Shown: positions 1-64,000 of the stretch, in pieces
How the letters are laid out: every line of letters begins with the position of its first letter
Position numbering within the stretch: position 1 is the stretch's first letter
Origin: Geobacter sp. AOG2
Lineage (GTDB): Bacteria; Desulfobacterota; Desulfuromonadia; Geobacterales; Pseudopelobacteraceae
Length of the DNA: 64,000 bases
NCBI RefSeq assembly: GCF_019972295.1
Contig: NZ_BLJA01000001.1
Location: 1,272,049-1,336,048, forward strand
Reading direction: 5' to 3'
Made by a program: the position numbers and the translations under genes
Notes under the pieces: model-generated
What the model saw: the letters and a program-made list of their open reading frames with translations, nothing else
Database searches by the model: none
What the model was told of the DNA's origin: nothing

Positions 1-673
1 CGCGGCGCAGGTCGTTCTCCAACAGCAGTCGGCTGAATTCCGATTCGTAGCTTTGAGGCGAAAAGAAGCGGAAGGTGTTTTGCCCCAGGTCACGTGCCTT
101 GAGCAGGGCGGCATAGGCGTTTCTGATCAGCGCGTCGGCGCTGTCTCCCCCTTCGGGATAGGCGCAGATCCCCATGTTGGAGTTGATGATGAGCTCCTGG
201 CAGCCCAGTTGGAAGGAATCGGACAGGGCCTGAAAAATTCTTTCCACCACTCGTGCGACCCCATCTCTGTCCCCGGTCCGGGGGAGTAGCAGCAGAAATT
301 CGTCCCGCCCCGGCCGACACAGGTTGTCATGCTTCTGCAGGCACATCCCAAGGCGTTTGGCCACCTCCTGCAACAGGGCGTCCCCCACGAACTGGCCGAG
401 GGTATCGTTGATGAGTTTGAAGCGATCAAGAGAGAGAAAGATAACGGCAAGTTTTTCGCCGCTCTTTTTGGAGGAGACAAGGGCATCGTGCAGGGTATTG
501 TAGAATTGTATCCGGCTTGGCAGGCCGGTCACGTGGTCTATCAAGGGCGGGGGGCCGTTGATGTCACCCCGGCGCCGCATCTTCGCAACCGCGTTCTCCA
601 GGAAAGAAACCCGGTTTCGTAGTGTACCTATCTCTTTTTCAAGGTGTCGCCGCGTTCTGGTAGCATCGTGCAT
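1..673 (-). CDS. GGDEF-domain protein, probably GGDEF-EAL (3' part outside window)
   Basis: The reading frame starts at an ATG whose first base is 673 and runs off the left edge, giving 224 visible residues. A short N-terminal region rich in charged residues leads into a GGDEF domain that opens with the usual DHVTGLPSR motif. The signature loop reads GRDEF rather than GGDEF, so cyclase activity is uncertain. The last visible residues (FSRLLLENDLRR) look like the linker that precedes an EAL phosphodiesterase domain in GGDEF-EAL proteins, so an EAL half is likely beyond the edge. The role would be making or breaking cyclic di-GMP. No strong ribosome binding site precedes the start. Confidence 0.8.
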   Translation of the reverse strand, partial: MHDATRTRRHLEKEIGTLRNRVSFLENAVAKMRRRGDINGPPPLIDHVTGLPSRIQFYNTLHDALVSSKKSGEKLAVIFLSLDRFKLINDTLGQFVGDALLQEVAKRLGMCLQKHDNLCRPGRDEFLLLLPRTGDRDGVARVVERIFQALSDSFQLGCQELIINSNMGICAYPEGGDSADALIRNAYAALLKARDLGQNTFRFFSPQSYESEFSRLLLENDLRR

Positions 674-1494
674 TGAAGTTCCCGTCGTTACGGTTTCAAT
701 CGAAAGATGACCACTTAAAGCCTGGAAGCTGCGGGAGATCGCATCGTCCCGACGAACAGCGCACATATATGAAATTTAAATACTCTTTATACCTTTTTTT
801 GCGGAAGTACAAGGGTTTAATGAAGATAGAGTACCCTGGTTCCTTGAAATGAAACTCCGGCCCACTAATTCTTGACTTCTACCTGCTCAAAATTTCAAAA
901 AAACTTGACGATCTCAACAGTTTGGACTATGAAGCTAAATTAGTATTTGATTATATTAATCTCTATGGTTTCAATTTTCCGAAGCTTGATGTGTTTACAC
1001 AATCCACCGCAACAAACGACACAAGCCTTTCGATACCCTGTTTTCTCAAGCCTTATTATAGTCTCCTGTTTGTAAAGATATAATATTATTTGTTATATTT
1101 GTTTGGTGCCTCTCCTGCTTTTTTAACAGGGTATCACCCCCGGAGGTGAGCCACGTTTTCAAATTTTGAAATCAAAGCGAGGTTAACTAGCTGTTTTGGT
1201 ATTATATTATTTCTTCTGGCAGATGTTATGTGTACCGTTTAGCTTGACTGGTTTTGTCGTTGATGGTTTTTCGGATATCACCCCATTCTACGTGGCGATA
1301 ACCAACCGCTATCTTCGATAATTTTTGGTACAATGAATGAGGACTTCTTACTGTAGTAATTAATAGCGCCGACAAATTATTGATAGTCGGGAAGATGGAT
1401 CGTATGTTTTGGCAAAAGCAGTGACGGGCCTTAGACTTCTCGTTACCGTTTTAAGATGCATAAGAATAGCTTTTCCCGGAATGGAGCAGTTCCC
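674..1494. other. Long AT-rich non-coding gap
   Basis: This gap of about 820 bases separates two divergent signalling genes. I find no convincing gene. It contains a sigma-70-like promoter candidate (TTGACG at 905, TATGAA at 928, 17-base spacer) and a perfect 11-base inverted repeat (GATACCCTGTT at 1032-1042 and its complement at 1125-1135). No c-di-GMP riboswitch pattern was seen although the neighbours handle that messenger. Confidence 0.4.
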
Positions 1495-4400
1495 ATGAAT
1501 TTTCGCACGCGCTCTTGGTGGTTCATAGTGCTCATAACAGTATCTGCTCTTACGGGTACCGGCGGCGCGTCGCAATCAACTAAAAGTTCCAAAGGAATGC
1601 TGATACTGACTCCGGAAGAGAATGCCTGGCTTGCCGCACACCCGGTCGTGCGTGTCAGGATCAGTCGAACCTACCCACCGTTTGAATTCTTCGATCAGGG
1701 CCATTTCCAAGGCATGGCGTACGACCATCTCATGCTTATTGGCAAACAGCTGGGCATCGAGTTTCGGCCGGAACCCGACATGTCATGGAAGGATGCGCTT
1801 GAGTCCCTCAAGAACAAGAGCGGAGTTGACCTTGCCCTGATGATAACTCATGATAAGAACCGGGAAAGTTTTATCGAATTTACCAAAAATTATATATCAT
1901 TCCCGCAAGTCATCTTCACTCGTAAAAATAGTAAATTTATTTCCAATATTAAGGATCTTTCCGGTGGCGTAATCGCCACGGAAAACGATTTTATCGAGGC
2001 GGCCAAGATCCGGCACGATGTCCCTGAAGTAAAGGTCATCGAAACTCCCACAACTGCTACATCGCTTGAAGCGGTCGCAACGGGGAAAGCCGATGCCTAT
2101 GTCGGCAACCTGGCTGTTGCAAGTTACCTCATTGAGAAGAAAGGCCTTGTGAATCTCAAGGTGGTTGCACCCTCTCCCTATCCCGAGGATGCCTACGCCA
2201 TGGGTGTCCGCAAGGACTGGCCCGAACTGGCGCGTATTCTCGATAAGGCGCTCATGTCGATACCTGCCGAGGAGCATCGCGGGATAGAACAAAAATGGCT
2301 CTCACTCCGCTACGAACACGGTATTCGTCCGCGCGACGTCATCAAATGGGCTCTGGCTGTAGCCGGTATAGCGCTGGCCTTTATTGTCCAGTTGCGACGT
2401 ATGGTACGAAATAGAACTATTGAGCTCGAACACGAAATTGAAACCCGTAAACGGACGGAGGACTCGCTACGACAACGTGAGGCCGAGTTGCAGTCGCTTT
2501 ACATGGCTGCCCCGGTTGGGATTGCGTATGTCAAAGATAGGATATTCCTGAAGGTTAATGATGCCATGTGCGCCATGTACGGGTTCACGAGGGAAGAGTT
2601 GATCGGGCAAAAGACAAGAATAATTTACGCGAGTGAGGAAGATTTCGAGACAGTCGGATCGGATATTTACGCGAAGGCAATGGTAAATGATGCAACAATG
2701 CTTGAAATCCAAGGTGTCACAAAGCTGGGGTATAGGCTCGACGTTTTGGTAGGCATTGCGCCGTTGGTTCGTGGAGATACATCGGCAGGTTTCGTTGTTA
2801 TGGTGCTTGATGTTACTGAAAGAATAAAGGCCGTAAAAGCCCTGAAGGAAAGTGAAAAGCGTTTCCAGACTATTTTCGATGAAAACCCCTTGAGCATTTT
2901 CCTTCATGAAATTGAAACCGGAGAATTTGTCGATGTTAATCATCGTTGTTGCGAGCTCCACGGCATCAGCAAGGAGTTGGCAATAGGTAAAAGAGCTGAT
3001 GAACTGGGAATTATGTCAAAAGCCGAATTCCAGCGATTCAATAAAATATTTATTGAAACCGGCAGCATTGATCAAGAGGAAATGGCCTGTGTCGATTTTA
3101 AAGGCAACCTGGTTTCCATGCTGATTTCTGCAAGAGCAATCGAGATCTCAGGTAAGCAGTATGGCATCACGATGTCCCAGGATATTACCGAAAAAAGACG
3201 TGCAGAAGAAAATCTCAGCCGGTCTGAAGAAAAATACCGGAACATCTTTGAAAACGCTCCTATCGGTATTTTCCAGTCGCTGCCTAGCGGACAATTCATA
3301 ACGGTCAATACTGTATATGCACATATTTTTGGCTATGAAACTGCTGAAGATATGATTGCAGGTGTTCCCGATATCCCCCATCAACTCTATGCTCAGCCTA
3401 GACAACGGGAAAAAATCCTGCGACAACTTGAAGTATCTGATCTGGTGGTTTGCGAAGAGCTGGAAGCGATACGGAAGGACGGCTCTCATTTCTATGCCAA
3501 CCTCTACATGAGGGCAATGCGGAATGAACAGGGCAAAGTCGAGGTGCTGGAAGGATTCCTTTCTGATGATACCCAACGTAAATTAATTAAGGATGAATTG
3601 GTTGATCGTGAAGAACGGATGAGGCTCTATATTGAACGATTACCGATTGCCTGTATTGTCTTCGACAAGGATTATACCGTCCAAAGCTGGAATCCTGCTG
3701 CAGAAAGAACTTTTGGTTATTCACCGGAGGAGGCTGCGGGCAGGAAAGCTACTGAGCTGATTGTGCCACCATCAGCAAGACCACTTGTTGATCAGGTCTG
3801 GCAGAGACTGCCGGCAGGAGATCTGGAAGCCACGGGTACCAGCGAAAACGTGACCAAAGATGGTAGGACTATTCTTTGTGAGTGGACCAACACCCCCCTG
3901 CGGGATGCTAAGGGAGAGGTAAGCGGCGTCATATCCATTGCCCAGGACATCACAGAATGGAAGCTGGCCCAGGAGATGATGATCCAAAACGAGAAAATGA
4001 CGATGATTGGCTGCCTGGCCGCCGGTTTGGCACATGAGATAAACAACCCGGTCGGCATCGTTGTGCAAGCGATACAAATTATGGAGCGACGCCTCTCCCC
4101 CGAACTGGTGGTGAATACCAGAGTTGCCGAGGAAGTTGGCGTTGATCTCGGGATGGTGCGTAACTATCTGGAGAGACGGGAAATCTTTAATTTTATCACC
4201 AGTATGAAAGAAGCGGGAAAGCGCGCAACAAAGATAATCAAAAACATGCTGCAATTTGCGCACAAAAGCGATTCCTGGAACCAGTTGAGCAACTTGCCGG
4301 ATGTCATAGAACAGGCCATCGAAATGTCGGAGAGCGACTACGATCTGCGCAGAAAATATGACATCAGAAATGTCAAAATCATAAGAAATTACGAAAACAA

Positions 4401-4782
4401 CCTTCCGCGAATTTTGATCAACATTACCGAAATAGAGCAGGTCCTTATCAACCTGATCAAAAACTCCGCGCAGGCGATGTGCGAGGATGACGCCGTGGAA
4501 GATCCTACGATCAGGATTAGCGTCTCCAGGGATGGCGAAACATTGGTGATAAAATTGGCTGACAATGGCCCCGGCATGACCAATGATGTCAAGAAGAGGA
4601 TTTTTGAACCCTTTTACACCACCAAAGAAGTGGGGGTAGGCACCGGCCTTGGCCTTGCGGTTTCGTACATGCTGATTACCAACAATCATAGAGGAAGCAT
4701 TGAGGTCGAGTCCAGCCCTGGCGAGGGGACATGCTTTACGATAAAATTGCCATTGGTCAACCAATTAAAAGGTGCGCCATGA
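1495..4782 (+). CDS. Sensor histidine kinase: periplasmic solute-binding domain, four PAS, kinase
   Basis: A 1095-residue membrane sensor kinase. The start at 1495 is preferred over an in-frame ATG at 1456 because GGAG lies at 1483-1486 and the signal segment follows at once. An N-terminal signal peptide leads to a bacterial extracellular solute-binding family 3 domain (about residues 30-270), then one membrane helix near 285-300. Four PAS domains follow. The phospho-acceptor is H847 in GLAHEINNP. The ATPase has its N box (INLIKNSAQAM) and G boxes (DNGPGM, GTGLGL). There is no receiver domain. The stop overlaps the start of the next gene by four bases, which marks that response regulator as the likely partner. 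The periplasmic ligand is unknown, probably a small solute such as an amino acid. Confidence 0.92.
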   Translation: MNFRTRSWWFIVLITVSALTGTGGASQSTKSSKGMLILTPEENAWLAAHPVVRVRISRTYPPFEFFDQGHFQGMAYDHLMLIGKQLGIEFRPEPDMSWKDALESLKNKSGVDLALMITHDKNRESFIEFTKNYISFPQVIFTRKNSKFISNIKDLSGGVIATENDFIEAAKIRHDVPEVKVIETPTTATSLEAVATGKADAYVGNLAVASYLIEKKGLVNLKVVAPSPYPEDAYAMGVRKDWPELARILDKALMSIPAEEHRGIEQKWLSLRYEHGIRPRDVIKWALAVAGIALAFIVQLRRMVRNRTIELEHEIETRKRTEDSLRQREAELQSLYMAAPVGIAYVKDRIFLKVNDAMCAMYGFTREELIGQKTRIIYASEEDFETVGSDIYAKAMVNDATMLEIQGVTKLGYRLDVLVGIAPLVRGDTSAGFVVMVLDVTERIKAVKALKESEKRFQTIFDENPLSIFLHEIETGEFVDVNHRCCELHGISKELAIGKRADELGIMSKAEFQRFNKIFIETGSIDQEEMACVDFKGNLVSMLISARAIEISGKQYGITMSQDITEKRRAEENLSRSEEKYRNIFENAPIGIFQSLPSGQFITVNTVYAHIFGYETAEDMIAGVPDIPHQLYAQPRQREKILRQLEVSDLVVCEELEAIRKDGSHFYANLYMRAMRNEQGKVEVLEGFLSDDTQRKLIKDELVDREERMRLYIERLPIACIVFDKDYTVQSWNPAAERTFGYSPEEAAGRKATELIVPPSARPLVDQVWQRLPAGDLEATGTSENVTKDGRTILCEWTNTPLRDAKGEVSGVISIAQDITEWKLAQEMMIQNEKMTMIGCLAAGLAHEINNPVGIVVQAIQIMERRLSPELVVNTRVAEEVGVDLGMVRNYLERREIFNFITSMKEAGKRATKIIKNMLQFAHKSDSWNQLSNLPDVIEQAIEMSESDYDLRRKYDIRNVKIIRNYENNLPRILINITEIEQVLINLIKNSAQAMCEDDAVEDPTIRISVSRDGETLVIKLADNGPGMTNDVKKRIFEPFYTTKEVGVGTGLGLAVSYMLITNNHRGSIEVESSPGEGTCFTIKLPLVNQLKGAP

Positions 4783-6539
4783 TGAACAGCGAAAATGCAA
4801 AAATACTGGCCATAGAGGATGACCCGGGCATCCGCATGTGTTTTGTGGCATTTTTAGAAGACCTCGGTTTTATGGTCATTGAGGCTGAAAATGGGGCGAG
4901 AGGGCTCGAATTATTTGATATTGAGCGTCCTGACCTTGTTCTGACCGATCTTAATATGCCGGTTATGGATGGTTATGGGGTCATCTCAGGGATAAAGGAG
5001 CGTAACCCGGAAGTCCCGATTGTGGTGGTCTCCGGGGCCGGAGCGGTGAATGATGCCATAGAGGCCGTTAGAAGAGGGGCATGGGATTATATCACAAAGC
5101 CTGTTCAGAGCTTGCGTGATCTTCAGGAGGTCATTGAAAGAGTATTGAAGCGCTCCAAACAGATAAAGGAAACCAATGCATATCAGAGAAACCTTGAGGT
5201 GCTGGTCAACAAACAGTCGGAAAAACTTCAGGTGCTTGAAAGCTTCGACAATATCACCGGCCTGCCGAATCGAACCAGACTGGGTGACATCTTTTATGAG
5301 GCTGTCACCAGGAAACATTTTTCGGGAAATGTTGCCATCCTATTACTGCAAATAAACAGTCTCAAATTTGTGAACGAGACATACGGGTATGAATTTGGTG
5401 ACCATCTGCTCGTCGCAGTAGGGAAGCGCCTTGTAGAGTTGGTACGTGATCCTAACGTAATATCAAGAGTTACGGGCAGCAAGTTTGCGATAATGACTGT
5501 AGATGGACAGAACTTGCTGAGTCTTATCAATGACGTCATCAAAATTTTTGACACACCGTTTAGTATAAATATGCACGAATTTTTTCTGGGGGTAAGCATT
5601 GGAGTTGCTGTTTTCCCTGTCGATGGCGAATCTCTCGACAGACTCCTCCAGAGTGCTGAAACCGCAATGTCCGAGGCAACCCTGCTTGGTAAGAATAAGT
5701 ATTTATTCTATTCCAATGATCTCAGTCTTAAGGTTCAGAAACGTCTGGAGATGGAGAATCGCCTTCGCCATGCCCTTCAGCGAGGTGAGTATTTTCTCCA
5801 ATATCAACCCAAGTTCGACGCAAAGACCCATCTTGTCGTTGGAATGGAGGTTCTGGTACGGTGGCACCCCACCGGAGAAAAGCAGATTGTTGCACCATCG
5901 ACGTTTATTCCCATCCTGGAGGAGACAGGTTTGATTGACCAGGTTGGCGAATGGGTTTTGCGAACAGCTTGCGCACAATATGTTAAGTGGAGATCTGAAG
6001 GAATGTCCCCTTTGAAGATTTCGGTAAATGTTTCCGCTCACCAATTTCATTCAGGCACCCTCGTGAATATGATTGGTGCGGTCCTGAACGATACCGGAAT
6101 GGAGCCATCATGCCTATGTCTTGAGCTTACTGAAAGTATCGTCATGAGGGACATCAACCAGACGCTTGAGACCCTTCAAACCATTGCGGATATGGGCCTA
6201 AAACTCTCGCTGGATGATTTTGGTACCGGCTACTCGTCGCTCTCGTACCTGAGGAGGATGCCGTTCCATGAGATCAAAATTGACCGTTCTTTTGTGATGA
6301 ATCTTCCCCATGAGAAAAACTCGGTAGCCATTGCGGAGTCAATTATTTCGATGGCCCATAGTTTGAACATGACAATTGTCGCTGAAGGTGTCGAAACAAA
6401 AGAGCAACTGGATTTCATGGTTGACCGCCAGTGCGAGGAAATTCAGGGATTTTATTTCTGCAAACCACTGCGAGTCGAAGATATGTCGGCTATTTTTTCC
6501 GGTATGGCATGTATTAGGTATTGCGTGGCTACGGCATAG
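4779..6539 (+). CDS. Response regulator with GGDEF and EAL domains (c-di-GMP phosphodiesterase)
   Basis: A 586-residue cytoplasmic protein. The N-terminal receiver carries the phospho-acceptor D57 (VLTDLNMP). A short helical linker leads to a GGDEF domain whose signature is lost (TGSKF), so it should not make c-di-GMP. The C-terminal EAL domain looks intact: the EVL variant of the signature, then NVSAHQF, LELTES, DDFGTGYSS, IKIDRSF, AEGVET and QGFYF. It is therefore best read as a phosphorylation-controlled phosphodiesterase. Its ATG overlaps the stop of the upstream kinase (ATGA), which implies translational coupling and a cognate pair. A second ATG three bases on (4782) could also be used. 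Confidence 0.9.
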   Translation: MMNSENAKILAIEDDPGIRMCFVAFLEDLGFMVIEAENGARGLELFDIERPDLVLTDLNMPVMDGYGVISGIKERNPEVPIVVVSGAGAVNDAIEAVRRGAWDYITKPVQSLRDLQEVIERVLKRSKQIKETNAYQRNLEVLVNKQSEKLQVLESFDNITGLPNRTRLGDIFYEAVTRKHFSGNVAILLLQINSLKFVNETYGYEFGDHLLVAVGKRLVELVRDPNVISRVTGSKFAIMTVDGQNLLSLINDVIKIFDTPFSINMHEFFLGVSIGVAVFPVDGESLDRLLQSAETAMSEATLLGKNKYLFYSNDLSLKVQKRLEMENRLRHALQRGEYFLQYQPKFDAKTHLVVGMEVLVRWHPTGEKQIVAPSTFIPILEETGLIDQVGEWVLRTACAQYVKWRSEGMSPLKISVNVSAHQFHSGTLVNMIGAVLNDTGMEPSCLCLELTESIVMRDINQTLETLQTIADMGLKLSLDDFGTGYSSLSYLRRMPFHEIKIDRSFVMNLPHEKNSVAIAESIISMAHSLNMTIVAEGVETKEQLDFMVDRQCEEIQGFYFCKPLRVEDMSAIFSGMACIRYCVATA

Positions 6540-6579
6540 TGGTACTCAATACTTATTTCAAATAATGAGGTTCTGCATA

Positions 6580-9500
6580 ATGGGTGCAAACGACTACCAG
6601 GAAATTCGGCAACTATTTGATGAATACCTGCAAATGTACGCATTCCGCGATGATCGTCTCACGAGCTATTTCAGTGACGATTTTTCCGGCTTTACCGGAG
6701 GCGGTGATTTTCTCGTCAAAGACAGGGATGAGTGGGTAGCGATTACCCGTAAGGATTTCGCCCAGGTTAAGGAGCCGCTCCGTATCGAGCTCAAGGATCT
6801 TGCAATCCAGTCCCTGTCTGATACGGTTGCCGTCACAACCGGGTTTTTCAACATTCATTTGCCAATTGAAGACCACATTCTGTCACGAGAGACTGCACGC
6901 CTTGTCCTGATCTTCCGAAAGGAATCAGCAGGCTGGAAAATATCTCATAGTAGTATTTCCATCCCTTACGCTCTTGTTCGTGAAGGAGAAGTCTACCCTC
7001 TCCAAGAGTTGGTCGAACGCAATAAGCTTCTGGAAGAGCTTGTTGTCGAACGGACTAGGCAACTTTCCGAGGCAAACTATCAACTTATAGAGACAAATGA
7101 AAAACTTGCGAAAGAGGTTGCAACACACAAGCAGTCTGAAGAGGCGCTTCGAGTCAGCAAGGAACAGTTGAGGGTGGTTTTCGATGCTTCGGAGGCAGGC
7201 ATTATCCAGGTGTCTCCGCAAGGAATTATTGAATTTAGTAACAGACGGATGGCGGATATGTTTGGGGAGTCACCTCAGGAATTGATCGGTACTCCCTACC
7301 AAGATCACCTGCATGAGTCGGAAAAGCAGATTGGCGATGCGCAAATGCACCAACTAATTCAGGGCAAGATTCAATCGGTATCGCTGGATCGGCATTATAT
7401 CCGTAAGGACGGCACGTCTTTCTGGGGGCACTTGTCTGGGCGGAGACTGGAAAACCCGGACGGGAGCCTACACGCACTGGTCGGGGTCATAGCCGACATC
7501 ACCGAGCGCAAGCAGGCGGAGAATGAATTGCGGAAGAGTGATGAACGAATGCGGCTCTTCTTCGAACACCAGATTGTTGGTATGGCAATTACATCTCCCG
7601 AGAAGGCCTGGCTGCAGGTAAACGATCAACTCTGCAAGATGTTGGGTTATTCCCGTGAAGAGTTGGCAATCCTATCCTGGGAAGAACTTACGTATCCGGA
7701 GGATCTCGCTCTCGATCTTGATAAATTCAACCGTCTCCTGTCAGGCGAAATCAACGATTATTCCATTGAAAAAAGGTTCATGCACAAAGACGGATCGATT
7801 ATCCATACAAATCTTTCGGTTGGCTGTGTCCGTCACACTGATGGCTCTGTTGACTATGTTCTGGCTCTCCTCGAAGATATTTCCTCCACCAAGCTATTAG
7901 CCCTCAAGCGTGAAGAAGACCAGCGTTTTTTGCAGACCATACTTGATTCCATATCGGACTTTATTTTTTACAAAGATAAAAACAGCATGTTCCTGGGTTG
8001 TAATGACTCATATGCATCACGTTATATCGGCCTTTCTAAGGATCAAATTATCGGCCATCCTGACGGAGAATTCATCAATGATCGAGAGTCGGTCAGAAAA
8101 TATATCGAGTCAGACCGTCAGGTAATTAGTTCGGGACGACCTTTGATGCTCAAGCACTGGATTACCTTGGCAAATGGACAAAAGACCTTGGTCGAAGTGG
8201 TCAAAAGCCCTTTTTATGACACCAACGGTCAGGTGGCAGGTGTAATAGGCGTCGCCCGTGACATTACAGAGCACCATTTGGCTCTTGAAACGATTACCCG
8301 AGAGAAGGAGGCCGCCCAGCGCTATCTTGATATCGCCGGAGTAATGTTTTGCGCCCTGAACAGGGCAGGTGAGATCATCCTCATAAACAAGAAGGGCGCC
8401 GAGATTCTTGGTTATGACGATAATGAACTGCTGGGCCAGAACTGGTTTGACGTGTGCCTGCCGTATCACGTCCGAAAGTCGGTAAAAGGCGTTTTTGCAT
8501 TACAACTTGCCGGCGAACTGACTCCTGTTGAGTTCTATGAGAACTCGGTGATCAAAAAAAATGGCGAAGAACGGCTCATTGCCTTTCACAACACGCTTCT
8601 GCGTGACGAGGCCGGGATTAGTGGCGTGCTTTTTTCTGGGGAAGACATCACAGAAAAGCGCCTGACTCAAAACGAACTCCTGAAAAATCAAAAACTGGAA
8701 TCACTGGGCGTCCTCGCTGGCGGTATCGCACACGATTTCAATAATATTATCACCGGTATCATGGGGAACATCTCCTTTGCCCGCATGTCACTCGGAAAGC
8801 CTGACAAAGCGGATCAACTGCTTGAAAATGCTGAGAAAGCATCCATGCGGGCATCTTCGCTTGCTACCCAACTCCTGACTTTTGCAAAGGGTGGCACGCC
8901 TATTATGAAAAAGGTGTCAGTTGGCCATATTTTGGAGGAAACACTCTCATTGACTCTTAGGGGGGCAAACGTCAAAGGAGTCGTTGATATTCCCGAGTCG
9001 CTTCACGCGATAGAAGCCGATGAAGGGCAATTAAGTCAGGTGTTTAATAACCTTATAATCAACGCCGTGCAAGCAATGCCTAAGGGAGGTTCGCTGACTA
9101 TCAAGGCGGAAAATGTCACATTGGTCGCTCAAAACAAGATGCTGCTCCCGCCGGGAACGTATGTCATGCTGGTGTTTACCGATCAAGGCTGCGGTATTTC
9201 GGAAGAAGATCTGAAGAAGATATTTGATCCCTACTTCACCACAAAAGCCGGCGGAAACGGTTTGGGACTAGCCTCTGCTAACTCAATAATAAGAAGGCAT
9301 AACGGGTATATCGGTGTAAAATCGATTGCAGGAGAAGGGGCGACCTTTCAAATCTACCTGCCAGCAATTGATGAAGCATACGCAAACCACCAGTCGGACA
9401 GCGTTACCCAGACGACAGATGGCCATATTGGCGGTTCAATTCTGGTTATGGACGATGAGAAGATGATTCTGGAACTATTGACTGAAATGTTGGAATACCT

Positions 9501-9810
9501 GGGGTGCCACGTGACTACATGTGAGAATGGCACGGAGGCAGTTGCAAAGTATAAAGCGGAATTTGACTCGGGAAAAACCTTTACGGCGGTTATTATGGAT
9601 TTGACCGTTCCAGGCGGGATGGGCGGAAGGGAAGCAGCAGAGCAAATACTTGCCTTTGATCCGAAAGCGAGCCTGATCGTGTCGAGCGGTTATTCCAACG
9701 ATTTAACCATGGCCGACTATGGTTCCTATGGCTTTATCGGTGCGGTGACAAAGCCTTACAACTTGAGTAAGTTGAGTCAACTGCTGAGTTCAATCGTGTG
9801 TAGAGGTTAA
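6580..9810 (+). CDS. Hybrid histidine kinase: NTF2-like domain, PAS repeats, kinase, receiver
   Basis: A 1076-residue soluble hybrid kinase. The start at 6580 is chosen because GAGG lies at 6567-6570; ATG 6565 is an alternative. Residues 1-135 resemble a SnoaL/DUF4440-type NTF2 fold, which often binds small ligands. A coiled coil (ELVERNKLLEELVVERTRQL) and four PAS domains follow. The kinase acceptor is H718 (GGIAHDFNN), the ATP-binding boxes are intact (DQGCGI, GNGLGL), and a C-terminal receiver has D1007 (IMDLTVPG). There is no transmembrane segment. It sits 40 bases after the REC-GGDEF-EAL gene and may share its transcript. The output partner cannot be identified from the window. Confidence 0.9.
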   Translation: MGANDYQEIRQLFDEYLQMYAFRDDRLTSYFSDDFSGFTGGGDFLVKDRDEWVAITRKDFAQVKEPLRIELKDLAIQSLSDTVAVTTGFFNIHLPIEDHILSRETARLVLIFRKESAGWKISHSSISIPYALVREGEVYPLQELVERNKLLEELVVERTRQLSEANYQLIETNEKLAKEVATHKQSEEALRVSKEQLRVVFDASEAGIIQVSPQGIIEFSNRRMADMFGESPQELIGTPYQDHLHESEKQIGDAQMHQLIQGKIQSVSLDRHYIRKDGTSFWGHLSGRRLENPDGSLHALVGVIADITERKQAENELRKSDERMRLFFEHQIVGMAITSPEKAWLQVNDQLCKMLGYSREELAILSWEELTYPEDLALDLDKFNRLLSGEINDYSIEKRFMHKDGSIIHTNLSVGCVRHTDGSVDYVLALLEDISSTKLLALKREEDQRFLQTILDSISDFIFYKDKNSMFLGCNDSYASRYIGLSKDQIIGHPDGEFINDRESVRKYIESDRQVISSGRPLMLKHWITLANGQKTLVEVVKSPFYDTNGQVAGVIGVARDITEHHLALETITREKEAAQRYLDIAGVMFCALNRAGEIILINKKGAEILGYDDNELLGQNWFDVCLPYHVRKSVKGVFALQLAGELTPVEFYENSVIKKNGEERLIAFHNTLLRDEAGISGVLFSGEDITEKRLTQNELLKNQKLESLGVLAGGIAHDFNNIITGIMGNISFARMSLGKPDKADQLLENAEKASMRASSLATQLLTFAKGGTPIMKKVSVGHILEETLSLTLRGANVKGVVDIPESLHAIEADEGQLSQVFNNLIINAVQAMPKGGSLTIKAENVTLVAQNKMLLPPGTYVMLVFTDQGCGISEEDLKKIFDPYFTTKAGGNGLGLASANSIIRRHNGYIGVKSIAGEGATFQIYLPAIDEAYANHQSDSVTQTTDGHIGGSILVMDDEKMILELLTEMLEYLGCHVTTCENGTEAVAKYKAEFDSGKTFTAVIMDLTVPGGMGGREAAEQILAFDPKASLIVSSGYSNDLTMADYGSYGFIGAVTKPYNLSKLSQLLSSIVCRG

Positions 9811-9971
9811 AATAATACGGCACACTTGCCAGAGCAAGCCCAAAAAGTAATTTACACAGAATATCTGATGAGCTGTAATTAAATAGTATTTGTTGTATTT
9901 TGGCCTTACCCTGCTCTGACGGGTGACCATTTTTTATTGAAATGTCTATGCATGGATAACCGGAGGGGTAA

Positions 9972-11201
9972 ATGCGGGATGATGCATACCTTATCGGCAG
10001 GCAGCCAATCTTAACCGCCCTGGAAGAGATTACAGCCTTCGAATTGCTCTTCAGATCGCCTGAATCCTTCTCGTCTGCCCAATTCGATAGTGCTACCCAG
10101 GCTAGTACCCGGGTGATGTTCAATACCGTCTCTTCGGTAGGCGTTTCAAAGCTCCTCGGCAATCAACAGGGGTTTATCAATGTCGATACAGAACTCCTCA
10201 TGAGCGACATTATAGAACTTTTACCCCACCAGCAGGTGGGTCTGGAACTGTTGGAATCCATCAAAATTACACCAGAGATCGTAGAGCGCTGTCGGACCTT
10301 GAAATCCCTCGGCTATCAGTTGGCTCTTGATGATCACGAATACAGTCTCGCATATGAACCACTTTACAACGGTCTTGTCGATATCATCAAGATCGATCTG
10401 TTTACAACACCGTTAAGTAGTCTCCGCGATGTTGTGGAAAAATTCCGGGCTTACCCGGTCAAACTCCTCGCGGAAAAGGTCGATTCCCGTGACGTCTTTT
10501 TGCGCTGTCGCAGCATGGGGATCGAACTGTTCCAAGGATACTTTTTTGCCCGCCCTGCACTTATCAAAAAGCAGAGGCTCGCAAATACCGTCACCAGTTT
10601 CCTCAAGCTCATGCAACAGTTGGTCAATGATGCCGAAATAACCGACCTTGAGACAACATTTAAAGAAAGTCCGGTGCTTGTCTACAAACTTCTCATACTG
10701 GTCAACTCGGTATCATTCGGCCTGCAGGAGAAAATTCGTACTATTCGTCATGCACTCAGTATTATCGGGCGGCAGCAGCTTAGTCGTTGGGTACAGATTG
10801 CTCTTTTTGCCGAAGATGGCCGCGAGGAACTTACTAACCCGATCATGGACATGGCGGTGACCCGCGCCACTTTCATGGAAGAACTTGCTCGTGTATCGCC
10901 GCGCGTTGGTGGGTGCTCAACCGATGAGGCTTTTATGGCCGGAACACTCTCCATGTTGATAGACGTCTATGACATTCCCCTGGATGAGGTGGCGACGGGC
11001 CTCAGTCTTTCCGACGATATACGGCAGGCCCTGGATGGAAGTAAAGGTGAGATCGGAGATCTACTTAGTCTTGCAAAATTGATTGAGAGGAACAATCTTG
11101 ACGAGGCGATCGAGCGTTTTGAAGAACTGGGTATCTCGCTTTCCGTGGCCCATGAATGTCAGCAAAGGGCCTTTAATTGGCATGGGGGACTTAAAACGTG
11201 A
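9972..11201 (+). CDS. EAL-HDOD signalling protein
   Basis: A 409-residue cytoplasmic protein of the YuxH/CdgJ type. It has an N-terminal EAL-like domain (GRQPILTALEEITAFELLFR, then ALDDHEYSLAYEPL and IIKIDL) followed by a HDOD domain (about 200-390; PVLVYKLLILVNS, IRHALSIIGRQQLSRW). In this family the EAL half is usually degenerate. Here the E of the signature is present, but the DDFGTGYSS loop reads DDHEYS, so phosphodiesterase activity is doubtful. HDOD proteins usually relay signals to motility or stress pathways. A strong ribosome site (GGAGGGG at 9961-9967) precedes the ATG. Confidence 0.88.
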   Translation: MRDDAYLIGRQPILTALEEITAFELLFRSPESFSSAQFDSATQASTRVMFNTVSSVGVSKLLGNQQGFINVDTELLMSDIIELLPHQQVGLELLESIKITPEIVERCRTLKSLGYQLALDDHEYSLAYEPLYNGLVDIIKIDLFTTPLSSLRDVVEKFRAYPVKLLAEKVDSRDVFLRCRSMGIELFQGYFFARPALIKKQRLANTVTSFLKLMQQLVNDAEITDLETTFKESPVLVYKLLILVNSVSFGLQEKIRTIRHALSIIGRQQLSRWVQIALFAEDGREELTNPIMDMAVTRATFMEELARVSPRVGGCSTDEAFMAGTLSMLIDVYDIPLDEVATGLSLSDDIRQALDGSKGEIGDLLSLAKLIERNNLDEAIERFEELGISLSVAHECQQRAFNWHGGLKT

Positions 11202-11346
11202 AATGAAGCCTGCAAGGAGGAATCCCAAGGTTGGAAATGCTCTGTTTACAAACGCGAAGTAATAGAGATTATCGAAGTCGACACAGCCGGAAGAGTACGG
11301 TCTGAGATCAGTTTTTCAGGAAAGGGCTCGCATAAATGGTGAAAAA

Positions 11347-11536
11347 ATGCTTTCAATCCTGAAAAGCACTTTGGAATCCGGCGAGAATTTTAGACTAAAC
11401 CGGCTTTGGCAGTTTCATGGTCGAGCATGAGGCAGACCGTCGCGGCCTCAACCCGCATACCGGGGAACCCATGTTTTGCGGCAGACATTTGATACTTAAT
11501 TATTATGTAACATTATTTATAGCTTTGGCTCGCTAG
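11347..11536 (+). pseudogene. Decayed HU/IHF-family DNA-binding protein remnant
   Basis: Two frames together give a recognisable IHF-alpha-like core. The first frame reads LSILKSTLESGEN from 11347. A frameshift near 11385-11399 moves to a second frame, which reads TGFGSFMVEHEADRRG then LNPHTGEPM and stops at 11534-11536. The second part fits the HU/IHF signature pattern at every fixed position (G-F, F, E, R, G, N-P, T). The N-terminal third of the family is not readable and the C-terminal third is unrelated in sequence, so this is a dead fragment between two signalling genes. Confidence 0.6.
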
Positions 11537-11544
11537 GATAACAA

Positions 11545-14226
11545 ATGCTGAAATTCTTTAATCGTCGTTCAATCCGGACGAAGCTCCTTTTAATCATAAT
11601 GTTTTCAGCAATGCCGATTGCGCTGGCATTCCTCTATTTTCTGAAATTCGAATACGATCAAAGTTACCGAGAAGCCAAGCATGATGTCCTTGTCGCTGTA
11701 CAATCGATCGCCTTGGAACATAATTCTCAGGTTGAGGGAATAAGGAACCTTCTCATAACTCTATCCCAGTTTCCCGAAATCCAGCGAATGGACCCGGAAG
11801 CATGTATGAAAATCCTCAACCATATCCTCGTGCAGAGCCCTTCTAACCTGAACATCGGTATTGCGGACCCTGATGGAAATGTCATAGCCACGGGGGTGAA
11901 ACAATCTTTGCCTATTCGTTACAAGGTCAACGACAGGAAATACTTTCAAGATGCATTACGAACCAAGAAATTCAGCTCAGGTGAGTTTACTGTCAGCAGG
12001 GCGGTCGGAAAACCGACCTTTCATTTTGCTCTTCCGATTCTCGACCCTTCCGGAAATCCCCAATTCGTTCTTTATGCGGCTCTCGATCTCACGCGCTTAA
12101 AAAGTCAGTTTGAAGCACAGCATTTTCCTGCTGGTTCTGCATTCAGTTTAATCGATCATAAGGGGGTCCTCCTCTACAGATATCCTGATCTGAGTAGATT
12201 GAAATATGGAAGTTCTGATGCCCCCCATTTGTGGAAACAAATGATAAATGACCATGAGAGTGGAGTATTCGTAGATGTTGGTCGTGATGGCGTTAAACGG
12301 GTATTTGGTTTTCAGCGATTACGTCTTGGGCCCGGTGAGGCTCCTTTCCTCTACATCAGGGCATCTGTTCCAGACAGACTTGTTATTTCGAAGACTTATA
12401 AGCTCCTTGGCATTATTCTGGGCATATCGCTCGTAGCGGTTATGGTTTCATATCTTTTTTCCAGTATTCTCGCGAGATTAGCCTTTATTCTACCTATAGA
12501 GAAACTATCAACAACCGTCAGGGCCGTTGAAAATGGGGACCTGTCTTCAAAAAGCGGCTTAACCTATTTGGAGGATGAAATTGGACAACTTGCACTATCA
12601 TTCGACGCCATGACCGAATCGCTGGCGGAAAAAGAGAGTGCCAGAATACTGGCGGAAGATTTGCTGCAAGATAAAAACAACCAACTGGAACGTGAAATCA
12701 TTGAAAGAAAAAGAAAGGAACAGCTATTCAGGGATCTATTCCAAAACGTAGCAGATCCAATCTATATCTCCGATATGTCGGGAAAAATCCTGAATGCCAA
12801 TGTCCAGGCCTGCAATGAGCTTGGATATTCATACGAAGAACTGCTCACCAAGCATATTACCGAACTTGACGCTTATTACCCGGACCCCGAGGAGGTCAAA
12901 GCCCTTTTACGGAACCTGACCGACTCAAAATTGGTTACCTTCGAGACGAAACACCTTCGGAAAGATAATTCACAATTCTGCGTAGAAATACATGCCAGCT
13001 ATATCAATTATGACGGATACCCTGCAATCATGGGCGTTGCCAGAAACGTTGACGAACGCAAAAAGGCGGCACAAGAACACCTGAAACTTGAACAACAATT
13101 ACTGCACGCCCAGAAACTGGAAAGCCTGGGTGTCTTGGCTGGTGGTATCGCGCATGACTTCAATAACATTCTAACGTCAATTATTGGAAACGCAGACTTG
13201 GCATTACTCCGCATCAACAAGGAATCGCCCGGTGTCGAGAACCTGCACAAGATCGAGGAGGCCGCAACCCGCGCCGCTGACCTCGCGAGACAAATGCTCG
13301 CCTACTCCGGCAAAGGTAAATTCGTGATTGAAAGCATCAATCTGAACCGGCTTTTGGAAGATATGCTGCATATGCTGGAGGTTTCAATCTCGAAGAAGGC
13401 TGTCCTGAGGCTTAATCTCAACCCGGATATTCCCGCTGTGGAGGCTGATGCCACCCAGATCCGCCAGATTGTCATGAATCTGGTCATAAACGCCTCTGAG
13501 GCGATTGGCGACAAGAGTGGTGTTATTGCCGTCACCACCGGTTGCATGGAGTGCGACAAGAACTACCTGAAGGATGTTTGGCTGGTTGAAAACATCAGTC
13601 AAGGCACTTACGTCTATCTTGAGATTGCCGATACCGGTTGTGGTATGGACAAGCAAACCCTATCCAAGATTTTCGATCCCTTCTTTACTACCAAGTTCAC
13701 GGGTAGGGGGCTGGGCATGGCTGCCGTGCTGGGCATTGTTCGTGGCCATAAGGGGACGGTCAAGGTCTACAGTGAACCCAACAAGGGCACTACCTTTAAA
13801 ATACTCTTGCCGGCATCCAGCAAGCCCGCTGCGATTTCCAATCGTGCCAGCGTTGAGCATATCTGGAAAGGTAGTGGTACGGTCCTTTTAGTAGACGATG
13901 AGGAAACGGTGAAAGACATCGGTACGGAAATGCTTAAAGAGCTTGGCTTCACGATTATGACCGCCAACGACGGCAGGGAAGCGATAGAAATATTCAGAAC
14001 AACCCCTGGCATTTCTTTTGTGATCCTGGACCTTACTATGCCGCATATGGACGGCGAACAATGTTATCGAGAACTCAGGCAGTTAAAACCTGATGTTAAG
14101 GTCATTATTTCCAGCGGATTCAGCGAACAGGAAGTTACTCAGAAGTTTGCGGGCAAGGGCTTGGCGGGATTTATTCAGAAACCCTACAAGTTATCGGCAC
14201 TGAAAGAGGCAATTCAGAAGATCTAA
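11545..14226 (+). CDS. Membrane hybrid histidine kinase with Cache sensor, HAMP, PAS and receiver
   Basis: An 893-residue membrane kinase. Helix 1 (about 16-33) and helix 2 (about 285-310) flank a periplasmic double-Cache-like sensor (phrases NIGIADPDGNVIATG, SGEFTVSRAVGKPTFHFALP). A HAMP linker, a coiled coil and one PAS domain follow. The kinase has acceptor H537 (GGIAHDFNN) and ATP boxes (DTGCGM, GRGLGMA). The C-terminal receiver has D829 (VILDLTMPH). Cache domains usually read small metabolites outside the inner membrane; the ligand here is unknown. It is transcribed alone or with the genes to its left. Confidence 0.92.
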   Translation: MLKFFNRRSIRTKLLLIIMFSAMPIALAFLYFLKFEYDQSYREAKHDVLVAVQSIALEHNSQVEGIRNLLITLSQFPEIQRMDPEACMKILNHILVQSPSNLNIGIADPDGNVIATGVKQSLPIRYKVNDRKYFQDALRTKKFSSGEFTVSRAVGKPTFHFALPILDPSGNPQFVLYAALDLTRLKSQFEAQHFPAGSAFSLIDHKGVLLYRYPDLSRLKYGSSDAPHLWKQMINDHESGVFVDVGRDGVKRVFGFQRLRLGPGEAPFLYIRASVPDRLVISKTYKLLGIILGISLVAVMVSYLFSSILARLAFILPIEKLSTTVRAVENGDLSSKSGLTYLEDEIGQLALSFDAMTESLAEKESARILAEDLLQDKNNQLEREIIERKRKEQLFRDLFQNVADPIYISDMSGKILNANVQACNELGYSYEELLTKHITELDAYYPDPEEVKALLRNLTDSKLVTFETKHLRKDNSQFCVEIHASYINYDGYPAIMGVARNVDERKKAAQEHLKLEQQLLHAQKLESLGVLAGGIAHDFNNILTSIIGNADLALLRINKESPGVENLHKIEEAATRAADLARQMLAYSGKGKFVIESINLNRLLEDMLHMLEVSISKKAVLRLNLNPDIPAVEADATQIRQIVMNLVINASEAIGDKSGVIAVTTGCMECDKNYLKDVWLVENISQGTYVYLEIADTGCGMDKQTLSKIFDPFFTTKFTGRGLGMAAVLGIVRGHKGTVKVYSEPNKGTTFKILLPASSKPAAISNRASVEHIWKGSGTVLLVDDEETVKDIGTEMLKELGFTIMTANDGREAIEIFRTTPGISFVILDLTMPHMDGEQCYRELRQLKPDVKVIISSGFSEQEVTQKFAGKGLAGFIQKPYKLSALKEAIQKI

Positions 14227-14398
14227 TAGTTCAATAAAAGTTTCACAAGTCCAACTGATGAAAAAATGGTTCATAGCCCTGTAGCCTACCGCCTGAACCG
14301 CTATTATGGTATTGAAATTAATCATATTATGGCAAAATAGGGTGAATATTCAACCTATTCATTAGTTGATATTTGATGAAACAAAAAATGACAAAAAC

Positions 14399-14427
14399 TT
14401 GACGAAAAAAAATGCATTTATTATGGT
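14399..14427 (+). promoter_or_regulatory. Sigma-70-like promoter candidate for cysM
   Basis: TTGACG at 14399-14404 and TATGGT at 14422-14427 are separated by exactly 17 bases. The -10 box ends 30 bases before the cysM start codon. No experimental support is available. Confidence 0.45.
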
Positions 14428-14457
14428 GAAATACTTTCCCGGACAGGCGAGGCAGAT

Positions 14458-15375
14458 ATGAAAGGACAAAGTCTTCTTGAATCAATCGGCTCAACTCCTC
14501 TTGTTGAGTTGGGCTCCCTATCGACACGACCGGGGGTTAGAATCATGGCAAAGTTGGAAGGAAGCAACCCTGGCGGTTCGGTTAAGGATCGACCAGCCCG
14601 GCACATGATCCTTGCGGCCGAAGCAAGTGGGGAACTAACACCTGATAAAGTCATTCTGGAACCGACATCCGGCAACACTGGCATTGCCCTTGCGATGATT
14701 GCGGCGGCACGAGGTTATCGCATCAAGCTGGTGATGCCGGCATGTGTCAGTATGGAACGGCGCAGTGTGCTGGAGGCCTACGGTGCAGAGATTGTTTTGT
14801 CTCCTGGTTGCGAGGCTACCGATGGAGCGATCAGACTGGCTCACAAAATTTATGAAGAGAATCCTGACCACTATTACATGCCGAACCAGTATGCAAATCC
14901 CAACAATGTGTTGGCGCACTATGAGACGACAGCTCCGGAGATAATGAGTCAGACTCAGGGTAATGTGACACATATTGTGGCTGGGATGGGTACAGGCGGT
15001 ACGCTGATGGGGGTATCACGCTATTTTCGGGAACATGGGCCTCAGGTGCAGGTGGTGGCAATTGAGCCAGTGTTGGGGCATAAGATCCAAGGCCTGAAAA
15101 ATATGAAGGAGGCGATAGTTCCTCCTATTTACGATCCTACTGCCTATCATTGCAAGTTGGTTGTGGAAGACGATGAGGCTTTCGAAAGTGCGAGAATGCT
15201 TGCTGTCCGGCAAGGGATTTTTTGTGGCATGTCCGGCGGCGCAGCAATGGCTGGTGCGCTCAGACTAGCACAAGATATTGAATCAGGTATGTTAGTTGTC
15301 ATTATTCCTGATCGAGGTGATCGTTACCTTAGTACGAATCTCTTTAAATCTATGTGTGCGGATTGTCCGCCGTAG
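14458..15375 (+). CDS. cysM: Cysteine synthase (O-acetylserine sulfhydrylase, CysM type)
   Basis: A 305-residue PLP enzyme that joins O-acetylserine (or a related donor) with sulfide or thiosulfate to make cysteine. The PLP lysine is K43 in GGSVKDRPA. The substrate loop TSGNTGIA and the phosphate-binding GMGTGGTLMG are intact, and the serine loop near the C terminus reads GMSGGAA. Length and motifs fit CysM/CysK type B. It ends just before a terminator and lies outside the integrated element. It is not linked to the sulfur-handling defence operon 20 kb away, though both draw on the cysteine pool. Confidence 0.9.
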   Translation: MKGQSLLESIGSTPLVELGSLSTRPGVRIMAKLEGSNPGGSVKDRPARHMILAAEASGELTPDKVILEPTSGNTGIALAMIAAARGYRIKLVMPACVSMERRSVLEAYGAEIVLSPGCEATDGAIRLAHKIYEENPDHYYMPNQYANPNNVLAHYETTAPEIMSQTQGNVTHIVAGMGTGGTLMGVSRYFREHGPQVQVVAIEPVLGHKIQGLKNMKEAIVPPIYDPTAYHCKLVVEDDEAFESARMLAVRQGIFCGMSGGAAMAGALRLAQDIESGMLVVIIPDRGDRYLSTNLFKSMCADCPP

Positions 15376-15434
15376 ATACAAATAAAAACGTCTTATCCTA
15401 TTTTGCCGTTCACCAGTTCACTGCAATGTCATGC

Positions 15435-15466
15435 AAAAGGCCATCTTAGATTTAAGTTGGCCTTTT
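15435..15466 (+). terminator. Intrinsic terminator of cysM
   Basis: A perfect 9-base stem (AAAAGGCCA / TGGCCTTTT), extended by three inner pairs after one mismatch, closes a small loop and ends in T residues. It lies 60 bases after the cysM stop. Confidence 0.8.
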
Positions 15467-15546
15467 CCTTTGAATCACGACAAAATCTGAACAAACAAAA
15501 ATATTGGGAAGCAATCGGTGAGGAAACAGATATTCAAAAAATGAGG

Positions 15547-15604
15547 CATAAGTTGACAAAAGAGTGATGAACCATAAGATGACAATTTTGCCATCTTATG
15601 GTTC
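15547..15604. repeat. Inverted and direct repeats next to the left attachment site
   Basis: A perfect 13-base inverted repeat (GAACCATAAGATG at 15569-15581, complement at 15592-15604) has a 10-base loop. A third copy of the core, CATAAGTTGACAA, lies in direct orientation at 15547-15559. The block sits about 40 bases outside the element's left repeat. It could be a terminator-like hairpin or a binding site; nothing decides between them. Confidence 0.5.
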
Positions 15605-15640
15605 AGGTGATAAATATATAACTCATTGAATTTATTGGCA

Positions 15641-15680
15641 CGCCCGGAGAGATTCGAACTCCCGACAACCTGGTTCGAAG
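15641..15680. repeat. Left attachment repeat (attL), tRNA-Arg 3' half
   Basis: These 40 bases are identical to 38737-38776 inside the intact tRNA-Arg gene. The match covers the tRNA from the anticodon loop through the T arm to the acceptor stem and continues outward with one mismatch to 15634. After 15680 the sequence diverges and no 5' half of a tRNA is present. This is the displaced 3' end of the tRNA created by integration. Confidence 0.93.
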
Positions 15681-15822
15681 TAAGATTATAGATCTGTTTC
15701 GGCCAGTTTCAAGCATATTCTGATAATTTCATACTTACGTAGTAAATACTTTACATTTATACAGTTATAGCTAAAATGCCAATACAAATTGTTTCAAATG
15801 GTTTCGTCAAAACACGATTTAG

Positions 15823-15846
15823 AACGGCAACAATACGGCAACAGTA
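15823..15846 (+). repeat. Putative integrase arm-type site, left copy
   Basis: A 24-base motif holding two tandem copies of ACGGCAACA lies 18 bases before the integrase start codon. It recurs with one mismatch and in the same orientation at 38653-38676, just inside the other end of the element. Position near both ends suggests binding by the integrase N-terminal domain; the left copy may also allow autorepression. Confidence 0.6.
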
Positions 15847-15863
15847 AATGTGAGGTGTAGCCC

Positions 15864-17216
15864 ATGCCAGATATTCTTGATGATATGACAATTCGAAATA
15901 TGAAAGCAACTGGAAACGAATATACCAAAAGGGAGCGAGGCGGTTTTGGAGTCCGGGTGCATCCGTCGGGCCGCAAGGTTTTCTTCTATCTTTACCGTGT
16001 TGATGGTGTCCGCCGGTTTCTGAATTTGGGAGATTATAAGGACAAACAACATCCTAACGGCATCACACTGGAGGAAGCCAGAAGGGCATTTAATATTGAG
16101 AAAGGTAAGGTTACTGCTTTAAAAGCTGGGCGATCCGATGGTGTTGATCCCGCAAAGGTTAAGCAGGAAGCGGCAGCAAAAAGGGTCACGAATGAGGAAG
16201 AGCGTTGCAAAGCATTTACCGTAGAGAACCTCGTAATTGAATATATTGAGAAACATGCCAAAAAATTTAAGCGCTCTTGGGCAGAGGATGAACGTATCCT
16301 CAATAAAGAAGTAATCCCTTTGTGGGGTAAGCGCAAGGCGATAGATATTGTGAAGCGTGATGTCGTTTTATTGCTTGAAAAGATAATCGAACGTGGCTCT
16401 CCTGGCATGAGTAACAATACATTCCAAGTCATTCGCAAGATGCTGAATTTTGCCGTTGAGCGTGACATTTTACCTTATTCGCCGGCAACCGGTGTCAAGG
16501 CGTTGGCTCCAAAAGTTGCGCGAGAAAGGGCGCTTTCTGCTGACGAAATAAAAAAACTATGGTGGACCCTAGATAATGCTGCCATTAGTGATGAGATTAA
16601 GGCCGCGCTCAGATTAATGCTTGTGACGGCACAGCGCCCCGGAGAGGTTATAGGAGTTCATACCAACGAAATTGATGGCGATTGGTGGACTATTCCTAGC
16701 GAGAGGTCCAAAAACGGGAAAGCCCATCGAGTGTTTCTGACGCCTTCTGCAAAGGGACTCATTACGCGATCCATCGATAGGGTTAAGGCTGTTCGAGAAA
16801 TCTCGCCAAAAGTCAAATATGAAGGTCATATTTTCCCATGCCCGCATAGGGAAAAAATTCAGTCTATTGATGTCCATGCCGTAGCGATTGCTGTACACAG
16901 GAACCTCGCTTGGCCATTGTTGGACAAGAAGGGTAATCCACTATTCGGGAAAGATGGAGAGCCTGCAACCGAGAACCGCTTGGGCGTTGACCATTTCACC
17001 CCTCATGATCTTAGAAGAACTGCGGCTACCTTTATGGCTCAAGCTGGTGAAATGGACGAGGTAATTGATGCTGTTTTGAATCACGCCAAGCAAGGTGTAA
17101 TCAAGGTTTATAACCTTTACCGTTATGATAAAGAAAAGCAAATGGCCCTTCTAGCATGGGAAATCAAACTATTAAGTATAATTAATTCCAATAATTATGA
17201 ATGCAATCCAAAGTAA
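15864..17216 (+). CDS. int: Tyrosine recombinase (integrase) of the tRNA-Arg element
   Basis: A 450-residue P4-like integrase that would catalyse integration and excision at the tRNA-Arg site. The N terminus has the arm-binding DUF4102-type domain (ERGGFGVRVHPSGRKVFFY). The catalytic set is present: R258 (TAQRPGE), H381 and R384 (HDLRR), and Y416 (KVYNLY). It lies 184 bases inside the left repeat and is transcribed toward the interior. Its 3' end overlaps the convergent IS630-derived gene by 22 bases. The intact tRNA is at the far end of the element, not beside the integrase. Confidence 0.93.
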   Translation: MPDILDDMTIRNMKATGNEYTKRERGGFGVRVHPSGRKVFFYLYRVDGVRRFLNLGDYKDKQHPNGITLEEARRAFNIEKGKVTALKAGRSDGVDPAKVKQEAAAKRVTNEEERCKAFTVENLVIEYIEKHAKKFKRSWAEDERILNKEVIPLWGKRKAIDIVKRDVVLLLEKIIERGSPGMSNNTFQVIRKMLNFAVERDILPYSPATGVKALAPKVARERALSADEIKKLWWTLDNAAISDEIKAALRLMLVTAQRPGEVIGVHTNEIDGDWWTIPSERSKNGKAHRVFLTPSAKGLITRSIDRVKAVREISPKVKYEGHIFPCPHREKIQSIDVHAVAIAVHRNLAWPLLDKKGNPLFGKDGEPATENRLGVDHFTPHDLRRTAATFMAQAGEMDEVIDAVLNHAKQGVIKVYNLYRYDKEKQMALLAWEIKLLSIINSNNYECNPK

Positions 17217-18019
17217 CAATCTTCAAGATAGATCACATCAATCTTCTTTTTCCTCCTGTCTAGCCACTTATGAACCGAATTGCTTTGATATATCTCTTCA
17301 TTGTAAAAGATAATAAATATTTTTTTATTGGATTCCTTTATAAGATTATCGATAAATTTAGTAAATTTTGAACTGGTTATTTCATCTTTATATATCATAA
17401 ATCTAATTTTACCTTGATTCGATATAGATGACAGCATGCTAATGTTAACTTTGCTATAATTTGATTTATATTTATTCTTAATATTGCTGCTATTTACCCA
17501 GTTAATATCATATTTTTCTTTTTCCGTTTTTGCAACCAATTTTGGATAGTCTTTAGTAAGCCAATTTTTGAATGGACATTTAGGTAGTTTTTCAGCTTCT
17601 TTTGGTGGCTTCTGCGTAGTGAATCGCCATCTTTTGATGTAGTCAGTTATTGTTCGCAGCGGCATATCAATTTTGTATTTTTCTTTAACAATTAACTGAA
17701 CAGCATCTCTAGACCATAAGTAATAATCGAGACCAAGTTGATCCGGAGTATATTTAATTATCAGATTTCTGATTTCTGCATCTTCCTCTGGCGACAAGAC
17801 CCGGTTTTCCCCATTTTTACGCCCTCTAATCCCTGACTCTATTTCGCTCAATCCACCTTCTTGATATCGTTTCCAAATAGTGCTTATATGACTGAGGTTG
17901 CAACCGACCTGCCTGGCAATCTCCACGTTGGGCATTCCACTATCACGCAATTCTACAATTTTTATTCGACGTTTGTACTGATCGTCAGCACTGAGTTTCC
18001 TTCCATCTCTTTTCTTCAT
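17195..18019 (-). CDS. IS630-derived protein with a lost DDE triad
   Basis: A 274-residue protein with an open frame. The N-terminal two thirds match IS630-type transposases: a helix-turn-helix (NVEIARQVGCNLSHISTIWK), then a second winged-helix region (LPLRT-like segment MPLRTITDYIKRW). In the catalytic half the fold-defining phrases remain (NISMLSSISNQGKIRFMIY, KKIFIIFYNEEIYQS), but the first Asp position reads VNSS, the second reads FYN in place of VDN, and the protein ends before the final Glu. It therefore cannot transpose. A good ribosome site (GAGGAGT) precedes the ATG. It may be a decaying transposase or a kept DNA-binding protein. Confidence 0.75.
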   Translation of the reverse strand: MKKRDGRKLSADDQYKRRIKIVELRDSGMPNVEIARQVGCNLSHISTIWKRYQEGGLSEIESGIRGRKNGENRVLSPEEDAEIRNLIIKYTPDQLGLDYYLWSRDAVQLIVKEKYKIDMPLRTITDYIKRWRFTTQKPPKEAEKLPKCPFKNWLTKDYPKLVAKTEKEKYDINWVNSSNIKNKYKSNYSKVNISMLSSISNQGKIRFMIYKDEITSSKFTKFIDNLIKESNKKIFIIFYNEEIYQSNSVHKWLDRRKKKIDVIYLEDCYFGLHS

Positions 18020-18235
18020 TATTTACTCCTCATTATGGTTTTAATTGCTTCTAACATTTTCTCGCCATTAACTGCCTATCTTTGATATTTGGTCAACCCT
18101 CCCCAAAAAAATCTTGAACATTTAACCAACTGAAAATGCCGTTTGTCCCAAAATGGATACCTTGGATATATACCCACTATGCTATCCAGCCATACATTTA
18201 TCAATCATCATTCATTTTTTAATATCCTTGGTTAT

Positions 18236-18418
18236 TTTATCGCCATGTTTGAGTTTTCAAATATTGATTAATTAACCACCTTGTTTATATAACCACCGTG
18301 TTTTAGAAACAACATTATTCTCACATTTTTATTGTTAATTGCATTGATTATTTATCCACCATGTTTATTAAAATTTTGACGCTATAGCGTGAATTCCACG
18401 TTTATTCACCACATTTTA
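18236..18418. repeat. Five spaced repeats with consensus near ACCACCnTGTTTA
   Basis: Related copies begin near 18236 (CGCCATGTTT), 18273 (AACCACCTTGTTTAT), 18290 (AACCACCGTGTTTTA), 18354 (ATCCACCATGTTTAT) and 18404 (ATTCACCACATTTTA), all in the same orientation in AT-rich DNA upstream of the AlpA-like gene. They could be operators for that regulator or iteron-like sites of the element's replication module. The rest of the 18020-18475 gap shows no gene. Confidence 0.5.
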
Positions 18419-18475
18419 ACTGAATATAGAAACTGTAAATCACACGCGCAAGATCAATTTCCTTGGAGGTCAATG

Positions 18476-18940
18476 ATGAAAATGAAAGAAAAAAAATCAG
18501 AAGCGCGTGATCGTTTGTTTAACAATCAAAGTCGGGCAAGCCCAAAAGCAAGTTCAAACAGCAACAACTTTTCTCACCAGATGAAAATTGATCTGTCTCT
18601 AATCATGGGACAGCTGGTGAGAAACATCTTAAGCGATCCGCTAAACGTTAGGCTGATTGCCGACTACATAAACGGACTCAGCGATACTTCAGATGCGGTT
18701 CAAAACGTTGTCATTTCAACGTCGAGGAAATCGGATCAACAGACGCGAGACGTTTCAAACTACGAAATAATCCGGCCGCGCGATCTTCCACTCGTATTGG
18801 GAATTAGTAGGACGCAATGCTGGAGATTGGCTAAGGACCCTACTTCCGGATTTCCGCCCAAGATTCGAATGAGTTCGGGAGCAATCGGTTTTTCGAGACA
18901 ACTTTTAGAAGCGTGGCGACAGTCACGACAGGAGAATTAA
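18476..18940 (+). CDS. AlpA-like DNA-binding regulator of the element
   Basis: A 154-residue protein. The start at 18476 is favoured by GGAGG at 18465-18469; ATG 18473 is possible. The N-terminal two thirds are not recognised. The C-terminal 60 residues form an AlpA/excisionase-type helix-turn-helix (IIRPRDLPLVLGISRTQCWR, then a GFPPKIRM turn and GFSRQLLEAWRQS). Such proteins control integrase or act as excision factors. The next gene starts two bases after its stop, so the two are cotranscribed. Confidence 0.72.
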   Translation: MKMKEKKSEARDRLFNNQSRASPKASSNSNNFSHQMKIDLSLIMGQLVRNILSDPLNVRLIADYINGLSDTSDAVQNVVISTSRKSDQQTRDVSNYEIIRPRDLPLVLGISRTQCWRLAKDPTSGFPPKIRMSSGAIGFSRQLLEAWRQSRQEN

Positions 18941-18941
18941 A

Positions 18942-19523
18942 ATGAATACTTCCATCGGTAAATTAAAAGATCGCATAAATAAGTACGGCATCAAGCTTGA
19001 TATAGACACAGACAGTAAATTTCAACATTTTGTTGTTCAAGGAGAACCTTCCAATCAGGAAAACTGGTGGTGCCTCTTGGGAAATGTTGATGGTGACGAT
19101 GATGGACCTAATGTTGCCCTTTATGGTTGTATTGAAAGAAATTGGTCGAAAATTTGGTATGGCAACATTTTCGAAGCGATGAATGACAAACGTAAACGCA
19201 AGTATAAAAATATTCTCAAAGGAATGAGGTCGATACGCAAAAAGTCTTTATCCGATCTGAGGAATCAACTCGAAGCTTATAAATCGAACCCAATGATCCT
19301 GATGAAATCGTGGTTGGCGGGCAATGTCAAAATTGTGGGTGATGACATAATCGTCAGTATTCTGGCCAAGCTAACTGATCTCGATTATGAGAGGGTGCGG
19401 GATAGAGCGGCAAAGAAGATGGGATTACCCCGTGTGGGTTCTCTCGATAAAAAAGTTGAACGCACTCGTAAGATCGTGCAAAGCAAGCAGCTATCTCTCC
19501 CCTTTTCGCCGCATATCGCGTAG
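18942..19523 (+). CDS. Unknown element protein
   Basis: A 193-residue protein that I do not recognise. The N-terminal half has an acidic patch (NVDGDDDGPN) and many aromatic residues (ENWWCLLG, RNWSKIWYGN). A basic middle (MNDKRKRKYKNILKGMRSIR) suggests nucleic-acid contact. It starts immediately after the AlpA-like gene and is followed by a hairpin, then by the replication gene. Its position between regulator and replication protein suggests a role in element maintenance, but this is inference. Confidence 0.6.
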   Translation: MNTSIGKLKDRINKYGIKLDIDTDSKFQHFVVQGEPSNQENWWCLLGNVDGDDDGPNVALYGCIERNWSKIWYGNIFEAMNDKRKRKYKNILKGMRSIRKKSLSDLRNQLEAYKSNPMILMKSWLAGNVKIVGDDIIVSILAKLTDLDYERVRDRAAKKMGLPRVGSLDKKVERTRKIVQSKQLSLPFSPHIA

Positions 19524-19548
19524 TTGAGGAGATAACTCTATAACCTTC

Positions 19549-19582
19549 TGTGGAGCCCTTGAGCAAAATCAAGGGCTCCACA
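19549..19582 (+). terminator. Perfect 14-bp hairpin before the replication gene
   Basis: TGTGGAGCCCTTGA and its exact complement enclose the loop GCAAAA. There is no T tract after it on the + strand, so it may be a weak terminator, an RNA-stabilising stem or a protein site rather than a classic intrinsic terminator. Confidence 0.55.
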
Positions 19583-19611
19583 GACTATATCAACAAAAGG
19601 GAGAAATAATT

Positions 19612-20535
19612 ATGCAAATAGAAATTCATGGGCTTGTTGTAGTAATCCACAATATTTGTAAAGATGACAGAATTAACCTGTTGTCTTTACTACATATTAA
19701 TGTTAATAGTTTTGTTATTGATAGTATTAAAAGAAGGACAAAATTGACATATTCTTTCAAAGATGAAGAAAGTGTTTGCATTACTATAAATTCGGAATGT
19801 GATTATGTTATGTTGATTTTACACGGGTCCTTTTTTGACAACTCACCTGATTTCAGACTCAGAAAGTTTCTTGTATTTCTATCAATATTTAAGCATACAT
19901 TCAAGCAACTTGATGTTGCATTCAATGACGATCTGAATTGCCTCACATTAAGGGAATTAAGACATTGGGTCAGAAACAGCAAAGAGTACTGTACCGGCAG
20001 TTTAGTTGCTCGTAACCCGCCAAAATACCTTACTGTCGAGCGTAAGTTTGATGCTATTCAACTTGGTTCTGCACGTTCAACAATGAACTACGGGACAATA
20101 TACAGACGCCCTAATACTGGTTTCTTCCGCATTGAAATCAAGGTGAAGAATAAGGACAAAATCGGGTATATCCTGAAAAAATACAGCACTAAATACCCGC
20201 AGCAGTTTCACAAAAGATGCCTTCAACTGCTCGATAGCTGCATCAACTTCGTAACCCCATCAAGCAAAAGGCGTCGTGTTATCGAGAAACAGCCATCCTG
20301 GGAGGCCTTCCTAGGGTCCGACATCAAAAAGATCAAGTGGAAGGCCGTACATGATGCACAGCGAGCGCACAGACAAGAATCCGAAAGTGTTTCGGTAGCA
20401 AAGAAGACTCAACGTCTGGGGAGTTCGTTGAGAAATACGGTATCCAGGCTATCCACAATATTACCGGAGCATGAGGTGCTAAATTTGATATCTGAAAAAT
20501 CCGGCTACAAATTGGTTAAAGATGACGATATCTAA
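19612..20535 (+). CDS. Rep_trans-like replication initiation protein
   Basis: A 307-residue protein. Its central segment (QLGSARSTMNYGTIYRRP followed by FFRIEIKVKNKDK) matches the layout of the replication initiation factor family found in rolling-circle plasmids and integrative elements: a G-S-R-S phrase, an R-Y/K turn, then an R-I-E-hydrophobic strand. The C terminus is basic. A GGGAG ribosome site lies about 9 bases before the ATG. It is probably used to nick and replicate the excised circle. A long inverted repeat follows directly. Family assignment is by pattern only. Confidence 0.65.
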   Translation: MQIEIHGLVVVIHNICKDDRINLLSLLHINVNSFVIDSIKRRTKLTYSFKDEESVCITINSECDYVMLILHGSFFDNSPDFRLRKFLVFLSIFKHTFKQLDVAFNDDLNCLTLRELRHWVRNSKEYCTGSLVARNPPKYLTVERKFDAIQLGSARSTMNYGTIYRRPNTGFFRIEIKVKNKDKIGYILKKYSTKYPQQFHKRCLQLLDSCINFVTPSSKRRRVIEKQPSWEAFLGSDIKKIKWKAVHDAQRAHRQESESVSVAKKTQRLGSSLRNTVSRLSTILPEHEVLNLISEKSGYKLVKDDDI

Positions 20536-20549
20536 CTGATGGCACTATT

Positions 20550-20636
20550 GGATAATACCGCCGTATTTACGAGTTATCGTAATTGACTGAAATATTTGTC
20601 AAATTCGATGTATTACGTAAATATGGCGGGTTATCC
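20550..20636. repeat. Long inverted repeat, candidate origin of the element
   Basis: The arms at 20550-20571 and 20616-20636 pair over about 20 of 22 positions (GGATAA.., CCGCC, TATTTACG and their complements) around a 44-base AT-rich centre. It begins 14 bases after the stop of the replication gene. Rep_trans initiators usually act at a hairpin close to or within their gene, so this is a candidate nick site. The rest of the gap to 20944 shows no gene. Confidence 0.55.
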
Positions 20637-20944
20637 ATGTTCAAAACTGATGTATTTGGGTATATTTAGTCGATATATGATAGCGATGTAACATGTTGAT
20701 ATTATTGAATGTGATGTAATTCATTTATACTTATGATAAGTGATACGATGGACACTGAGAGTAAAGGGCCTGTGAATTAGTTGACCTCGATACTTCGTAT
20801 GCCCTCAAGTCGTCATGCAGGGCGAATGACATGGCTGCCATTTCACCCTCGACAGAAGCCTCCCTCGCGTCACCGCAAACTCCCCAAAGCGGTCATTGAC
20901 CACCATATCCATAGTATCATTTGGTTACGAGTTTAGAACCAACC

Positions 20945-21286
20945 TCAGAGACCGCTTAGCATACCTTTTAATCCGTTCAGCAACAGTTTCTGTTTGCTCT
21001 CATCCAATCCTCGAATTTTTCCTAAAATCTCGGCAAGCTCATTCTCAAATTGGCGATTGATAGGTGCAGCAGGAAGGTTTATTAAGTCGGCCAACTCCAT
21101 TTCCAAAACATTGGCGATAACAAAAATACTGTAGACCGAGGCATTAACACTCCCCCTCTCAATCTCACTAATGTAGGTCGGATGGAGGTCTGCAAGCTCG
21201 GCAAGCTTCTCCTGCGACAAACCACGCGCCTTCCGTCGCGCGCGTATCGTACTTCCCAAAACTATCAAAAAGTCTTTTTGTCCCAT
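20945..21286 (-). CDS. XRE-family transcriptional regulator
   Basis: A 113-residue protein with a Cro/C1-type helix-turn-helix (about 8-65): GSTIRARRKARGLSQEKLAE then LHPTYISEIERG. The short C-terminal tail is helical and charged (ILGKIRGLDESKQKLLLNGL). It is divergent from the lipoprotein operon, with a 133-base shared promoter region, so it probably controls that operon and itself. Confidence 0.85.
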   Translation of the reverse strand: MGQKDFLIVLGSTIRARRKARGLSQEKLAELADLHPTYISEIERGSVNASVYSIFVIANVLEMELADLINLPAAPINRQFENELAEILGKIRGLDESKQKLLLNGLKGMLSGL

Positions 21287-21341
21287 GTGTTAGAACATAT
21301 GCAAAATCCTCAATAAGGTAATAGGCGATTGGCGTTAATAT

Positions 21342-21373
21342 TTGACAATACAGTCTATATATGAAATTATAAT
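21342..21373 (+). promoter_or_regulatory. Promoter candidate of the lipoprotein operon
   Basis: TTGACA at 21342-21347 and TATAAT at 21368-21373 are both exact consensus boxes but are 20 bases apart, longer than the ideal 17. This fits a promoter that needs or is blocked by a regulator such as the divergent XRE protein. Confidence 0.4.
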
Positions 21374-21419
21374 GCCGATTTAGCCAAAAGGCTGTGTTTA
21401 ATTACAGAAGGAGGATTTC

Positions 21420-21761
21420 ATGAAAAGACCGCTGTACCTCATATTCCTGCTAGTGGCCGTCACAGGCTGCGCAACGCCGCCGATAGTCATGGAGAACCAT
21501 GTTCAGCGTAAGGTTTTCACCCAATGCGCCAGCGATACCTTCTGTTTTCAAAATGCTTATGACGTGACCTGGGATTCATGGTGCAATTCCAATAATCGTC
21601 AATTGACGCGGCATGGTTGTAGGTATGATGGCAACGGCTTCGATTATCCGGTTTCCTCAAGGAGCAAAGAAACTGTTTTTGTGACTGGGGCCGATGGATA
21701 CTTGGTAACGCTTCCGGCAGGCGGCAATATAATTATGCCACAGGAGGTGGTACATGATTAG
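21420..21761 (+). CDS. Small predicted lipoprotein
   Basis: A 113-residue secreted protein with a lipoprotein signal peptide; the lipobox is VTGC with C17 as the lipid-bearing residue. The mature part has several cysteines (FTQCASDTFCFQN, DSWCNSNN, RHGCRYDG) that could form disulfides in the periplasm. It ends with VTLPAGGNIIMPQEV. No family is recognised. An AGGAGG site precedes the ATG. Its end overlaps the next gene by 8 bases, so it is the first gene of a three-gene lipoprotein operon. Confidence 0.75.
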   Translation: MKRPLYLIFLLVAVTGCATPPIVMENHVQRKVFTQCASDTFCFQNAYDVTWDSWCNSNNRQLTRHGCRYDGNGFDYPVSSRSKETVFVTGADGYLVTLPAGGNIIMPQEVVHD

Positions 21762-22425
21762 CAAGCGGCTGGCAATAAGGGTATCAGGTGTCGCAATTGC
21801 TGCTATGTCGCTGCTTGGCGGATGTGCAGATGTTGCCATGATAGAACCCCGAGAACGGTATGTAATGAACGAAGAGATAAAGGTGGCACCAAGCCAGACA
21901 ACGGCCGGTCGCTTCAATGCGCAAATGATCTTTATGGCTGACCAGATCGAACGGAACGTAGACCGCAAAAGCCTTGAAAACACCTTCATCGTCACCAGTT
22001 TCACCAACCTTAATAAACTCTCGGAAACCACCCCGTTTGGTCGGCTGGTGGCCGAGAACCTGATACATGAACTGCAAGTACGTAAATGGAAGGTGTTCGA
22101 GGTCAGGCTGACCAAAGATGTTGTCATCAATGAAACCGGCGAATTTTCATTGAGCCGCGATATCAAGAAGCTCAGGGATATGTACAAGATCGGTGGGGTT
22201 GTGACCGGCACCTACTCCGTGGCGGAAGACCATGTTATTGTCAACGCGCGGATAATCGACATCAATAGCGGACTGGTGGCCTCGTCGGCTCAGGTGCATA
22301 TGCCGGTCAACTGGTTCACCGATTCTCTGCTGTTCAGCGAAGATAACCGCAAGCCCATGAAGATTGTTGGTGACACACCGCCAGTTGCAGGGGCTGTTCA
22401 GGCTGTTGGAGCGGAAATACATTGA
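21754..22425 (+). CDS. FlgO-like lipoprotein
   Basis: A 223-residue lipoprotein (lipobox LGGC, C24). The body matches the FlgO fold: NTFIVTSFTNLNKLSETTPF, then GRLVAENLIHELQ, VFEVRLTKDV, a D-I-K-L segment and GVVTGTYSVAEDHVIVNARI. FlgO proteins are outer-membrane lipoproteins known mainly from flagellar clusters, but many relatives are in unrelated operons. No flagellar gene is nearby. It overlaps both neighbours' ends, so it is translated in step with them. Confidence 0.78.
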   Translation: MISKRLAIRVSGVAIAAMSLLGGCADVAMIEPRERYVMNEEIKVAPSQTTAGRFNAQMIFMADQIERNVDRKSLENTFIVTSFTNLNKLSETTPFGRLVAENLIHELQVRKWKVFEVRLTKDVVINETGEFSLSRDIKKLRDMYKIGGVVTGTYSVAEDHVIVNARIIDINSGLVASSAQVHMPVNWFTDSLLFSEDNRKPMKIVGDTPPVAGAVQAVGAEIH

Positions 22426-22436
22426 GCCCGGTAAAG

Positions 22437-23093
22437 ATGAAAGGCAATTATCCCGTTATGATCCGACTATTTTTCCTTGTTTCGGCTGGTGCTGTATTGA
22501 TACAGATATTGACTGGCTGTGCGACCTACCACCCTGATATATATGGAGCCTGTTACAACAAGTCGTTGCCGGTGCTGCTCGATGCCACCGACCTGAAAGC
22601 GCTGTTCCAAGATATCGCCGCCGAACTGTGCGTGGATACCTGCGCCGAGTGCGCGGCACGGACCCCTGACGGCAAAGCAGCCATACCGGCGAATGCACCT
22701 AGCGATGAGGCGAATCGCCTGACCGTGCTTGTCACCGACTTCGCCGACCTCCAAACCTTCATACCGAACCAGCCCGGCCTCTTAATGGGGGAATTGATGC
22801 GGGCCAGCCTCAACAAGACCTGTTGCTACAAGATCATCCAGGCCGAATTCGCCAAATACTTCAAGCTGTCGGAAAGCGGGCTGGTGGTGCTGACGCGCAA
22901 CGTGAACGAGATCAAAAAAGACGAGTATTTCCAGTCCGAGGCGATAGTGGGAACCTACAACTATCTGAGCAACAACAAGGTGGTCATTTTTGTCAGGAGA
23001 ATCAATATCACAACGGGGAAGATATCCCGGATGGTGACCCGTGAGGTCAATTATTCCTGCCTTGGGAGGTCGTTGAAGTATTCGGTCAGGTAA
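22437..23093 (+). CDS. Second FlgO-like lipoprotein
   Basis: A 218-residue lipoprotein from ATG 22437; a TTG at 22422 that overlaps the previous stop is an alternative start. The lipobox is LTGC (C28). After a cysteine-rich part (ELCVDTCAECAARTP) it repeats the FlgO-like order: RLTVLVTDFADLQTFIPNQP, GLLMGELMRASLN, then LVVLTRNVNEIKKD and IVGTYNYLSNNKVVIFVRRI. It is a divergent paralogue of the preceding gene and closes the operon before a strong terminator. Confidence 0.72.
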   Translation: MKGNYPVMIRLFFLVSAGAVLIQILTGCATYHPDIYGACYNKSLPVLLDATDLKALFQDIAAELCVDTCAECAARTPDGKAAIPANAPSDEANRLTVLVTDFADLQTFIPNQPGLLMGELMRASLNKTCCYKIIQAEFAKYFKLSESGLVVLTRNVNEIKKDEYFQSEAIVGTYNYLSNNKVVIFVRRINITTGKISRMVTREVNYSCLGRSLKYSVR

Positions 23094-23223
23094 ATTTCAA
23101 AGGATGAGCTCTGCTTGGCGCCTACCAGTATTAACTTTTTTTCATTTTTCCGTTTCTATATCTACCCCATTTACGATTTAAAAAAAATAAAAATGATAAT
23201 TGAATAAGTGATTTATTTTTAGG

Positions 23224-23262
23224 AGAGCCACCTTGGGACACGACGGTGGCTCTTATTTTTTT
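23224..23262 (+). terminator. Intrinsic terminator of the lipoprotein operon
   Basis: AGAGCCACC (23224-23232) pairs with GGTGGCTCT (23245-23253) and is followed by TATTTTTTT. It separates the lipoprotein operon from the BREX-like operon. The remaining 200 bases to the next gene hold its promoter, which I cannot place. Confidence 0.85.
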
Positions 23263-23472
23263 ACGCAACAGCCTCTCATCAGCCATTACCTTAGATTATA
23301 AGCTTTATCACTCGTTGCAAAAAGGTGTATATTTCCTAAATAAATTAGATTGAAATAAGAGCACTGAACAAATGCCCACACCGACCCCCTGCTTCCAGAC
23401 CTATGCGTGGAAACGCTCTGCCCGACAATTAATGATGATGCCCCCCGAATTCACCCATGAATGGAGGGCGAC

Positions 23473-24621
23473 ATGACGACTGCTGAACTTTTGGCGGCAG
23501 TGGCACGAGAATGCCCCAACGGCGTGTCATTCGATCCAATGGCAATGCGGCTGTTGCGGCAGAAAGTTCCGTTTGAGGATTGGCAGATTGAAAATCTGAA
23601 AGCTGAGATGTTCCAACTGAGGAATGGGTTGTGGTTTTCCCGCGAGATGGTTTCAGGTGATGAGCCCCTGTTGGCGTTCCATGGGCAGGCGATGGAATGG
23701 CTAAAGGAATACAGTTGCTTTTCGGTCGAACAGCTATTTAAAAATTTTTGCGGTGTTTTCCGCCATATTGTCACGCCTGAGGATTGCGCAGCATTTCTTA
23801 GGCATTTGGGTTTCGCGGTTGCTGTGTGGAAAAAGGGAGGTTATTTCTGTTTCAAGCCCCCATCTAGTCTTGACGATAGTTTGTTGGCAATCTCAGAAGC
23901 GATCGCCGGATGGATTGAAGAGGCGGACGGCACATTGACCTTTCATGAAATCGAACAGGCGATGCCTCACCTAAGCGCCGAGGCATTAGAGAGCATTCGC
24001 GTGCACTTCCTGCCGGAAGTCCATGAGACGGAAGTCGGTGGGATGCCCTGCTGGTGCAGTACAGAGGGGATCCCTCTACCGGAGGATTTTTCGGAAATAC
24101 TGACAACCGCCGTCGATACGTTGGTTGAGTTGAATGAAAAAGTGTCCGCTGCAAAACTTGAGTTTGCCCTAAATTTGTTCTACCGCATCCATTTACGCGA
24201 GGAATACGCCTTGAAGGATAACGACACCTTCATGCGTGTCTGCGCGAAACACTACCAAGGCAGGTACGATGTCTTTCCGAAAGGGCGACGGCTGCGGTTG
24301 GAGCGGGCGGACAAACAAGACGAATATCAGACAGTGAAGATGTCTCCGCACACTAAAGTTCACGAATTGGAAAACGGGATTATCGGCTTAGAGGGACGTC
24401 CGTTATCACCATCGACTTGGCGATTGTTCAAAAGTGTCGGCAGCAGTCCGCGTGTCGCGGAGTGGGTGAGACGTGTGGAAAATGGAGAAAGTGTGGAGAA
24501 AATTGCAAACGAAAATGGTCTCACGGTTTCGACTGTGAGGCAATATATTAAGAATCACGATCGCTATTTTCTAATTTGTGAAAAGAACAGCATCGTGCCG
24601 AAGGGCACCGCGAATGTATAG
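23473..24621 (+). CDS. First gene of the BREX-like operon: unknown HTH-containing protein
   Basis: A 382-residue protein. The start at 23473 is preferred because GGAGGG lies at 23463-23468; ATG 23461 is possible. I do not recognise the family. Secondary-structure feel is of repeated winged-helix units (for example FSVEQLFKNFCGVF and GTLTFHEIEQAMPHLSAEAL). A clear C-terminal helix-turn-helix reads GESVEKIANENGLTVSTVRQ followed by YIKNH. Its end overlaps brxP by 8 bases, so the two are made together. It may recognise DNA sites for the system or regulate it. It is not a WYL-type BrxR regulator. Confidence 0.7.
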   Translation: MTTAELLAAVARECPNGVSFDPMAMRLLRQKVPFEDWQIENLKAEMFQLRNGLWFSREMVSGDEPLLAFHGQAMEWLKEYSCFSVEQLFKNFCGVFRHIVTPEDCAAFLRHLGFAVAVWKKGGYFCFKPPSSLDDSLLAISEAIAGWIEEADGTLTFHEIEQAMPHLSAEALESIRVHFLPEVHETEVGGMPCWCSTEGIPLPEDFSEILTTAVDTLVELNEKVSAAKLEFALNLFYRIHLREEYALKDNDTFMRVCAKHYQGRYDVFPKGRRLRLERADKQDEYQTVKMSPHTKVHELENGIIGLEGRPLSPSTWRLFKSVGSSPRVAEWVRRVENGESVEKIANENGLTVSTVRQYIKNHDRYFLICEKNSIVPKGTANV

Positions 24622-26965
24622 TTACGAGTGGGACAGGCGTACAAGCGGGTACCGCCTGACGACGCAGACGGGAAAGTTCGTGGCGAGCGAAATCCGTCCG
24701 GTCTTCGCGGAGGAACTGGCGATCACGGGGTTTGAAGCACAGTTGGTGTTTGATTCATCGGAGCGGCGTCCGCTCCTCTGGGCGAGGCAGAACGTGTATC
24801 TGTATCGCGGCGAAGAAATCGCGAAAGTCAATAAGACAGGCTACGGCAAACCGCTGGACATCGAATGGAAGGGTACGTTGCACGGGGACAATGGCTCGCA
24901 CGAAGGCGCTAAGACGCGAAGAAAAGTGAAGCTGGTTCCGGTAGATGTCGAGGCAATGGTGGCGAAAAACCATGACATCATGACCGCGCTGGTAGTGGAC
25001 ACGCTTAAGCGCATCAAAGAGATGTACGACGCCTACATGAAAAAATGCGATGCGGTCTATATTGGCTTCAGCGGAGGCAAGGACTCGGTGGTTCTGCTCG
25101 ACCTCTGCCATAAAGTTCTCCCGTTGGACGTACCGGTTGTTTTCAGTGATACGGATATGGAACTGCCGGATACCTACCGCGTCTGGGAAAAAATCCAAAG
25201 GCGCTATGAAGGCCGCCCGTTTTTGAAGGTTTCCGCCAAGACCCCTGCATTGGAAAACTGGCGACTTTTCGGACCGCCGTCGCAAGCGTTGCGTTGGTGC
25301 TGTTCCGTCCACAAGAGCACTCCCGCAATATTAGCGCTCAAGGAAAGACTCGGGAGAAGGTCAATCAAAACGCTGGCATTTGTCGGGGTACGTGGTGAGG
25401 AGAGCCAAAGGCGTTCGGAATACGACGATATTGGAGATGGCTTGAAAAGCCAATCACAGGTGAATGCCATGCCGATTTTGGCGTGGTCCGCGCATGAACT
25501 GTGGCTTTACATTTTTGAGCATGATCTGGTTTTGAACGAAGCATACCGAAAGGGGTTGCCCCGTGTCGGATGCCTAATGTGCCCGATGTCAACCGACCGA
25601 CAGAATGATCTAATCCGGATGAATTTCCCCAAAGAGACCGAGCAGTTTGCTGATGCAGTGCGCTATACAATTGACCGCGAGTTTTCTTCCGAGGAAGACG
25701 CAGATGCGTTTGTTTATGAAGGTGGCTGGTATGCGCGGAAAAGCGGCGTTTCTTTAAAAAAAGTCATTACAGAACCTGGCATAGAACGCAAAAGTGACCG
25801 TGTGATTTGTGAGTTCCCAATTGAAACAGAACTAGCCTTAACGGAATGGCTCAAGGCTATTGGAAAAATTGAGGGTGCGGAGTTATCATTCCGCAAAGAC
25901 GAACAGAGGGGGTTGTTAGAATGTGTCTGGACAAACGGTAAAGCCGACAAGTCCGTCTCCAAGTGGTTGGCCTACGCCGTTCACAAGGCTATTGCCTGCA
26001 CTGGGTGCAACGCATGCGAGGCGGAATGTCCTACCGGTGCGTTGCGGCTGGGCAAAGACAACTGTAGCGACAAGGTGAAGGTTATAATTGACGAAGCAAC
26101 GTGCGTCCATTGCATGAGGTGCTATTCTCCTAACGATGGGTGTTGGCGATATTACTCAAAACGATACGCAGGAGCAAATACGATGAACATCAGCGGTATC
26201 AATAAATACATGACTTTTGGACTGAGACCGGAATGGATTGAAGTTCTGGCGAACGAGGGCGCGAATTTCCGTCAGACAACTGCGCTGGGTAACCGGATGG
26301 TTCCAGCAGCCGTGACGTGGTTCCGTGAGGCGGGGTTGATTGGAGATTCAACGGCTATAACCACAACGCTGCTTTTGGAGGTTGGTAAGAAACGCGGTTT
26401 CAACGATTTGCTGTTTTGGCAGTTGTTGTGGTTCCGTCTGGCAAATGTTTCCCCGCTTGTGAAATGGTATGTCTGCAATACGGATTTTGATACCGGATAC
26501 CCAATTAAGCAGATTGATGAAAGCCTCGCGCAATCCGTTGGATCGGCATCGGTGAGGAAGGGCGCGTTACAGTCGCTTTGCCAACTGGTTAAGTCTTCTC
26601 CGCTTGGCGAAGGTGGCGAGGCGTTAATTGAAGCCGAAATGAAGGGCAGAACCGTTGAAAAACTCATGCGCCGTTCGCGTTCGGTGGATCCGCTGGTTGT
26701 TCTCTATGGGCTTTATGTGATGGCGGAGAAATCTGGGCGCAGTGCGTTCACGGTGCGGCAAATGATGGCGGCGGAGTTCGATGAGGAAGTCGTGTCGCCG
26801 CTAACGACGTTCGGCATCCAGCCGGATGAGTTCAAAAAACAGTGCATGGGGCTGGCGGCGGTGCATCCTGACTTCATCACATGCAGCTTCACGCTAGGGT
26901 TGGACGAGGTGCAGTTGTTCCCTGAAACGAAGAAACGGGACGATGTGGTCGAATTGATTTTGTGA
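24614..26965 (+). CDS. brxP: BrxP-like fusion: PAPS-reductase/ATP-sulfurylase-type PP-loop, ferredoxin, DUF4007
   Basis: A 783-residue three-part protein. Residues about 140-350 are a PP-loop nucleotide-binding domain like PAPS reductase and DndC, with SGGKDS at 153-158, a CC pair at 229-230 and CxxC at 320-323. Residues 455-515 are ferredoxin-like: C462, C465, C468, C472 in a standard 4Fe-4S spacing, and C497, C500, C503, C510 in a looser one. The remainder is a DUF4007-like domain (RQTTALGNRMVPAAVTWFRE). PAPS-reductase proteins replace the methylase in type 4 BREX, and DndC relatives use activated ATP to put sulfur on DNA. The start is ATG 24614, overlapping the previous stop. Confidence 0.87.
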   Translation: MYSYEWDRRTSGYRLTTQTGKFVASEIRPVFAEELAITGFEAQLVFDSSERRPLLWARQNVYLYRGEEIAKVNKTGYGKPLDIEWKGTLHGDNGSHEGAKTRRKVKLVPVDVEAMVAKNHDIMTALVVDTLKRIKEMYDAYMKKCDAVYIGFSGGKDSVVLLDLCHKVLPLDVPVVFSDTDMELPDTYRVWEKIQRRYEGRPFLKVSAKTPALENWRLFGPPSQALRWCCSVHKSTPAILALKERLGRRSIKTLAFVGVRGEESQRRSEYDDIGDGLKSQSQVNAMPILAWSAHELWLYIFEHDLVLNEAYRKGLPRVGCLMCPMSTDRQNDLIRMNFPKETEQFADAVRYTIDREFSSEEDADAFVYEGGWYARKSGVSLKKVITEPGIERKSDRVICEFPIETELALTEWLKAIGKIEGAELSFRKDEQRGLLECVWTNGKADKSVSKWLAYAVHKAIACTGCNACEAECPTGALRLGKDNCSDKVKVIIDEATCVHCMRCYSPNDGCWRYYSKRYAGANTMNISGINKYMTFGLRPEWIEVLANEGANFRQTTALGNRMVPAAVTWFREAGLIGDSTAITTTLLLEVGKKRGFNDLLFWQLLWFRLANVSPLVKWYVCNTDFDTGYPIKQIDESLAQSVGSASVRKGALQSLCQLVKSSPLGEGGEALIEAEMKGRTVEKLMRRSRSVDPLVVLYGLYVMAEKSGRSAFTVRQMMAAEFDEEVVSPLTTFGIQPDEFKKQCMGLAAVHPDFITCSFTLGLDEVQLFPETKKRDDVVELIL

Positions 26966-26994
26966 AAGTAGCCAACAACAGAGGATTTGAAAAA

Positions 26995-29900
26995 ATGGCA
27001 TTCTACAAAGACTATTTTGGGATCAGACCTGATTACGCGCCGTGCATGACGCTGGCAGACATCAATAAGACGCCGGATACCTGGCTGGGATTCTATCCGC
27101 ACGATTCGTTCGTGGAAATTTTGCGGGAGCTGCTCAGGAGTTTAGAGGGCGGGAACAAGACGTTGTGGATCACAGGCGCCTATGGCACGGGAAAGAGCCA
27201 CGCGTCGCTGGTTCTGCAAAAACTGTTCATGGACGACGAAACGCGCGTCCAAAAATGGCTCGAACTGCGCAACGCGCAGATCCCAGAACCCGTGCGCAAG
27301 GGGTTGCTGGCTCGGCGCGGGGAAAAAGCGCTCGTCGTCTATGATGTGAACGCTGACGGCGTGGACGCGAAGAATCAGTTCCTAATGCGCTTGCAGCGCG
27401 GTATCACTAAAGCGCTGGAGGCGGGCGGGCACACGATTCCACTGAAAGGCAAGCTGGATGAAGTAATTGAGCGCATCCGGCAGGACGAGCCGCATTTCTT
27501 CGCAGAACGTGATGCGATTCAGGCTCGGCTCTCGCACCTGAACGCGGGTATCAAAACTGCGGATGCGCTGGAGAAAAAGTTGCGGGATGCAAATCAGGAG
27601 GCGGGCCTGGTCAGCGACGCAATGCGGGTATTGGTGGCACGGCACATCTATCTGGATTTGAGCGCGGAGGATTTTCTGGCGTGGGTGGACGCTTCCTTGA
27701 AAGTGAATGGACTTTCCAAGTTAGTGTATATCTGGGATGAGTTCTCGTCGTTCATGGAACGCAACCGTTCGGAATTAAAGACACTGGAGCAGCTAGCGGA
27801 GGCCGCACAGCAGGGGCGGTTCTATTTTGTGCCTGTAACGCACACGGATATTTCGTCGTATGTGGCGGCAGGATCCGAGAGTGCAAAGAAGGCGAACAAC
27901 CGGTTCACGTTCAAGCGGCTTGACCTGCCGAATGAAACCGCGCTGAAACTGGCGGCAGACGCCTTCGTTGTTAAGCCGGAGAAGGCAACGGAGTGGACGC
28001 AAGAACGGGACGTGCTGTGGCACAGCGTGAACGGTGTGGCTGAAAACTACATGGCTTTTAACAAGGCAGGTATTGATGCTGCGGATTTCAAGAATATCCT
28101 GCCTCTGCACCCGATGGCGGCGTTCCTACTTAAACACCTGTCGGTGGCGGTAGGAGCAAACCAGCGGAGCATGTTCGAGTTCCTGAACGGCGAGGAATTC
28201 AAAGCGTTCATTGAAAAAGGCGGTTTGGATATTGCCGGCCACCAGTTTCTGACGGCAGATCATCTCTGGCGGTATTTTGTGGAACGAGATGACCTGGGAA
28301 CGGGGCAAGCCGTGCAGGAAGCGCGAGGGGAATACGCTCGACGCGAACAGGATTTGCAGCCGGACGAGCGGCGCGTGTTCAAGGCGGTATTGCTGTTTGG
28401 CTTGATCGAACAGATTCAGGGAACGGGACATCCGCTGTTGAGCGTGGCGGTGGAAAATATCCAGCGCAGTTTCGAGGGTGACGGCGCTTTGCAGGGCATG
28501 GATGCGATCCTACGCAATCTGGAGCAGAAGCATTGTTTCGCGATTATGAACGAGCGTTGCGAACGTTTCCGTGACCGCTCGGACACGAAAGAGATTGAGG
28601 AGAAAAAAACGACGTTGGATGGCAAGTTTGGAGATCTTGTGCTGAAAGACACCGAGGCGGAGCTGGTTAAACAGTTGAAAGGTGTCAACTACGGCGGGCG
28701 TTTTGATGTGCGCGCGGCAGGCATCAACGGTCTTTCAGCATCAAGCATCACAAAACGCGAGTTTTTTGGTGACAACGGGAACCGAGTGCTTGTGCAGTTC
28801 ATTCTGGCGCGGGACGAACAGGAGCAATTGCGTATCCCCGAGAAGGTAAAAGACTTGGCAAAACAGTTCAAAGACCACCGGATGCTGTTTGTGATGCTGC
28901 CAGGTGTCAGCTTCTGCCACGACAACGTGAAGGCATGGGATGAGTTCACGGAAAACAGTGCCCGTCTCGCATTGGCAAGCGATAGCGCGAGCAAGAAAGT
29001 GTTCGAGACGCAGGTCAGTAGCGCGAAAGCAGCGTGGCATTCCAAAGTCACGAGTGCTGCCAAACTCATAGTGTACAAGCCTAATATAAATGGGGAGCCA
29101 TTCGTTGAGGAAGTGACGTGGGGACAACTGAAAAAGGATTGGCTTACTGGCTATGCGAAACAGTCGTTCGAGGCATATACGGACGATCTGTGCAGCTTCA
29201 ACATCAGTGCGTTCGGCCAGTTGACCCACTTGCAGAGTTGGGCGCTGGCGGGCATGGAGTTCGACAAGTTTGCGAAGCCCGGCCAGTGGAAGACCGTGGT
29301 GACGGCGTGGCAGAAAAGCGGTGTCACCGGCGAGGAAGCATGGTTCGATGCGAATCCGAACCATGCGCTGACACAGTTACGGGATTTTTGCAAAAAACGC
29401 CAAGAAAGCACGGTTGGCGCGGGTAATCCCTGCTCTATACGCAAACTCTACATCGATCTACAGCGTCCACCTTTTGGACTGCTTGGGGTTCCGCATTCGG
29501 CCTTCGTGCTGGGCTTCGTGCTGAAAACATGGTTGACTGGACAGCGCAAACTGCAATGGACGGATAGCGTGACAAGCAAAGCTCTCGACGCAGTGGTGCT
29601 GGCGGAAATCATCGAGGCGGTGGTGAAGGACGACGGCAGCAACTCCATCAGGAACGAGAAACTAGTCTGTCGCCTGTCGAAAGAGGAAAAGGCGTTCATC
29701 GATCAGAGCAGTATGATTTTCGGGAGCAGTCCGCTTGCGGATGGAACGGTGGAGGCGGCGTTGAATGCGGTCAGGGCGCGGCTTGAGCAGATTTCGCAAC
29801 GTGTTCCGCTGTGGGTGCTACCGGAACATATTAGCGCACAAGCTGAGCCGAGCGCGGAGGCAATGGGCAAAGTCATTGATGCGCTGTGCGCGGCAAACAG

Positions 29901-31149
29901 CATCAGTTCCAAAGGAGACACCGAGACTCGCGGCAATTATGTGAAGGAAATCGGCAAGATTCTTCTGGCAACGCCGGGGCTTGCTGAGGCAATGGCCAAG
30001 TATATGGTACCGGTGGTGTTTGAGGAGGCATTCCAACTTTATGTCGATAGTGCCAAGCCGGAGTTAAAAGCGGTGGCGGAGCGTATGGGGGGCACGTCGC
30101 ATATCTATTGCAAGGCGGTCAAAGACCGGTTTGCGGCGACGAGCAGCTGGCTGTGGAAACGCGTTGACGCCGAGTCCGTACTGGAAGAAATTTTCCGGCA
30201 GACGCTATGCACCGAGCATATCCGTGGGCTGGCTGGCTCGTCAGGGTACATGAGCTTTGAGGACGCGCTGAACTGCTTGCGCAATGCGGTGTTGAGCGAG
30301 AACAAGGTGCCGACGGAGTTCTGGGCGAAAAAACATCCGGCGTTGCAGCGCTTCTTTGAATTGCTCAGCAGGCCGTCGTTGTCCGGCGAGGACGTGAAGG
30401 TCTTTGAAGAGATTCTGGAACTGCAAGGCAGGATTATCCGCGAGGCGTTTTTCGACGTGGCGCAAGCGCGACAGCTGGATGCGATGCGGGAAATATTCAG
30501 AGAGAACTGGCCAATGTCGATCACGGAAGGGCGCGAGCTTTACAATGTCTTTCCACCGGATACAGCAAGAGTCGATGAGCAGAGTTTCAAGGCGCAGGGG
30601 CGAGTCACTATTGAGGAATATAGTCGGACGCTGGTTTCCAAACAGGTGGCGGTGCTATGGCGTGAACGCACAGGCACGGAATCGCCTGACGAATGGAGCC
30701 GCAAACACGCGCTGCCAGCAGAGTGTGTTTTGGCGATAGACGATGCCAAGGGCTTCGTCGATGCGGTTACAAGGCCGGGAGGGGTGTCGGCGGAACGCTT
30801 ACAGTCCGTGCATGACGAACTTGAAAAAGAGGGGGCATTTGTAGACGTGGCCACGGCAGGTGAAAAATTCCTCAAACGGGTGCTGCCCCCACGTTATCAG
30901 AAGATCGTGTTCAGTGCCGGTGATCTGAGTGATTGGTTATGCAGAAAACTGGGTGACGCACCGGGCCGATGGCTGACGGATGGAGAGCTTCGCGATGCGG
31001 TTGAGGCATTCGTCAAGCAGAGGTATGAGAGTCATGCGCGGAAGCAGGCTACAGAAAAGGTGAATATGCTTCCTGATGCCGAGGCGAAGATACTGCTCCT
31101 GAAGATGATTGATCAAATTCCCGATGTAGGGCTTTCGGTGCTGGAGTGA
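26995..31149 (+). CDS. brxC: BrxC/PglY-type large ATPase
   Basis: A 1384-residue P-loop ATPase. The start is ATG 26995, preceded by AGAGGA; the frame is open to a GTG at 26962. It opens with the typical phrase DTWLGFYPHDSFVEILRELL. The Walker A motif is GAYGTGKS at 61-68 and the Walker B is KLVYIWDEFSSF. The rest is a long helical region rich in charged residues. BrxC/PglY is one of the two proteins shared by all BREX types (with PglZ) and is thought to act as an assembly or DNA-handling motor. It lies 29 bases after brxP and 4 bases before pglZ. Confidence 0.9.
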   Translation: MAFYKDYFGIRPDYAPCMTLADINKTPDTWLGFYPHDSFVEILRELLRSLEGGNKTLWITGAYGTGKSHASLVLQKLFMDDETRVQKWLELRNAQIPEPVRKGLLARRGEKALVVYDVNADGVDAKNQFLMRLQRGITKALEAGGHTIPLKGKLDEVIERIRQDEPHFFAERDAIQARLSHLNAGIKTADALEKKLRDANQEAGLVSDAMRVLVARHIYLDLSAEDFLAWVDASLKVNGLSKLVYIWDEFSSFMERNRSELKTLEQLAEAAQQGRFYFVPVTHTDISSYVAAGSESAKKANNRFTFKRLDLPNETALKLAADAFVVKPEKATEWTQERDVLWHSVNGVAENYMAFNKAGIDAADFKNILPLHPMAAFLLKHLSVAVGANQRSMFEFLNGEEFKAFIEKGGLDIAGHQFLTADHLWRYFVERDDLGTGQAVQEARGEYARREQDLQPDERRVFKAVLLFGLIEQIQGTGHPLLSVAVENIQRSFEGDGALQGMDAILRNLEQKHCFAIMNERCERFRDRSDTKEIEEKKTTLDGKFGDLVLKDTEAELVKQLKGVNYGGRFDVRAAGINGLSASSITKREFFGDNGNRVLVQFILARDEQEQLRIPEKVKDLAKQFKDHRMLFVMLPGVSFCHDNVKAWDEFTENSARLALASDSASKKVFETQVSSAKAAWHSKVTSAAKLIVYKPNINGEPFVEEVTWGQLKKDWLTGYAKQSFEAYTDDLCSFNISAFGQLTHLQSWALAGMEFDKFAKPGQWKTVVTAWQKSGVTGEEAWFDANPNHALTQLRDFCKKRQESTVGAGNPCSIRKLYIDLQRPPFGLLGVPHSAFVLGFVLKTWLTGQRKLQWTDSVTSKALDAVVLAEIIEAVVKDDGSNSIRNEKLVCRLSKEEKAFIDQSSMIFGSSPLADGTVEAALNAVRARLEQISQRVPLWVLPEHISAQAEPSAEAMGKVIDALCAANSISSKGDTETRGNYVKEIGKILLATPGLAEAMAKYMVPVVFEEAFQLYVDSAKPELKAVAERMGGTSHIYCKAVKDRFAATSSWLWKRVDAESVLEEIFRQTLCTEHIRGLAGSSGYMSFEDALNCLRNAVLSENKVPTEFWAKKHPALQRFFELLSRPSLSGEDVKVFEEILELQGRIIREAFFDVAQARQLDAMREIFRENWPMSITEGRELYNVFPPDTARVDEQSFKAQGRVTIEEYSRTLVSKQVAVLWRERTGTESPDEWSRKHALPAECVLAIDDAKGFVDAVTRPGGVSAERLQSVHDELEKEGAFVDVATAGEKFLKRVLPPRYQKIVFSAGDLSDWLCRKLGDAPGRWLTDGELRDAVEAFVKQRYESHARKQATEKVNMLPDAEAKILLLKMIDQIPDVGLSVLE

Positions 31150-31153
31150 TACC

Positions 31154-33253
31154 ATGACACTGAGCGAGTATTGCGAATACATCATGAATCCCCTCGCGAA
31201 GGCGAAGGCGCGGGTGGTAATCGTGCCTCCGGGAGATTGGACAGCGCTACGCAGGTTCTACCAAGAGCGCGGCGGCATTGAGTTTCGTTTGAGCGATATA
31301 GTGAGGGAAGGCGCGTGGCTCCCAATGCCTGACGAAGTTTTCGGTCGGGTACGCGATGTGATGTCGGCACAGGAGGCAAGCGGTAATGCTGTAGTATTTC
31401 TGGGGCTGCCAGGTTATCTTGCGTTGTTAACGGACGAGAATAAGCGGGCTGCGATTGTCGCTTTACGCGAATGGGTAGACGGTACGTCAGAGCGGGATGC
31501 TGTTTGCTTTTTGCGGAGCGATGACGGCACGGATTTGATACTCAAGAATGTTTTCGCTAATCCACGCTACCGCCAGGGGAAACAATTGATTGAAATTTCT
31601 GGAGATTATGTGCCGAAGTTTGCTGGACGTACGGAGGTGATGCTGGTCGGGGACGATTTAGCATCATTCATCCCGGAAGCATGCGACACATTTCAGAAGT
31701 ATTTGCGATATACCGAAGAACATCCGAGTGACAGCTTTGTCAGGCGGATTGTGGTTGCCTCGGAAGGGCGAGAATTAGCTGGGCTAAGCGCCGAGGTACG
31801 GCAGGTAGTGTGTCTGCGGGATTTCGCTCGCGTGTTTTACGGCGTGGATGATTCGGGATTGTCCGAAGATGCCTTGCGGTGGATGTGCGAGCAGGGCAAA
31901 GAAGGTGTGGAAAAGACGCTTTCGGAAACGCTCAAGAAGCTATTTTTTCCGGAAAATGGAGTCACAAAGTGCGTCTTGCGTGTGTTTGACGAGCACAGAG
32001 GGGCTAAACGCGAGGCAGTACTGTGGTTGGTAAAATACATCGCATACAAGGGGAGTTACCTTGAGTGTGTCGTAAAGCAAGAGGGGGTCCATGTCGGCAA
32101 CTTCCGCTCCGCATACGTAGCGGGTGCCGTGGAATGGCTGGATGAATCATTGGTATATGCTGGCGAACGCAGGAATGCTATACGGGAAGCAGACGTTAGC
32201 AGATCCGACGCGGAAATCCGGCAATTCATCGCGCGTTGTGCGGGTGAATCCACGTCGCGAGTTGCGCCTTGGTTGAATTGCAGAACTGACGCGGAGCTGG
32301 CAGAATTACTGCGGCGTTGCTCAGTAGATAGCATTGTGTCAAACGTCGTAAAAGATGTGTATCCAGAAGCGGCAGCGTATCTGAACACCGATCTCGTTTT
32401 TGGCGACGAGATGTTGGAAGAATATTTCATGGAATACCGAGAACTGAAAATAGCTGGTCGCATGACGCCGGAGTTTTATGAGAAGGCAAAACGGGTGGCC
32501 CCCCCGAGTTCGGTACAATCGCGGGACGCAATGGTGCAACGGTATACCTCGGACAACGGGTGCGCGTTACTGGTGGTGGACGCGATGGGCGTGGAATGGT
32601 TGCCGATGTTGGTAGCACTGGCGTTACAACGGAATATAGGCGTGGATTCGATTGCGGTCAGCGAGGTGCATTTGCCGACATCTACGATATTCAACAACAT
32701 CTATTGGCCAGATGTCACACGACGGTTGCCGGACATTAAGCGCTTCGACAACATTGCGCACAATGGAGCGGAAGCGCACGAGACCCGGCGCACGGAGGAA
32801 AATCTGGCTGCGGCGCTGGATGTGATCGGCAGTGATGTGTTGCCGCGCGTGGCGGAGGGGCTGACGCGATTTGAGCGAGTGCTTGTCACAGCAGACCACG
32901 GAAGTTCACGGTTAGCGGTGTTGGCATGGCAGGCCGAACCGAGGCTGGCGCGGACGCTTACCTGTGAGGCTGGCGCGGAAGTCGCCGATTGGCGCTACCG
33001 AGAGCGGGCGGCGCAAGGTGGATGCCCACCGGAACTGGAAGAAACTATGGATGGCAGGTATTGGGTGATACGTGGGTATGACCGGCTGCCCAAGAGGGGG
33101 GGCGGACAGGGCTTTGAGCTACACGGCGGCGCGTCGCTGGAAGAGCGGCTGGTGCCGGTAGTGATTTTCTCGCAATTGGGGCAGTTCGTGACAAAGGCAA
33201 AGACTGATGGCAAACGGGCGCAGATTGTTGAGAAAGACGATTTCGATTTGTAG
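31154..33253 (+). CDS. pglZ: PglZ-family alkaline-phosphatase-fold protein
   Basis: A 699-residue protein, the defining BREX component. The C-terminal half has the alkaline phosphatase superfamily core: CALLVVDAMGVEWLPML with metal-site D476, and a second metal motif VLVTADHGSSRLAV. The N-terminal half (LAKAKARVVIVPPGDW) is the usual partner-binding region with low sequence conservation. Its ATG is 4 bases after the brxC stop with GGAG at 31143, so the two are coupled. The biochemical role in BREX is not settled in general. Confidence 0.9.
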   Translation: MTLSEYCEYIMNPLAKAKARVVIVPPGDWTALRRFYQERGGIEFRLSDIVREGAWLPMPDEVFGRVRDVMSAQEASGNAVVFLGLPGYLALLTDENKRAAIVALREWVDGTSERDAVCFLRSDDGTDLILKNVFANPRYRQGKQLIEISGDYVPKFAGRTEVMLVGDDLASFIPEACDTFQKYLRYTEEHPSDSFVRRIVVASEGRELAGLSAEVRQVVCLRDFARVFYGVDDSGLSEDALRWMCEQGKEGVEKTLSETLKKLFFPENGVTKCVLRVFDEHRGAKREAVLWLVKYIAYKGSYLECVVKQEGVHVGNFRSAYVAGAVEWLDESLVYAGERRNAIREADVSRSDAEIRQFIARCAGESTSRVAPWLNCRTDAELAELLRRCSVDSIVSNVVKDVYPEAAAYLNTDLVFGDEMLEEYFMEYRELKIAGRMTPEFYEKAKRVAPPSSVQSRDAMVQRYTSDNGCALLVVDAMGVEWLPMLVALALQRNIGVDSIAVSEVHLPTSTIFNNIYWPDVTRRLPDIKRFDNIAHNGAEAHETRRTEENLAAALDVIGSDVLPRVAEGLTRFERVLVTADHGSSRLAVLAWQAEPRLARTLTCEAGAEVADWRYRERAAQGGCPPELEETMDGRYWVIRGYDRLPKRGGGQGFELHGGASLEERLVPVVIFSQLGQFVTKAKTDGKRAQIVEKDDFDL

Positions 33254-33274
33254 TTTCAACGAGGGCAATCAAAC

Positions 33275-34729
33275 ATGGTCAATACTGAAAAACTGCGAGC
33301 GGCATTTCCGGACACAACGGTCTTTAAGGCCCCAAACATCGTGGCGATCTTCAAAGCGGCGTCGATTCCGTCGTTCTTACGGGATTGGATTTTGAAGCGC
33401 AAGGCGGAATCGGACGGGAGAATCCACGATGCTGAGGCTTTACGAAAATACATTTACGAAATTATTCCGCGCCGGGAGAATTTACTGGAATTGAAGGACG
33501 TGGCGCGAAGTGAGGGGCGCACGAAGAAGTTTCTGGCCAAAATTGAAATCCAATTCATTGTGCGGTCCAACGAGTACACATTCGCGATTCCGGAATTGGG
33601 TCTGGGGCATGCGGAAACGCTGATCGAGGACTATGTCTGGAACAGGATCAAAGATGATGTCGTAAAAACTGCTGGCGGCTGGGGACTAGTACAACTTGGG
33701 TACCGGAGCCCGGACGACGAGAATTCGCGTGGATGTTTCACGCTCTTAGAGTACAAGAATTTCTGTCCGTACTCGATAGATCTGGACGCCTATAGAGAGG
33801 CCCGCTGTCAGTTCACAACTGAGGAATGGATCGACGTTGTGTTGGGTGCGATCGACTACAACCCGGAAGGTTACGAAGACTGGGTGCAGAAACATACGGT
33901 ACTGACGCGCCTGTTGCCGTTCATCGAACCGCGTCTGAATTTGATAGAGCTGGCACCCAAGGGGACTGGCAAGTCGTATATGTTCGGGCGGGTAGGGAAA
34001 TACGGCTGGCTGGTCAGTGGGGGGACGCTGACGCGGGCGAAGATGTTCGGAGATATCAATGGGAAGAGCCCCGGCCTGATCGCGTCGAACGACTTTGTGG
34101 CACTGGACGAAATCCAGTCGATCAACTTCCATGACCCGAGCGAAATGCAGGGCGGGCTGAAAGCCTACATGGAAAGTGGGGAGATTACAGTCGGTAAGAA
34201 CCGTATCATAGGCGGGGCCGGTGTCATCCTGCTTGGGAACATCCTGCAAACAGAGATGGACGAAACCAAAGATATGTTCCAGAGGCTACCGGAAGTGTTT
34301 CACGAGTCGGCATTGCTGGACCGATTCCACGGTTTTATCCGTGGGCGTGACATTCCACGCATGAGTGAGAACCTGAAGATCTGCGGTTGGGCGCTGAACA
34401 CGGAGTATTTTTCTGAAATCATGCATTTGCTGCGTCAGCCGGCGGAAACAATGATTTACCGGCATGTCGTCGAAAGACTGGTGGACTATCCTTCTGGGGC
34501 GGACACCCGTGACACTGAAGCGGTTTTACGGCTATGCACAGCCTACCTCAAACTGCTGTTCCCGCACGCTACAGAGCCGGACGGTATTGACAGAGGGGAG
34601 TTCAAGCGATACTGTCTGCGGCCCGCCGTACAGATGCGAACGGTGATTCGACAACAATTGCAGAAGATAGACCCGCTTGAATACGGAGGGAAGAACGTAG
34701 CCGCATATACGTTACGCGAGGTAGATTAA
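33275..34729 (+). CDS. brxL: BrxL-like AAA+ protein without Lon protease domain
   Basis: A 484-residue protein. The N-terminal part (LRAAFPDTTVFKAPNIVAIF) and the AAA+ core (LAPKGTGKSYMFGRVGKYG with GTGKS at 230-234; Walker B NDFVALDEIQSINF) match BrxL. Type 1 BrxL proteins are near 680 residues and carry a C-terminal Lon-like domain; here the protein ends about where that domain would begin, with no Ser-Lys protease motif visible. It is probably a DNA-loading hexameric ATPase. Its stop TAA overlaps the next ATG by one base. Confidence 0.86.
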   Translation: MVNTEKLRAAFPDTTVFKAPNIVAIFKAASIPSFLRDWILKRKAESDGRIHDAEALRKYIYEIIPRRENLLELKDVARSEGRTKKFLAKIEIQFIVRSNEYTFAIPELGLGHAETLIEDYVWNRIKDDVVKTAGGWGLVQLGYRSPDDENSRGCFTLLEYKNFCPYSIDLDAYREARCQFTTEEWIDVVLGAIDYNPEGYEDWVQKHTVLTRLLPFIEPRLNLIELAPKGTGKSYMFGRVGKYGWLVSGGTLTRAKMFGDINGKSPGLIASNDFVALDEIQSINFHDPSEMQGGLKAYMESGEITVGKNRIIGGAGVILLGNILQTEMDETKDMFQRLPEVFHESALLDRFHGFIRGRDIPRMSENLKICGWALNTEYFSEIMHLLRQPAETMIYRHVVERLVDYPSGADTRDTEAVLRLCTAYLKLLFPHATEPDGIDRGEFKRYCLRPAVQMRTVIRQQLQKIDPLEYGGKNVAAYTLREVD

Positions 34730-34935
34730 TGAACAGAGGAAAACAAATCAATTGTGCCTATTGCGCCAAAGAGAAGCTTTCCAAAAATGAGATTGGACTT
34801 AACAAAAAACTCATAAATCAGCAGGTTGAACGGATGATGTGTATGACGTGTATGGCAGCGTACTTCGAGACGACGGAAGAGGAATTGAAAGAGATGATAG
34901 AAGGTTTTAAGCGGCAAGGCTGTGAATTATTTTGA
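34729..34935 (+). CDS. Small two-CxxC metal-binding protein
   Basis: A 68-residue protein with C9-x-x-C12 (CAYC) and C38-x-x-C41 (CMTC), the layout of a zinc ribbon or an iron-sulfur or rubredoxin-like site, followed by an acidic helix (TTEEELKEMIEGFKRQG) and a final cysteine (C66). Its start overlaps the brxL stop by one base, and the desulfurase gene starts 13 bases after it. This places it in the operon as a possible sulfur relay, metal donor or adaptor for the desulfurase. No named family is recognised. Confidence 0.75.
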   Translation: MNRGKQINCAYCAKEKLSKNEIGLNKKLINQQVERMMCMTCMAAYFETTEEELKEMIEGFKRQGCELF

Positions 34936-34948
34936 AAGAGGCGATACT

Positions 34949-36073
34949 TTGATTTATGCCGATAATGCTGCTACGACAAGAATATCTGACAGTGTTTTAG
35001 AGAAAATGCTCCCTTTTTTGCAGGAGCAATATGGCAACGCTTCCAGCCAGTATTCACTCGGAATAAAAGCAAAATGTGCCATTGAACAGGCTCGCCAGCA
35101 GGTTGCCGGGGCTATCGGAGCAGAGCCTTCTGAAATCGTGTTTACTTCAGGTGGTTCTGAGAGCAATAGCTGGGTATTGTCCTCCGTCAACAATGGACAT
35201 GTTATTACATCTTCAATCGAGCATCACTCTGTGCTCGATGCATGCCATTCACTTGAGCGTAAGGGTATAGCTGTGACTTACCTGCCTGTTGATGGCAGGG
35301 GACGCGTTTCGTTAGACGACATAAAGGAAGCCATTCGCTCCGATACTAAACTTGTTTCTATTATGCTCGCAAATAATGAAATCGGGACAATTCAACCAGT
35401 TGCTGAAATCGGGGAATATCTGCGTGAGCGCAATGTTTTGTTTCACACTGATGCAGTTCAAGCTGTCGGACATATCCCCGTCATTGTCAAGGAACTTGGA
35501 GTAGATTTCCTGACTGCATCCAGCCACAAATTCAATGGAGCAAAAGGAACGGGCATTTTCTACAAAAGGAACGGCGCCTCACTGCCTCCTTTGATCTTCG
35601 GAGGAGAGCAAGAGCGCGGGGTTCGTGCCGGAACTGAGAATGTTGCGGGAATTGTGGCAACGGGATATGCCATTGGTGAAAGCGTAAATGATATGACAGC
35701 AATGGCCGATAAACTATCGGTTTTTGTGCATGCAACGATATTCGGGATACGAACTCAAATTCCAGGTATTATTATTAATGGTGATGAAAGTAATAGGTTG
35801 CCAGGAATTGTAAACATAGTCTTTAATGGTGTTACAGGCGAATCGCTTATGCATTTATTGGACTTAAAGGGAATATGTGTATCTACAAGCTCAGCTTGCA
35901 CATCTGGAAAAGGCAAACCTTCACATGTGCTAATGGCATTAGGATTAACTGAACAGCAAGCTAAATCTGCTATTCGCATTTCATATGGAAGGTACAACAA
36001 TATAAATGACGTTGAAACTATTGTAGCCACCATTTGCAATGCCTACAACAAAATTTTAACAGCAAAGTTATAG
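34949..36073 (+). CDS. Cysteine desulfurase (NifS/IscS/DndA type)
   Basis: A 374-residue PLP enzyme that takes sulfur from cysteine to form a protein persulfide. The start is probably TTG 34949, which gives the family-typical opening M-IYADNAATT and has AAGAGG at 34936-34941; a GTG at 34922 would add nine residues. The PLP lysine is K194 (SSHKFNG). The catalytic cysteine is C317 in SSACTSGKGKPSH, on a loop of IscS-like length. It is the last gene of the BREX-like operon. Cysteine desulfurases supply sulfur in Dnd and Ssp DNA phosphorothioation, so its presence next to a PAPS-reductase BREX set is telling. Confidence 0.9.
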   Translation: MIYADNAATTRISDSVLEKMLPFLQEQYGNASSQYSLGIKAKCAIEQARQQVAGAIGAEPSEIVFTSGGSESNSWVLSSVNNGHVITSSIEHHSVLDACHSLERKGIAVTYLPVDGRGRVSLDDIKEAIRSDTKLVSIMLANNEIGTIQPVAEIGEYLRERNVLFHTDAVQAVGHIPVIVKELGVDFLTASSHKFNGAKGTGIFYKRNGASLPPLIFGGEQERGVRAGTENVAGIVATGYAIGESVNDMTAMADKLSVFVHATIFGIRTQIPGIIINGDESNRLPGIVNIVFNGVTGESLMHLLDLKGICVSTSSACTSGKGKPSHVLMALGLTEQQAKSAIRISYGRYNNINDVETIVATICNAYNKILTAKL

Positions 36074-36246
36074 AGCATCCAATAATTTTAGAGTGTGCAA
36101 TCAGACATTCTTTAGGCATTCACCAGGAGACCGCATCTGGTTCAATATTCCGCAGCATGGGAATGTCAGTGCCGGAAAAGTACGGTGGAACTGTGAGGGC
36201 CAGCGAGTTCAATATCAATGCTAACAGAGTCAAACTACCCTTTTAA
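36074..36246 (+). pseudogene. Possible gene remnant after the desulfurase
   Basis: An open frame continues here from inside the desulfurase end and reads VIEHPIILECAIRHSLGIHQ followed by a glycine/serine-rich stretch with GMSVPEKYGG, then stops at 36244-36246. It looks protein-like but has no start codon or ribosome site of its own, so it is probably the tail of a lost gene. I do not recognise the family. Confidence 0.3.
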
Positions 36247-36610
36247 ATGCATAAGTATCTGATAATAAACAATAAATAATTGCTATTAAGCGTAAAATAT
36301 GTTATAATTAATAAAATAGCAAAATGTGTTTTTAGCGACACTTTATTTTGCAAGTGTATCATTAATATTGTTGAATATGTATATTTCATCAATTGTTTTT
36401 GTCGTTGTAAAGCTCACCTGTTTTTCCTCTTCAAATCCCCATTCCAGCAATAATTTGCATATATTTCAGTATATTTCTAGTTTCGTACGGGTTCGTCCTG
36501 CACTTGGTCAAAGATTTATGCCGCAACGATACATTAATGTCGTTGTGAAAGAAGGCAACGCTGTAGCTGAAATACTCAAATACATGAGGTGATTAGAAAA
36601 TGGAGCAACA
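36247..36610. other. Very AT-rich gap with no clear gene
   Basis: This stretch separates the operon from the C39-like gene. One open frame (36326-36592) starts in low-complexity hydrophobic sequence without a ribosome site; only its last 35 residues (from RPALGQRF to VAEILKYMR) look protein-like. I treat it as decayed DNA, possibly the end of a lost gene. Confidence 0.35.
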
Positions 36611-37213
36611 ATGAAAGTACCATTTAGGCAACAAACTTCTGATTATGACTGCGTGCCGACCACGATAATAAATGCGTTGAGCTATCTATTTGACAGGAGA
36701 GAAATTCCACCATTCATTGTCCGACAAATTTATAAGGAGTGTCTGGACATCAAAGCCTACCGTGGGACATCAAGTCGCGCGATTCAGGATCTAGGTTTTT
36801 GGCTTAGCCACTATAAGGAAAAAAATTTCAATAATTTTGTTATTGAGTCGGAATTCATCACCGGCAACCAAGTGCATTTCCAGCAACAGAGCAAGATCGT
36901 TCGGTGCATTAATTCAAATGGCGCGGCATTGTTGTGTGTACAGCTGAACCGGGATACCTGGCATTACATACTTGGCCTTCGATTTGAAGAAGGGTGGCTA
37001 TATTGCTATGATCCTTTGCCCCGCTCCAAGAGGTTTATCGGTACTGATGCCGTACAATTTATCTCGGCAACCGGACAAGCCCCAAACTTAAGAATTCATT
37101 TAGACTGGCTAGATAAGAAAATCAAAAAAATAATAAATGCTGACGAGTACAAGTATGTTTTGGGTTGCACCAATGAGCGAGAATGCCTCCTGCTAAGGAA
37201 AATTAGCGTATAG
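36611..37213 (+). CDS. C39-like papain-fold protein
   Basis: A 200-residue protein without a signal peptide. The opening QQTSDYDCVPTTIINALSYL matches the catalytic cysteine region of peptidase family C39 (a Q before D-C). A histidine follows in WHYILGLRFEEGWLYCYDP, with an aspartate at the expected spacing, so a Q-C-H-D catalytic set may be complete. C39 domains usually cut leader peptides in export ATPases; free-standing ones are poorly understood. It lies between the BREX-like operon and the element backbone, so a role in defence or self-protection is possible but unproven. GGAGC precedes the ATG. Confidence 0.65.
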   Translation: MKVPFRQQTSDYDCVPTTIINALSYLFDRREIPPFIVRQIYKECLDIKAYRGTSSRAIQDLGFWLSHYKEKNFNNFVIESEFITGNQVHFQQQSKIVRCINSNGAALLCVQLNRDTWHYILGLRFEEGWLYCYDPLPRSKRFIGTDAVQFISATGQAPNLRIHLDWLDKKIKKIINADEYKYVLGCTNERECLLLRKISV

Positions 37214-37485
37214 CCCCTCGCCGTAGAGCCGCTGCTGTTTCAACGGCAACTTTTTGTTTCTAACCCGCTTTACAAGCCGTTCTCCCAGCTTTTCAACTTT
37301 TCCCACACGACATATGAGTGGCCACCAGGAATTTATTGGTTCCGTAGTTGGTCATCAGCAAAAGTTTGAAAAATATCAGTGACTGATTTTGTGCCCAAAT
37401 CAAGCATAAACAGTCGTACGGCACGGTTGCGCCTTGAACGACATTAATTTGATCCTGTAGCGAGAAGTCCTATTCACAAAAAATG

Positions 37486-37499
37486 TAAGGAGGTGATCC
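37486..37499 (+). promoter_or_regulatory. Full-length Shine-Dalgarno sequence
   Basis: TAAGGAGGTGATCC is complementary over 14 bases to the conserved 3' end of 16S rRNA and sits directly before the ATG at 37500. Such a complete match is rare for chromosomal genes and suggests strong translation of the small gene that follows. Confidence 0.85.
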
Positions 37500-37736
37500 A
37501 TGAGTTTAAAGCTCTCTCCGGAAGGGCAGATCGACCGCAGAATATTGCAGGCTGTTGCGGCAGCAATCAGAAGCATTGAAACATTAACAGGGACAATCGA
37601 GGAATACGACATCGGCGTAGATGACGCCGAACTGCTTGCTTCGGCCTTGGGCGATCTCTGGTCAATCCTGGAAACCAACGGCTGTACCACCGACTTTAAT
37701 TCCAACCGGCTCAGGAGGACAAACCGTGACAATTGA
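37500..37736 (+). CDS. Small conserved element protein before radC
   Basis: A 78-residue acidic protein (SIETLTGTIEEYDIGVDDAE) with a predicted all-helical body and no cysteine pair. It is not recognised. It has a perfect ribosome site and its 3' end overlaps the radC-like start by 11 bases, so the two are translated in step. It belongs to the right-hand backbone module of the element. Confidence 0.65.
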   Translation: MSLKLSPEGQIDRRILQAVAAAIRSIETLTGTIEEYDIGVDDAELLASALGDLWSILETNGCTTDFNSNRLRRTNRDN

Positions 37737-38226
37737 CAACTTATTCGGCCAGGAACAGGCCCCGGCAAAATCCAGAAAACTCAAGCTCAAGCAAATCAGG
37801 GCGGTGTATGAAACCCTGGTCATTAAGGAAGAGGTCAACAGCTATCTCCAGCCATTCACCAGGTACAGCAGCCCGGATCAGGTCTTTGCCACATTCGGCT
37901 TCCTGCGGCAGGAAACTAAGGAATATTTCTTTGCCATCCACCTGGACGGCAAAAATCGTATCTGCTGCGTTGACGAAGTATCGGTCGGTTCCCTGAACCA
38001 AAGCATCGTCCACCCACGGGAAGTGTTCAAAACGGCCCTGCTGTCATCGGCATCGGCCATCATCCTGCTTCACAACCATCCGACCGGCGACCCAACACCA
38101 AGCAGGGAAGATATCGAGATAACAAAGCGGTTACGGGAGGTGGGCGAGATTATTGGGGTGCGGGTGCTCGATCACATCATCATCGGCGACAGTTATAAAT
38201 CATTCGTAAGCTACGGCCTGCTGTAG
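37726..38226 (+). CDS. radC: RadC/JAB-domain protein of the element
   Basis: A 166-residue protein. The start is GTG 37726, set by AGGAGG at 37713-37718. The JAMM metalloprotease-like motif is complete: HNH, seven residues, then S-R-E-D (LLHNHPTGDPTPSREDIE). Short RadC proteins of this kind are typical of integrative elements and prophages. They are often called DNA repair proteins, but a repair role is not supported for the family. It sits between two small element genes near the right end. Confidence 0.88.
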   Translation: MTIDNLFGQEQAPAKSRKLKLKQIRAVYETLVIKEEVNSYLQPFTRYSSPDQVFATFGFLRQETKEYFFAIHLDGKNRICCVDEVSVGSLNQSIVHPREVFKTALLSSASAIILLHNHPTGDPTPSREDIEITKRLREVGEIIGVRVLDHIIIGDSYKSFVSYGLL

Positions 38227-38267
38227 CCAACATCATAACTTTGCAAATATCGAAAGGAGCCTACGCT

Positions 38268-38546
38268 ATGATATTCAATCTAGGGCAGATAATCTTAACC
38301 AGAAGCGTACATGACTTGATGACCGAGAACCCCGAATTTGCCACTCACATATATACATCATTGAATCGGCATATGGCAGGAGATTGGGGGGAAATAGGCG
38401 CGGCGGACAAATTGGCAAATGAATCAGCACTGTTGGATGGGGAGCGATTATTCTCAGCCTATACGCGGGAGGGATTGACGCCGGTATGGATAATAACGGA
38501 ATGGGACCGGTCGGTGACGACGGTATTGTTCCCTGATGAATATTAA
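38268..38546 (+). CDS. Small conserved protein of integrative elements
   Basis: A 92-residue protein starting at ATG 38268, with AAGGAG at 38254-38259. The order MIFNLGQIILTRSVHDLM, GDWGEIGAADKLAN, ALLDGERLFSAYT and WIITEWDRSVTTVLFPDEY matches a widespread family of unknown function found beside radC in mobile elements and plasmids. It is the last gene before the right attachment site. Confidence 0.75.
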   Translation: MIFNLGQIILTRSVHDLMTENPEFATHIYTSLNRHMAGDWGEIGAADKLANESALLDGERLFSAYTREGLTPVWIITEWDRSVTTVLFPDEY

Positions 38547-38652
38547 TGTCAGCTTAATTTATGAGTTGTGTTTATAGCGTATTAAAAAATAGAGGAATGT
38601 TTCATGCTATTTCATATGGGGCCAATCAATTTTTTTAAAGTTGATAAAATAA

Positions 38653-38676
38653 AACGGCAACAAAACGGCAACAGTA
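38653..38676 (+). repeat. Putative integrase arm-type site, right copy
   Basis: This repeats the 24-base left motif (15823-15846) with one mismatch and in the same orientation. It lies 60 bases inside the right attachment repeat. Confidence 0.6.
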
Positions 38677-38731
38677 TCCGATATCAACATGAAAATGACT
38701 TGGTTCTATTAGTGTAAGTTCCTGTAAATAT

Positions 38732-38808
38732 TGGCGCGCCCGGAGAGATTCGAACTCCCGACAACCTGGTTCGAAGCCAGGGACTCTATCCGGCTGAGCT
38801 ACGGGCGC
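38732..38808 (-). tRNA. tRNA-Arg (anticodon UCG), also attR
   Basis: Read on the minus strand, the acceptor stem is GCGCCCG paired with CGGGCGC, the anticodon stem is CCTGG/CCAGG with loop CTTCGAA, and the T arm holds GTTCGAATC. The anticodon TCG reads CGA codons. The CCA end is encoded (complement TGG at 38732-38734). The 3' half is identical to the left repeat of the element, so the element restored an intact tRNA when it inserted. The 5' end is only 9 bases after the stop of the lipoprotein gene to its right, and both lie on the minus strand. Confidence 0.96.
38737..38776. repeat. Right attachment repeat (attR)
   Basis: Forty bases inside the tRNA-Arg gene, from the anticodon loop to the acceptor stem, are identical to 15641-15680. 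Confidence 0.93.
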
Positions 38809-38817
38809 ATACTGCGG

Positions 38818-39585
38818 TTATCGCAACAATACCGACATGGCGATGGTTGCCGAAGGTATCGGGGTTCCGACAGAGTCAAAAACCTGGGGATTCAGCACCG
38901 AAAAGCCGCTTGGGGAGACGGTCACTCCTGAGGGGACAACACAGTTCACGATCATGAAGTTGCCGGTGCCGAAGCTGTTCAGGGTTACGTTGGCGAATGT
39001 TATTTGGGAAGAGCTGAAATCGGCGATCAAAAGACTGCCTATGGCCCCTCCAATAGAGGTCACCGAACCCGACGCGTCGGTGCCGGAGAGAACAGCCGGC
39101 ACAACCCCCGACGGCAGATTGATGGTGAGTATCGCCCCCCCCGCAAGGGTGTTTGCGGGCAGGCTCGGTATGCTCAGGGTGAGGGTGGCATTGGCCGGGC
39201 CTGTTATGGAACCATTCACCGCCACGGAAACTGCACTGGAAGTTGTGGAGTTGTTTGCGGCGTCGTATGCTTTGGCCGTGAGGCTATAGGTCCCAGCCGA
39301 CAGAGACGAGGTGTCCCAGCTAAACGTGTAGGGAGAGGTCGTCGCTGTGGTCTGCAATATCCCGCCAACATAGAACTCGACCTTGCTTACGCCGACGTTG
39401 TCGCTCGCACTGGCCGTAATCGCAACGGTTCCGCTTACCGACGAGTTACTGGCCGGAGCGCTGATGGATACACTTGGCGGCGTAGTATCTGCCGTTGTTC
39501 CCCCGCCTCCACCACCTCCGCCGCAACCGAAGATTGTCGCAACCAGAAGAGCGAGAAGCGAGCGTATAAAATAGCGAAGTGTCAT
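38818..39585 (-). CDS. Ig-like domain lipoprotein
   Basis: A 255-residue surface lipoprotein. The start is taken at the ATG with GGAGG seven bases upstream; an earlier in-frame ATG is at 39600. The lipobox is IFGC with C21, followed by eight glycines and a threonine-rich spacer. An Ig-like domain follows (TPPSVSISAPASNSSVSGTV, DNVGVSKVEFYVGG, SLTAKAYDAANN). The C-terminal half is a Ser/Ala/Gly-rich beta domain (GGAILTINLPSGVVPAVLSG) seen in Geobacter surface proteins. The function is unknown, possibly adhesion or extracellular scaffolding. Confidence 0.82.
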   Translation of the reverse strand: MTLRYFIRSLLALLVATIFGCGGGGGGGGTTADTTPPSVSISAPASNSSVSGTVAITASASDNVGVSKVEFYVGGILQTTATTSPYTFSWDTSSLSAGTYSLTAKAYDAANNSTTSSAVSVAVNGSITGPANATLTLSIPSLPANTLAGGAILTINLPSGVVPAVLSGTDASGSVTSIGGAIGSLLIADFSSSQITFANVTLNSFGTGNFMIVNCVVPSGVTVSPSGFSVLNPQVFDSVGTPIPSATIAMSVLLR

Positions 39586-39680
39586 AGTCGTATCCTCCAT
39601 GACTATAAGGTATCATATTTCGCAATAGTAGCAACAGCACAAGGAGGATTGCCCGTTTTACCGCCCGTGGGAATGGCGTG

Positions 39681-40616
39681 TTATTTCCCGTAACGCTCGA
39701 TGAAGCCCTGCACCTGGCGGGCTGTCTCGCTGGTCCGGTCCAACTCGAGGTAGCGGCGCCACGCCTCCAGCGCTCTTCCCATACGGTTCAGATCGAAGGC
39801 ATTGACGTAGCCGACATTATAAAGGCTTTCAAGGTTGTTGGGCGCTATTTTGAGCGCCTTCTCGAAATTCGCCAGGGCTCGTGTAAAATCGCCCAACTGG
39901 CGATACATGGCCCCCTGGTCGTTGAGCACATCGGCATCTTCGGGTGAGAGTGCCAGTGCCCGGTCATAGGCCTCGATGGCCTGTTGCGGCTGGTCGCCGT
40001 CGTAATAGGCATTTCCCAAGTCACGCCAGGCAGCCTGACTATCCGGTTCCGTTTGCGTCTTTTGGAGCGCTCCGGAGATACGGGCTCGGATGTCTTCGGA
40101 TATTTGGCGCGTGTCCGTCTTCGTTGCGTCGCTGCTGTCCGGCGCTTCCACCTCCTCGTCCGGGACCGCCTCGTTTTCAAATGAGGGACACACCTTTTGG
40201 GCCGCCAGATCCAGGGTAGAGCCGGGGAAAATGGCAGCCAGCGGGCCGCCGCCTTTCATTCTGGCCAATCTTTTCCCGTCCGGTCCGATGATGTCGATAA
40301 GTTGCAGAACGTCGGACTGTTCGCTACAGTCGATTTCATAGTATTCCAGGTGGAGCCGATACAGCTTTTCACCATATTCGGTGGCGGCGAGTTTGCGTTG
40401 CGGTTCGCCCAGGGGGGTAAACCGCAGCCACACGGTAACCCTGCCCAGCGGGGTCAGCTTCAACGAATCCATGTCGAGAGCGACATCATGGTGCGTGGTA
40501 CGGGTCAGCGGGCGCCATTGGACGGCCGGGGCACTTCCCGGCACAACAACTCCCATGAAGGCTGCCAGCATCATGAGACCCACGAAACGGCATGTTGTTG
40601 TTCGTCCTGTTTTCAC
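39681..40616 (-). CDS. Secreted TPR-repeat protein
   Basis: A 311-residue periplasmic protein with an N-terminal signal peptide ending near APAVQ. Residues about 30-140 resemble the surface-adhesin-E-like domain (WRPLTRTTHHDVALDMDSLK, YYEIDCSEQSDVLQLIDI). At least three TPR repeats follow (AAWRDLGNAYYDGDQPQQAI, ADVLNDQGAMYRQLGDFTRA, ESLYNVGYVNAFDLNRMGRA). It probably acts as a protein-protein scaffold. It is divergent from rsmD. Confidence 0.8.
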   Translation of the reverse strand: MKTGRTTTCRFVGLMMLAAFMGVVVPGSAPAVQWRPLTRTTHHDVALDMDSLKLTPLGRVTVWLRFTPLGEPQRKLAATEYGEKLYRLHLEYYEIDCSEQSDVLQLIDIIGPDGKRLARMKGGGPLAAIFPGSTLDLAAQKVCPSFENEAVPDEEVEAPDSSDATKTDTRQISEDIRARISGALQKTQTEPDSQAAWRDLGNAYYDGDQPQQAIEAYDRALALSPEDADVLNDQGAMYRQLGDFTRALANFEKALKIAPNNLESLYNVGYVNAFDLNRMGRALEAWRRYLELDRTSETARQVQGFIERYGK

Positions 40617-40796
40617 GTGAATTTCCCAACATTTTCAAGGATAAGGCCGACTGCGCTATTGTACTGGAGCATGGTTTGTTTTCAACTGTTTTTTCTTCGG
40701 CAACTCATTTTTGCCTGGAGTGCTTCCGGCTTGACGCCTATACTGTTTTAAGGTAGTTTCCGGCAGATAGAGTATACGGGAAAGGCGACGCCGGAG

Positions 40797-41360
40797 ATGC
40801 GTGTAATTGCGGGAAGTGTGCGGGGGATGAGGCTTGCGGCGCCCCGGGGGATGCAGACGCGTCCAACAGCCGACCGGGTCCGGGAAGCACTTTTCAGCAT
40901 CATTACGAGCCGCCGCGAACTGGGTCAAGCGCAGGTTCTTGATATCTGCGCGGGGACCGGGAGTCTTGGGATCGAAGCCCTGAGCCGGGGAGCCGGTTTT
41001 GGGTGTTTTGTGGAACAGGAGCGGCGCGTACTGGTTGTTCTGGAGAAGAATCTGGAGGCCACCGGATTCACCGCCAAGTCGCAGATTCTTGCCGTTGATT
41101 GTCTCAAGGCCTTGCGGCTTCTTGCAGCCCAGGGACGCCGCTTTGACGTGGTGTTCTTTGACCCTCCCTATGCCTCGGCTCTTTACACCACCGTGCCGGA
41201 GGCCGTGGGCGGCCTGTCCCTGCTGGCGGATGATGGGCTCCTGATCGTAGAGTGCGCAGCACGTAACCCTTTGCCGGAGCGGGTGGGAACACTTATCAGG
41301 GTTGACCGCCGGGTCTACGGTGACACGGCGCTGGAGTTTTTGACACTGGAGGGTGCATGA
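40797..41360 (+). CDS. rsmD: 16S rRNA (guanine966-N2)-methyltransferase
   Basis: A 187-residue SAM-dependent enzyme that methylates G966 of 16S rRNA. The opening MRVIAGSVRGMRLAAPRG and TRPTADRVREALFSII are typical of RsmD. The SAM site is LDICAGTGSLGIEAL and the catalytic motif is DPPY in FDVVFFDPPYASALY. The stop overlaps the coaD start by four bases (ATGA), which is the common rsmD-coaD arrangement. Confidence 0.95.
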   Translation: MRVIAGSVRGMRLAAPRGMQTRPTADRVREALFSIITSRRELGQAQVLDICAGTGSLGIEALSRGAGFGCFVEQERRVLVVLEKNLEATGFTAKSQILAVDCLKALRLLAAQGRRFDVVFFDPPYASALYTTVPEAVGGLSLLADDGLLIVECAARNPLPERVGTLIRVDRRVYGDTALEFLTLEGA

Positions 41361-41842
41361 AGAAGATCGCAGTCTATCCTGGTTCCTTTGATCCCATTAC
41401 CTATGGTCATCTGGATATCATAAACCGCGGATTGAAGATTTTTGATGAGGTGGTGGTGGCGGTGGCTGCCAATTCCCAGAAAAATCCCCTGTTTTCAATC
41501 GACGAGCGAGTCAGTCTGATCCGCGCCGTGTTCAAGGATGAACGGCGGGTGGTGGTTGACACCTTCAGCGGCCTTCTGATAGATTATGTATCCTCGCGAC
41601 AAGCACATGTGATCATCAGGGGGCTTCGCGCCATATCGGACTTTGAGTACGAATTCCAGATCGCCCAGATGAACAGCACGATCGGTCAGGGCGTGGAGAC
41701 GCTGTTCATGATGACTTCCCTCCAATATGGGTATCTTTCTTCCTCCATCGTCAAGGAGGTCTGCCTGCTGAATGGAAATATTGACCGGTTTGTTCCTCCA
41801 GAGGTAAAGTCCGCCCTGAAGACGAAATTCGGACTCGAGTGA
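41357..41842 (+). CDS. coaD: Phosphopantetheine adenylyltransferase
   Basis: A 161-residue enzyme of coenzyme A synthesis that adds AMP from ATP to 4'-phosphopantetheine. The nucleotidyltransferase motif is YPGSFDPITYGHLDII (T/HxGH type), and the second motif is the C-terminal SSSIVKE. Length and motifs are those of the family. It is translationally coupled to rsmD. Confidence 0.96.
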   Translation: MKKIAVYPGSFDPITYGHLDIINRGLKIFDEVVVAVAANSQKNPLFSIDERVSLIRAVFKDERRVVVDTFSGLLIDYVSSRQAHVIIRGLRAISDFEYEFQIAQMNSTIGQGVETLFMMTSLQYGYLSSSIVKEVCLLNGNIDRFVPPEVKSALKTKFGLE

Positions 41843-41950
41843 ACGGCCGCCAACGGGGCGGTGCCGAACGGAACCAAAACGTGCAACGAAGCAGAACTCT
41901 CCCGGCGCTCAAGAGCCCATCTTTTTTTGCCGGCAAGCGAGGTGCATACC

Positions 41951-42142
41951 ATGATCACACGAGACATGATTATCGCCGACATTATCAGGCAACACCCTGA
42001 AACACTTCCGGTATTCCAGCGCTACCATCTTGACTGCTACGAATGCCAGATCGCCGACCTCGAAACCATCGAACACGGCGCCGGCGTTCACAAGGTCGGT
42101 ATCGTCGAACTGCTCGAAGCGTTGAACAACTCTCTGGAATGA
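41951..42142 (+). CDS. DUF1858 domain protein
   Basis: A 63-residue protein starting at ATG 41951 with GAGGTG just upstream. It has the DUF1858 pattern: an N-terminal IIADIIRQHPETLPVFQRY helix pair, then a CxxC pair (DCYECQIADLETI) and a final helix (IVELLEALNNSLE). Proteins of this type in anaerobes often come as small hybrid-cluster or metal-linked adaptors, but the role is unknown. It lies between coaD and the PilZ gene. Confidence 0.85.
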   Translation: MITRDMIIADIIRQHPETLPVFQRYHLDCYECQIADLETIEHGAGVHKVGIVELLEALNNSLE

Positions 42143-42193
42143 CATCCCAGCTGAAGAGCGCCGGCAGGTTGTTCCCCTTGGTGATTTTGCTCC

Positions 42194-43306
42194 ATGAATG
42201 ATTTCGACATTTACGCCAATTATTTTTCCGTCGGCATGAAGGTCGTCGTCGGCATCCCCCTGGCGAATGCCGGGGTGTTCCGCGACGGGGCCATAATCCA
42301 CGAGATCGACGAGGATTTCGTCTCCCTCCAGCTTTCCCGCGACCAATTACCCCTCAACGTTTCGCTCCATGTGGGCCAGATCCTCGACCTGCGAGGCGGC
42401 AAGGATGACAGCGGCTACAGTTGCCGGGCCATCATCGTTGCCGAAGGCCCTGCCCGTGAAATACTCCTCCGCCTGATCGGCGAAATAGTCTCCGACGAAT
42501 TACGCGAATTTTACCGCATCGATGCCTTTTTGCCGCTCAAGTATTATATCTCCTTTGAGCAGAACGTGGATACGCTCAAGCGGGAGTGGATGGAGCGCCG
42601 CGAGCAGCGGCAAGCCGCAGATGCCGAACGCAGGCAAAAACGCTGGGACAGCAGTCTAGTCCTGGGCAGTGCGGAGCTTCCGCCGGAACGGCGGCTTGAA
42701 CAAACAGAGGAAGACGATGGGGAGGACGTAGACGAGGACAAAGAGTTGGACGAGGAGTTGGTTGAGGAACAGAGCGACCCTTGGGACACTATTATTCCGC
42801 TGGCTGCCAATATCAGCGGTGGTGGCGTGCGCATCATAACCCACCAGGAGTTTGAAAGCGGCGTCTATGTGCTGCTGGAAATACTGGTTCCCATGCCGCG
42901 CCGTATCGTAGATATTGTGGCGCGAGTCATCACTGCCAACCGCAACTATGCTGCCGGCAAGGATCGGGAATACTTCAATACCGGCCTGCAGTTCGTTTTT
43001 ATCGACGAACGGGACCGGGACGCCATCATCAATCACATCTCCAATGTCCAGCTCAAACGGATACGCCAGTTGCGCGAACAATTCATCTTTCGGGACGGCC
43101 CCTCTGCCGGGAACGAAGAACAGAAGGCGGCGCCCCTGCTTAACTGGGCCACCATCGGAAGGCGGCTTGGCTATACCCTTGTTTTCCTGATGATCACGCT
43201 GTTCATCTTTAATTATTTCAGACACTATGCCAAGGATCATCCCAAAAATGAGATTGAGGAGATATTCGAGGGGGGGATCAAGAAGTATCTGGAGAAATTC
43301 AAATAA
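42194..43306 (+). CDS. Membrane-anchored PilZ-domain protein with an acidic insertion
   Basis: A 370-residue protein. An N-terminal YcgR-N-like beta domain (KVVVGIPLANAGVFRDGAII) leads to a PilZ domain. The c-di-GMP-binding arginines are R104 and R108 (REFYR), and the second half of the site is N206-x-S208-x-x-G211 (NISGGG). The two halves are separated by about 98 residues, more than usual, because of an insertion with a charged helix (about 125-155) and an acidic run (about 170-195). A membrane helix lies near 328-346 (YTLVFLMITLFIFNYF). It probably senses c-di-GMP at the inner membrane. It may be cotranscribed with coaD. Confidence 0.8.
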   Translation: MNDFDIYANYFSVGMKVVVGIPLANAGVFRDGAIIHEIDEDFVSLQLSRDQLPLNVSLHVGQILDLRGGKDDSGYSCRAIIVAEGPAREILLRLIGEIVSDELREFYRIDAFLPLKYYISFEQNVDTLKREWMERREQRQAADAERRQKRWDSSLVLGSAELPPERRLEQTEEDDGEDVDEDKELDEELVEEQSDPWDTIIPLAANISGGGVRIITHQEFESGVYVLLEILVPMPRRIVDIVARVITANRNYAAGKDREYFNTGLQFVFIDERDRDAIINHISNVQLKRIRQLREQFIFRDGPSAGNEEQKAAPLLNWATIGRRLGYTLVFLMITLFIFNYFRHYAKDHPKNEIEEIFEGGIKKYLEKFK

Positions 43307-43330
43307 GTTTTTTGACCCTGTATCGAAGGT

Positions 43331-43370
43331 GAACGAGCCCGGGCGGATAACGTCCGGGCTCGTTCGTTTT
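43331..43370. terminator. Bidirectional terminator between the PilZ gene and recB
   Basis: A perfect 12-base stem (GAACGAGCCCGG / CCGGGCTCGTTC) has an 11-base loop and is followed by GTTTT on the + strand. It separates two convergent genes. Confidence 0.85.
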
Positions 43371-43390
43371 GCGACAAGCGGGCTGATCAC

Positions 43391-46300
43391 CTAAACATTA
43401 TGTTTCATGGCTGTCTCACCGCTCGCTAACAGCAGTTCGCCTGCCCGGCGGATGAATGCGGACGAGGGTTTATCACGGTAAATGCCGTATTGGGCCGATA
43501 CTGGCGAAACCCCTCGCAGAAAGACGTAGATGGCACCGCCGCAATGGGTGTCGTAGTCGTATTCCGGTAAGTGCAGGCGCAGTATCCGGTCCAGGGCCAA
43601 CGTGTAGAGGTGGTATTGGAGGACGTAGGAGTGTCGTGCCATCGACTCCCTGAGACCGGCAGGGCCGTATTCCTCCCGCCGATAGCCCAGGTGGTTGGAT
43701 TTCCAATCGATGATGTAGTAGCGACCGTTATGCTCGAAGACCATGTCCATAAACCCTTGCAGCATGCCGCGCACCTGTTTGAAGCTGAGTTCGTTCAGGG
43801 TCCGGCTGAAATCGCCGTGCACTTGTTGGTCGAGTTGACCGTCGAAGAGCGCCCTGAGCGCGTCGGGTGAGAGTTGCCTGATTGGCAGGAAAAATTCCAT
43901 TTCCGCTCGCCACGATCCGGGCTGCAGGCGGGAGAGGCAAAAGTCCGGGTCGTCAGGAAGGAGAGCTGTCCGGGTCACATCCGTAACCATGGCGCTGACC
44001 GCCGGAAGCCAATCCTGGCTGTAACCGTTGGCTCGCAGTCGTTCGGCCGCAGCCCGGGTGATGTCCGCTTGCTCCATCCGGGCATAGTCCAACCGCTCGA
44101 AGATCTCGTGCAGACAGGTCCCTGAGGCGGCACCACGGGGAAAATCGAAGATGCCGCCACGTTCGCGCTCGAGGAGCTCATCATTTCCCGTTTCCGTAGC
44201 GGCGCCGACAACCAGGGTGTCGTAATCCTGGGGTTGTAGATGGCGCTCCAACCCACCTGCCAGAGAACTGAAGCTGGAGACCCGCCAATCGGTAAGGATA
44301 CTGGTGGTGAACGGGGGGCAGACCAGAGGCCGGTCGTCCTCTGTTGGTGGACGGTACGCGGGCGTTGGTTCGGGTGGCGGCATGATCTCGGAGTTAATGC
44401 CGGACGCCGCCTCTTCAAGCTCCCGTAGCGCCGCCAGGACAGCGGCATCGTCCAACTCCTTCAACGGTGGCGAGCCGAGACCGTGGATCAGGCGGAACAG
44501 GGGTGAGGCGTCGGCCTGGCTGATGGCGCCCCAGACGACGTAGCAGCGGAATTCGGCACGGGTAAGGGCGACGTAAAGCAGGCGTGCAGCCTCCCCATCC
44601 CGCTCGCGGCAGGCCGCCTGTCTGTGCTCCTGTTGCTGGCTGGAGCCGAGGTCGAGAGTCAGGTGGCCAGCCGCGTCATGAAAGATCACCTGTTCGGGGC
44701 CGTTTGCCGGAACGTCCCAGACAAAGGGGAGAAAGACGAGAGGATACTGGAGCCCTTTACTGGCATGAATGGTTGCGATCCTGACGGCATTGTCGTCCGT
44801 TTCCAGGCGCAGCAGGGCGGTCTCGTCAGAGGTTATGCCGGTTATGCGTTGTTCCAGCCAGGCTATCAGGGATTCGATGGCGTCGTCACCCTCTTGAGCG
44901 AACCCGTGAAGCAGTTCCACGCAGTGGAGCAGGTTGGTCAGACGCCGCTCGCCGTCGGGCAGGCAGAGCAGCCGTTCCCGTACCCCGCAGCCATCCAGGA
45001 GGAACGAGGCCAGGGACATGATGCCGCCGGAATGGTACGCCTCCCGCAGGCCGTGGAAAGACTCCAGCCACCGTTCCCATTTCCAACCATCCTCCTGCGC
45101 CGCGACCACCATGTCTACGTTGAGTCCCCCCAATCCCCCCAGAAGCGCCTCTGTTACCAGGGGTTCCCGGTATGGCTCGGCGGCTGCCCTTAGTATGCGC
45201 AGCAGGTCGAGGGCTTCAGGGGTCTCGAAGATGGTCATGTTGCCCTGCTGTACCGATGGGATGCCTCGAGTTGTCAGTGCTTCCTGGATCAAGTTGGCTT
45301 GGGTGTGGGTGCGCACCAGTACGGCGATATCGCCGGGGAGGAGGTTCCGCTCCTCTCCGGCGTTGCGCAGCAGGTACGGTCCCGCCAGCAAACGGGCAAT
45401 CTCTGCGGCTACAGCGGCTGCAATCGGCCCACGGGCTTCCCCCTTGGCGGGAACTTTTTCCGCCAAGCGTGGGTAGATCCAGAAGCGCAGTGGCGCGGTG
45501 TCGGGCCGCCCGTCGACCAGCAACCCGTCATGGGGATCGCGGCCCGATTTGACCGGTCCATGACCAATGGCACCGCAGAGGAAGGGATCGTCCGCCCTGA
45601 AAACGGTGTTGACCGCCTGGACCAGGGCCGCCGTCGAGCGGCGGTTGGTGTCCAGTCCCCAGCGCATGGCATCGTCCACGGAACGGGCCGCCTCCAGGTA
45701 CGCGAAGAGGTCGGCCCCGCGAAAACTGTAGATAGCTTGTTTAGGGTCACCGATCAGGTAGAGGGGGTATGGCGCAATCTTTGTCGAGCCGCTTGACACC
45801 TGCTTCCCATTCAGCCCCGCCAAGCGTCCGAAGATGCGCCACTGCAAAGGGTCCGTATCCTGGAACTCGTCGATCAGGGCCGCATGGTAGCGTTCCCGCA
45901 GCTTGGAGGCCAGTTGGTCGCCGCCGTCCCCTTCCAGCGCCCGGTGCAGGTCCAGCAGCAGGTCGTCGTAACTGCGCACGTTGCGCAACCTCTTCCGGCG
46001 GGGCAGTTCTTCCAGCAGCCAGGCGTGAAACCGGGACAGCAGGTGAGCCCATTCCTCGCCAAAGGCATGATCGGCCTCATGGCAAGCCTCGTACAGACGC
46101 TGGCAGAGCACGAAGAACGGATGACAAGGAACTTCGTTCCCTTTGGTGGTTTTTTTCTCAAGGTGCTCACTGGTGAAGAGCAACAACCTGTCGCAGCTTA
46201 GGGAAGGCAAACCGTCAAACCAGGCATCCAGCAGGGCAGCCGCGGCCTCGATTTGGGCCGGTTTGTAACTGGCCTGATGGAGGCCGGGACGTTTCAGCAT

Positions 46301-46999
46301 GGTGAGGATGCCATCCCGCTCCTCCTTCCAGATGGGGAGCGCTTGGCGAAACAATTCGTCGCGCCGTGCGGCGACAGTGTTGAAAACCGTGCCTTTTGTC
46401 TCGGGCACGATATGCAGGCCCGGCGTCTGCACATGCCCTCTGAAGGGCGTCAGGAGCGATTCCGGGGTGAGCCCCTCCGCCACCAGTCGTTCCAGAAAGG
46501 CGTCCTTGCGGCCCAGGAGGGCGGTACGCCAGAAATCGTCGGCCGCCTCCTGCACCAACGCCGATTGGTCGGCCGTCATGTCGGTGTCGAACAGGGAGCC
46601 GCTTTCAAAGGCGTTCTCCGCCAGCGCGCGTTGGCAGAAGCCGTGGATGGTGAAGATGGCCGCATCGTCGAAAGAGTAGAGTGCCCTGGTAAGCAAGCGG
46701 ACCGCCCGGTCCCGTTTGCGGCAGCGTTTCAGCAGTAACGCTTCCAGTTCGTCCCGCGCCTTGATGCCTGCGGTGAACAACTCCAGCGTTGTTGCGATAC
46801 GTTGGCGGATACGGTCGCGCAGTTCGGCCGTGGCGGCCTTGGTATAGGTTACCACGAGGATGTTTTCGGGGCGTAGTTCGCCCTCCAGCAGCAACCGGAT
46901 GTAGAGTGCCGCAATAGTCCAGGTCTTGCCGGTGCCGGCACTGGCTTCGATCAGATTGAGGCCGGACAGGCCGATGTCTCCGGGGGTGAGCGGCTTCAT
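43391..46999 (-). CDS. recB: Exodeoxyribonuclease V beta subunit
   Basis: A 1202-residue helicase-nuclease of double-strand break repair. Walker A is ASAGTGKT at 19-26 and helicase motif II is ALIDEFQDTDPLQW. The C-terminal nuclease has the histidine of CLHEIFERLDY, then MDMVFEHNGRYYIIDWKSN with the D and DxK catalytic residues. Length fits the family. The start overlaps the recC stop by four bases. No recD follows; the next gene to the left is convergent. Confidence 0.95.
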   Translation of the reverse strand: MKPLTPGDIGLSGLNLIEASAGTGKTWTIAALYIRLLLEGELRPENILVVTYTKAATAELRDRIRQRIATTLELFTAGIKARDELEALLLKRCRKRDRAVRLLTRALYSFDDAAIFTIHGFCQRALAENAFESGSLFDTDMTADQSALVQEAADDFWRTALLGRKDAFLERLVAEGLTPESLLTPFRGHVQTPGLHIVPETKGTVFNTVAARRDELFRQALPIWKEERDGILTMLKRPGLHQASYKPAQIEAAAALLDAWFDGLPSLSCDRLLLFTSEHLEKKTTKGNEVPCHPFFVLCQRLYEACHEADHAFGEEWAHLLSRFHAWLLEELPRRKRLRNVRSYDDLLLDLHRALEGDGGDQLASKLRERYHAALIDEFQDTDPLQWRIFGRLAGLNGKQVSSGSTKIAPYPLYLIGDPKQAIYSFRGADLFAYLEAARSVDDAMRWGLDTNRRSTAALVQAVNTVFRADDPFLCGAIGHGPVKSGRDPHDGLLVDGRPDTAPLRFWIYPRLAEKVPAKGEARGPIAAAVAAEIARLLAGPYLLRNAGEERNLLPGDIAVLVRTHTQANLIQEALTTRGIPSVQQGNMTIFETPEALDLLRILRAAAEPYREPLVTEALLGGLGGLNVDMVVAAQEDGWKWERWLESFHGLREAYHSGGIMSLASFLLDGCGVRERLLCLPDGERRLTNLLHCVELLHGFAQEGDDAIESLIAWLEQRITGITSDETALLRLETDDNAVRIATIHASKGLQYPLVFLPFVWDVPANGPEQVIFHDAAGHLTLDLGSSQQQEHRQAACRERDGEAARLLYVALTRAEFRCYVVWGAISQADASPLFRLIHGLGSPPLKELDDAAVLAALRELEEAASGINSEIMPPPEPTPAYRPPTEDDRPLVCPPFTTSILTDWRVSSFSSLAGGLERHLQPQDYDTLVVGAATETGNDELLERERGGIFDFPRGAASGTCLHEIFERLDYARMEQADITRAAAERLRANGYSQDWLPAVSAMVTDVTRTALLPDDPDFCLSRLQPGSWRAEMEFFLPIRQLSPDALRALFDGQLDQQVHGDFSRTLNELSFKQVRGMLQGFMDMVFEHNGRYYIIDWKSNHLGYRREEYGPAGLRESMARHSYVLQYHLYTLALDRILRLHLPEYDYDTHCGGAIYVFLRGVSPVSAQYGIYRDKPSSAFIRRAGELLLASGETAMKHNV

Positions 47000-49900
47000 G
47001 GTGCACCCTCCCGAGCCACCGTCAGGAACGGCCCGAAAACCCTTTCGGCAAGCTGTTCAAAGGTGTCCTCAAGCGGGTTGTTACGCCCGAAACAGAACGT
47101 GAAGGCCGGGTCGGCCGACTCCGGCTTCAGTCGGCTGAAGGGGGCACCGAACCAGCTTCGTTGCGCCTCCTGCTGTCCCTTTTTCAGAAAACTGTAGGAG
47201 GTTTCGGGGAAGAAGGGAAGGGGGCAGCGCAACCCACTGCCGTAGATATCGAGCAAGTCTTCCAGCAAGCGGGCCGCATCCTCCAGAGGTGGTAGGGAGA
47301 GCATGCTGTCGCGGCATACCAGGAGACTTTCCCGCGGGTAACCGTGGGCCGGAGCGCAGCAGAGCGCCAAGTGCTCGATCCAGAGGGCAAGCCGGTCCCT
47401 GGATCTGAGGCGAGCGCAACGGTAGCGAAGCAGGCGTTCACGACGGATGCCATTCATGGTCCCGGAAAGTTTGAATGCGCCCAACTCCAGGGAGAACGGC
47501 AGGGGGGCCAGGTGGTCGGCGAGATGAGGGGCAAGCCGGTCACGAAAGCCCCGCGCCTCGTCCAGTGCCCTGTCGAATGCAACCTGCCCGGCAGCCAGCG
47601 GCGGTAGCCGGGAAGCGGCACGGGCTGCGGTATAGAGTCCCCGGCAATCATTTCCTTCGAGCAAAAGCGCTACCATCTCCTGTTTCAGGTTGAATCCCGT
47701 CAGTCCGTCCAGACTGAAGGCTTCCCGCTCTTCGGCCTCGCTGCCGGGCCTGACGGGGCGTATTCCCAGGCGTAGAGCCAGGAAATAGGCAGCCGGATTG
47801 GTGAAGAAGCGGATCAGGTCGTCCAACTCCACTTCGCGCCAAGTGCCGTCCGGTTCCGGCAATTCCCCTGCTATGAAGGGGAGAGACCGGCGGCCGGCGG
47901 TTCGCCTGGTTTCCAGTGCCTTGCAGGTGCCCTGCGCATAGCTGAACAGTGCCCCATCCCCTTTGGAGTTGAAATAGGCAGGGTTGAAGCCTTGCAGGCG
48001 ATGGTGTGTCGCCACAGCCGGAGGGCGTTGTTCGCCACCTGAACCATCGGTCACGAACCCCATCTTGACGTAGTCCAGCAGTTCACTGACCGCTACCGAG
48101 GGAGGAAGTTCGCTGTTGTCCCGCTCGCTTTGGCCGGTATAACTGATGTAGAGGCGTTCCGTGGCCGACATGAGAGCCTCAAGAAATAGGTAGCGGTCTT
48201 CGTCCCGGAGCGACCGGTCGCCGCGACGGCGCTTGCCGGCCAGCAGGCTGAAGCCAGGCGAGCGTTTGACCCGTGGAAAGACACCGTCATTCATGCCGGT
48301 CAGGCACACCACCCGGAACGGGATGCTGCGCATGGGGAGCATGGCGCAAAAGGTGACGCGGCCCCCCAGAAAACCGTAGGAGGCCCCCGGCCGGTCGAGT
48401 AGGGTCGTGAGGTGGTCGGTCAGGGCCTCCGGGTCGAGGGTTGTGGAAAAACCGCTCTTTTCCTGCATGTCCTTGAGCTGCCCAAAAGCCTCGTGCAGCG
48501 GTTTGAGGCCGGTATCCGCTGCTTCGACCGGACTGAGCAGGCTGTCGGCAACCGACGCGAGACACTCCGCCCACTCCACCAGAGTGTGCGGGCGTCCCAG
48601 AAGGGCGGCGGCCTCGCGGACTGAACCCATGAACCCGGCCAGTTTGCCCAGGGCCGTGGCACGGGTCCCCTCGATACCGGGGTAGGGGAGCATTTCCCCA
48701 AAGAGCCGGTTATGGTCGGGGACCATGGCATAGCCCAAGAACATTCGGTCCAACGCAGTCTGCCAACTGTTCTCGGCAAAGGGGGGGAAACCGAGGGAAG
48801 AGCGGTGGTCCCGGTCCAGCCCCCAGCGGACGCCGCTATCGCGCAGCCATGAACGGATATCCTGTAACTCGTCGGAAGTCAGGGAAAAACGTGCCATTAC
48901 GTGGGGCGATTCCAGCAATTCCAGTACCCGGTTAATACCGAAGCGGCTGGAGGGGAGGGCCAGGATGCGCAGGAAGGTCTCGATGGCCGGGTTGTCCCGT
49001 CGCTGGCTCTGATCGGCAATGGTGTAGGGGATCGCAGGCCTGTCTCCGCTGCCTGCGCCGAACACGGCCGAGATGTAAGGAGCATAGGTTTCGATGTCCG
49101 GTGTCATTACCACGACCTGGCGCGGCTCCAGGCTGGGCAGTTCCTGAAACATGGCCAGCAGGTTGTCGTAGAGTACTTCCATCTCGCGCATGGGGTTGTG
49201 GCAGCTATTGACCCGGATGGAGTTGTCGTTGGCCGCGACGATACCTTTTTCCGCGTTTCCGGAACTCCTGTCGCGCAGTTCCAGAATATCTGCCTGGATC
49301 AGGGACAAGAGACTGGCACCCGTCGGCAGGGTAACCCCTTCGTCCATGTTCTCCGTGTCGGCGCCGCTGTCGAGAAGCATGGAGAAGAACTCCTGCCCCA
49401 GGGTGCCCAAGGAGGAAAGGAGCGGGTTTCCGGTCTCGAAATATTCATCGGCATCGACCGGCAACTCCGGGCGGAGCAGCAGGTCAGCCTGCCGTTTGCG
49501 CGAGATGATGTCGCCCCAATACTCGCCGCAGGGGTTGAGCAGGTAGAACCGCACATCGGCGATCCGGGTCAGAAGCGAGATCGCTTCCAGGTGGAAGGGG
49601 GGCAGGTAGGAGATGCCGAACAGGTTGAAGCGTCCCGGCAAACGCCCCGCGGGGATGGGACCGGCTGCTAACCGCTCTCTGAACCGGCGCAGGAGCGCTG
49701 CACGGTGTTGTCCGGGAAACTCAAATGATACAGCCCTCCAGAGCTGGGGCTGCCAGTTGTCACCGTCGCCTCGGTCCCAGGCCAAAAGCGCTTCGGGGCG
49801 GAAGATGGTGTACTGGTCGAAGGTATCGGCAATTGTGCGGGAGAGTTGCAACAAAGCCCGGCTGTCCCGGCGTCCGGAGCAGTAGCGGCGTAGCGGCTCG

Positions 49901-50226
49901 AATCCCGGCCGATCCAGCAACTCCGGCAAGGCCGCCATGATCCGCCAGGCCATGACGTCGGGTGCAAAGGGGGAGGGTGAGGTGATGTCGGGCAATACGG
50001 CGCGGAAGATCTCCTCCAATTGCTCGTTGGGGAAGGGGAAACGCAGGTTGGCGGAGATTCCGTTCAGGCGCGCCAGTTCCATGGCGATCCAGCGCGCCAT
50101 GCCGGAACTCTGCACCACCACCGTTTCAGGAGCCAGGGGAGAACCGGTCTGCACGGCGAAATCAGCCGCCATGCGGCCAATGAGGCGTTGCAGGGAACTG
50201 CTTGTGATGACGTTAAGGATGCCCAT
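46996..50226 (-). CDS. recC: Exodeoxyribonuclease V gamma subunit
   Basis: A 1076-residue subunit that recognises Chi and holds RecB. It starts with the family phrase VVVQSSGMARWIAMELA and has NLRFPFPNEQLEEIFRAVLP. As in other RecC proteins the helicase fold lacks a working Walker A. Other family phrases are VVVMTPDIETYAPYISAVFG and RVVCLTGMNDGVFPR. It is the first gene of the recC-recB pair and is divergent from the DEAD-box helicase gene. Confidence 0.94.
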   Translation of the reverse strand: MGILNVITSSSLQRLIGRMAADFAVQTGSPLAPETVVVQSSGMARWIAMELARLNGISANLRFPFPNEQLEEIFRAVLPDITSPSPFAPDVMAWRIMAALPELLDRPGFEPLRRYCSGRRDSRALLQLSRTIADTFDQYTIFRPEALLAWDRGDGDNWQPQLWRAVSFEFPGQHRAALLRRFRERLAAGPIPAGRLPGRFNLFGISYLPPFHLEAISLLTRIADVRFYLLNPCGEYWGDIISRKRQADLLLRPELPVDADEYFETGNPLLSSLGTLGQEFFSMLLDSGADTENMDEGVTLPTGASLLSLIQADILELRDRSSGNAEKGIVAANDNSIRVNSCHNPMREMEVLYDNLLAMFQELPSLEPRQVVVMTPDIETYAPYISAVFGAGSGDRPAIPYTIADQSQRRDNPAIETFLRILALPSSRFGINRVLELLESPHVMARFSLTSDELQDIRSWLRDSGVRWGLDRDHRSSLGFPPFAENSWQTALDRMFLGYAMVPDHNRLFGEMLPYPGIEGTRATALGKLAGFMGSVREAAALLGRPHTLVEWAECLASVADSLLSPVEAADTGLKPLHEAFGQLKDMQEKSGFSTTLDPEALTDHLTTLLDRPGASYGFLGGRVTFCAMLPMRSIPFRVVCLTGMNDGVFPRVKRSPGFSLLAGKRRRGDRSLRDEDRYLFLEALMSATERLYISYTGQSERDNSELPPSVAVSELLDYVKMGFVTDGSGGEQRPPAVATHHRLQGFNPAYFNSKGDGALFSYAQGTCKALETRRTAGRRSLPFIAGELPEPDGTWREVELDDLIRFFTNPAAYFLALRLGIRPVRPGSEAEEREAFSLDGLTGFNLKQEMVALLLEGNDCRGLYTAARAASRLPPLAAGQVAFDRALDEARGFRDRLAPHLADHLAPLPFSLELGAFKLSGTMNGIRRERLLRYRCARLRSRDRLALWIEHLALCCAPAHGYPRESLLVCRDSMLSLPPLEDAARLLEDLLDIYGSGLRCPLPFFPETSYSFLKKGQQEAQRSWFGAPFSRLKPESADPAFTFCFGRNNPLEDTFEQLAERVFGPFLTVAREGAP

Positions 50227-50350
50227 GACGCCAAACTATACCGAAAATGGCAGGACAAACAAGGGGGAAGTGGAGGCAAGGCCAGGCCACCCTCCACAAG
50301 AAAGGCATTGCCGCCGTCACGGCTGGCATGCTATACGTAGATAACACCTG

Positions 50351-50380
50351 AACCACAGGGGACATTCCTGTGGTTTTTGT
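50351..50380 (+). terminator. Hairpin with T tract in the leader of the DEAD-box gene
   Basis: AACCACAGG and its complement CCTGTGGTT enclose GGACATT and are followed by TTTGTTTT. It lies about 105 bases before the helicase start codon, in a region between divergent genes where no + strand gene precedes it. It may end a leader transcript. Confidence 0.7.
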
Positions 50381-50481
50381 TTTACGCGCCCCGATCAACA
50401 GATTGCGGGCGTTAGTGAGAGCATGTGCCCTCCATTCCGGTTGGCTCGGTATCGGGAGGCCTTGCCTAAGGAGCACTGTCC

Positions 50482-51801
50482 ATGTCTTTTGAAGCCCTCG
50501 GCCTGCGTGCCGAACTGTTGAACGCCGTTGCCTCCCAAGGCTATACCGCTCCAACTCCGATCCAGGCCGAGGCAATCCCAGTGATTTTCGAGGGATGCGA
50601 CCTGCTTGCCGGCGCCCAGACCGGCACCGGCAAGACGGCGGCGTTTGCCCTGCCGATCGTGCAGAGACTGGCTGAAAATCCCCCTCGGCAAAAACGGCGG
50701 GCTCCACGGGCGTTGGTCCTGGTGCCGACCCGGGAGCTTGCGGCACAGGTCAGCGAACAGATGAATAATTTCGCCCGGCGCCTTTCCCTGCGCTCCACGA
50801 TGATCTACGGCGGGGTGACCATTCAGGCGCAGATCGAGCGGTTGCACCGCGGTGTCGATATTGTGGTCGCCACGCCGGGGCGGTTGCTCGATCATGCGGA
50901 ACGGGGCACGGTGAACCTTTCAAAAATCGAGTTCCTGGTTCTTGATGAGGCCGACCGCATGCTGGACCTGGGGTTTATCGACGCAATCAAAGCTGTTGCC
51001 GAATACCTGCCTGCCAAACGTCAGACCTTGCTTTTTTCGGCAACCTATTCCAAGAGCATCAAGCAGCTTGCCGACGAGTTGCTCGATCACCCCCGGCGGA
51101 TCGAGGTCATACGTAAGAATATCGCCGCCGACGCGGTGACCCAGGCCGTCTACGAGGTGGAACGAAGTCGCAAGCGGGAAATGATTTCGTTCCTGATCCG
51201 CCAAGGGGGGTGGAGTCAGGTGCTGGTCTTTGCCCGCACCCGTTACGGCGCGGACAAACTGACTGAAGAATTGCGCTTGGACGGGATTGAGGCGGCCGCC
51301 ATCCACAGCAACAAGAGCCAATCCATCCGGACGCGCACCCTGGCGGAGTTCAAGCGTGGTGAAGTGCGCGTGCTGGTGGCGACCGATGTGGCAGCGCGCG
51401 GACTCGACATCGTGCATTTGCCCCATGTGGTGAATTACGACCTGCCCCAGGTTCCCGAGGATTATGTGCACCGGATCGGTCGCACCGGCCGGGCTGGAGA
51501 AGAGGGGGTCGCTATCTCCCTGGTCTGTCCGGAAGAACGGCCGCTGTTGGTTGCCATCGAGAAACTGCTCAAGAATTCCATCCCGCGACAGACCCTTGCA
51601 GAATTTCCCCGTTTGGCGGCCAAGCGAAGTATTCGGGTCAGAGAGATCAAGCAGGTCGATACGTTGTCTAGGGCAAGGAAGAAAAAGGACAAGCAGGCGC
51701 AGGAGCCGGCAAAAAAAGGCACACCTCCCCGGAGGGGGAAACCGGTGGCAGAGCGGCCCGTCCCCAAGACTGGTCGTCGGGGAAGTAGATCGGTGCGGTA
51801 G
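50482..51801 (+). CDS. rhlE: DEAD-box RNA helicase (RhlE-like)
   Basis: A 439-residue ATP-dependent RNA helicase. All core motifs are visible: the Q motif region ([15 protein letters not shown]), [23 protein letters not shown] in [16 protein letters not shown] and [10 protein letters not shown]. The C-terminal tail after residue 385 is basic and low in complexity ([22 protein letters not shown]), as is usual for RhlE-type proteins. It is likely involved in ribosome assembly or mRNA turnover. AAGGAG precedes the start. Confidence 0.93.
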
Positions 51802-51842
51802 AGCTAGCCTCTCCACTTGATCAATCGCAAAATCGAGAGAAC

Positions 51843-51875
51843 AAAAAAGAGCCCACATTGTGCGGGCTCTTTTTT
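51843..51875. terminator. Bidirectional terminator
   Basis: AAAAAAGAGCCC (51843-51854) pairs with GGGCTCTTTTTT (51864-51875), giving a T tract on both strands. It serves the DEAD-box gene and the convergent aminotransferase gene. Confidence 0.88.
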
Positions 51876-51905
51876 GTTTCGATGAATCATCAAATCAAAT
51901 CTTAA

Positions 51906-53210
51906 TCAGGCCAGATCCTGTACCCCTTGGTAGATGATATCGAACAGCTCGGGGATATGCTCCTCGGCGATGCAGGAGAAGGCTATGCGTAGGTCGGTCT
52001 TGCTGGTGGAGATGGCACCAACCCCATACTTGTCCAGCAGGTGGACGCGCAGCTTTTCGGCATCAACCGTTTTTAGTTTCAGACACATGAAGTACCCTGA
52101 GTTGAACGGGTAGTATGTCCAGACAGAATCATACTTCCCGCTGTTGAGGACTGCCTTGGTTTTCAGGGCGCGTCCTTTCATGATCTGGAATTTTTCTTCC
52201 TTCTGGGCCAGGAACTGGGGCGAGCGCAGCGCCTCGATGACGAAGGTCTGGGAGGGGTGCGGACAGTTGGAGATGCGAGCGCGGATGATCCCCATGGTCT
52301 TCTTCTCCAGGGCGGTCATGACCGGTGCGTTTTCGTACTCATTGCCGTCGGCAAAGGTGACGAACCCGGTACGGAAGCCCCAGACGAACTCCTCCTTGGT
52401 GGCGCCGTCCAACTTGACCGCCAGGATGCGCGGATGGAGGTTGGCGAGCTTGCCGAACAGGGACTCCTTGAGGCTGTCCTCGTAGAAGAGGCCAAAGTAG
52501 GCGTCGTCGGTCACGGCGACGATGTTGCAGCCGGATTCGGCCACTTCCTTGATAGCCGCCACCAGGGCATCGCCTTCGGCAACGGTCGGGGTGTAGCCGC
52601 TGGGGTTATTGGGGAAGTTGAGCAGGACGACGGCTTTGCCTTTTTCCTCGGCGCTGTCCTTCAGAACCGCCTTGAAGGCGTCGATGTCGTAGCCGCCGGT
52701 TACGGTGAAGGTCGGGTGCTTCTTGACGATGGCACCGCTACAGGTGCCGAATGTCAGGTTGTAGTTACCCCAGAGCATGTCGGGAAGGATCAGGTGATCC
52801 CCCTTGTCGATGAACATGTCGGCGACGATGGAGAGGCCATGGGTCAGTGCGTTGGTGACGATGGGGTTGCTGAAATGTTTACCCTGAAGGCTCGGGTTTT
52901 CCCGCAATTGTTTCTCCCGCCACAGGGAACGCAGTTCCGGCTTGCCGGCAGGGGGGGCATAGGGAAAGATATCCTTGGGGTCGAAGGCTGACAGCTTGTC
53001 CTGGATGCACGACAGGAACATCGGCCCGCCGTTCTCGGTGGCAATGCCGATGGTGGCGTTGAATTTGTGTGCTTTTTCCTTGGCTTCGGCCGATTGGGTC
53101 AGGATTCCCTTGGGGAAGAAGAGGTTTTTCCCGAGATCGGACAGCATTTCCAGAACATGGGGGTTGTGTTGGGCGAGCAGGTCGTTCAGTTCTTGTGCCA
53201 ATGGGTTCAT
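51906..53210 (-). CDS. PLP-dependent aminotransferase, class I/II
   Basis: A 434-residue fold type I aminotransferase. Family phrases are VTNALTHGLSIVADMF, LLNFPNNPSGYTP, VTDDAYFGLFYEDS and the PLP-lysine region LDGATKEEFVWGFRTG. It resembles aminotransferases of the aromatic or aspartate group, but the substrate cannot be fixed from sequence alone. It stands alone between convergent and divergent genes, with GGAGG-like sequence just before its start. Confidence 0.88.
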   Translation of the reverse strand: MNPLAQELNDLLAQHNPHVLEMLSDLGKNLFFPKGILTQSAEAKEKAHKFNATIGIATENGGPMFLSCIQDKLSAFDPKDIFPYAPPAGKPELRSLWREKQLRENPSLQGKHFSNPIVTNALTHGLSIVADMFIDKGDHLILPDMLWGNYNLTFGTCSGAIVKKHPTFTVTGGYDIDAFKAVLKDSAEEKGKAVVLLNFPNNPSGYTPTVAEGDALVAAIKEVAESGCNIVAVTDDAYFGLFYEDSLKESLFGKLANLHPRILAVKLDGATKEEFVWGFRTGFVTFADGNEYENAPVMTALEKKTMGIIRARISNCPHPSQTFVIEALRSPQFLAQKEEKFQIMKGRALKTKAVLNSGKYDSVWTYYPFNSGYFMCLKLKTVDAEKLRVHLLDKYGVGAISTSKTDLRIAFSCIAEEHIPELFDIIYQGVQDLA

Positions 53211-53431
53211 TACTTTCCTCCGGAGCTGATTTGAAAGATTGTCTCACACACAATCGTACCTGAAGCCGTAAAATTATAATTGAACAGCACCGGTTCCGCT
53301 TTGTCAATAGAGAATATCGATAAACAATATACCGTGCCTCCTTATTGCATCGGGCAAACCTGTCGTTGCTGAAACGCTCGCGATGATGTATTGTTTGGCC
53401 GTGTAATGTATGCCGTTGAAAAGGAGCTTCA

Positions 53432-54310
53432 ATGATAAAGAGTATGACCGGATATGGTAAGGGGGAAGCAGCTTCCGACCGGGGAACCTTCACGGTGGAG
53501 ATCCGCTCGGTCAATCACCGCTATGGTGAGGTGTCGGTGCGCATGCCGCGTGGCTTCATGGCCCTGGAAAGCGATGTCAAGCGGGCAGTCCTGTTTCTGA
53601 TCAAACGGGGCAAGATCGATGTCTTCATACAGTGGGAGGAGGCCATGGCCGGCCAATCGCTGCCTCAGGTTGACACCACCCTGGCGCGGGCCTACTTCAC
53701 GACGTTTAACCACTTGGCTGGAGAACTGGGACTCCTGGGGCAGGTGCCGCTCTCCTTGGTGATCGCCCAGAAAGGGGTCCTGCGGGAGAGCAGCGTCACC
53801 TTTGAAGAGGAAGATTACCGCGATCAGCTCATGTCGGCGGTCCAGACCGCCGTGACAGCACTCGACGCCATGCGCACGAGGGAAGGGGAGGCGTTGGCCG
53901 TCGATCTGTCGGCCCGGCGCGACCAAGTGGCGGAATGGACCGCCCTGATCAGGGAACGGACCCCGGTTGTGGTGGTCGAGTACCGCCAGAAGCTGAAGAC
54001 CCGCCTGGAGCAGCTTCTGGAAGGGGCGGAGATGGACGAGGCCCGCTTGGCCCAGGAGGTGGCCCTGATGGCCGACCGGTGCGATGTCACCGAAGAGTTG
54101 GTGCGGCTCGCCAGCCACTTTGCCCAGTTCGACGAGGCGCTGCGCCTGCCGGAACCGGTGGGGCGCAAACTGGATTTTCTGATGCAGGAGATGAACCGGG
54201 AGGTCAACACCATCGGCTCCAAATCCAGCGACGCCGAGATTACCTCGCTGGTCATTCGGGTCAAGGCCGAGATGGAGAAGATGCGCGAGCAGGTGCAGAA
54301 CGTCGAATAG
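53432..54310 (+). CDS. yicC: YicC-family endoribonuclease-like protein
   Basis: A 292-residue protein. It opens with the family signature MIKSMTGYGKGEA and has the typical EIRSVNHRYGEVSVRMPR. The C-terminal domain ends with the conserved GRKLDFLMQEMNREVNTIGS and KAEMEKMREQVQNVE. YicC/YloC proteins are described as endoribonucleases in other bacteria. It heads the yicC-gmk-rpoZ-rel group, but a 370-base gap filled with palindromic repeats follows. Confidence 0.93.
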   Translation: MIKSMTGYGKGEAASDRGTFTVEIRSVNHRYGEVSVRMPRGFMALESDVKRAVLFLIKRGKIDVFIQWEEAMAGQSLPQVDTTLARAYFTTFNHLAGELGLLGQVPLSLVIAQKGVLRESSVTFEEEDYRDQLMSAVQTAVTALDAMRTREGEALAVDLSARRDQVAEWTALIRERTPVVVVEYRQKLKTRLEQLLEGAEMDEARLAQEVALMADRCDVTEELVRLASHFAQFDEALRLPEPVGRKLDFLMQEMNREVNTIGSKSSDAEITSLVIRVKAEMEKMREQVQNVE

Positions 54311-54311
54311 A

Positions 54312-54451
54312 TTTTCATCCAGAAACGACCCTTTTCCGCCATTGCGGCGTCAATCATGGGGTTTGCTTGTGCGGCGTACCGATGTACGCCCCCGCGCAAT
54401 CCCTCAATTTTCTGGCCATGACGAAAAAATTGCTCGTTTCCAAATTGAAAA
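54312..54451. repeat. Long imperfect palindromic intergenic repeat, copy A
   Basis: About 140 bases. The outer arms (TTTTCATCCAGAAACGA and TCGTTTCCAAATTGAAAA) pair with few mismatches, and the centre is a perfect stem GGCGTAC-CGAT-GTACGCC at 54373-54390. The centre of that stem coincides with the centre of the whole element. It starts two bases after the yicC stop. Confidence 0.65.
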
Positions 54452-54550
54452 CTGGAATGGCGGGTGCAAGGCTTCCCTTTTGCCGCCGATCTGTGTTACC
54501 TTCTGTTAATTGCCTGCGAAGGATTTTTAACAGACGGTTGAAAAAACTCA

Positions 54551-54669
54551 GGTTGTTCAAAAATAGTCAGATCATCGCACCCGCAGAAGGCCATGCGGAG
54601 GCGTAGCAGCGCTACGCCGCACAAAAGGGCCTTTGAGGACGGCGGTGAGATGGCTGTTTTTCAACAACC
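54551..54669. repeat. Long imperfect palindromic intergenic repeat, copy B
   Basis: About 119 bases. The outer arms GGTTGTTCAAAAATAG and CTGTTTTTCAACAACC pair, and the centre is GGCGTAGC-AGC-GCTACGCC at 54600-54618. The plan (long arms, GC core with GGCGTA/TACGCC) is that of copy A, so both probably belong to one repeat family. It ends 13 bases before the gmk start and may contribute to its leader RNA. Confidence 0.65.
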
Positions 54670-54682
54670 TTAAGGATGTTTC

Positions 54683-55291
54683 ATGAAACGCGAAGGCCTG
54701 ATCCTTATCATTTCGGCTCCCTCCGGGGCCGGTAAAACCTCCCTCTGCAATGAACTTTTGCAGCGCTTCCCGTCCATGAAGGAGTCGGTCAGTTACACGA
54801 CCCGATCCCCCCGGGCCGGAGAGGTAGATGGTCAGGACTACTTCTTCGTCTCCCGGCCGGAGTTCGAACGCATGGTGACCGAAGACGCCTTTGCCGAGTG
54901 GGCCGAGGTGCACGGCAACCTGTACGGTACCGCGTTGAAAACCCTGGAGGAGGCCCGTCGCAACGGCATTGATCTGGTACTGGATATCGATTGTCAAGGG
55001 GCGATGATCCTGAAGGAGCGCCTTGACGGCGGTGTGTTTGTGTTCATTCTACCCCCGAGTATGGAGGAACTCCGTCATCGTTTGGAAAGCCGTTCGTCGG
55101 ACGCCAGGGAGGTTATCGAGCGCCGTATCGTGCGGGCCGCGGACGAAATTAAGGAATGCCGCTGGTACGATTTCATCGTCATTAATGACCGTTTCCAGGA
55201 TGCTGCCGAGGAATTGTCGGCCATTGTTCTGGCGCAGCGCCGCCGCACCTCCCGCATGCTGGAGCAGGTGGCGAAATTGTTTGATATCTGA
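54683..55291 (+). CDS. gmk: Guanylate kinase
   Basis: A 202-residue enzyme that converts GMP and ATP to GDP and ADP. The P-loop is SAPSGAGKTSL and the GMP-binding region is SVSYTTRSPRAGEVDGQDYF. The lid and C-terminal motifs (SRSSDAREVIERR) fit the family. It is followed by rpoZ after 59 bases, the usual order in Proteobacteria. Confidence 0.97.
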   Translation: MKREGLILIISAPSGAGKTSLCNELLQRFPSMKESVSYTTRSPRAGEVDGQDYFFVSRPEFERMVTEDAFAEWAEVHGNLYGTALKTLEEARRNGIDLVLDIDCQGAMILKERLDGGVFVFILPPSMEELRHRLESRSSDAREVIERRIVRAADEIKECRWYDFIVINDRFQDAAEELSAIVLAQRRRTSRMLEQVAKLFDI

Positions 55292-55350
55292 GATGAAATC
55301 ATGTAAAAATGACGTTCCATTTTTCTAACAGTAGTAGGAAGGAGTAGCAT

Positions 55351-55560
55351 ATGGCACGGGTAACGGTTGAAGATTGCCTTGAAAAGGTTGATAATCGCTT
55401 TCTTCTGGTGATGTTGGCCTCCAAGCGGGTTAAGCAGCTCTACAAAGGGGCCCATCCGCTGATTGACCCGAAGAATAATCGCCTGGTGGTGACCGCTTTG
55501 CGGGAAATTGCTGCCGGCAAGGTCAGTTTCGAGATAAACAAGAAGCAGCAAGCCCGCTAA
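55351..55560 (+). CDS. rpoZ: RNA polymerase omega subunit
   Basis: A 69-residue protein matching the omega subunit: [20 protein letters not shown], then a conserved ASKRVKQL helix and [13 protein letters not shown]. It aids assembly of RNA polymerase and forms part of a ppGpp site in Proteobacteria. It lies between gmk and the ppGpp synthase gene, which fits that role. GGAAGGAG precedes the ATG. Confidence 0.96.
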
Positions 55561-55573
55561 GCAGACTGAACCG

Positions 55574-55609
55574 GGGTGAAATCGCACATGGAGCGGTTTC
55601 ACCCTTTTT
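55574..55609 (+). terminator. Intrinsic terminator of rpoZ
   Basis: GGGTGAAATCGC pairs with GCGGTTTCACCC (one G-T pair) and is followed by TTTTT. It lies between rpoZ and the rel/spoT gene, so the latter needs its own promoter or read-through. Confidence 0.88.
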
Positions 55610-55665
55610 GTATCCATTTCCCCACATTATCCACCCATTTTCGTCCTGCGAGTAGATGACGGCGC

Positions 55666-57816
55666 ATGATCAGGCTTAACGACATTATCGACAAGGTGAC
55701 AGCGTACAACCCTACGGCTGATCTCAATATCATCCGTAAGGCCTACGTTTATTGCGCCAAGGTACATCAGGGCCAAACGCGCCTGTCGGGGGAGCCGTAC
55801 ATCATCCACCCCATGGAGGTGGCCGGTCTGCTGGCTGAATTGCGTCTGGACGTCCCCAGCATCGTCACCGGCTTCCTCCACGATACCATCGAAGATACCC
55901 TCACAACCTATGACGAATTGACGGAGATGTTCGGTGAAGAGGTTGCCAAGCTGGTGGATGGGGTCACCAAGATCAGCAAGATCCATTTTAAGACCAAGCA
56001 GGAAAGCCAGGCCGAGAACTTTCGCAAGATGCTCTTGGCCATGGCCAACGACATCCGTGTCATTCTGGTGAAGTTGGCCGATCGTCTGCACAATATGCGC
56101 ACCCTGGAGTTTCAGCCGGAGGCCAAGCAACGTACCATCGCCCAGGAGACGATGGACATCTATGCTCCCATCGCCAATCGTTTGGGCATATCCTGGGTCA
56201 AGGTGGAGCTGGAGGATCTGTCGTTCCGTTACCTCAACTCCGAGATATATTTTGACCTGGCCCGCAAGGTCTCCCTAAAGAAGAAGGAGCGCGAGGCATA
56301 CGTTGAGGAGGCAAAATCGATCATCTCCGAAAAGCTGGCCTTTCAGGGCATACATGGCGAGGTTTCCGGTCGGAGCAAGCATCTTTACTCCATCTATCGC
56401 AAGATGGAGAAGCGCAACGTGGAGTTCGAGGAAATCTACGACCTGTTGGCCATCCGCATCCTGGTGGAGGACGTGCGCGAGTGCTACGAGGTGCTGGGGG
56501 TGATCCATTCGGCCTGGAAGCCGATACCGGGCCGTTTCAAGGACTACATTGCCATGCCCAAGGGGAACATGTACCAGTCATTGCACACGACGGTCATCGG
56601 TCCCCACGGCGACAGGATGGAGGTGCAGATTCGCACCCACGAGATGCACCGTGTGGCCGATGCCGGCATTGCAGCCCACTGGAAGTACAAGGAGGGTAAG
56701 GGGTACGACGAGAAGGAGGTCAAGCGCTTTGCCTGGCTGCGGCAACTGTTGGAATGGCAGCAGGAGCTCCAGGATTCCAAGGAGTTCATGGATTCGGTCA
56801 AGGTGGATCTTTTTCCCGAGGAAGTCTACGTCTTTACCCCCAAGGGCGATGTGAAGGGCTTCCCCAAAGGTTCCACGCCGATAGATTTCGCCTACAGCGT
56901 GCATAGCGACGTGGGGCATCGTTGTGTGGGCGCCAAGGTTAACGGTAAACTGGTACCGCTCAAGTATGAGCTGAAGAACGGCGATATCGTTGAGGTCATC
57001 ACCTCGCCCCACCATACGCCCAGCAAGGATTGGCTCAAGATCGTCCACAGCTCCCGTGCCCGCAACCGGATACGCGCCTGGATCAAGGTTGAGGAGCGTA
57101 AGCGGAGCATCGTGCTGGGTCGCGAGATTTGTGAGAAAGATTTTCGTAAATATTCCATCAATTTGCAGAAGATTCAGAAGACCGGCGACTTCAAAAAAAT
57201 TGCGGGAGAGTTCGGTTTTGCCGGAGATGATGACCTGTTGGCCGCGGTGGGGTACGGCAAGATCTCCAGCGGTCAGATTATCGGTAAGCTCGTGCCTGCC
57301 GAAAAGCTGCAGGAGCGGACTGAGCGCAAGGAGTCACGCCTCACAGCAGTCATCAACAAACTCAAGGGTAAGACCTCCAGTGCGGTGGAAATCAGCGGCG
57401 TTGATGATGTATTGGTACGCTTCGCCAAATGTTGTAACCCGGTGCCGGGAGACGATATCATTGGCTTCATCACTCGCGGCAAGGGAGTCACGATCCATAC
57501 CGCCGACTGCAAGTTCGCCTTGGAGAGCGATCCGGAACGGCAGATCGATGTGGCCTGGAACAAGATCAAAACCGCAGCCCTGCCGGTCAAGATCAAGGTC
57601 ATCTGCCACGACGTCAAGGGTATCCTGGCGAACATCACCATGGCCATCACCAATTGCGAGGCCAATATTGCCAGTGCCCATATACAGAGTACCATCGACC
57701 AGCGCGGCGAAAATACCTTCGAGGTAAATGTCAGCGACTTGGCGCACCTGCGCAAGGTGATGAACGCCATCATGAAGGTGAAGGGTGTCATTAAAGTGGA
57801 GAGGTTAAAACAATGA
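55666..57816 (+). CDS. spoT: Bifunctional (p)ppGpp synthetase/hydrolase
   Basis: A 716-residue Rel/SpoT protein of the stringent response. The HD hydrolase domain is intact (FLHDTIEDT, LADRLHNMRTLEF). The synthetase domain has GRFKDYIAMPKGNMYQSLHT and EVQIRTHEMH. A TGS domain (EVYVFTPKGDVKGFPKGSTP), a zinc-finger-like segment (VRFAKCCNPVPGD) and a C-terminal ACT domain follow. With both active sites retained it should make and break ppGpp. The stop overlaps the ridA start by four bases. Confidence 0.95.
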   Translation: MIRLNDIIDKVTAYNPTADLNIIRKAYVYCAKVHQGQTRLSGEPYIIHPMEVAGLLAELRLDVPSIVTGFLHDTIEDTLTTYDELTEMFGEEVAKLVDGVTKISKIHFKTKQESQAENFRKMLLAMANDIRVILVKLADRLHNMRTLEFQPEAKQRTIAQETMDIYAPIANRLGISWVKVELEDLSFRYLNSEIYFDLARKVSLKKKEREAYVEEAKSIISEKLAFQGIHGEVSGRSKHLYSIYRKMEKRNVEFEEIYDLLAIRILVEDVRECYEVLGVIHSAWKPIPGRFKDYIAMPKGNMYQSLHTTVIGPHGDRMEVQIRTHEMHRVADAGIAAHWKYKEGKGYDEKEVKRFAWLRQLLEWQQELQDSKEFMDSVKVDLFPEEVYVFTPKGDVKGFPKGSTPIDFAYSVHSDVGHRCVGAKVNGKLVPLKYELKNGDIVEVITSPHHTPSKDWLKIVHSSRARNRIRAWIKVEERKRSIVLGREICEKDFRKYSINLQKIQKTGDFKKIAGEFGFAGDDDLLAAVGYGKISSGQIIGKLVPAEKLQERTERKESRLTAVINKLKGKTSSAVEISGVDDVLVRFAKCCNPVPGDDIIGFITRGKGVTIHTADCKFALESDPERQIDVAWNKIKTAALPVKIKVICHDVKGILANITMAITNCEANIASAHIQSTIDQRGENTFEVNVSDLAHLRKVMNAIMKVKGVIKVERLKQ

Positions 57817-58193
57817 CAGGCGAAACGATAACGACAGACAAGGCCCCGGCTGCCATCGGGCCCTATGCACAGGCCATCAAGGCCAATGGGTTGCTTTTCT
57901 GCTCCGGCCAGATCGCCCTTGACCCGGCAACCGGAGAGTTGGTGACAGGGGATGTGGCTGTGCAGACCGAACGGGTGATGGCGAACATTGCCGCAGTTCT
58001 GGCTGCTGCCGGTACAGGGTTTCCACAGGTGGTCAAGACGACCATCTTTCTGGCGGATATGAGTGATTTTGGTGCGGTGAACGAGATCTACGGCCGCTGT
58101 TTCACTGATCACAAACCAGCCCGTTCAACGGTTGCGGTCAGGGGCCTGCCCCGGGGAGCGCTGGTTGAGATTGAGGTAGTCGCCCTGACATGA
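57813..58193 (+). CDS. ridA: RidA-family enamine/imine deaminase
   Basis: A 126-residue protein of the YjgF/YER057c/UK114 family, which hydrolyses reactive enamines and imines released by PLP enzymes such as threonine dehydratase. Typical phrases are APAAIGPYAQAIKANGLLF, SGQIALDPATGELV and the active-site arginine in RGLPRGALVEIE. It is translationally coupled to spoT. Confidence 0.93.
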   Translation: MTGETITTDKAPAAIGPYAQAIKANGLLFCSGQIALDPATGELVTGDVAVQTERVMANIAAVLAAAGTGFPQVVKTTIFLADMSDFGAVNEIYGRCFTDHKPARSTVAVRGLPRGALVEIEVVALT

Positions 58194-58236
58194 TGCCTGG
58201 GACACCAAGGCTCGCGCTTCTGCCTGAAAACGGCAA

Positions 58237-58268
58237 AAAGCCGTGGACACATGGTGTGCCACGGCTTT
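58237..58268. terminator. Terminator between ridA and rpmB
   Basis: AAAGCCGTGG and CCACGGCTTT form a perfect 10-base stem; the left arm is preceded by AA, giving a T tract on the minus strand. It serves the convergent rpmB gene and probably also ridA. Confidence 0.8.
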
Positions 58269-58307
58269 GAATCGCGTACAGATCAAGCGGCTCAAATGCC
58301 GCCGCGA

Positions 58308-58499
58308 TTAGAGCGCTTTGGTGATAAAGCCGGAACGGATACAGCGGGTGCAGACCTTGATGGTTGCGACCGTGCCGTTTTTAACGGTTTTGACCTTCTG
58401 GATGTTCGGATGCCAGACGGTACGGGTTTTGTTGTTGGCGTGGCTCACGTTGTTGCCGAAGCTTGGGCCTTTTCCGCAGATTTCGCATTTTCTCGACAT
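58308..58499 (-). CDS. rpmB: Ribosomal protein L28
   Basis: A 63-residue large-subunit protein: [20 protein letters not shown], then the conserved [13 protein letters not shown] and VCTRCIRSG. Both CxxC pairs (C5/C8 and C50/C53) are present, so this is the zinc-binding C+ form. GGAGG lies before the start on the minus strand. Confidence 0.97.
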
Positions 58500-58581
58500 A
58501 TGATTATGACCTCCATTAATTGCTGAAAAAAAACTTTTAGCAGATTTATTGGTCGGTTGCAAGGGAAAAATTGGATAATCC

Positions 58582-59196
58582 ATGAATATCATCAAAGCCT
58601 TCATAACCCTCGTCATTATCCTGCTCATCGTCATTGCGGTATTGTTCATCGATTTTACCTACAAGACCTTTTCGTACCGTCAGCGGCCGGTCAAGGGCGA
58701 CGCCATTGTGGTGCTGGCCGGCGGCAAGGGAAGGGTCGAGGAGGGGGTACGGCTGTACCGGGAACAGCGGGGACGGCACCTTTTTCTGATCGGAGTGGAT
58801 CCTTCCGTCCGCAAGGGAGACCTGTATCGCCCCCAGGCCGGCGACCCCTCGTCAGAAGGTGTTGTGCTGGAAAAGGCCTCCCGCAACACCCTGGAAAACG
58901 CTATCTATGGTCGCGACGTCATCATGCGCGCTGATGTCCGCTCCATCGTTCTGATCACCTCGCGCTACCACATGAAGCGGGCGGCAATCCTGTTTCGCAA
59001 CGCGCTGCCCAAGGATGTGGCCATCTACCCCTATCCGGTGGACAGCAAAAATCTAAAGGAGGCTTGGTGGAGCCATGGTGGCAGTTTCCATCTGCTGTTC
59101 AGCGAATTTTACAAATACTGCATGTTTCGTTTTTTCTTCCTGCTGGTGCCTGGCGAACTCCGCGACGGTATCCTGCCCGGCACTTCCGGCGGCTGA
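58582..59196 (+). CDS. YdcF/SanA-like DUF218 membrane protein
   Basis: A 204-residue protein with one N-terminal membrane helix (about 4-25) and a DUF218 domain: [20 protein letters not shown], then [17 protein letters not shown] and [17 protein letters not shown]. Members are linked to envelope integrity in enterics, but no enzyme activity is established. A second hydrophobic stretch near the C terminus ([18 protein letters not shown]) may also touch the membrane. Confidence 0.88.
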
Positions 59197-59268
59197 GGCA
59201 CTTCCCTATTTGGAGAATTTCTGCTAAATTAGCCTTCACCCCTGACAAGACCCGAAAGGAATTATTAC

Positions 59269-60654
59269 ATGCGTTACCTCAGCACGCGCGGCGGCATTCA
59301 ACCGATCACCTTCAAGGATGCCGTCATGATGGGTTTGGCTACCGATGGCGGCCTGCTCCTGCCCGAATCCTATCCTACGATCACCCCGGAGCAACTGGAC
59401 GCCTGGCGGCAGCTCTCCTATCCTGAGTTGGCCTTCGAGATCATCTCCCGTTTTGCGGATGATATCCCGCCTGTCGACCTGAAGACGTTGATAAATCGTT
59501 CTTACACGACCTTCGCCCACCCCGAGGTGACACCGGTGGTCAGACAGAACGGCGTCTACATCCTGGAGCTGTTCCACGGCGTGACCTTGGCTTTTAAGGA
59601 CGTCGCTCTGCAGTTCCTAGGCAATCTGTTTGAATATATCCTGAGCGAGCGAGGTCAACACCTGAATATTGTCGGGGCAACTTCGGGAGATACCGGCAGC
59701 GCAGCCATTCACGGCGTACGCGGCAAAAAGGGAATCAACATATTTATTATGCACCCCCATGGCAAGACTTCACCGGTGCAGGCCCTTCAGATGACCACCG
59801 TCACTGATGCCAATGTCCACAACATCGCCATTCGCGGCACCTTTGACGACTGTCAGGATATGGTCAAGGCACTCTTCAATAACCTGGAGTTCAAGGAAAA
59901 ATACGCCCTTGGTGCGGTCAACTCCATCAACTGGGCTCGAGTGCTGGCCCAGGTGGTCTACTACGTCTATGCCTGGCTGCGGGTAACGGAAGCTGGTGCG
60001 GCCCCGGTTAGCTTCTCGGTTCCCACCGGCAACTTTGGCGACATTTTTGCCGGTTACGTGGCCAAGCGCATGGGGCTGCCCATCGAAAAACTCCTGCTTG
60101 CCACCAACGAAAATAATATCCTGACCCGCTTCATCAATCAGGGGGATTACTCCCTGGCAGGTGTGGTCTCCACCGTGTCTCCTTCCATGGATATCCAGGT
60201 GGCGTCCAATTTTGAACGCTACCTGTTCCATCTTTTTGGTGAGAATCCCGCTCGGGTACGGGCCGCATTTACCGAGTTAAAAGACATGGGTAGGATCTCA
60301 TTCGGTAATGACGAGATGGCCCAGGTTCGTCGCGACTTTTGTTCAATGTCGGTGGATCAGGCGCAGACGTTGGATACCATCGGCTCCTTCTACAGGGAGA
60401 CCGGCTATCTGCTCGATCCGCATACTGCCGTGGGGGTGCGCGCAGCCCTGGAACAGCTTCCCGACAATGCTCTGCGCGTGTGTCTTGCCACGGCCCATCC
60501 CGCAAAGTTCGGTGAAGCGGTGGAAAAGGCTATCGGCGCGCCGCCCCCGGTTCCTCCTGCTGTTGCAGCTCTGGAGGGTATGCCGACTCGCTGCAAGGTA
60601 ATGGATGCTGACCTGGCTGCTGTCCGTGAATTCATTGTGGCAACCATTGGGTGA
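59269..60654 (+). CDS. thrC: Threonine synthase
   Basis: A 461-residue PLP enzyme that converts O-phosphohomoserine to threonine. Family phrases are MRYLSTRGGIQPITFKDAVM, the PLP lysine in GVTLAFKDVALQFLG, and ATSGDTGSAAIHGVRGKKG. Length is normal for the long (class II) threonine synthases. It is probably transcribed alone. Confidence 0.95.
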   Translation: MRYLSTRGGIQPITFKDAVMMGLATDGGLLLPESYPTITPEQLDAWRQLSYPELAFEIISRFADDIPPVDLKTLINRSYTTFAHPEVTPVVRQNGVYILELFHGVTLAFKDVALQFLGNLFEYILSERGQHLNIVGATSGDTGSAAIHGVRGKKGINIFIMHPHGKTSPVQALQMTTVTDANVHNIAIRGTFDDCQDMVKALFNNLEFKEKYALGAVNSINWARVLAQVVYYVYAWLRVTEAGAAPVSFSVPTGNFGDIFAGYVAKRMGLPIEKLLLATNENNILTRFINQGDYSLAGVVSTVSPSMDIQVASNFERYLFHLFGENPARVRAAFTELKDMGRISFGNDEMAQVRRDFCSMSVDQAQTLDTIGSFYRETGYLLDPHTAVGVRAALEQLPDNALRVCLATAHPAKFGEAVEKAIGAPPPVPPAVAALEGMPTRCKVMDADLAAVREFIVATIG

Positions 60655-60691
60655 TCGTTCCTGAAAAGAGAGCGAGACTGCAATTAAATGG

Positions 60692-60722
60692 TTGACAAAA
60701 TGCCCGTCTCTTGGCATTTATA
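60692..60722 (+). promoter_or_regulatory. Promoter candidate of tRNA-Gly
   Basis: TTGACA at 60692-60697 and a -10-like TTTATA at 60717-60722 are 19 bases apart and end about 10 bases before the tRNA. Confidence 0.4.
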
Positions 60723-60732
60723 CAAACCCATC

Positions 60733-60807
<75 letters not shown>

Positions 60808-60823
60808 TTTTAACGACATAGTT

Positions 60824-62125
60824 TCAGTTGCTTATGGCTGAAACTCCGAAACTGTGCCCGGTACTGTGACTAAAAAGTGCCGGGTTTTTCGTTTTCCGAG
60901 GCATGATGAAATCCTGGCCGAAGTATTCGAAGATTTGTTCTGCATCCTCTTCTAGTCCCTCCACATAATTCCCGTAGACCTCGAACACCATCTGCTTTGA
61001 CGCATGACCCATGAGACTGACCAGACGTAGCGGGTTAATACCGATTGTGAGACTCCAGGCGGCGAAGGAGTGCCGCGCAGAGTAGGACGTGACTTCCGGT
61101 ATGCCTGACAGCGTGACGGCCTTTTTCCAAACCTTGGCAAAGTCGGTGCTGTTCAGTCTGGTTCCCCGTGGCGTTGTCACCAGGTAAGGGTAGGGGGTAC
61201 GAGCTTGGAGAACGTCCAGGCGGCTCCTTATGGCCCTGGTGATGAAGATTTGCCGCTTACGGAAGGCGGTCTTCATTGTCTGCTTCTCTTCACCCAGGAC
61301 ATAGGACCTGTTGAGGTTGATATAATCGCCCGTGATATCCTCTTTCCTCAGTCCGGCCATCTCCGAAGGAATCATCCCGGTCAGGATCATCAATTCCGCA
61401 ATGGGGCGGTAATGCTCTTCCAGGTTGTCAAGGAACAGGAGCCAATCGTTAAACCTGATAACGGTGTGCTCTTTCTTCACAGTCTTGGGCAGCTTCTTGT
61501 GCAGGTTGTCAAAGGGACTTTTGATAACCCAACGGTGATGATCGCAGGCATCGTTCCAGATGGCGCGGAAGGGTATCAGGAGATTGATCTTTCTGGCACG
61601 GGATAAGGGCTTGCCCTTGTTACTTCCCCGTGAGCATTTCAACGACTCGGTGAATCTGAACAACTCCTGGCCGTTGATCTGGTGAAAGGTCATATTCCTG
61701 AAATGGGGCAGTATCCTGGTTTGGATGGCTTCTTTATAGTCCCGCCGCTTGGTCGGTGATCCGAAGGAGGGAAAGGTGGTTTTCAGCCACTCCTTGACAT
61801 ACTCCCCGAATTTGACGTTATGCGGTTCCGGTCGATACTCCCGACCTTCCAGGGTGGTAAAGAATACCTTCTCTTTTCTGGTAGCCCCTGGGAACGCTTC
61901 GGCAAACTTAAACGTTCCCGCTTCTATTTTCTCCATGCTCCGTCTAAGGAAGTCCCGGACTATCTGTTCATTGGCCGGGGTATCGTTCAACTCGGTTGAA
62001 CGAATGATCCGGTGGCCGAAGTAATAGAAGTCCACATAGAGTTTTTTTGAATCCTTGCGCCGCTTGACGCTGCCGATCTCTTTTGCCGGTTCTTCCAGGG
62101 CCAGCGTCCCTTTTTTGGCTTTCAT
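60824..62125 (-). CDS. int: Tyrosine recombinase of the tRNA-Gly element
   Basis: A 433-residue integrase. The N terminus has a DUF3596-like arm-binding domain (GSVKRRKDSKKLYVDFYYFG). A SAM-like core-binding domain follows (about 105-215). In the catalytic domain R351 (SARHS), H374 (LMGHAS) and the nucleophile Y384 (VYGNY) are present. The first catalytic arginine is replaced: the box reads TGMIPSEM with I252 where most members have Arg. Either this is a natural variant or the enzyme is weakened. GGAGAG precedes the start. Confidence 0.9.
   Translation of the reverse strand: MKAKKGTLALEEPAKEIGSVKRRKDSKKLYVDFYYFGHRIIRSTELNDTPANEQIVRDFLRRSMEKIEAGTFKFAEAFPGATRKEKVFFTTLEGREYRPEPHNVKFGEYVKEWLKTTFPSFGSPTKRRDYKEAIQTRILPHFRNMTFHQINGQELFRFTESLKCSRGSNKGKPLSRARKINLLIPFRAIWNDACDHHRWVIKSPFDNLHKKLPKTVKKEHTVIRFNDWLLFLDNLEEHYRPIAELMILTGMIPSEMAGLRKEDITGDYINLNRSYVLGEEKQTMKTAFRKRQIFITRAIRSRLDVLQARTPYPYLVTTPRGTRLNSTDFAKVWKKAVTLSGIPEVTSYSARHSFAAWSLTIGINPLRLVSLMGHASKQMVFEVYGNYVEGLEEDAEQIFEYFGQDFIMPRKTKNPALFSHSTGHSFGVSAISN
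60857..60889 (+). terminator. Terminator on the + strand, probably for tRNA-Gly
   Basis: CCCGGTACT pairs with AGTGCCGGG (one G-T pair) around a 10-base loop and is followed by TTTTT on the + strand. It lies 50 bases after the tRNA but inside the 3' end of the opposing integrase gene. A smaller hairpin (AGTTTCAG/CTGAAACT, 60820-60845) lies between them. Confidence 0.65.
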
Positions 62126-62203
62126 TGTTTATCTCTCCATCCGTTACCCTCCCTTCAGTGTGCCAAAAGTTCACAGGGAGGATAACGGCATCACATAACA
62201 TTA

Positions 62204-62506
62204 TCAATAGTCAAGATTGACAGGGCGTTCCGAAGGGCTGTGTACCTGCCTTTTGTTCTTCGGCCTTTGGGGTTTCACCTGTTTCCGTTCTTTCCGAACC
62301 TTTCCGCCCATGCCGATCTTAAGAAGAAGTGACTCATCCCAAATAAATCGAAGAATCCGGCCTACCTTGAAGTAATGTTTCCCTTGTTCCAGTGCACCGG
62401 TTTTCAGCCATTCGAACAAAGTGGTGCGGGACATGGCAAGACGTTGCGCGAATTGCTCCGGGGTAAGGAGTTCTTGTGGCATTGGTGAAAGGCTTGCCCC
62501 ATTCAT
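62204..62506 (-). CDS. Excisionase-like HTH protein
   Basis: A 100-residue protein with a MerR/excisionase-type helix-turn-helix: LLTPEQFAQRLAMSRTTLFE, then a KVGRILRF wing. The C-terminal third is strongly basic (KVRKERKQVKPQRPKNKRQ). It is a likely excision factor or regulator of the neighbouring integrase. Its ATG overlaps the rep stop by four bases, with AGGAGG upstream inside rep. Confidence 0.82.
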   Translation of the reverse strand: MNGASLSPMPQELLTPEQFAQRLAMSRTTLFEWLKTGALEQGKHYFKVGRILRFIWDESLLLKIGMGGKVRKERKQVKPQRPKNKRQVHSPSERPVNLDY

Positions 62507-63855
62507 GGCTGATCCTCCTGATCCAGCAACCGACGTGCAAGCTCTTCCGCATCTGTTCTGTCCAGGCCGCCGTCATACTCGATAATTGCCGCCCGTTCTT
62601 CGAACTTTTCCTGACCCTCATCATAGTTGTCGGCTTTACCTTTGGAGGATACGCGCAATATCTGCTCATGTTTCATGCCCATGCGCTCTGAACCGTCTTT
62701 GAGCAGCTCCCGAATGTAATAGCCAAATATCGTAGCTCCCAGGTGAGTTTTGATCATGGCGAGAGATGGTGCATACTGCCGCTTGACGTATTGCATGACT
62801 TCATCGACTGTTTTGATTTCTTGAGCAGTGGTAAGTTTGATCTTTTCCACCGTTTGTAGCCAGGCCGACCACCAGGGCTGAATGCTGCACCGGGTGGTGT
62901 TGCTGTCATCACGGCAGACAACGGAAAGATACTGATTGAGGATACCGATGAACAACTGACCAACGGGAACGCCTGATGAAAGATACTTGGCGGCTTCATG
63001 GGCGCGTTTATCTTTCAGTTCAAGTTCAGCCCGGTTCCAAACAAAGGGAAGTCCAAGCTGGGCTGCTTTGTCGTAGAAACGGAGAAAGACGCGAGAGCTT
63101 CGTTTACCGAAATATAGGGTATGACCATCCGTGGATTGTTCTATGTCTGGTGAGAGGTCGAAATTTTGCGTTTCACTGGCTTTCCTGAATCGTGACCTGA
63201 TTTCACGGTTGATAATTGCCTCTTTGAGCTTGGCAAGATCAAGTGCCCCGTCCACGTTGTCATGGGCTATGTCCAGACGGGTGAACTTTGCCTTGAAGGT
63301 GATTGCAGTGGCGAAGAGGGCAAACCAGGGGATTTTGGGGAACTGGGATTCATACTGGCGACAGCCCTGGCCGGACATGGTGACATGACAGCCCATATCG
63401 GGCCGACCCGCAAAATAAACGCAGATATTGCCGAAGCGCAGGGACTTTTGATAACCGTAGAGACCGCGATCAAGTTCTGAAAATAGCTCGGATTTCAAGC
63501 CGATGATTTGCAGTATTTCTTGAGGATCAATGATTTTAACGGTGAATGCTACCCAGTCAATCAGGAACTGATTCAAGAGGGGGGTTGTAATTAGTGCCCC
63601 CCTATTAGTTAAGGGGGGCTGTGCCTCGTTCGTTCCGCCTGTCGGCGGTTCCGGCTTCCCGCCGGGGTTACCGGCAGAGCCGGCAAGCCCCGCCGGGAAG
63701 CCGGGCTTTTTAAGGCTGGATTGGCCTGTTGCAACTAAGTCGCTATCATGGTACGTTTTCAAAAGAAGCCTCCTGTTTTTGCGAATGGGGTGGTTTTTAG
63801 AGAGGGGAGCCAGCCGCCAAGCAATGCTCCCCTTTCGCTTTATTTTCCCTGCCAT
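62503..63855 (-). CDS. Rep_trans replication initiation protein
   Basis: A 450-residue protein. After a Gly/Pro-rich linker (about 45-80) comes the replication initiation factor domain: LLNQFLIDWVAFTVKI, a GCHVTMSGQGCRQYE phrase, FTRLDIAHDN and TLYFGKRSSRVFLRFYDKAA, then RAELELKDKRAHEAA. These are the core phrases of the Rep_trans family of rolling-circle initiators. The first residues overlap the end of the upstream gene by 16 bases. No clear ribosome site precedes the start, so translation may depend on coupling; a later start is possible. Confidence 0.85.
   Translation of the reverse strand: MAGKIKRKGSIAWRLAPLSKNHPIRKNRRLLLKTYHDSDLVATGQSSLKKPGFPAGLAGSAGNPGGKPEPPTGGTNEAQPPLTNRGALITTPLLNQFLIDWVAFTVKIIDPQEILQIIGLKSELFSELDRGLYGYQKSLRFGNICVYFAGRPDMGCHVTMSGQGCRQYESQFPKIPWFALFATAITFKAKFTRLDIAHDNVDGALDLAKLKEAIINREIRSRFRKASETQNFDLSPDIEQSTDGHTLYFGKRSSRVFLRFYDKAAQLGLPFVWNRAELELKDKRAHEAAKYLSSGVPVGQLFIGILNQYLSVVCRDDSNTTRCSIQPWWSAWLQTVEKIKLTTAQEIKTVDEVMQYVKRQYAPSLAMIKTHLGATIFGYYIRELLKDGSERMGMKHEQILRVSSKGKADNYDEGQEKFEERAAIIEYDGGLDRTDAEELARRLLDQEDQP
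63635..63704. repeat. Cluster of GC-rich hairpins in the 5' part of the rep gene
   Basis: A 17-base stem with one mismatch (CCGGCTTCCCGCCGGGG at 63651-63667 with 63688-63704) encloses a second 5-base stem (CCGGC-AGA-GCCGG). A further stem (CCGCC-TGTC-GGCGG) lies at 63635-63648. The stretch codes for the Gly/Pro linker of Rep. The density of stems exceeds what the coding sequence needs and recalls initiator nick sites. Confidence 0.6.
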
Positions 63856-64000
63856 TGTTCAAGTATCGCTTTTGCCCGATTTTCCTTCTCCTTCTTCTCT
63901 TTATCCATTTCCTCAAAGGTAGCACTCAGAAGATCATTCTGTGTTTCCAGGTATTCATTTTCCTTGATTACAAGGTCGTCCATTTCGTCAAGGGCTCCCT
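63840..64000 (-). CDS. Coiled-coil protein of the second element (5' part outside window)
   Basis: A frame enters from the right edge and ends at TAA (63840-63842). The 52 visible residues are highly charged and helical (DEMDDLVIKENEYLETQNDL, MDKEKKEKENRAKAILEQWQ), which predicts a coiled coil. The stop lies 16 bases inside the rep start region. The function is unknown. Confidence 0.55.
   Translation of the reverse strand, partial: GALDEMDDLVIKENEYLETQNDLLSATFEEMDKEKKEKENRAKAILEQWQGK

What the first reader, a model, noticed from the sequence alone, without database searches (positions are those of the whole stretch)
23473..36073. Type 4 BREX gene set joined in one operon to a cysteine desulfurase and a CxxC protein
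Seen: seven same-strand genes with overlaps or gaps of at most 29 bases: HTH protein, PAPS-reductase fusion, BrxC, PglZ, BrxL-like, CxxC/CxxC protein, NifS-like desulfurase. There is no DNA methylase. Known: type 4 BREX is defined by brxP, brxC, pglZ and brxL, and Dnd/Ssp systems use a desulfurase (DndA, SspA) plus a PAPS-reductase-like DndC or SspD to place sulfur in the DNA backbone. Inference: the host mark of this BREX variant is a sulfur modification of DNA, with its own dedicated sulfur donor, which would merge two defence strategies.
Basis: partly seen in the sequence, partly recalled or inferred. Interest (0 to 1): 0.92.

Follow-up and report, generated by a model that had tools for sequence, protein, structure and literature searches.

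The report
Sulfur-marking BREX defence operon with desulfurase
This is a mobile anti-virus gene cluster of an already described kind (type 4 BREX) that most likely marks the cell's own DNA with sulfur and carries its own sulfur-supplying enzyme, plus a tiny cysteine-rich protein that may hand the sulfur over.

Summary
The seven-gene operon is real; its four BREX genes match their type 4 PADLOC profiles over nearly their whole length. No sulfur chemistry could be tested here.

Added here, from 56 related loci and 22 viral-contig loci: (1) the 68-residue CxxC protein is more constant than the desulfurase (42 of 46 assessable loci, window included; desulfurase in 22 of those 42); (2) it has a fifth invariant cysteine in a C-x-L-F tail (42 of 42, plus 25 of 25 viral copies, many near-identical); (3) in 11 viral contigs (about two lineages) this domain is fused to the BrxP sulfurtransferase region; (4) linked desulfurases group apart from 30 sampled housekeeping enzymes and track CxxC better than BrxP; (5) a gene predicted as a winged-helix array precedes brxP in nearly all loci. 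A second type 4 lineage lacks CxxC and desulfurase. The operon is cargo of a 23.1-kb tRNA-Arg integrative element. My added mechanism, a sulfur relay to BrxP, is inference.

The parts
15633..15680 (.). left attachment-like repeat (48 nt, 98% identical to 38729-38776)
   Evidence: the repeat finder
15864..17216 (+). tyrosine integrase of the element (Phage_integrase and Arm-DNA-bind_3 over their cut-offs)
   Evidence: Pfam; ORF
23473..24621 (+). HTH protein of 382 aa, predicted winged-helix array; a homologue lies upstream of brxP in nearly every relative
24614..26965 (+). brxP: PAPS-reductase-like domain, 4Fe-4S ferredoxin-type region, C-terminal part called DUF4007 in PMC12839542 (Pfam's DUF4007 model did not match); 12 cysteines invariant in 52 of 52
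26995..31149 (+). brxC (P-loop ATPase, distantly SspC-like)
   Evidence: PADLOC 2691.1 bits
31154..33253 (+). pglZ, type 4
   Evidence: PADLOC 1414.7 bits; NCBIfam NF033445 over cut-off
33275..34729 (+). brxL (AAA+ Lon-like)
   Evidence: Pfam BrxL_ATPase and BrxL_N; PADLOC 758.6 bits
34729..34935 (+). CxxC protein of 68 aa: C9, C12, C38, C41 (zinc-type pairs) and C65 in a C-x-L-F tail; candidate sulfur relay
34922..36073 (+). class V aminotransferase-type cysteine desulfurase
38729..38776 (.). right attachment-like repeat, overlapping tRNA-Arg(tcg) 38732-38808 on the minus strand

Best explanation
The operon is a type 4 BREX system on a 23.1-kb tRNA-Arg integrative element. Steps: (a) the linked desulfurase, or a housekeeping one where it is missing, takes sulfur from cysteine as a persulfide; (b) BrxP (PAPS-reductase fold plus Fe-S region) puts the sulfur into the DNA backbone, with BrxC and its own C-terminal part as helpers; (c) PglZ and BrxL act against unmarked invading DNA; (d) the HTH protein binds DNA, as regulator or subunit. 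Added proposal: the 68-residue CxxC protein is a zinc-stabilised adaptor whose tail cysteine (C65) passes the persulfide from a desulfurase to BrxP. Gene set, conservation, linkage and fusion are shown; (a) to (c) follow from published family knowledge; (d) and the relay are inference. The confidence given is for the system as type 4 BREX with sulfur marking; the relay alone stands at about 0.4.
For: Near full-length profile matches for the four BREX genes. Desulfurase keeps the PLP lysine motif and the loop cysteine in 22 of 22. The 22 linked desulfurases form one side of a 100/100 branch against 30 enzymes of the window's order. CxxC: C9, C12, C38, C41 and C65 invariant in 42 of 42; tail C-x-L-F in 25 of 25 viral copies. 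Each of the 26 loci whose desulfurase scores over 500 bits on my profile also has CxxC (window plus 21, 4); two gut-phage scaffolds with weak matches (98 and 81 bits; L146, L147) have none. Desulfurase distances follow CxxC distances after allowing for BrxP (partial Mantel 0.41, 0 of 5000 permutations as high, 21 loci). CxxC fused to the C-terminus of the BrxP region in 11 viral contigs. Strong CxxC matches in 3 of 395 phylum genomes (own included), the same 3 that match this PglZ family.
Against: No chemistry was tested; no phosphorothioate data for this host. The CxxC model has only weak structural matches, mostly sigma-4/HTH-like (Foldseek best E 0.93; VIA best Z 3.7 at rmsd 7.4), and the NAR paper calls the protein similar to HTH-type regulators, so DNA binding is possible. 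In the viral fusions CxxC stands where BrxP has its C-terminal DNA-binding part, which would also suit a DNA-contacting role. CxxC is absent from 4 of 46 assessable loci and from a second type 4 lineage (L087, L088, L091). In L125 CxxC and desulfurase are separated by brxL. Neighbouring genes that move together would also give the Mantel result.
Confidence: 0.9

Rival explanations
1. The CxxC protein is a small zinc-containing DNA-binding or regulatory protein, not a sulfur carrier; the tail cysteine is structural or a redox sensor.
For: HTH-like weak structural matches; described as similar to HTH-type regulators in PMC12839542; in viral fusions it sits where BrxP has its C-terminal part.
Against: Net charge near zero (mean +0.86 with and +1.05 without a linked desulfurase); the last cysteine is invariant and followed by only 3 or 4 residues; fusion to a sulfurtransferase region and co-variation with the desulfurase.
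Confidence: 0.4
2. The desulfurase is only a hitch-hiking or redundant copy; housekeeping IscS/NifS supplies BrxP and the linked gene adds nothing.
For: 20 of 42 CxxC-bearing loci lack it, and about 10 gains or losses (at least 8 forced by supported branches) are needed on the BrxP tree; the host has a NifU-linked desulfurase elsewhere; L012 keeps only what looks like the start of the gene (by eye).
Against: Catalytic residues are kept in 22 of 22; one group spread over several phyla, not a local duplicate.
Confidence: 0.15
3. The element does not mark DNA; BrxP uses sulfur for another purpose (tRNA thiolation or Fe-S assembly) and BREX acts without a self mark.
For: No modification data for this host; PAPS-reductase folds also occur in tRNA thiolation and sulfur assimilation (recalled).
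Against: Published assignment of brxPCZL to phosphorothioate synthesis (PMC11931770 passages; PMC12839542 passages); BrxP's C-terminal part is described there as DNA-binding.
Confidence: 0.05

Closest known systems
Type 4 BREX (brxP-brxC-pglZ-brxL) with cysteine desulfurase, PMC12839542
   Same: All four defining genes, a linked desulfurase, a small zinc-finger protein, a long BrxP with a C-terminal part
   Different: The passages read do not mention the fifth cysteine, the CxxC-BrxP fusion, CxxC without desulfurase, or the upstream winged-helix gene (its figures and supplements were not seen)
Ssp system (SspA-SspB-SspC-SspD, SspE)
   Same: Desulfurase, PAPS-reductase-like SspD, SspC-like ATPase, DUF4007 = SspB as stated in PMC12839542
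   Different: Has PglZ and BrxL; BrxC and BrxP match BREX profiles far better than SspC/SspD
Dnd system (DndA-E)
   Same: Desulfurase resembling DndA and a PAPS-reductase-like sulfurtransferase
   Different: No DndC match in the host genome at E 0.001; desulfurase scores 336.4 bits against the DndA equivalog cut-off of 480
SufU / SufE / TusE-DsrC type sulfur relays (recalled)
   Same: Small partner of a desulfurase; zinc (SufU) or C-terminal cysteine arm (DsrC/TusE)
   Different: No sequence relation shown; analogy only

Membership tests
Type 4 BREX | brxP (PAPS-reductase type) | tested here: met
   PADLOC BrxP 1004.5 bits, residues 13-794 of the 795-aa ORF
Type 4 BREX | brxC, pglZ and brxL in the same operon | tested here: met
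   PADLOC 2691.1, 1414.7 and 758.6 bits; coordinates
Type 4 BREX | no DNA methylase | tested here: met
   None among the operon proteins and the 11 other element proteins scanned; short ORFs not scanned
Type 4 BREX | phosphorothioate in host DNA and phage protection | not testable with these tools
   needs LC-MS and plaque assays
Type 4 BREX | linked desulfurase (proposed sixth component) | tested here: met
   34922-36073; 22 of 42 CxxC-bearing loci, window included
Dnd | DndC present in the genome | tested here: not met
   no match at E 0.001
Dnd | desulfurase over the DndA equivalog cut-off | tested here: not met
   336.4 bits vs 480
Ssp | SspC/SspD as best profile | tested here: not met
   SspC 75.7 vs BrxC 2691.1; SspD 42.1 vs BrxP 1004.5
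Ssp | SspE or SspFGH effector | not tested
   no dedicated search made
Sulfur carrier proteins (SufU/TusE type), for CxxC | sequence or fold relation | tested here: inconclusive
   No PDB sequence match better than E 0.045 and none of the 10 listed is a sulfur carrier; Foldseek/VIA matches weak

The most novel reading that the evidence does not exclude
The CxxC protein is a dedicated zinc-bound persulfide carrier for DNA backbone sulfuration: a core part of one lineage of type 4 BREX that lets either a linked or a housekeeping desulfurase feed BrxP. Phages have taken the same pair as a one-piece BrxP-CxxC enzyme (two lineages 59% identical) that may put sulfur into phage DNA without any BREX genes.
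Probability: 0.33. Interest if true: 0.75.

Novelty: new member of a known kind. Interest (0 to 1): 0.45.

Why it matters
The merger of BREX with DNA sulfur marking is already in print, so the operon is a clean new example. What it adds is a direct test: whether phosphorothioation by this lineage needs a sulfur relay protein. A 68-residue protein with one invariant tail cysteine can be mutated and assayed. If the relay is real, it would explain why about half of the surveyed loci do without a linked desulfurase. The BrxP-CxxC fusions on phage contigs would point to virus-encoded backbone sulfuration, perhaps as counter-defence.

Tried and rejected
Rejected: chance neighbour (linked in 22 of 42 loci); local copy of a housekeeping desulfurase (own next best 40% identical, best in a relative 46%; tree); CxxC as a partner only of the desulfurase (20 loci keep it without one; in four Planctomycetaceae loci, L025, L028, L029, L031, brxL-CxxC is followed by the HTH gene and brxP); CxxC as a partner only of BrxL (fused to the BrxP region with no brxL match in the stretches held).

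Led nowhere: Pfam on 8 long or odd HTH-protein relatives (no family over its cut-off); Pfam on CxxC (DUF2197 at 18.9 bits, below its cut-off of 22.2, for the window protein; DUF2197 at E up to 0.1 in 12 of 35 members); PDB sequence search with CxxC; CxxC in the plasmid collection (window copy) and phage collection (L131 free copy): no match; PDB fold matches of the HTH protein are winged-helix proteins at low TM; the BrxP profile rings in 380 of 395 phylum genomes, presumably through ordinary PAPS reductases and ferredoxins, so only the long hits were followed. Yuan et al. 2024, the experimental paper on type 4 BREX phosphorothioation, is not held: seen only as cited by others. Literature searches for phage-borne phosphorothioation or a sulfur carrier in it (listings only, plus passages of PMC11437467, which notes phage PAPS reductases) showed no report of a CxxC carrier or fusion; this covers only that library.

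Limits: the 54 genome loci come from two short peptide patterns, so the sample is not even. Of 31 housekeeping loci offered to the tree 30 passed (L002 did not), all from one order, so the tree does not place the BREX group among all desulfurases. 11 of 56 loci could not be judged for CxxC (contig end, or no brxL in the stretch held). Viral contigs include near-copies (four are 100% identical to the query). Of the L131 and L138 contigs 23.3 of 53.3 kb and 21.6 of 35.4 kb were seen. The Mantel tests used 21 of the 22 loci with desulfurase (L057 lacks brxL). L144 and L145 (phage-collection scaffolds with BREX genes) are in no count: my stretches end inside brxL. The presence/absence label is somewhat clustered on the BrxP tree (9 of 500 shuffles as low).

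Full report
OBSERVATION. The seven genes are present on one strand with the spacing stated. Two starts can be refined: BrxP begins at ATG 24614, BrxC most likely at ATG 26995. PADLOC gives BrxP 1004.5, BrxC 2691.1, PglZ 1414.7 and BrxL 758.6 bits, each over nearly the whole protein; the desulfurase scores 445.6 as DndA and 442.2 as SspA, so these profiles do not tell the two apart. NCBIfam puts PglZ over the BREX_PglZ_4 cut-off and the desulfurase under the DndA equivalog cut-off. No methylase was found in the operon or in the element proteins scanned. The host genome has no DndC match and has a separate desulfurase about 0.5 kb downstream of a NifU_N match.

CONTEXT. A 48-nt repeat (98%) at 15633-15680 and 38729-38776 overlaps the 3' part of a tRNA-Arg gene (38732-38808, minus strand), and a tyrosine integrase lies just inside the left copy (15864-17216). 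So the operon is cargo of a 23.1-kb integrative element. G+C is 0.52 in the operon and 0.43 in the rest of the element; within the operon the CxxC gene (0.396) and the desulfurase (0.432) are lower than the other five genes (0.50-0.55). Among 57 genomes searched (the window's own and 56 relatives, 5 of the same genus), only the window's own has this desulfurase; all other matches are 46% identical or less.

PRIOR ART. PMC12839542 (NAR, January 2026; [quoted passage not shown] PMC11931770 (passages) lists brxPCZL as one of three phosphorothioate-synthesis families and cites Yuan et al. 2024, which is not held. PMC12707154 (passages) also treats type IV BREX as a phosphorothioation system.

SURVEY. 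A scan of the GTDB genome collection with a BrxP alignment returned 54 loci; with L012 and L013 this gives 56, in Thermodesulfobacteriota, Bacillota, Planctomycetota, Chlorobiaceae, Spirochaetota, Lentisphaerota and others. HTH gene: found by profile in 53 of 56; tblastn with a divergent relative finds it directly upstream of brxP in L051 and L059 as well, and a 70-residue piece in L067. In L026 it lies about 2 kb upstream; in the viral-contig locus L125 none was found. CxxC gene: 41 of 56; 11 of the 15 misses cannot be judged (contig end, or no brxL in the stretch held); the 4 real misses are L016 (a 17-residue start remnant), L018, L021 and L041 (brxL itself truncated). With the window: 42 of 46 assessable. 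Desulfurase: 21 of 41, with the window 22 of 42, always on the same strand and within -94 to +65 nt of the CxxC gene (longest ORFs). L012, a close relative (PglZ 77% identical), keeps CxxC but, by eye, only the first codons of the desulfurase, followed by unrelated sequence. L057 has CxxC and desulfurase but no PglZ or BrxL match. A second type 4 lineage (L087, L088 and the Methanosphaera plasmid L091) has BrxP-BrxC-PglZ-BrxL with no CxxC or desulfurase match; no HTH gene in L087 and L091, while the L088 contig ends about 150 nt upstream of brxP; L089 runs off its contig inside brxC. So CxxC and desulfurase mark one lineage, not all of type 4.

DESULFURASE. All 22 linked enzymes keep the PLP lysine motif and the loop cysteine. 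They form one side of a 100/100 branch against 30 enzymes from the window's order (a narrow outgroup). On the BrxP tree presence/absence needs about 10 changes, at least 8 forced by supported branches. Pairwise distances: BrxP-BrxL r 0.95, desulfurase-BrxP 0.52, desulfurase-CxxC 0.62 (21 loci). L013 is an example: desulfurase 69% identical to the window's, BrxP only 34%. Given BrxP, desulfurase-CxxC keeps 0.41 (0 of 5000 permutations as high), desulfurase-BrxL is -0.25, and desulfurase-BrxP given CxxC is 0.135 (375 of 5000). The desulfurase thus moves among type 4 operons, apparently in step with CxxC; co-transfer of neighbours would also give this.

CxxC PROTEIN. In 42 of 42 proteins C9, C12, C38, C41, K27, C65, L67 and F68 (window numbering) are invariant. 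The last cysteine is followed by 3 or 4 residues whether or not a desulfurase is linked, and net charge is near zero. The AlphaFold model (pLDDT 86.9) has three helices and no confident PDB relative: Foldseek best E 0.93; VIA best Z 3.7 at rmsd 7.4 to sigma region 4, and Z 3.1 at rmsd 3.6 to a zinc domain of HPV E6. Over 395 phylum genomes (own included) the profile has strong matches in 3, the same 3 that match this PglZ family; the next two have E about 0.006.

FUSION. A viral-contig scan with BrxP gave 22 loci. Five are type 4 BREX loci with CxxC (L123-L126, L139; 4 with desulfurase); in L125 the order is PglZ-CxxC-BrxL-desulfurase. In 11 contigs (plus the edge piece L155) a BrxP-like protein lacking the C-terminal part ends in a complete CxxC domain (L131: BrxP region 1-515, 536.8 bits; CxxC 515-578, 81.1 bits). 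In 6 of the 11 (L128-L132, L141; in L141 in pieces) a second BrxP-like gene is followed by a free CxxC gene; L135 and L140 show the free pair without a fused copy in view. All 25 viral CxxC copies end in C-x-L-F with at most one further residue. L131 and L138, the longest stretches, carry endolysin, spanin-like, exonuclease, annealing-protein, helicase and tail genes (L131 also a methyltransferase-like and a reverse transcriptase gene), so these are phages; no BrxC, PglZ, BrxL or desulfurase match was found in the stretches held. The two fusion lineages are about 59% identical. The fusion ties CxxC to the sulfurtransferase. It does not by itself choose between a sulfur relay and a DNA-contacting role.

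HTH PROTEIN. AlphaFold (pLDDT 88.3) shows repeated winged-helix-like units; the best PDB matches are UFL1/DDRGK1, SelB and ESCRT-II (best E 1.2e-4; TM by query 0.19-0.28 in the first nine). Unbroken relatives run from about 290 to 1356 aa, and the 8 scanned have no Pfam family over its cut-off. The passages of PMC12839542 that I read do not mention it; figures and supplements were not seen. DNA binding as regulator or subunit is inferred.

MECHANISM AND VERDICT. Most likely: desulfurase -> (CxxC relay, inferred) -> BrxP -> backbone sulfur on host DNA, with BrxC as ATPase partner and PglZ/BrxL as the arm against unmarked DNA. BrxP has 12 invariant cysteines in 52 of 52: a CC pair, a CxxC pair (228, 229, 319, 322, numbered from codon 24617) and eight in the ferredoxin region; the CC...CxxC set resembles the Fe-S site of APS reductases (recalled). 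The C-terminal part of BrxP is called DUF4007 after the paper; the split in my one search is simply the second half of BrxP. Filing as type 4 BREX is firm (0.9, for the system, not the relay); the relay stands at about 0.4. Novelty: new member of a known kind, with an untested addition.

Noticed in passing
L128-L134, L136-L138, L141, L155 (e.g. L131:9998-11734, L138:9998-11722): Viral contigs encode a BrxP-like PAPS-reductase/ferredoxin protein fused to the CxxC domain; two lineages about 59% identical. Possible virus-encoded DNA sulfuration.
   Followed up: partly
window 23473-24621 and relatives; L058:5912-9982: Near-constant winged-helix-type gene upstream of brxP, about 290 to 1356 aa; the L058 protein has a similar N-terminal stretch three times (by eye).
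   Followed up: partly
window 15633-38776: The operon lies on a tRNA-Arg integrative element with AlpA-like, weakly Rep-like and IS-type transposase ORFs.
   Followed up: partly
window 60733-63855: tRNA-Gly next to another integrase-looking ORF (60824-62125, by eye) and a rolling-circle Rep (Rep_trans and Rol_Rep_N): edge of a second element.
   Followed up: no
window 36611-37213 and 37621-38226: 200-aa protein without Pfam match (looks like a C39-type peptidase by eye) and a RadC-like JAB protein beside the operon.
   Followed up: no
window 21754-23093: Two FlgO-domain genes just upstream of the operon, inside the element.
   Followed up: no
L087, L088, L089, L091: Second type 4 BREX lineage without CxxC and desulfurase; L087-L089 carry a further gene like the BrxP C-terminal part after brxP, and L091 has a DUF262 gene downstream of brxL.
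   Followed up: partly
L090 (G014): Decayed type 4 BREX: HTH-gene match followed by BrxP in pieces, no BrxC, PglZ or BrxL match in the stretch seen.
   Followed up: no
L146, L147: Human-gut phage scaffolds with a BrxP-like protein and a weak desulfurase-profile match; L146 also has a BrxC-like ATPase; no CxxC (perhaps Ssp-like).
   Followed up: no
L041:19344-20564: Integrase-looking ORF (by eye), minus strand, directly after a truncated brxL.
   Followed up: no
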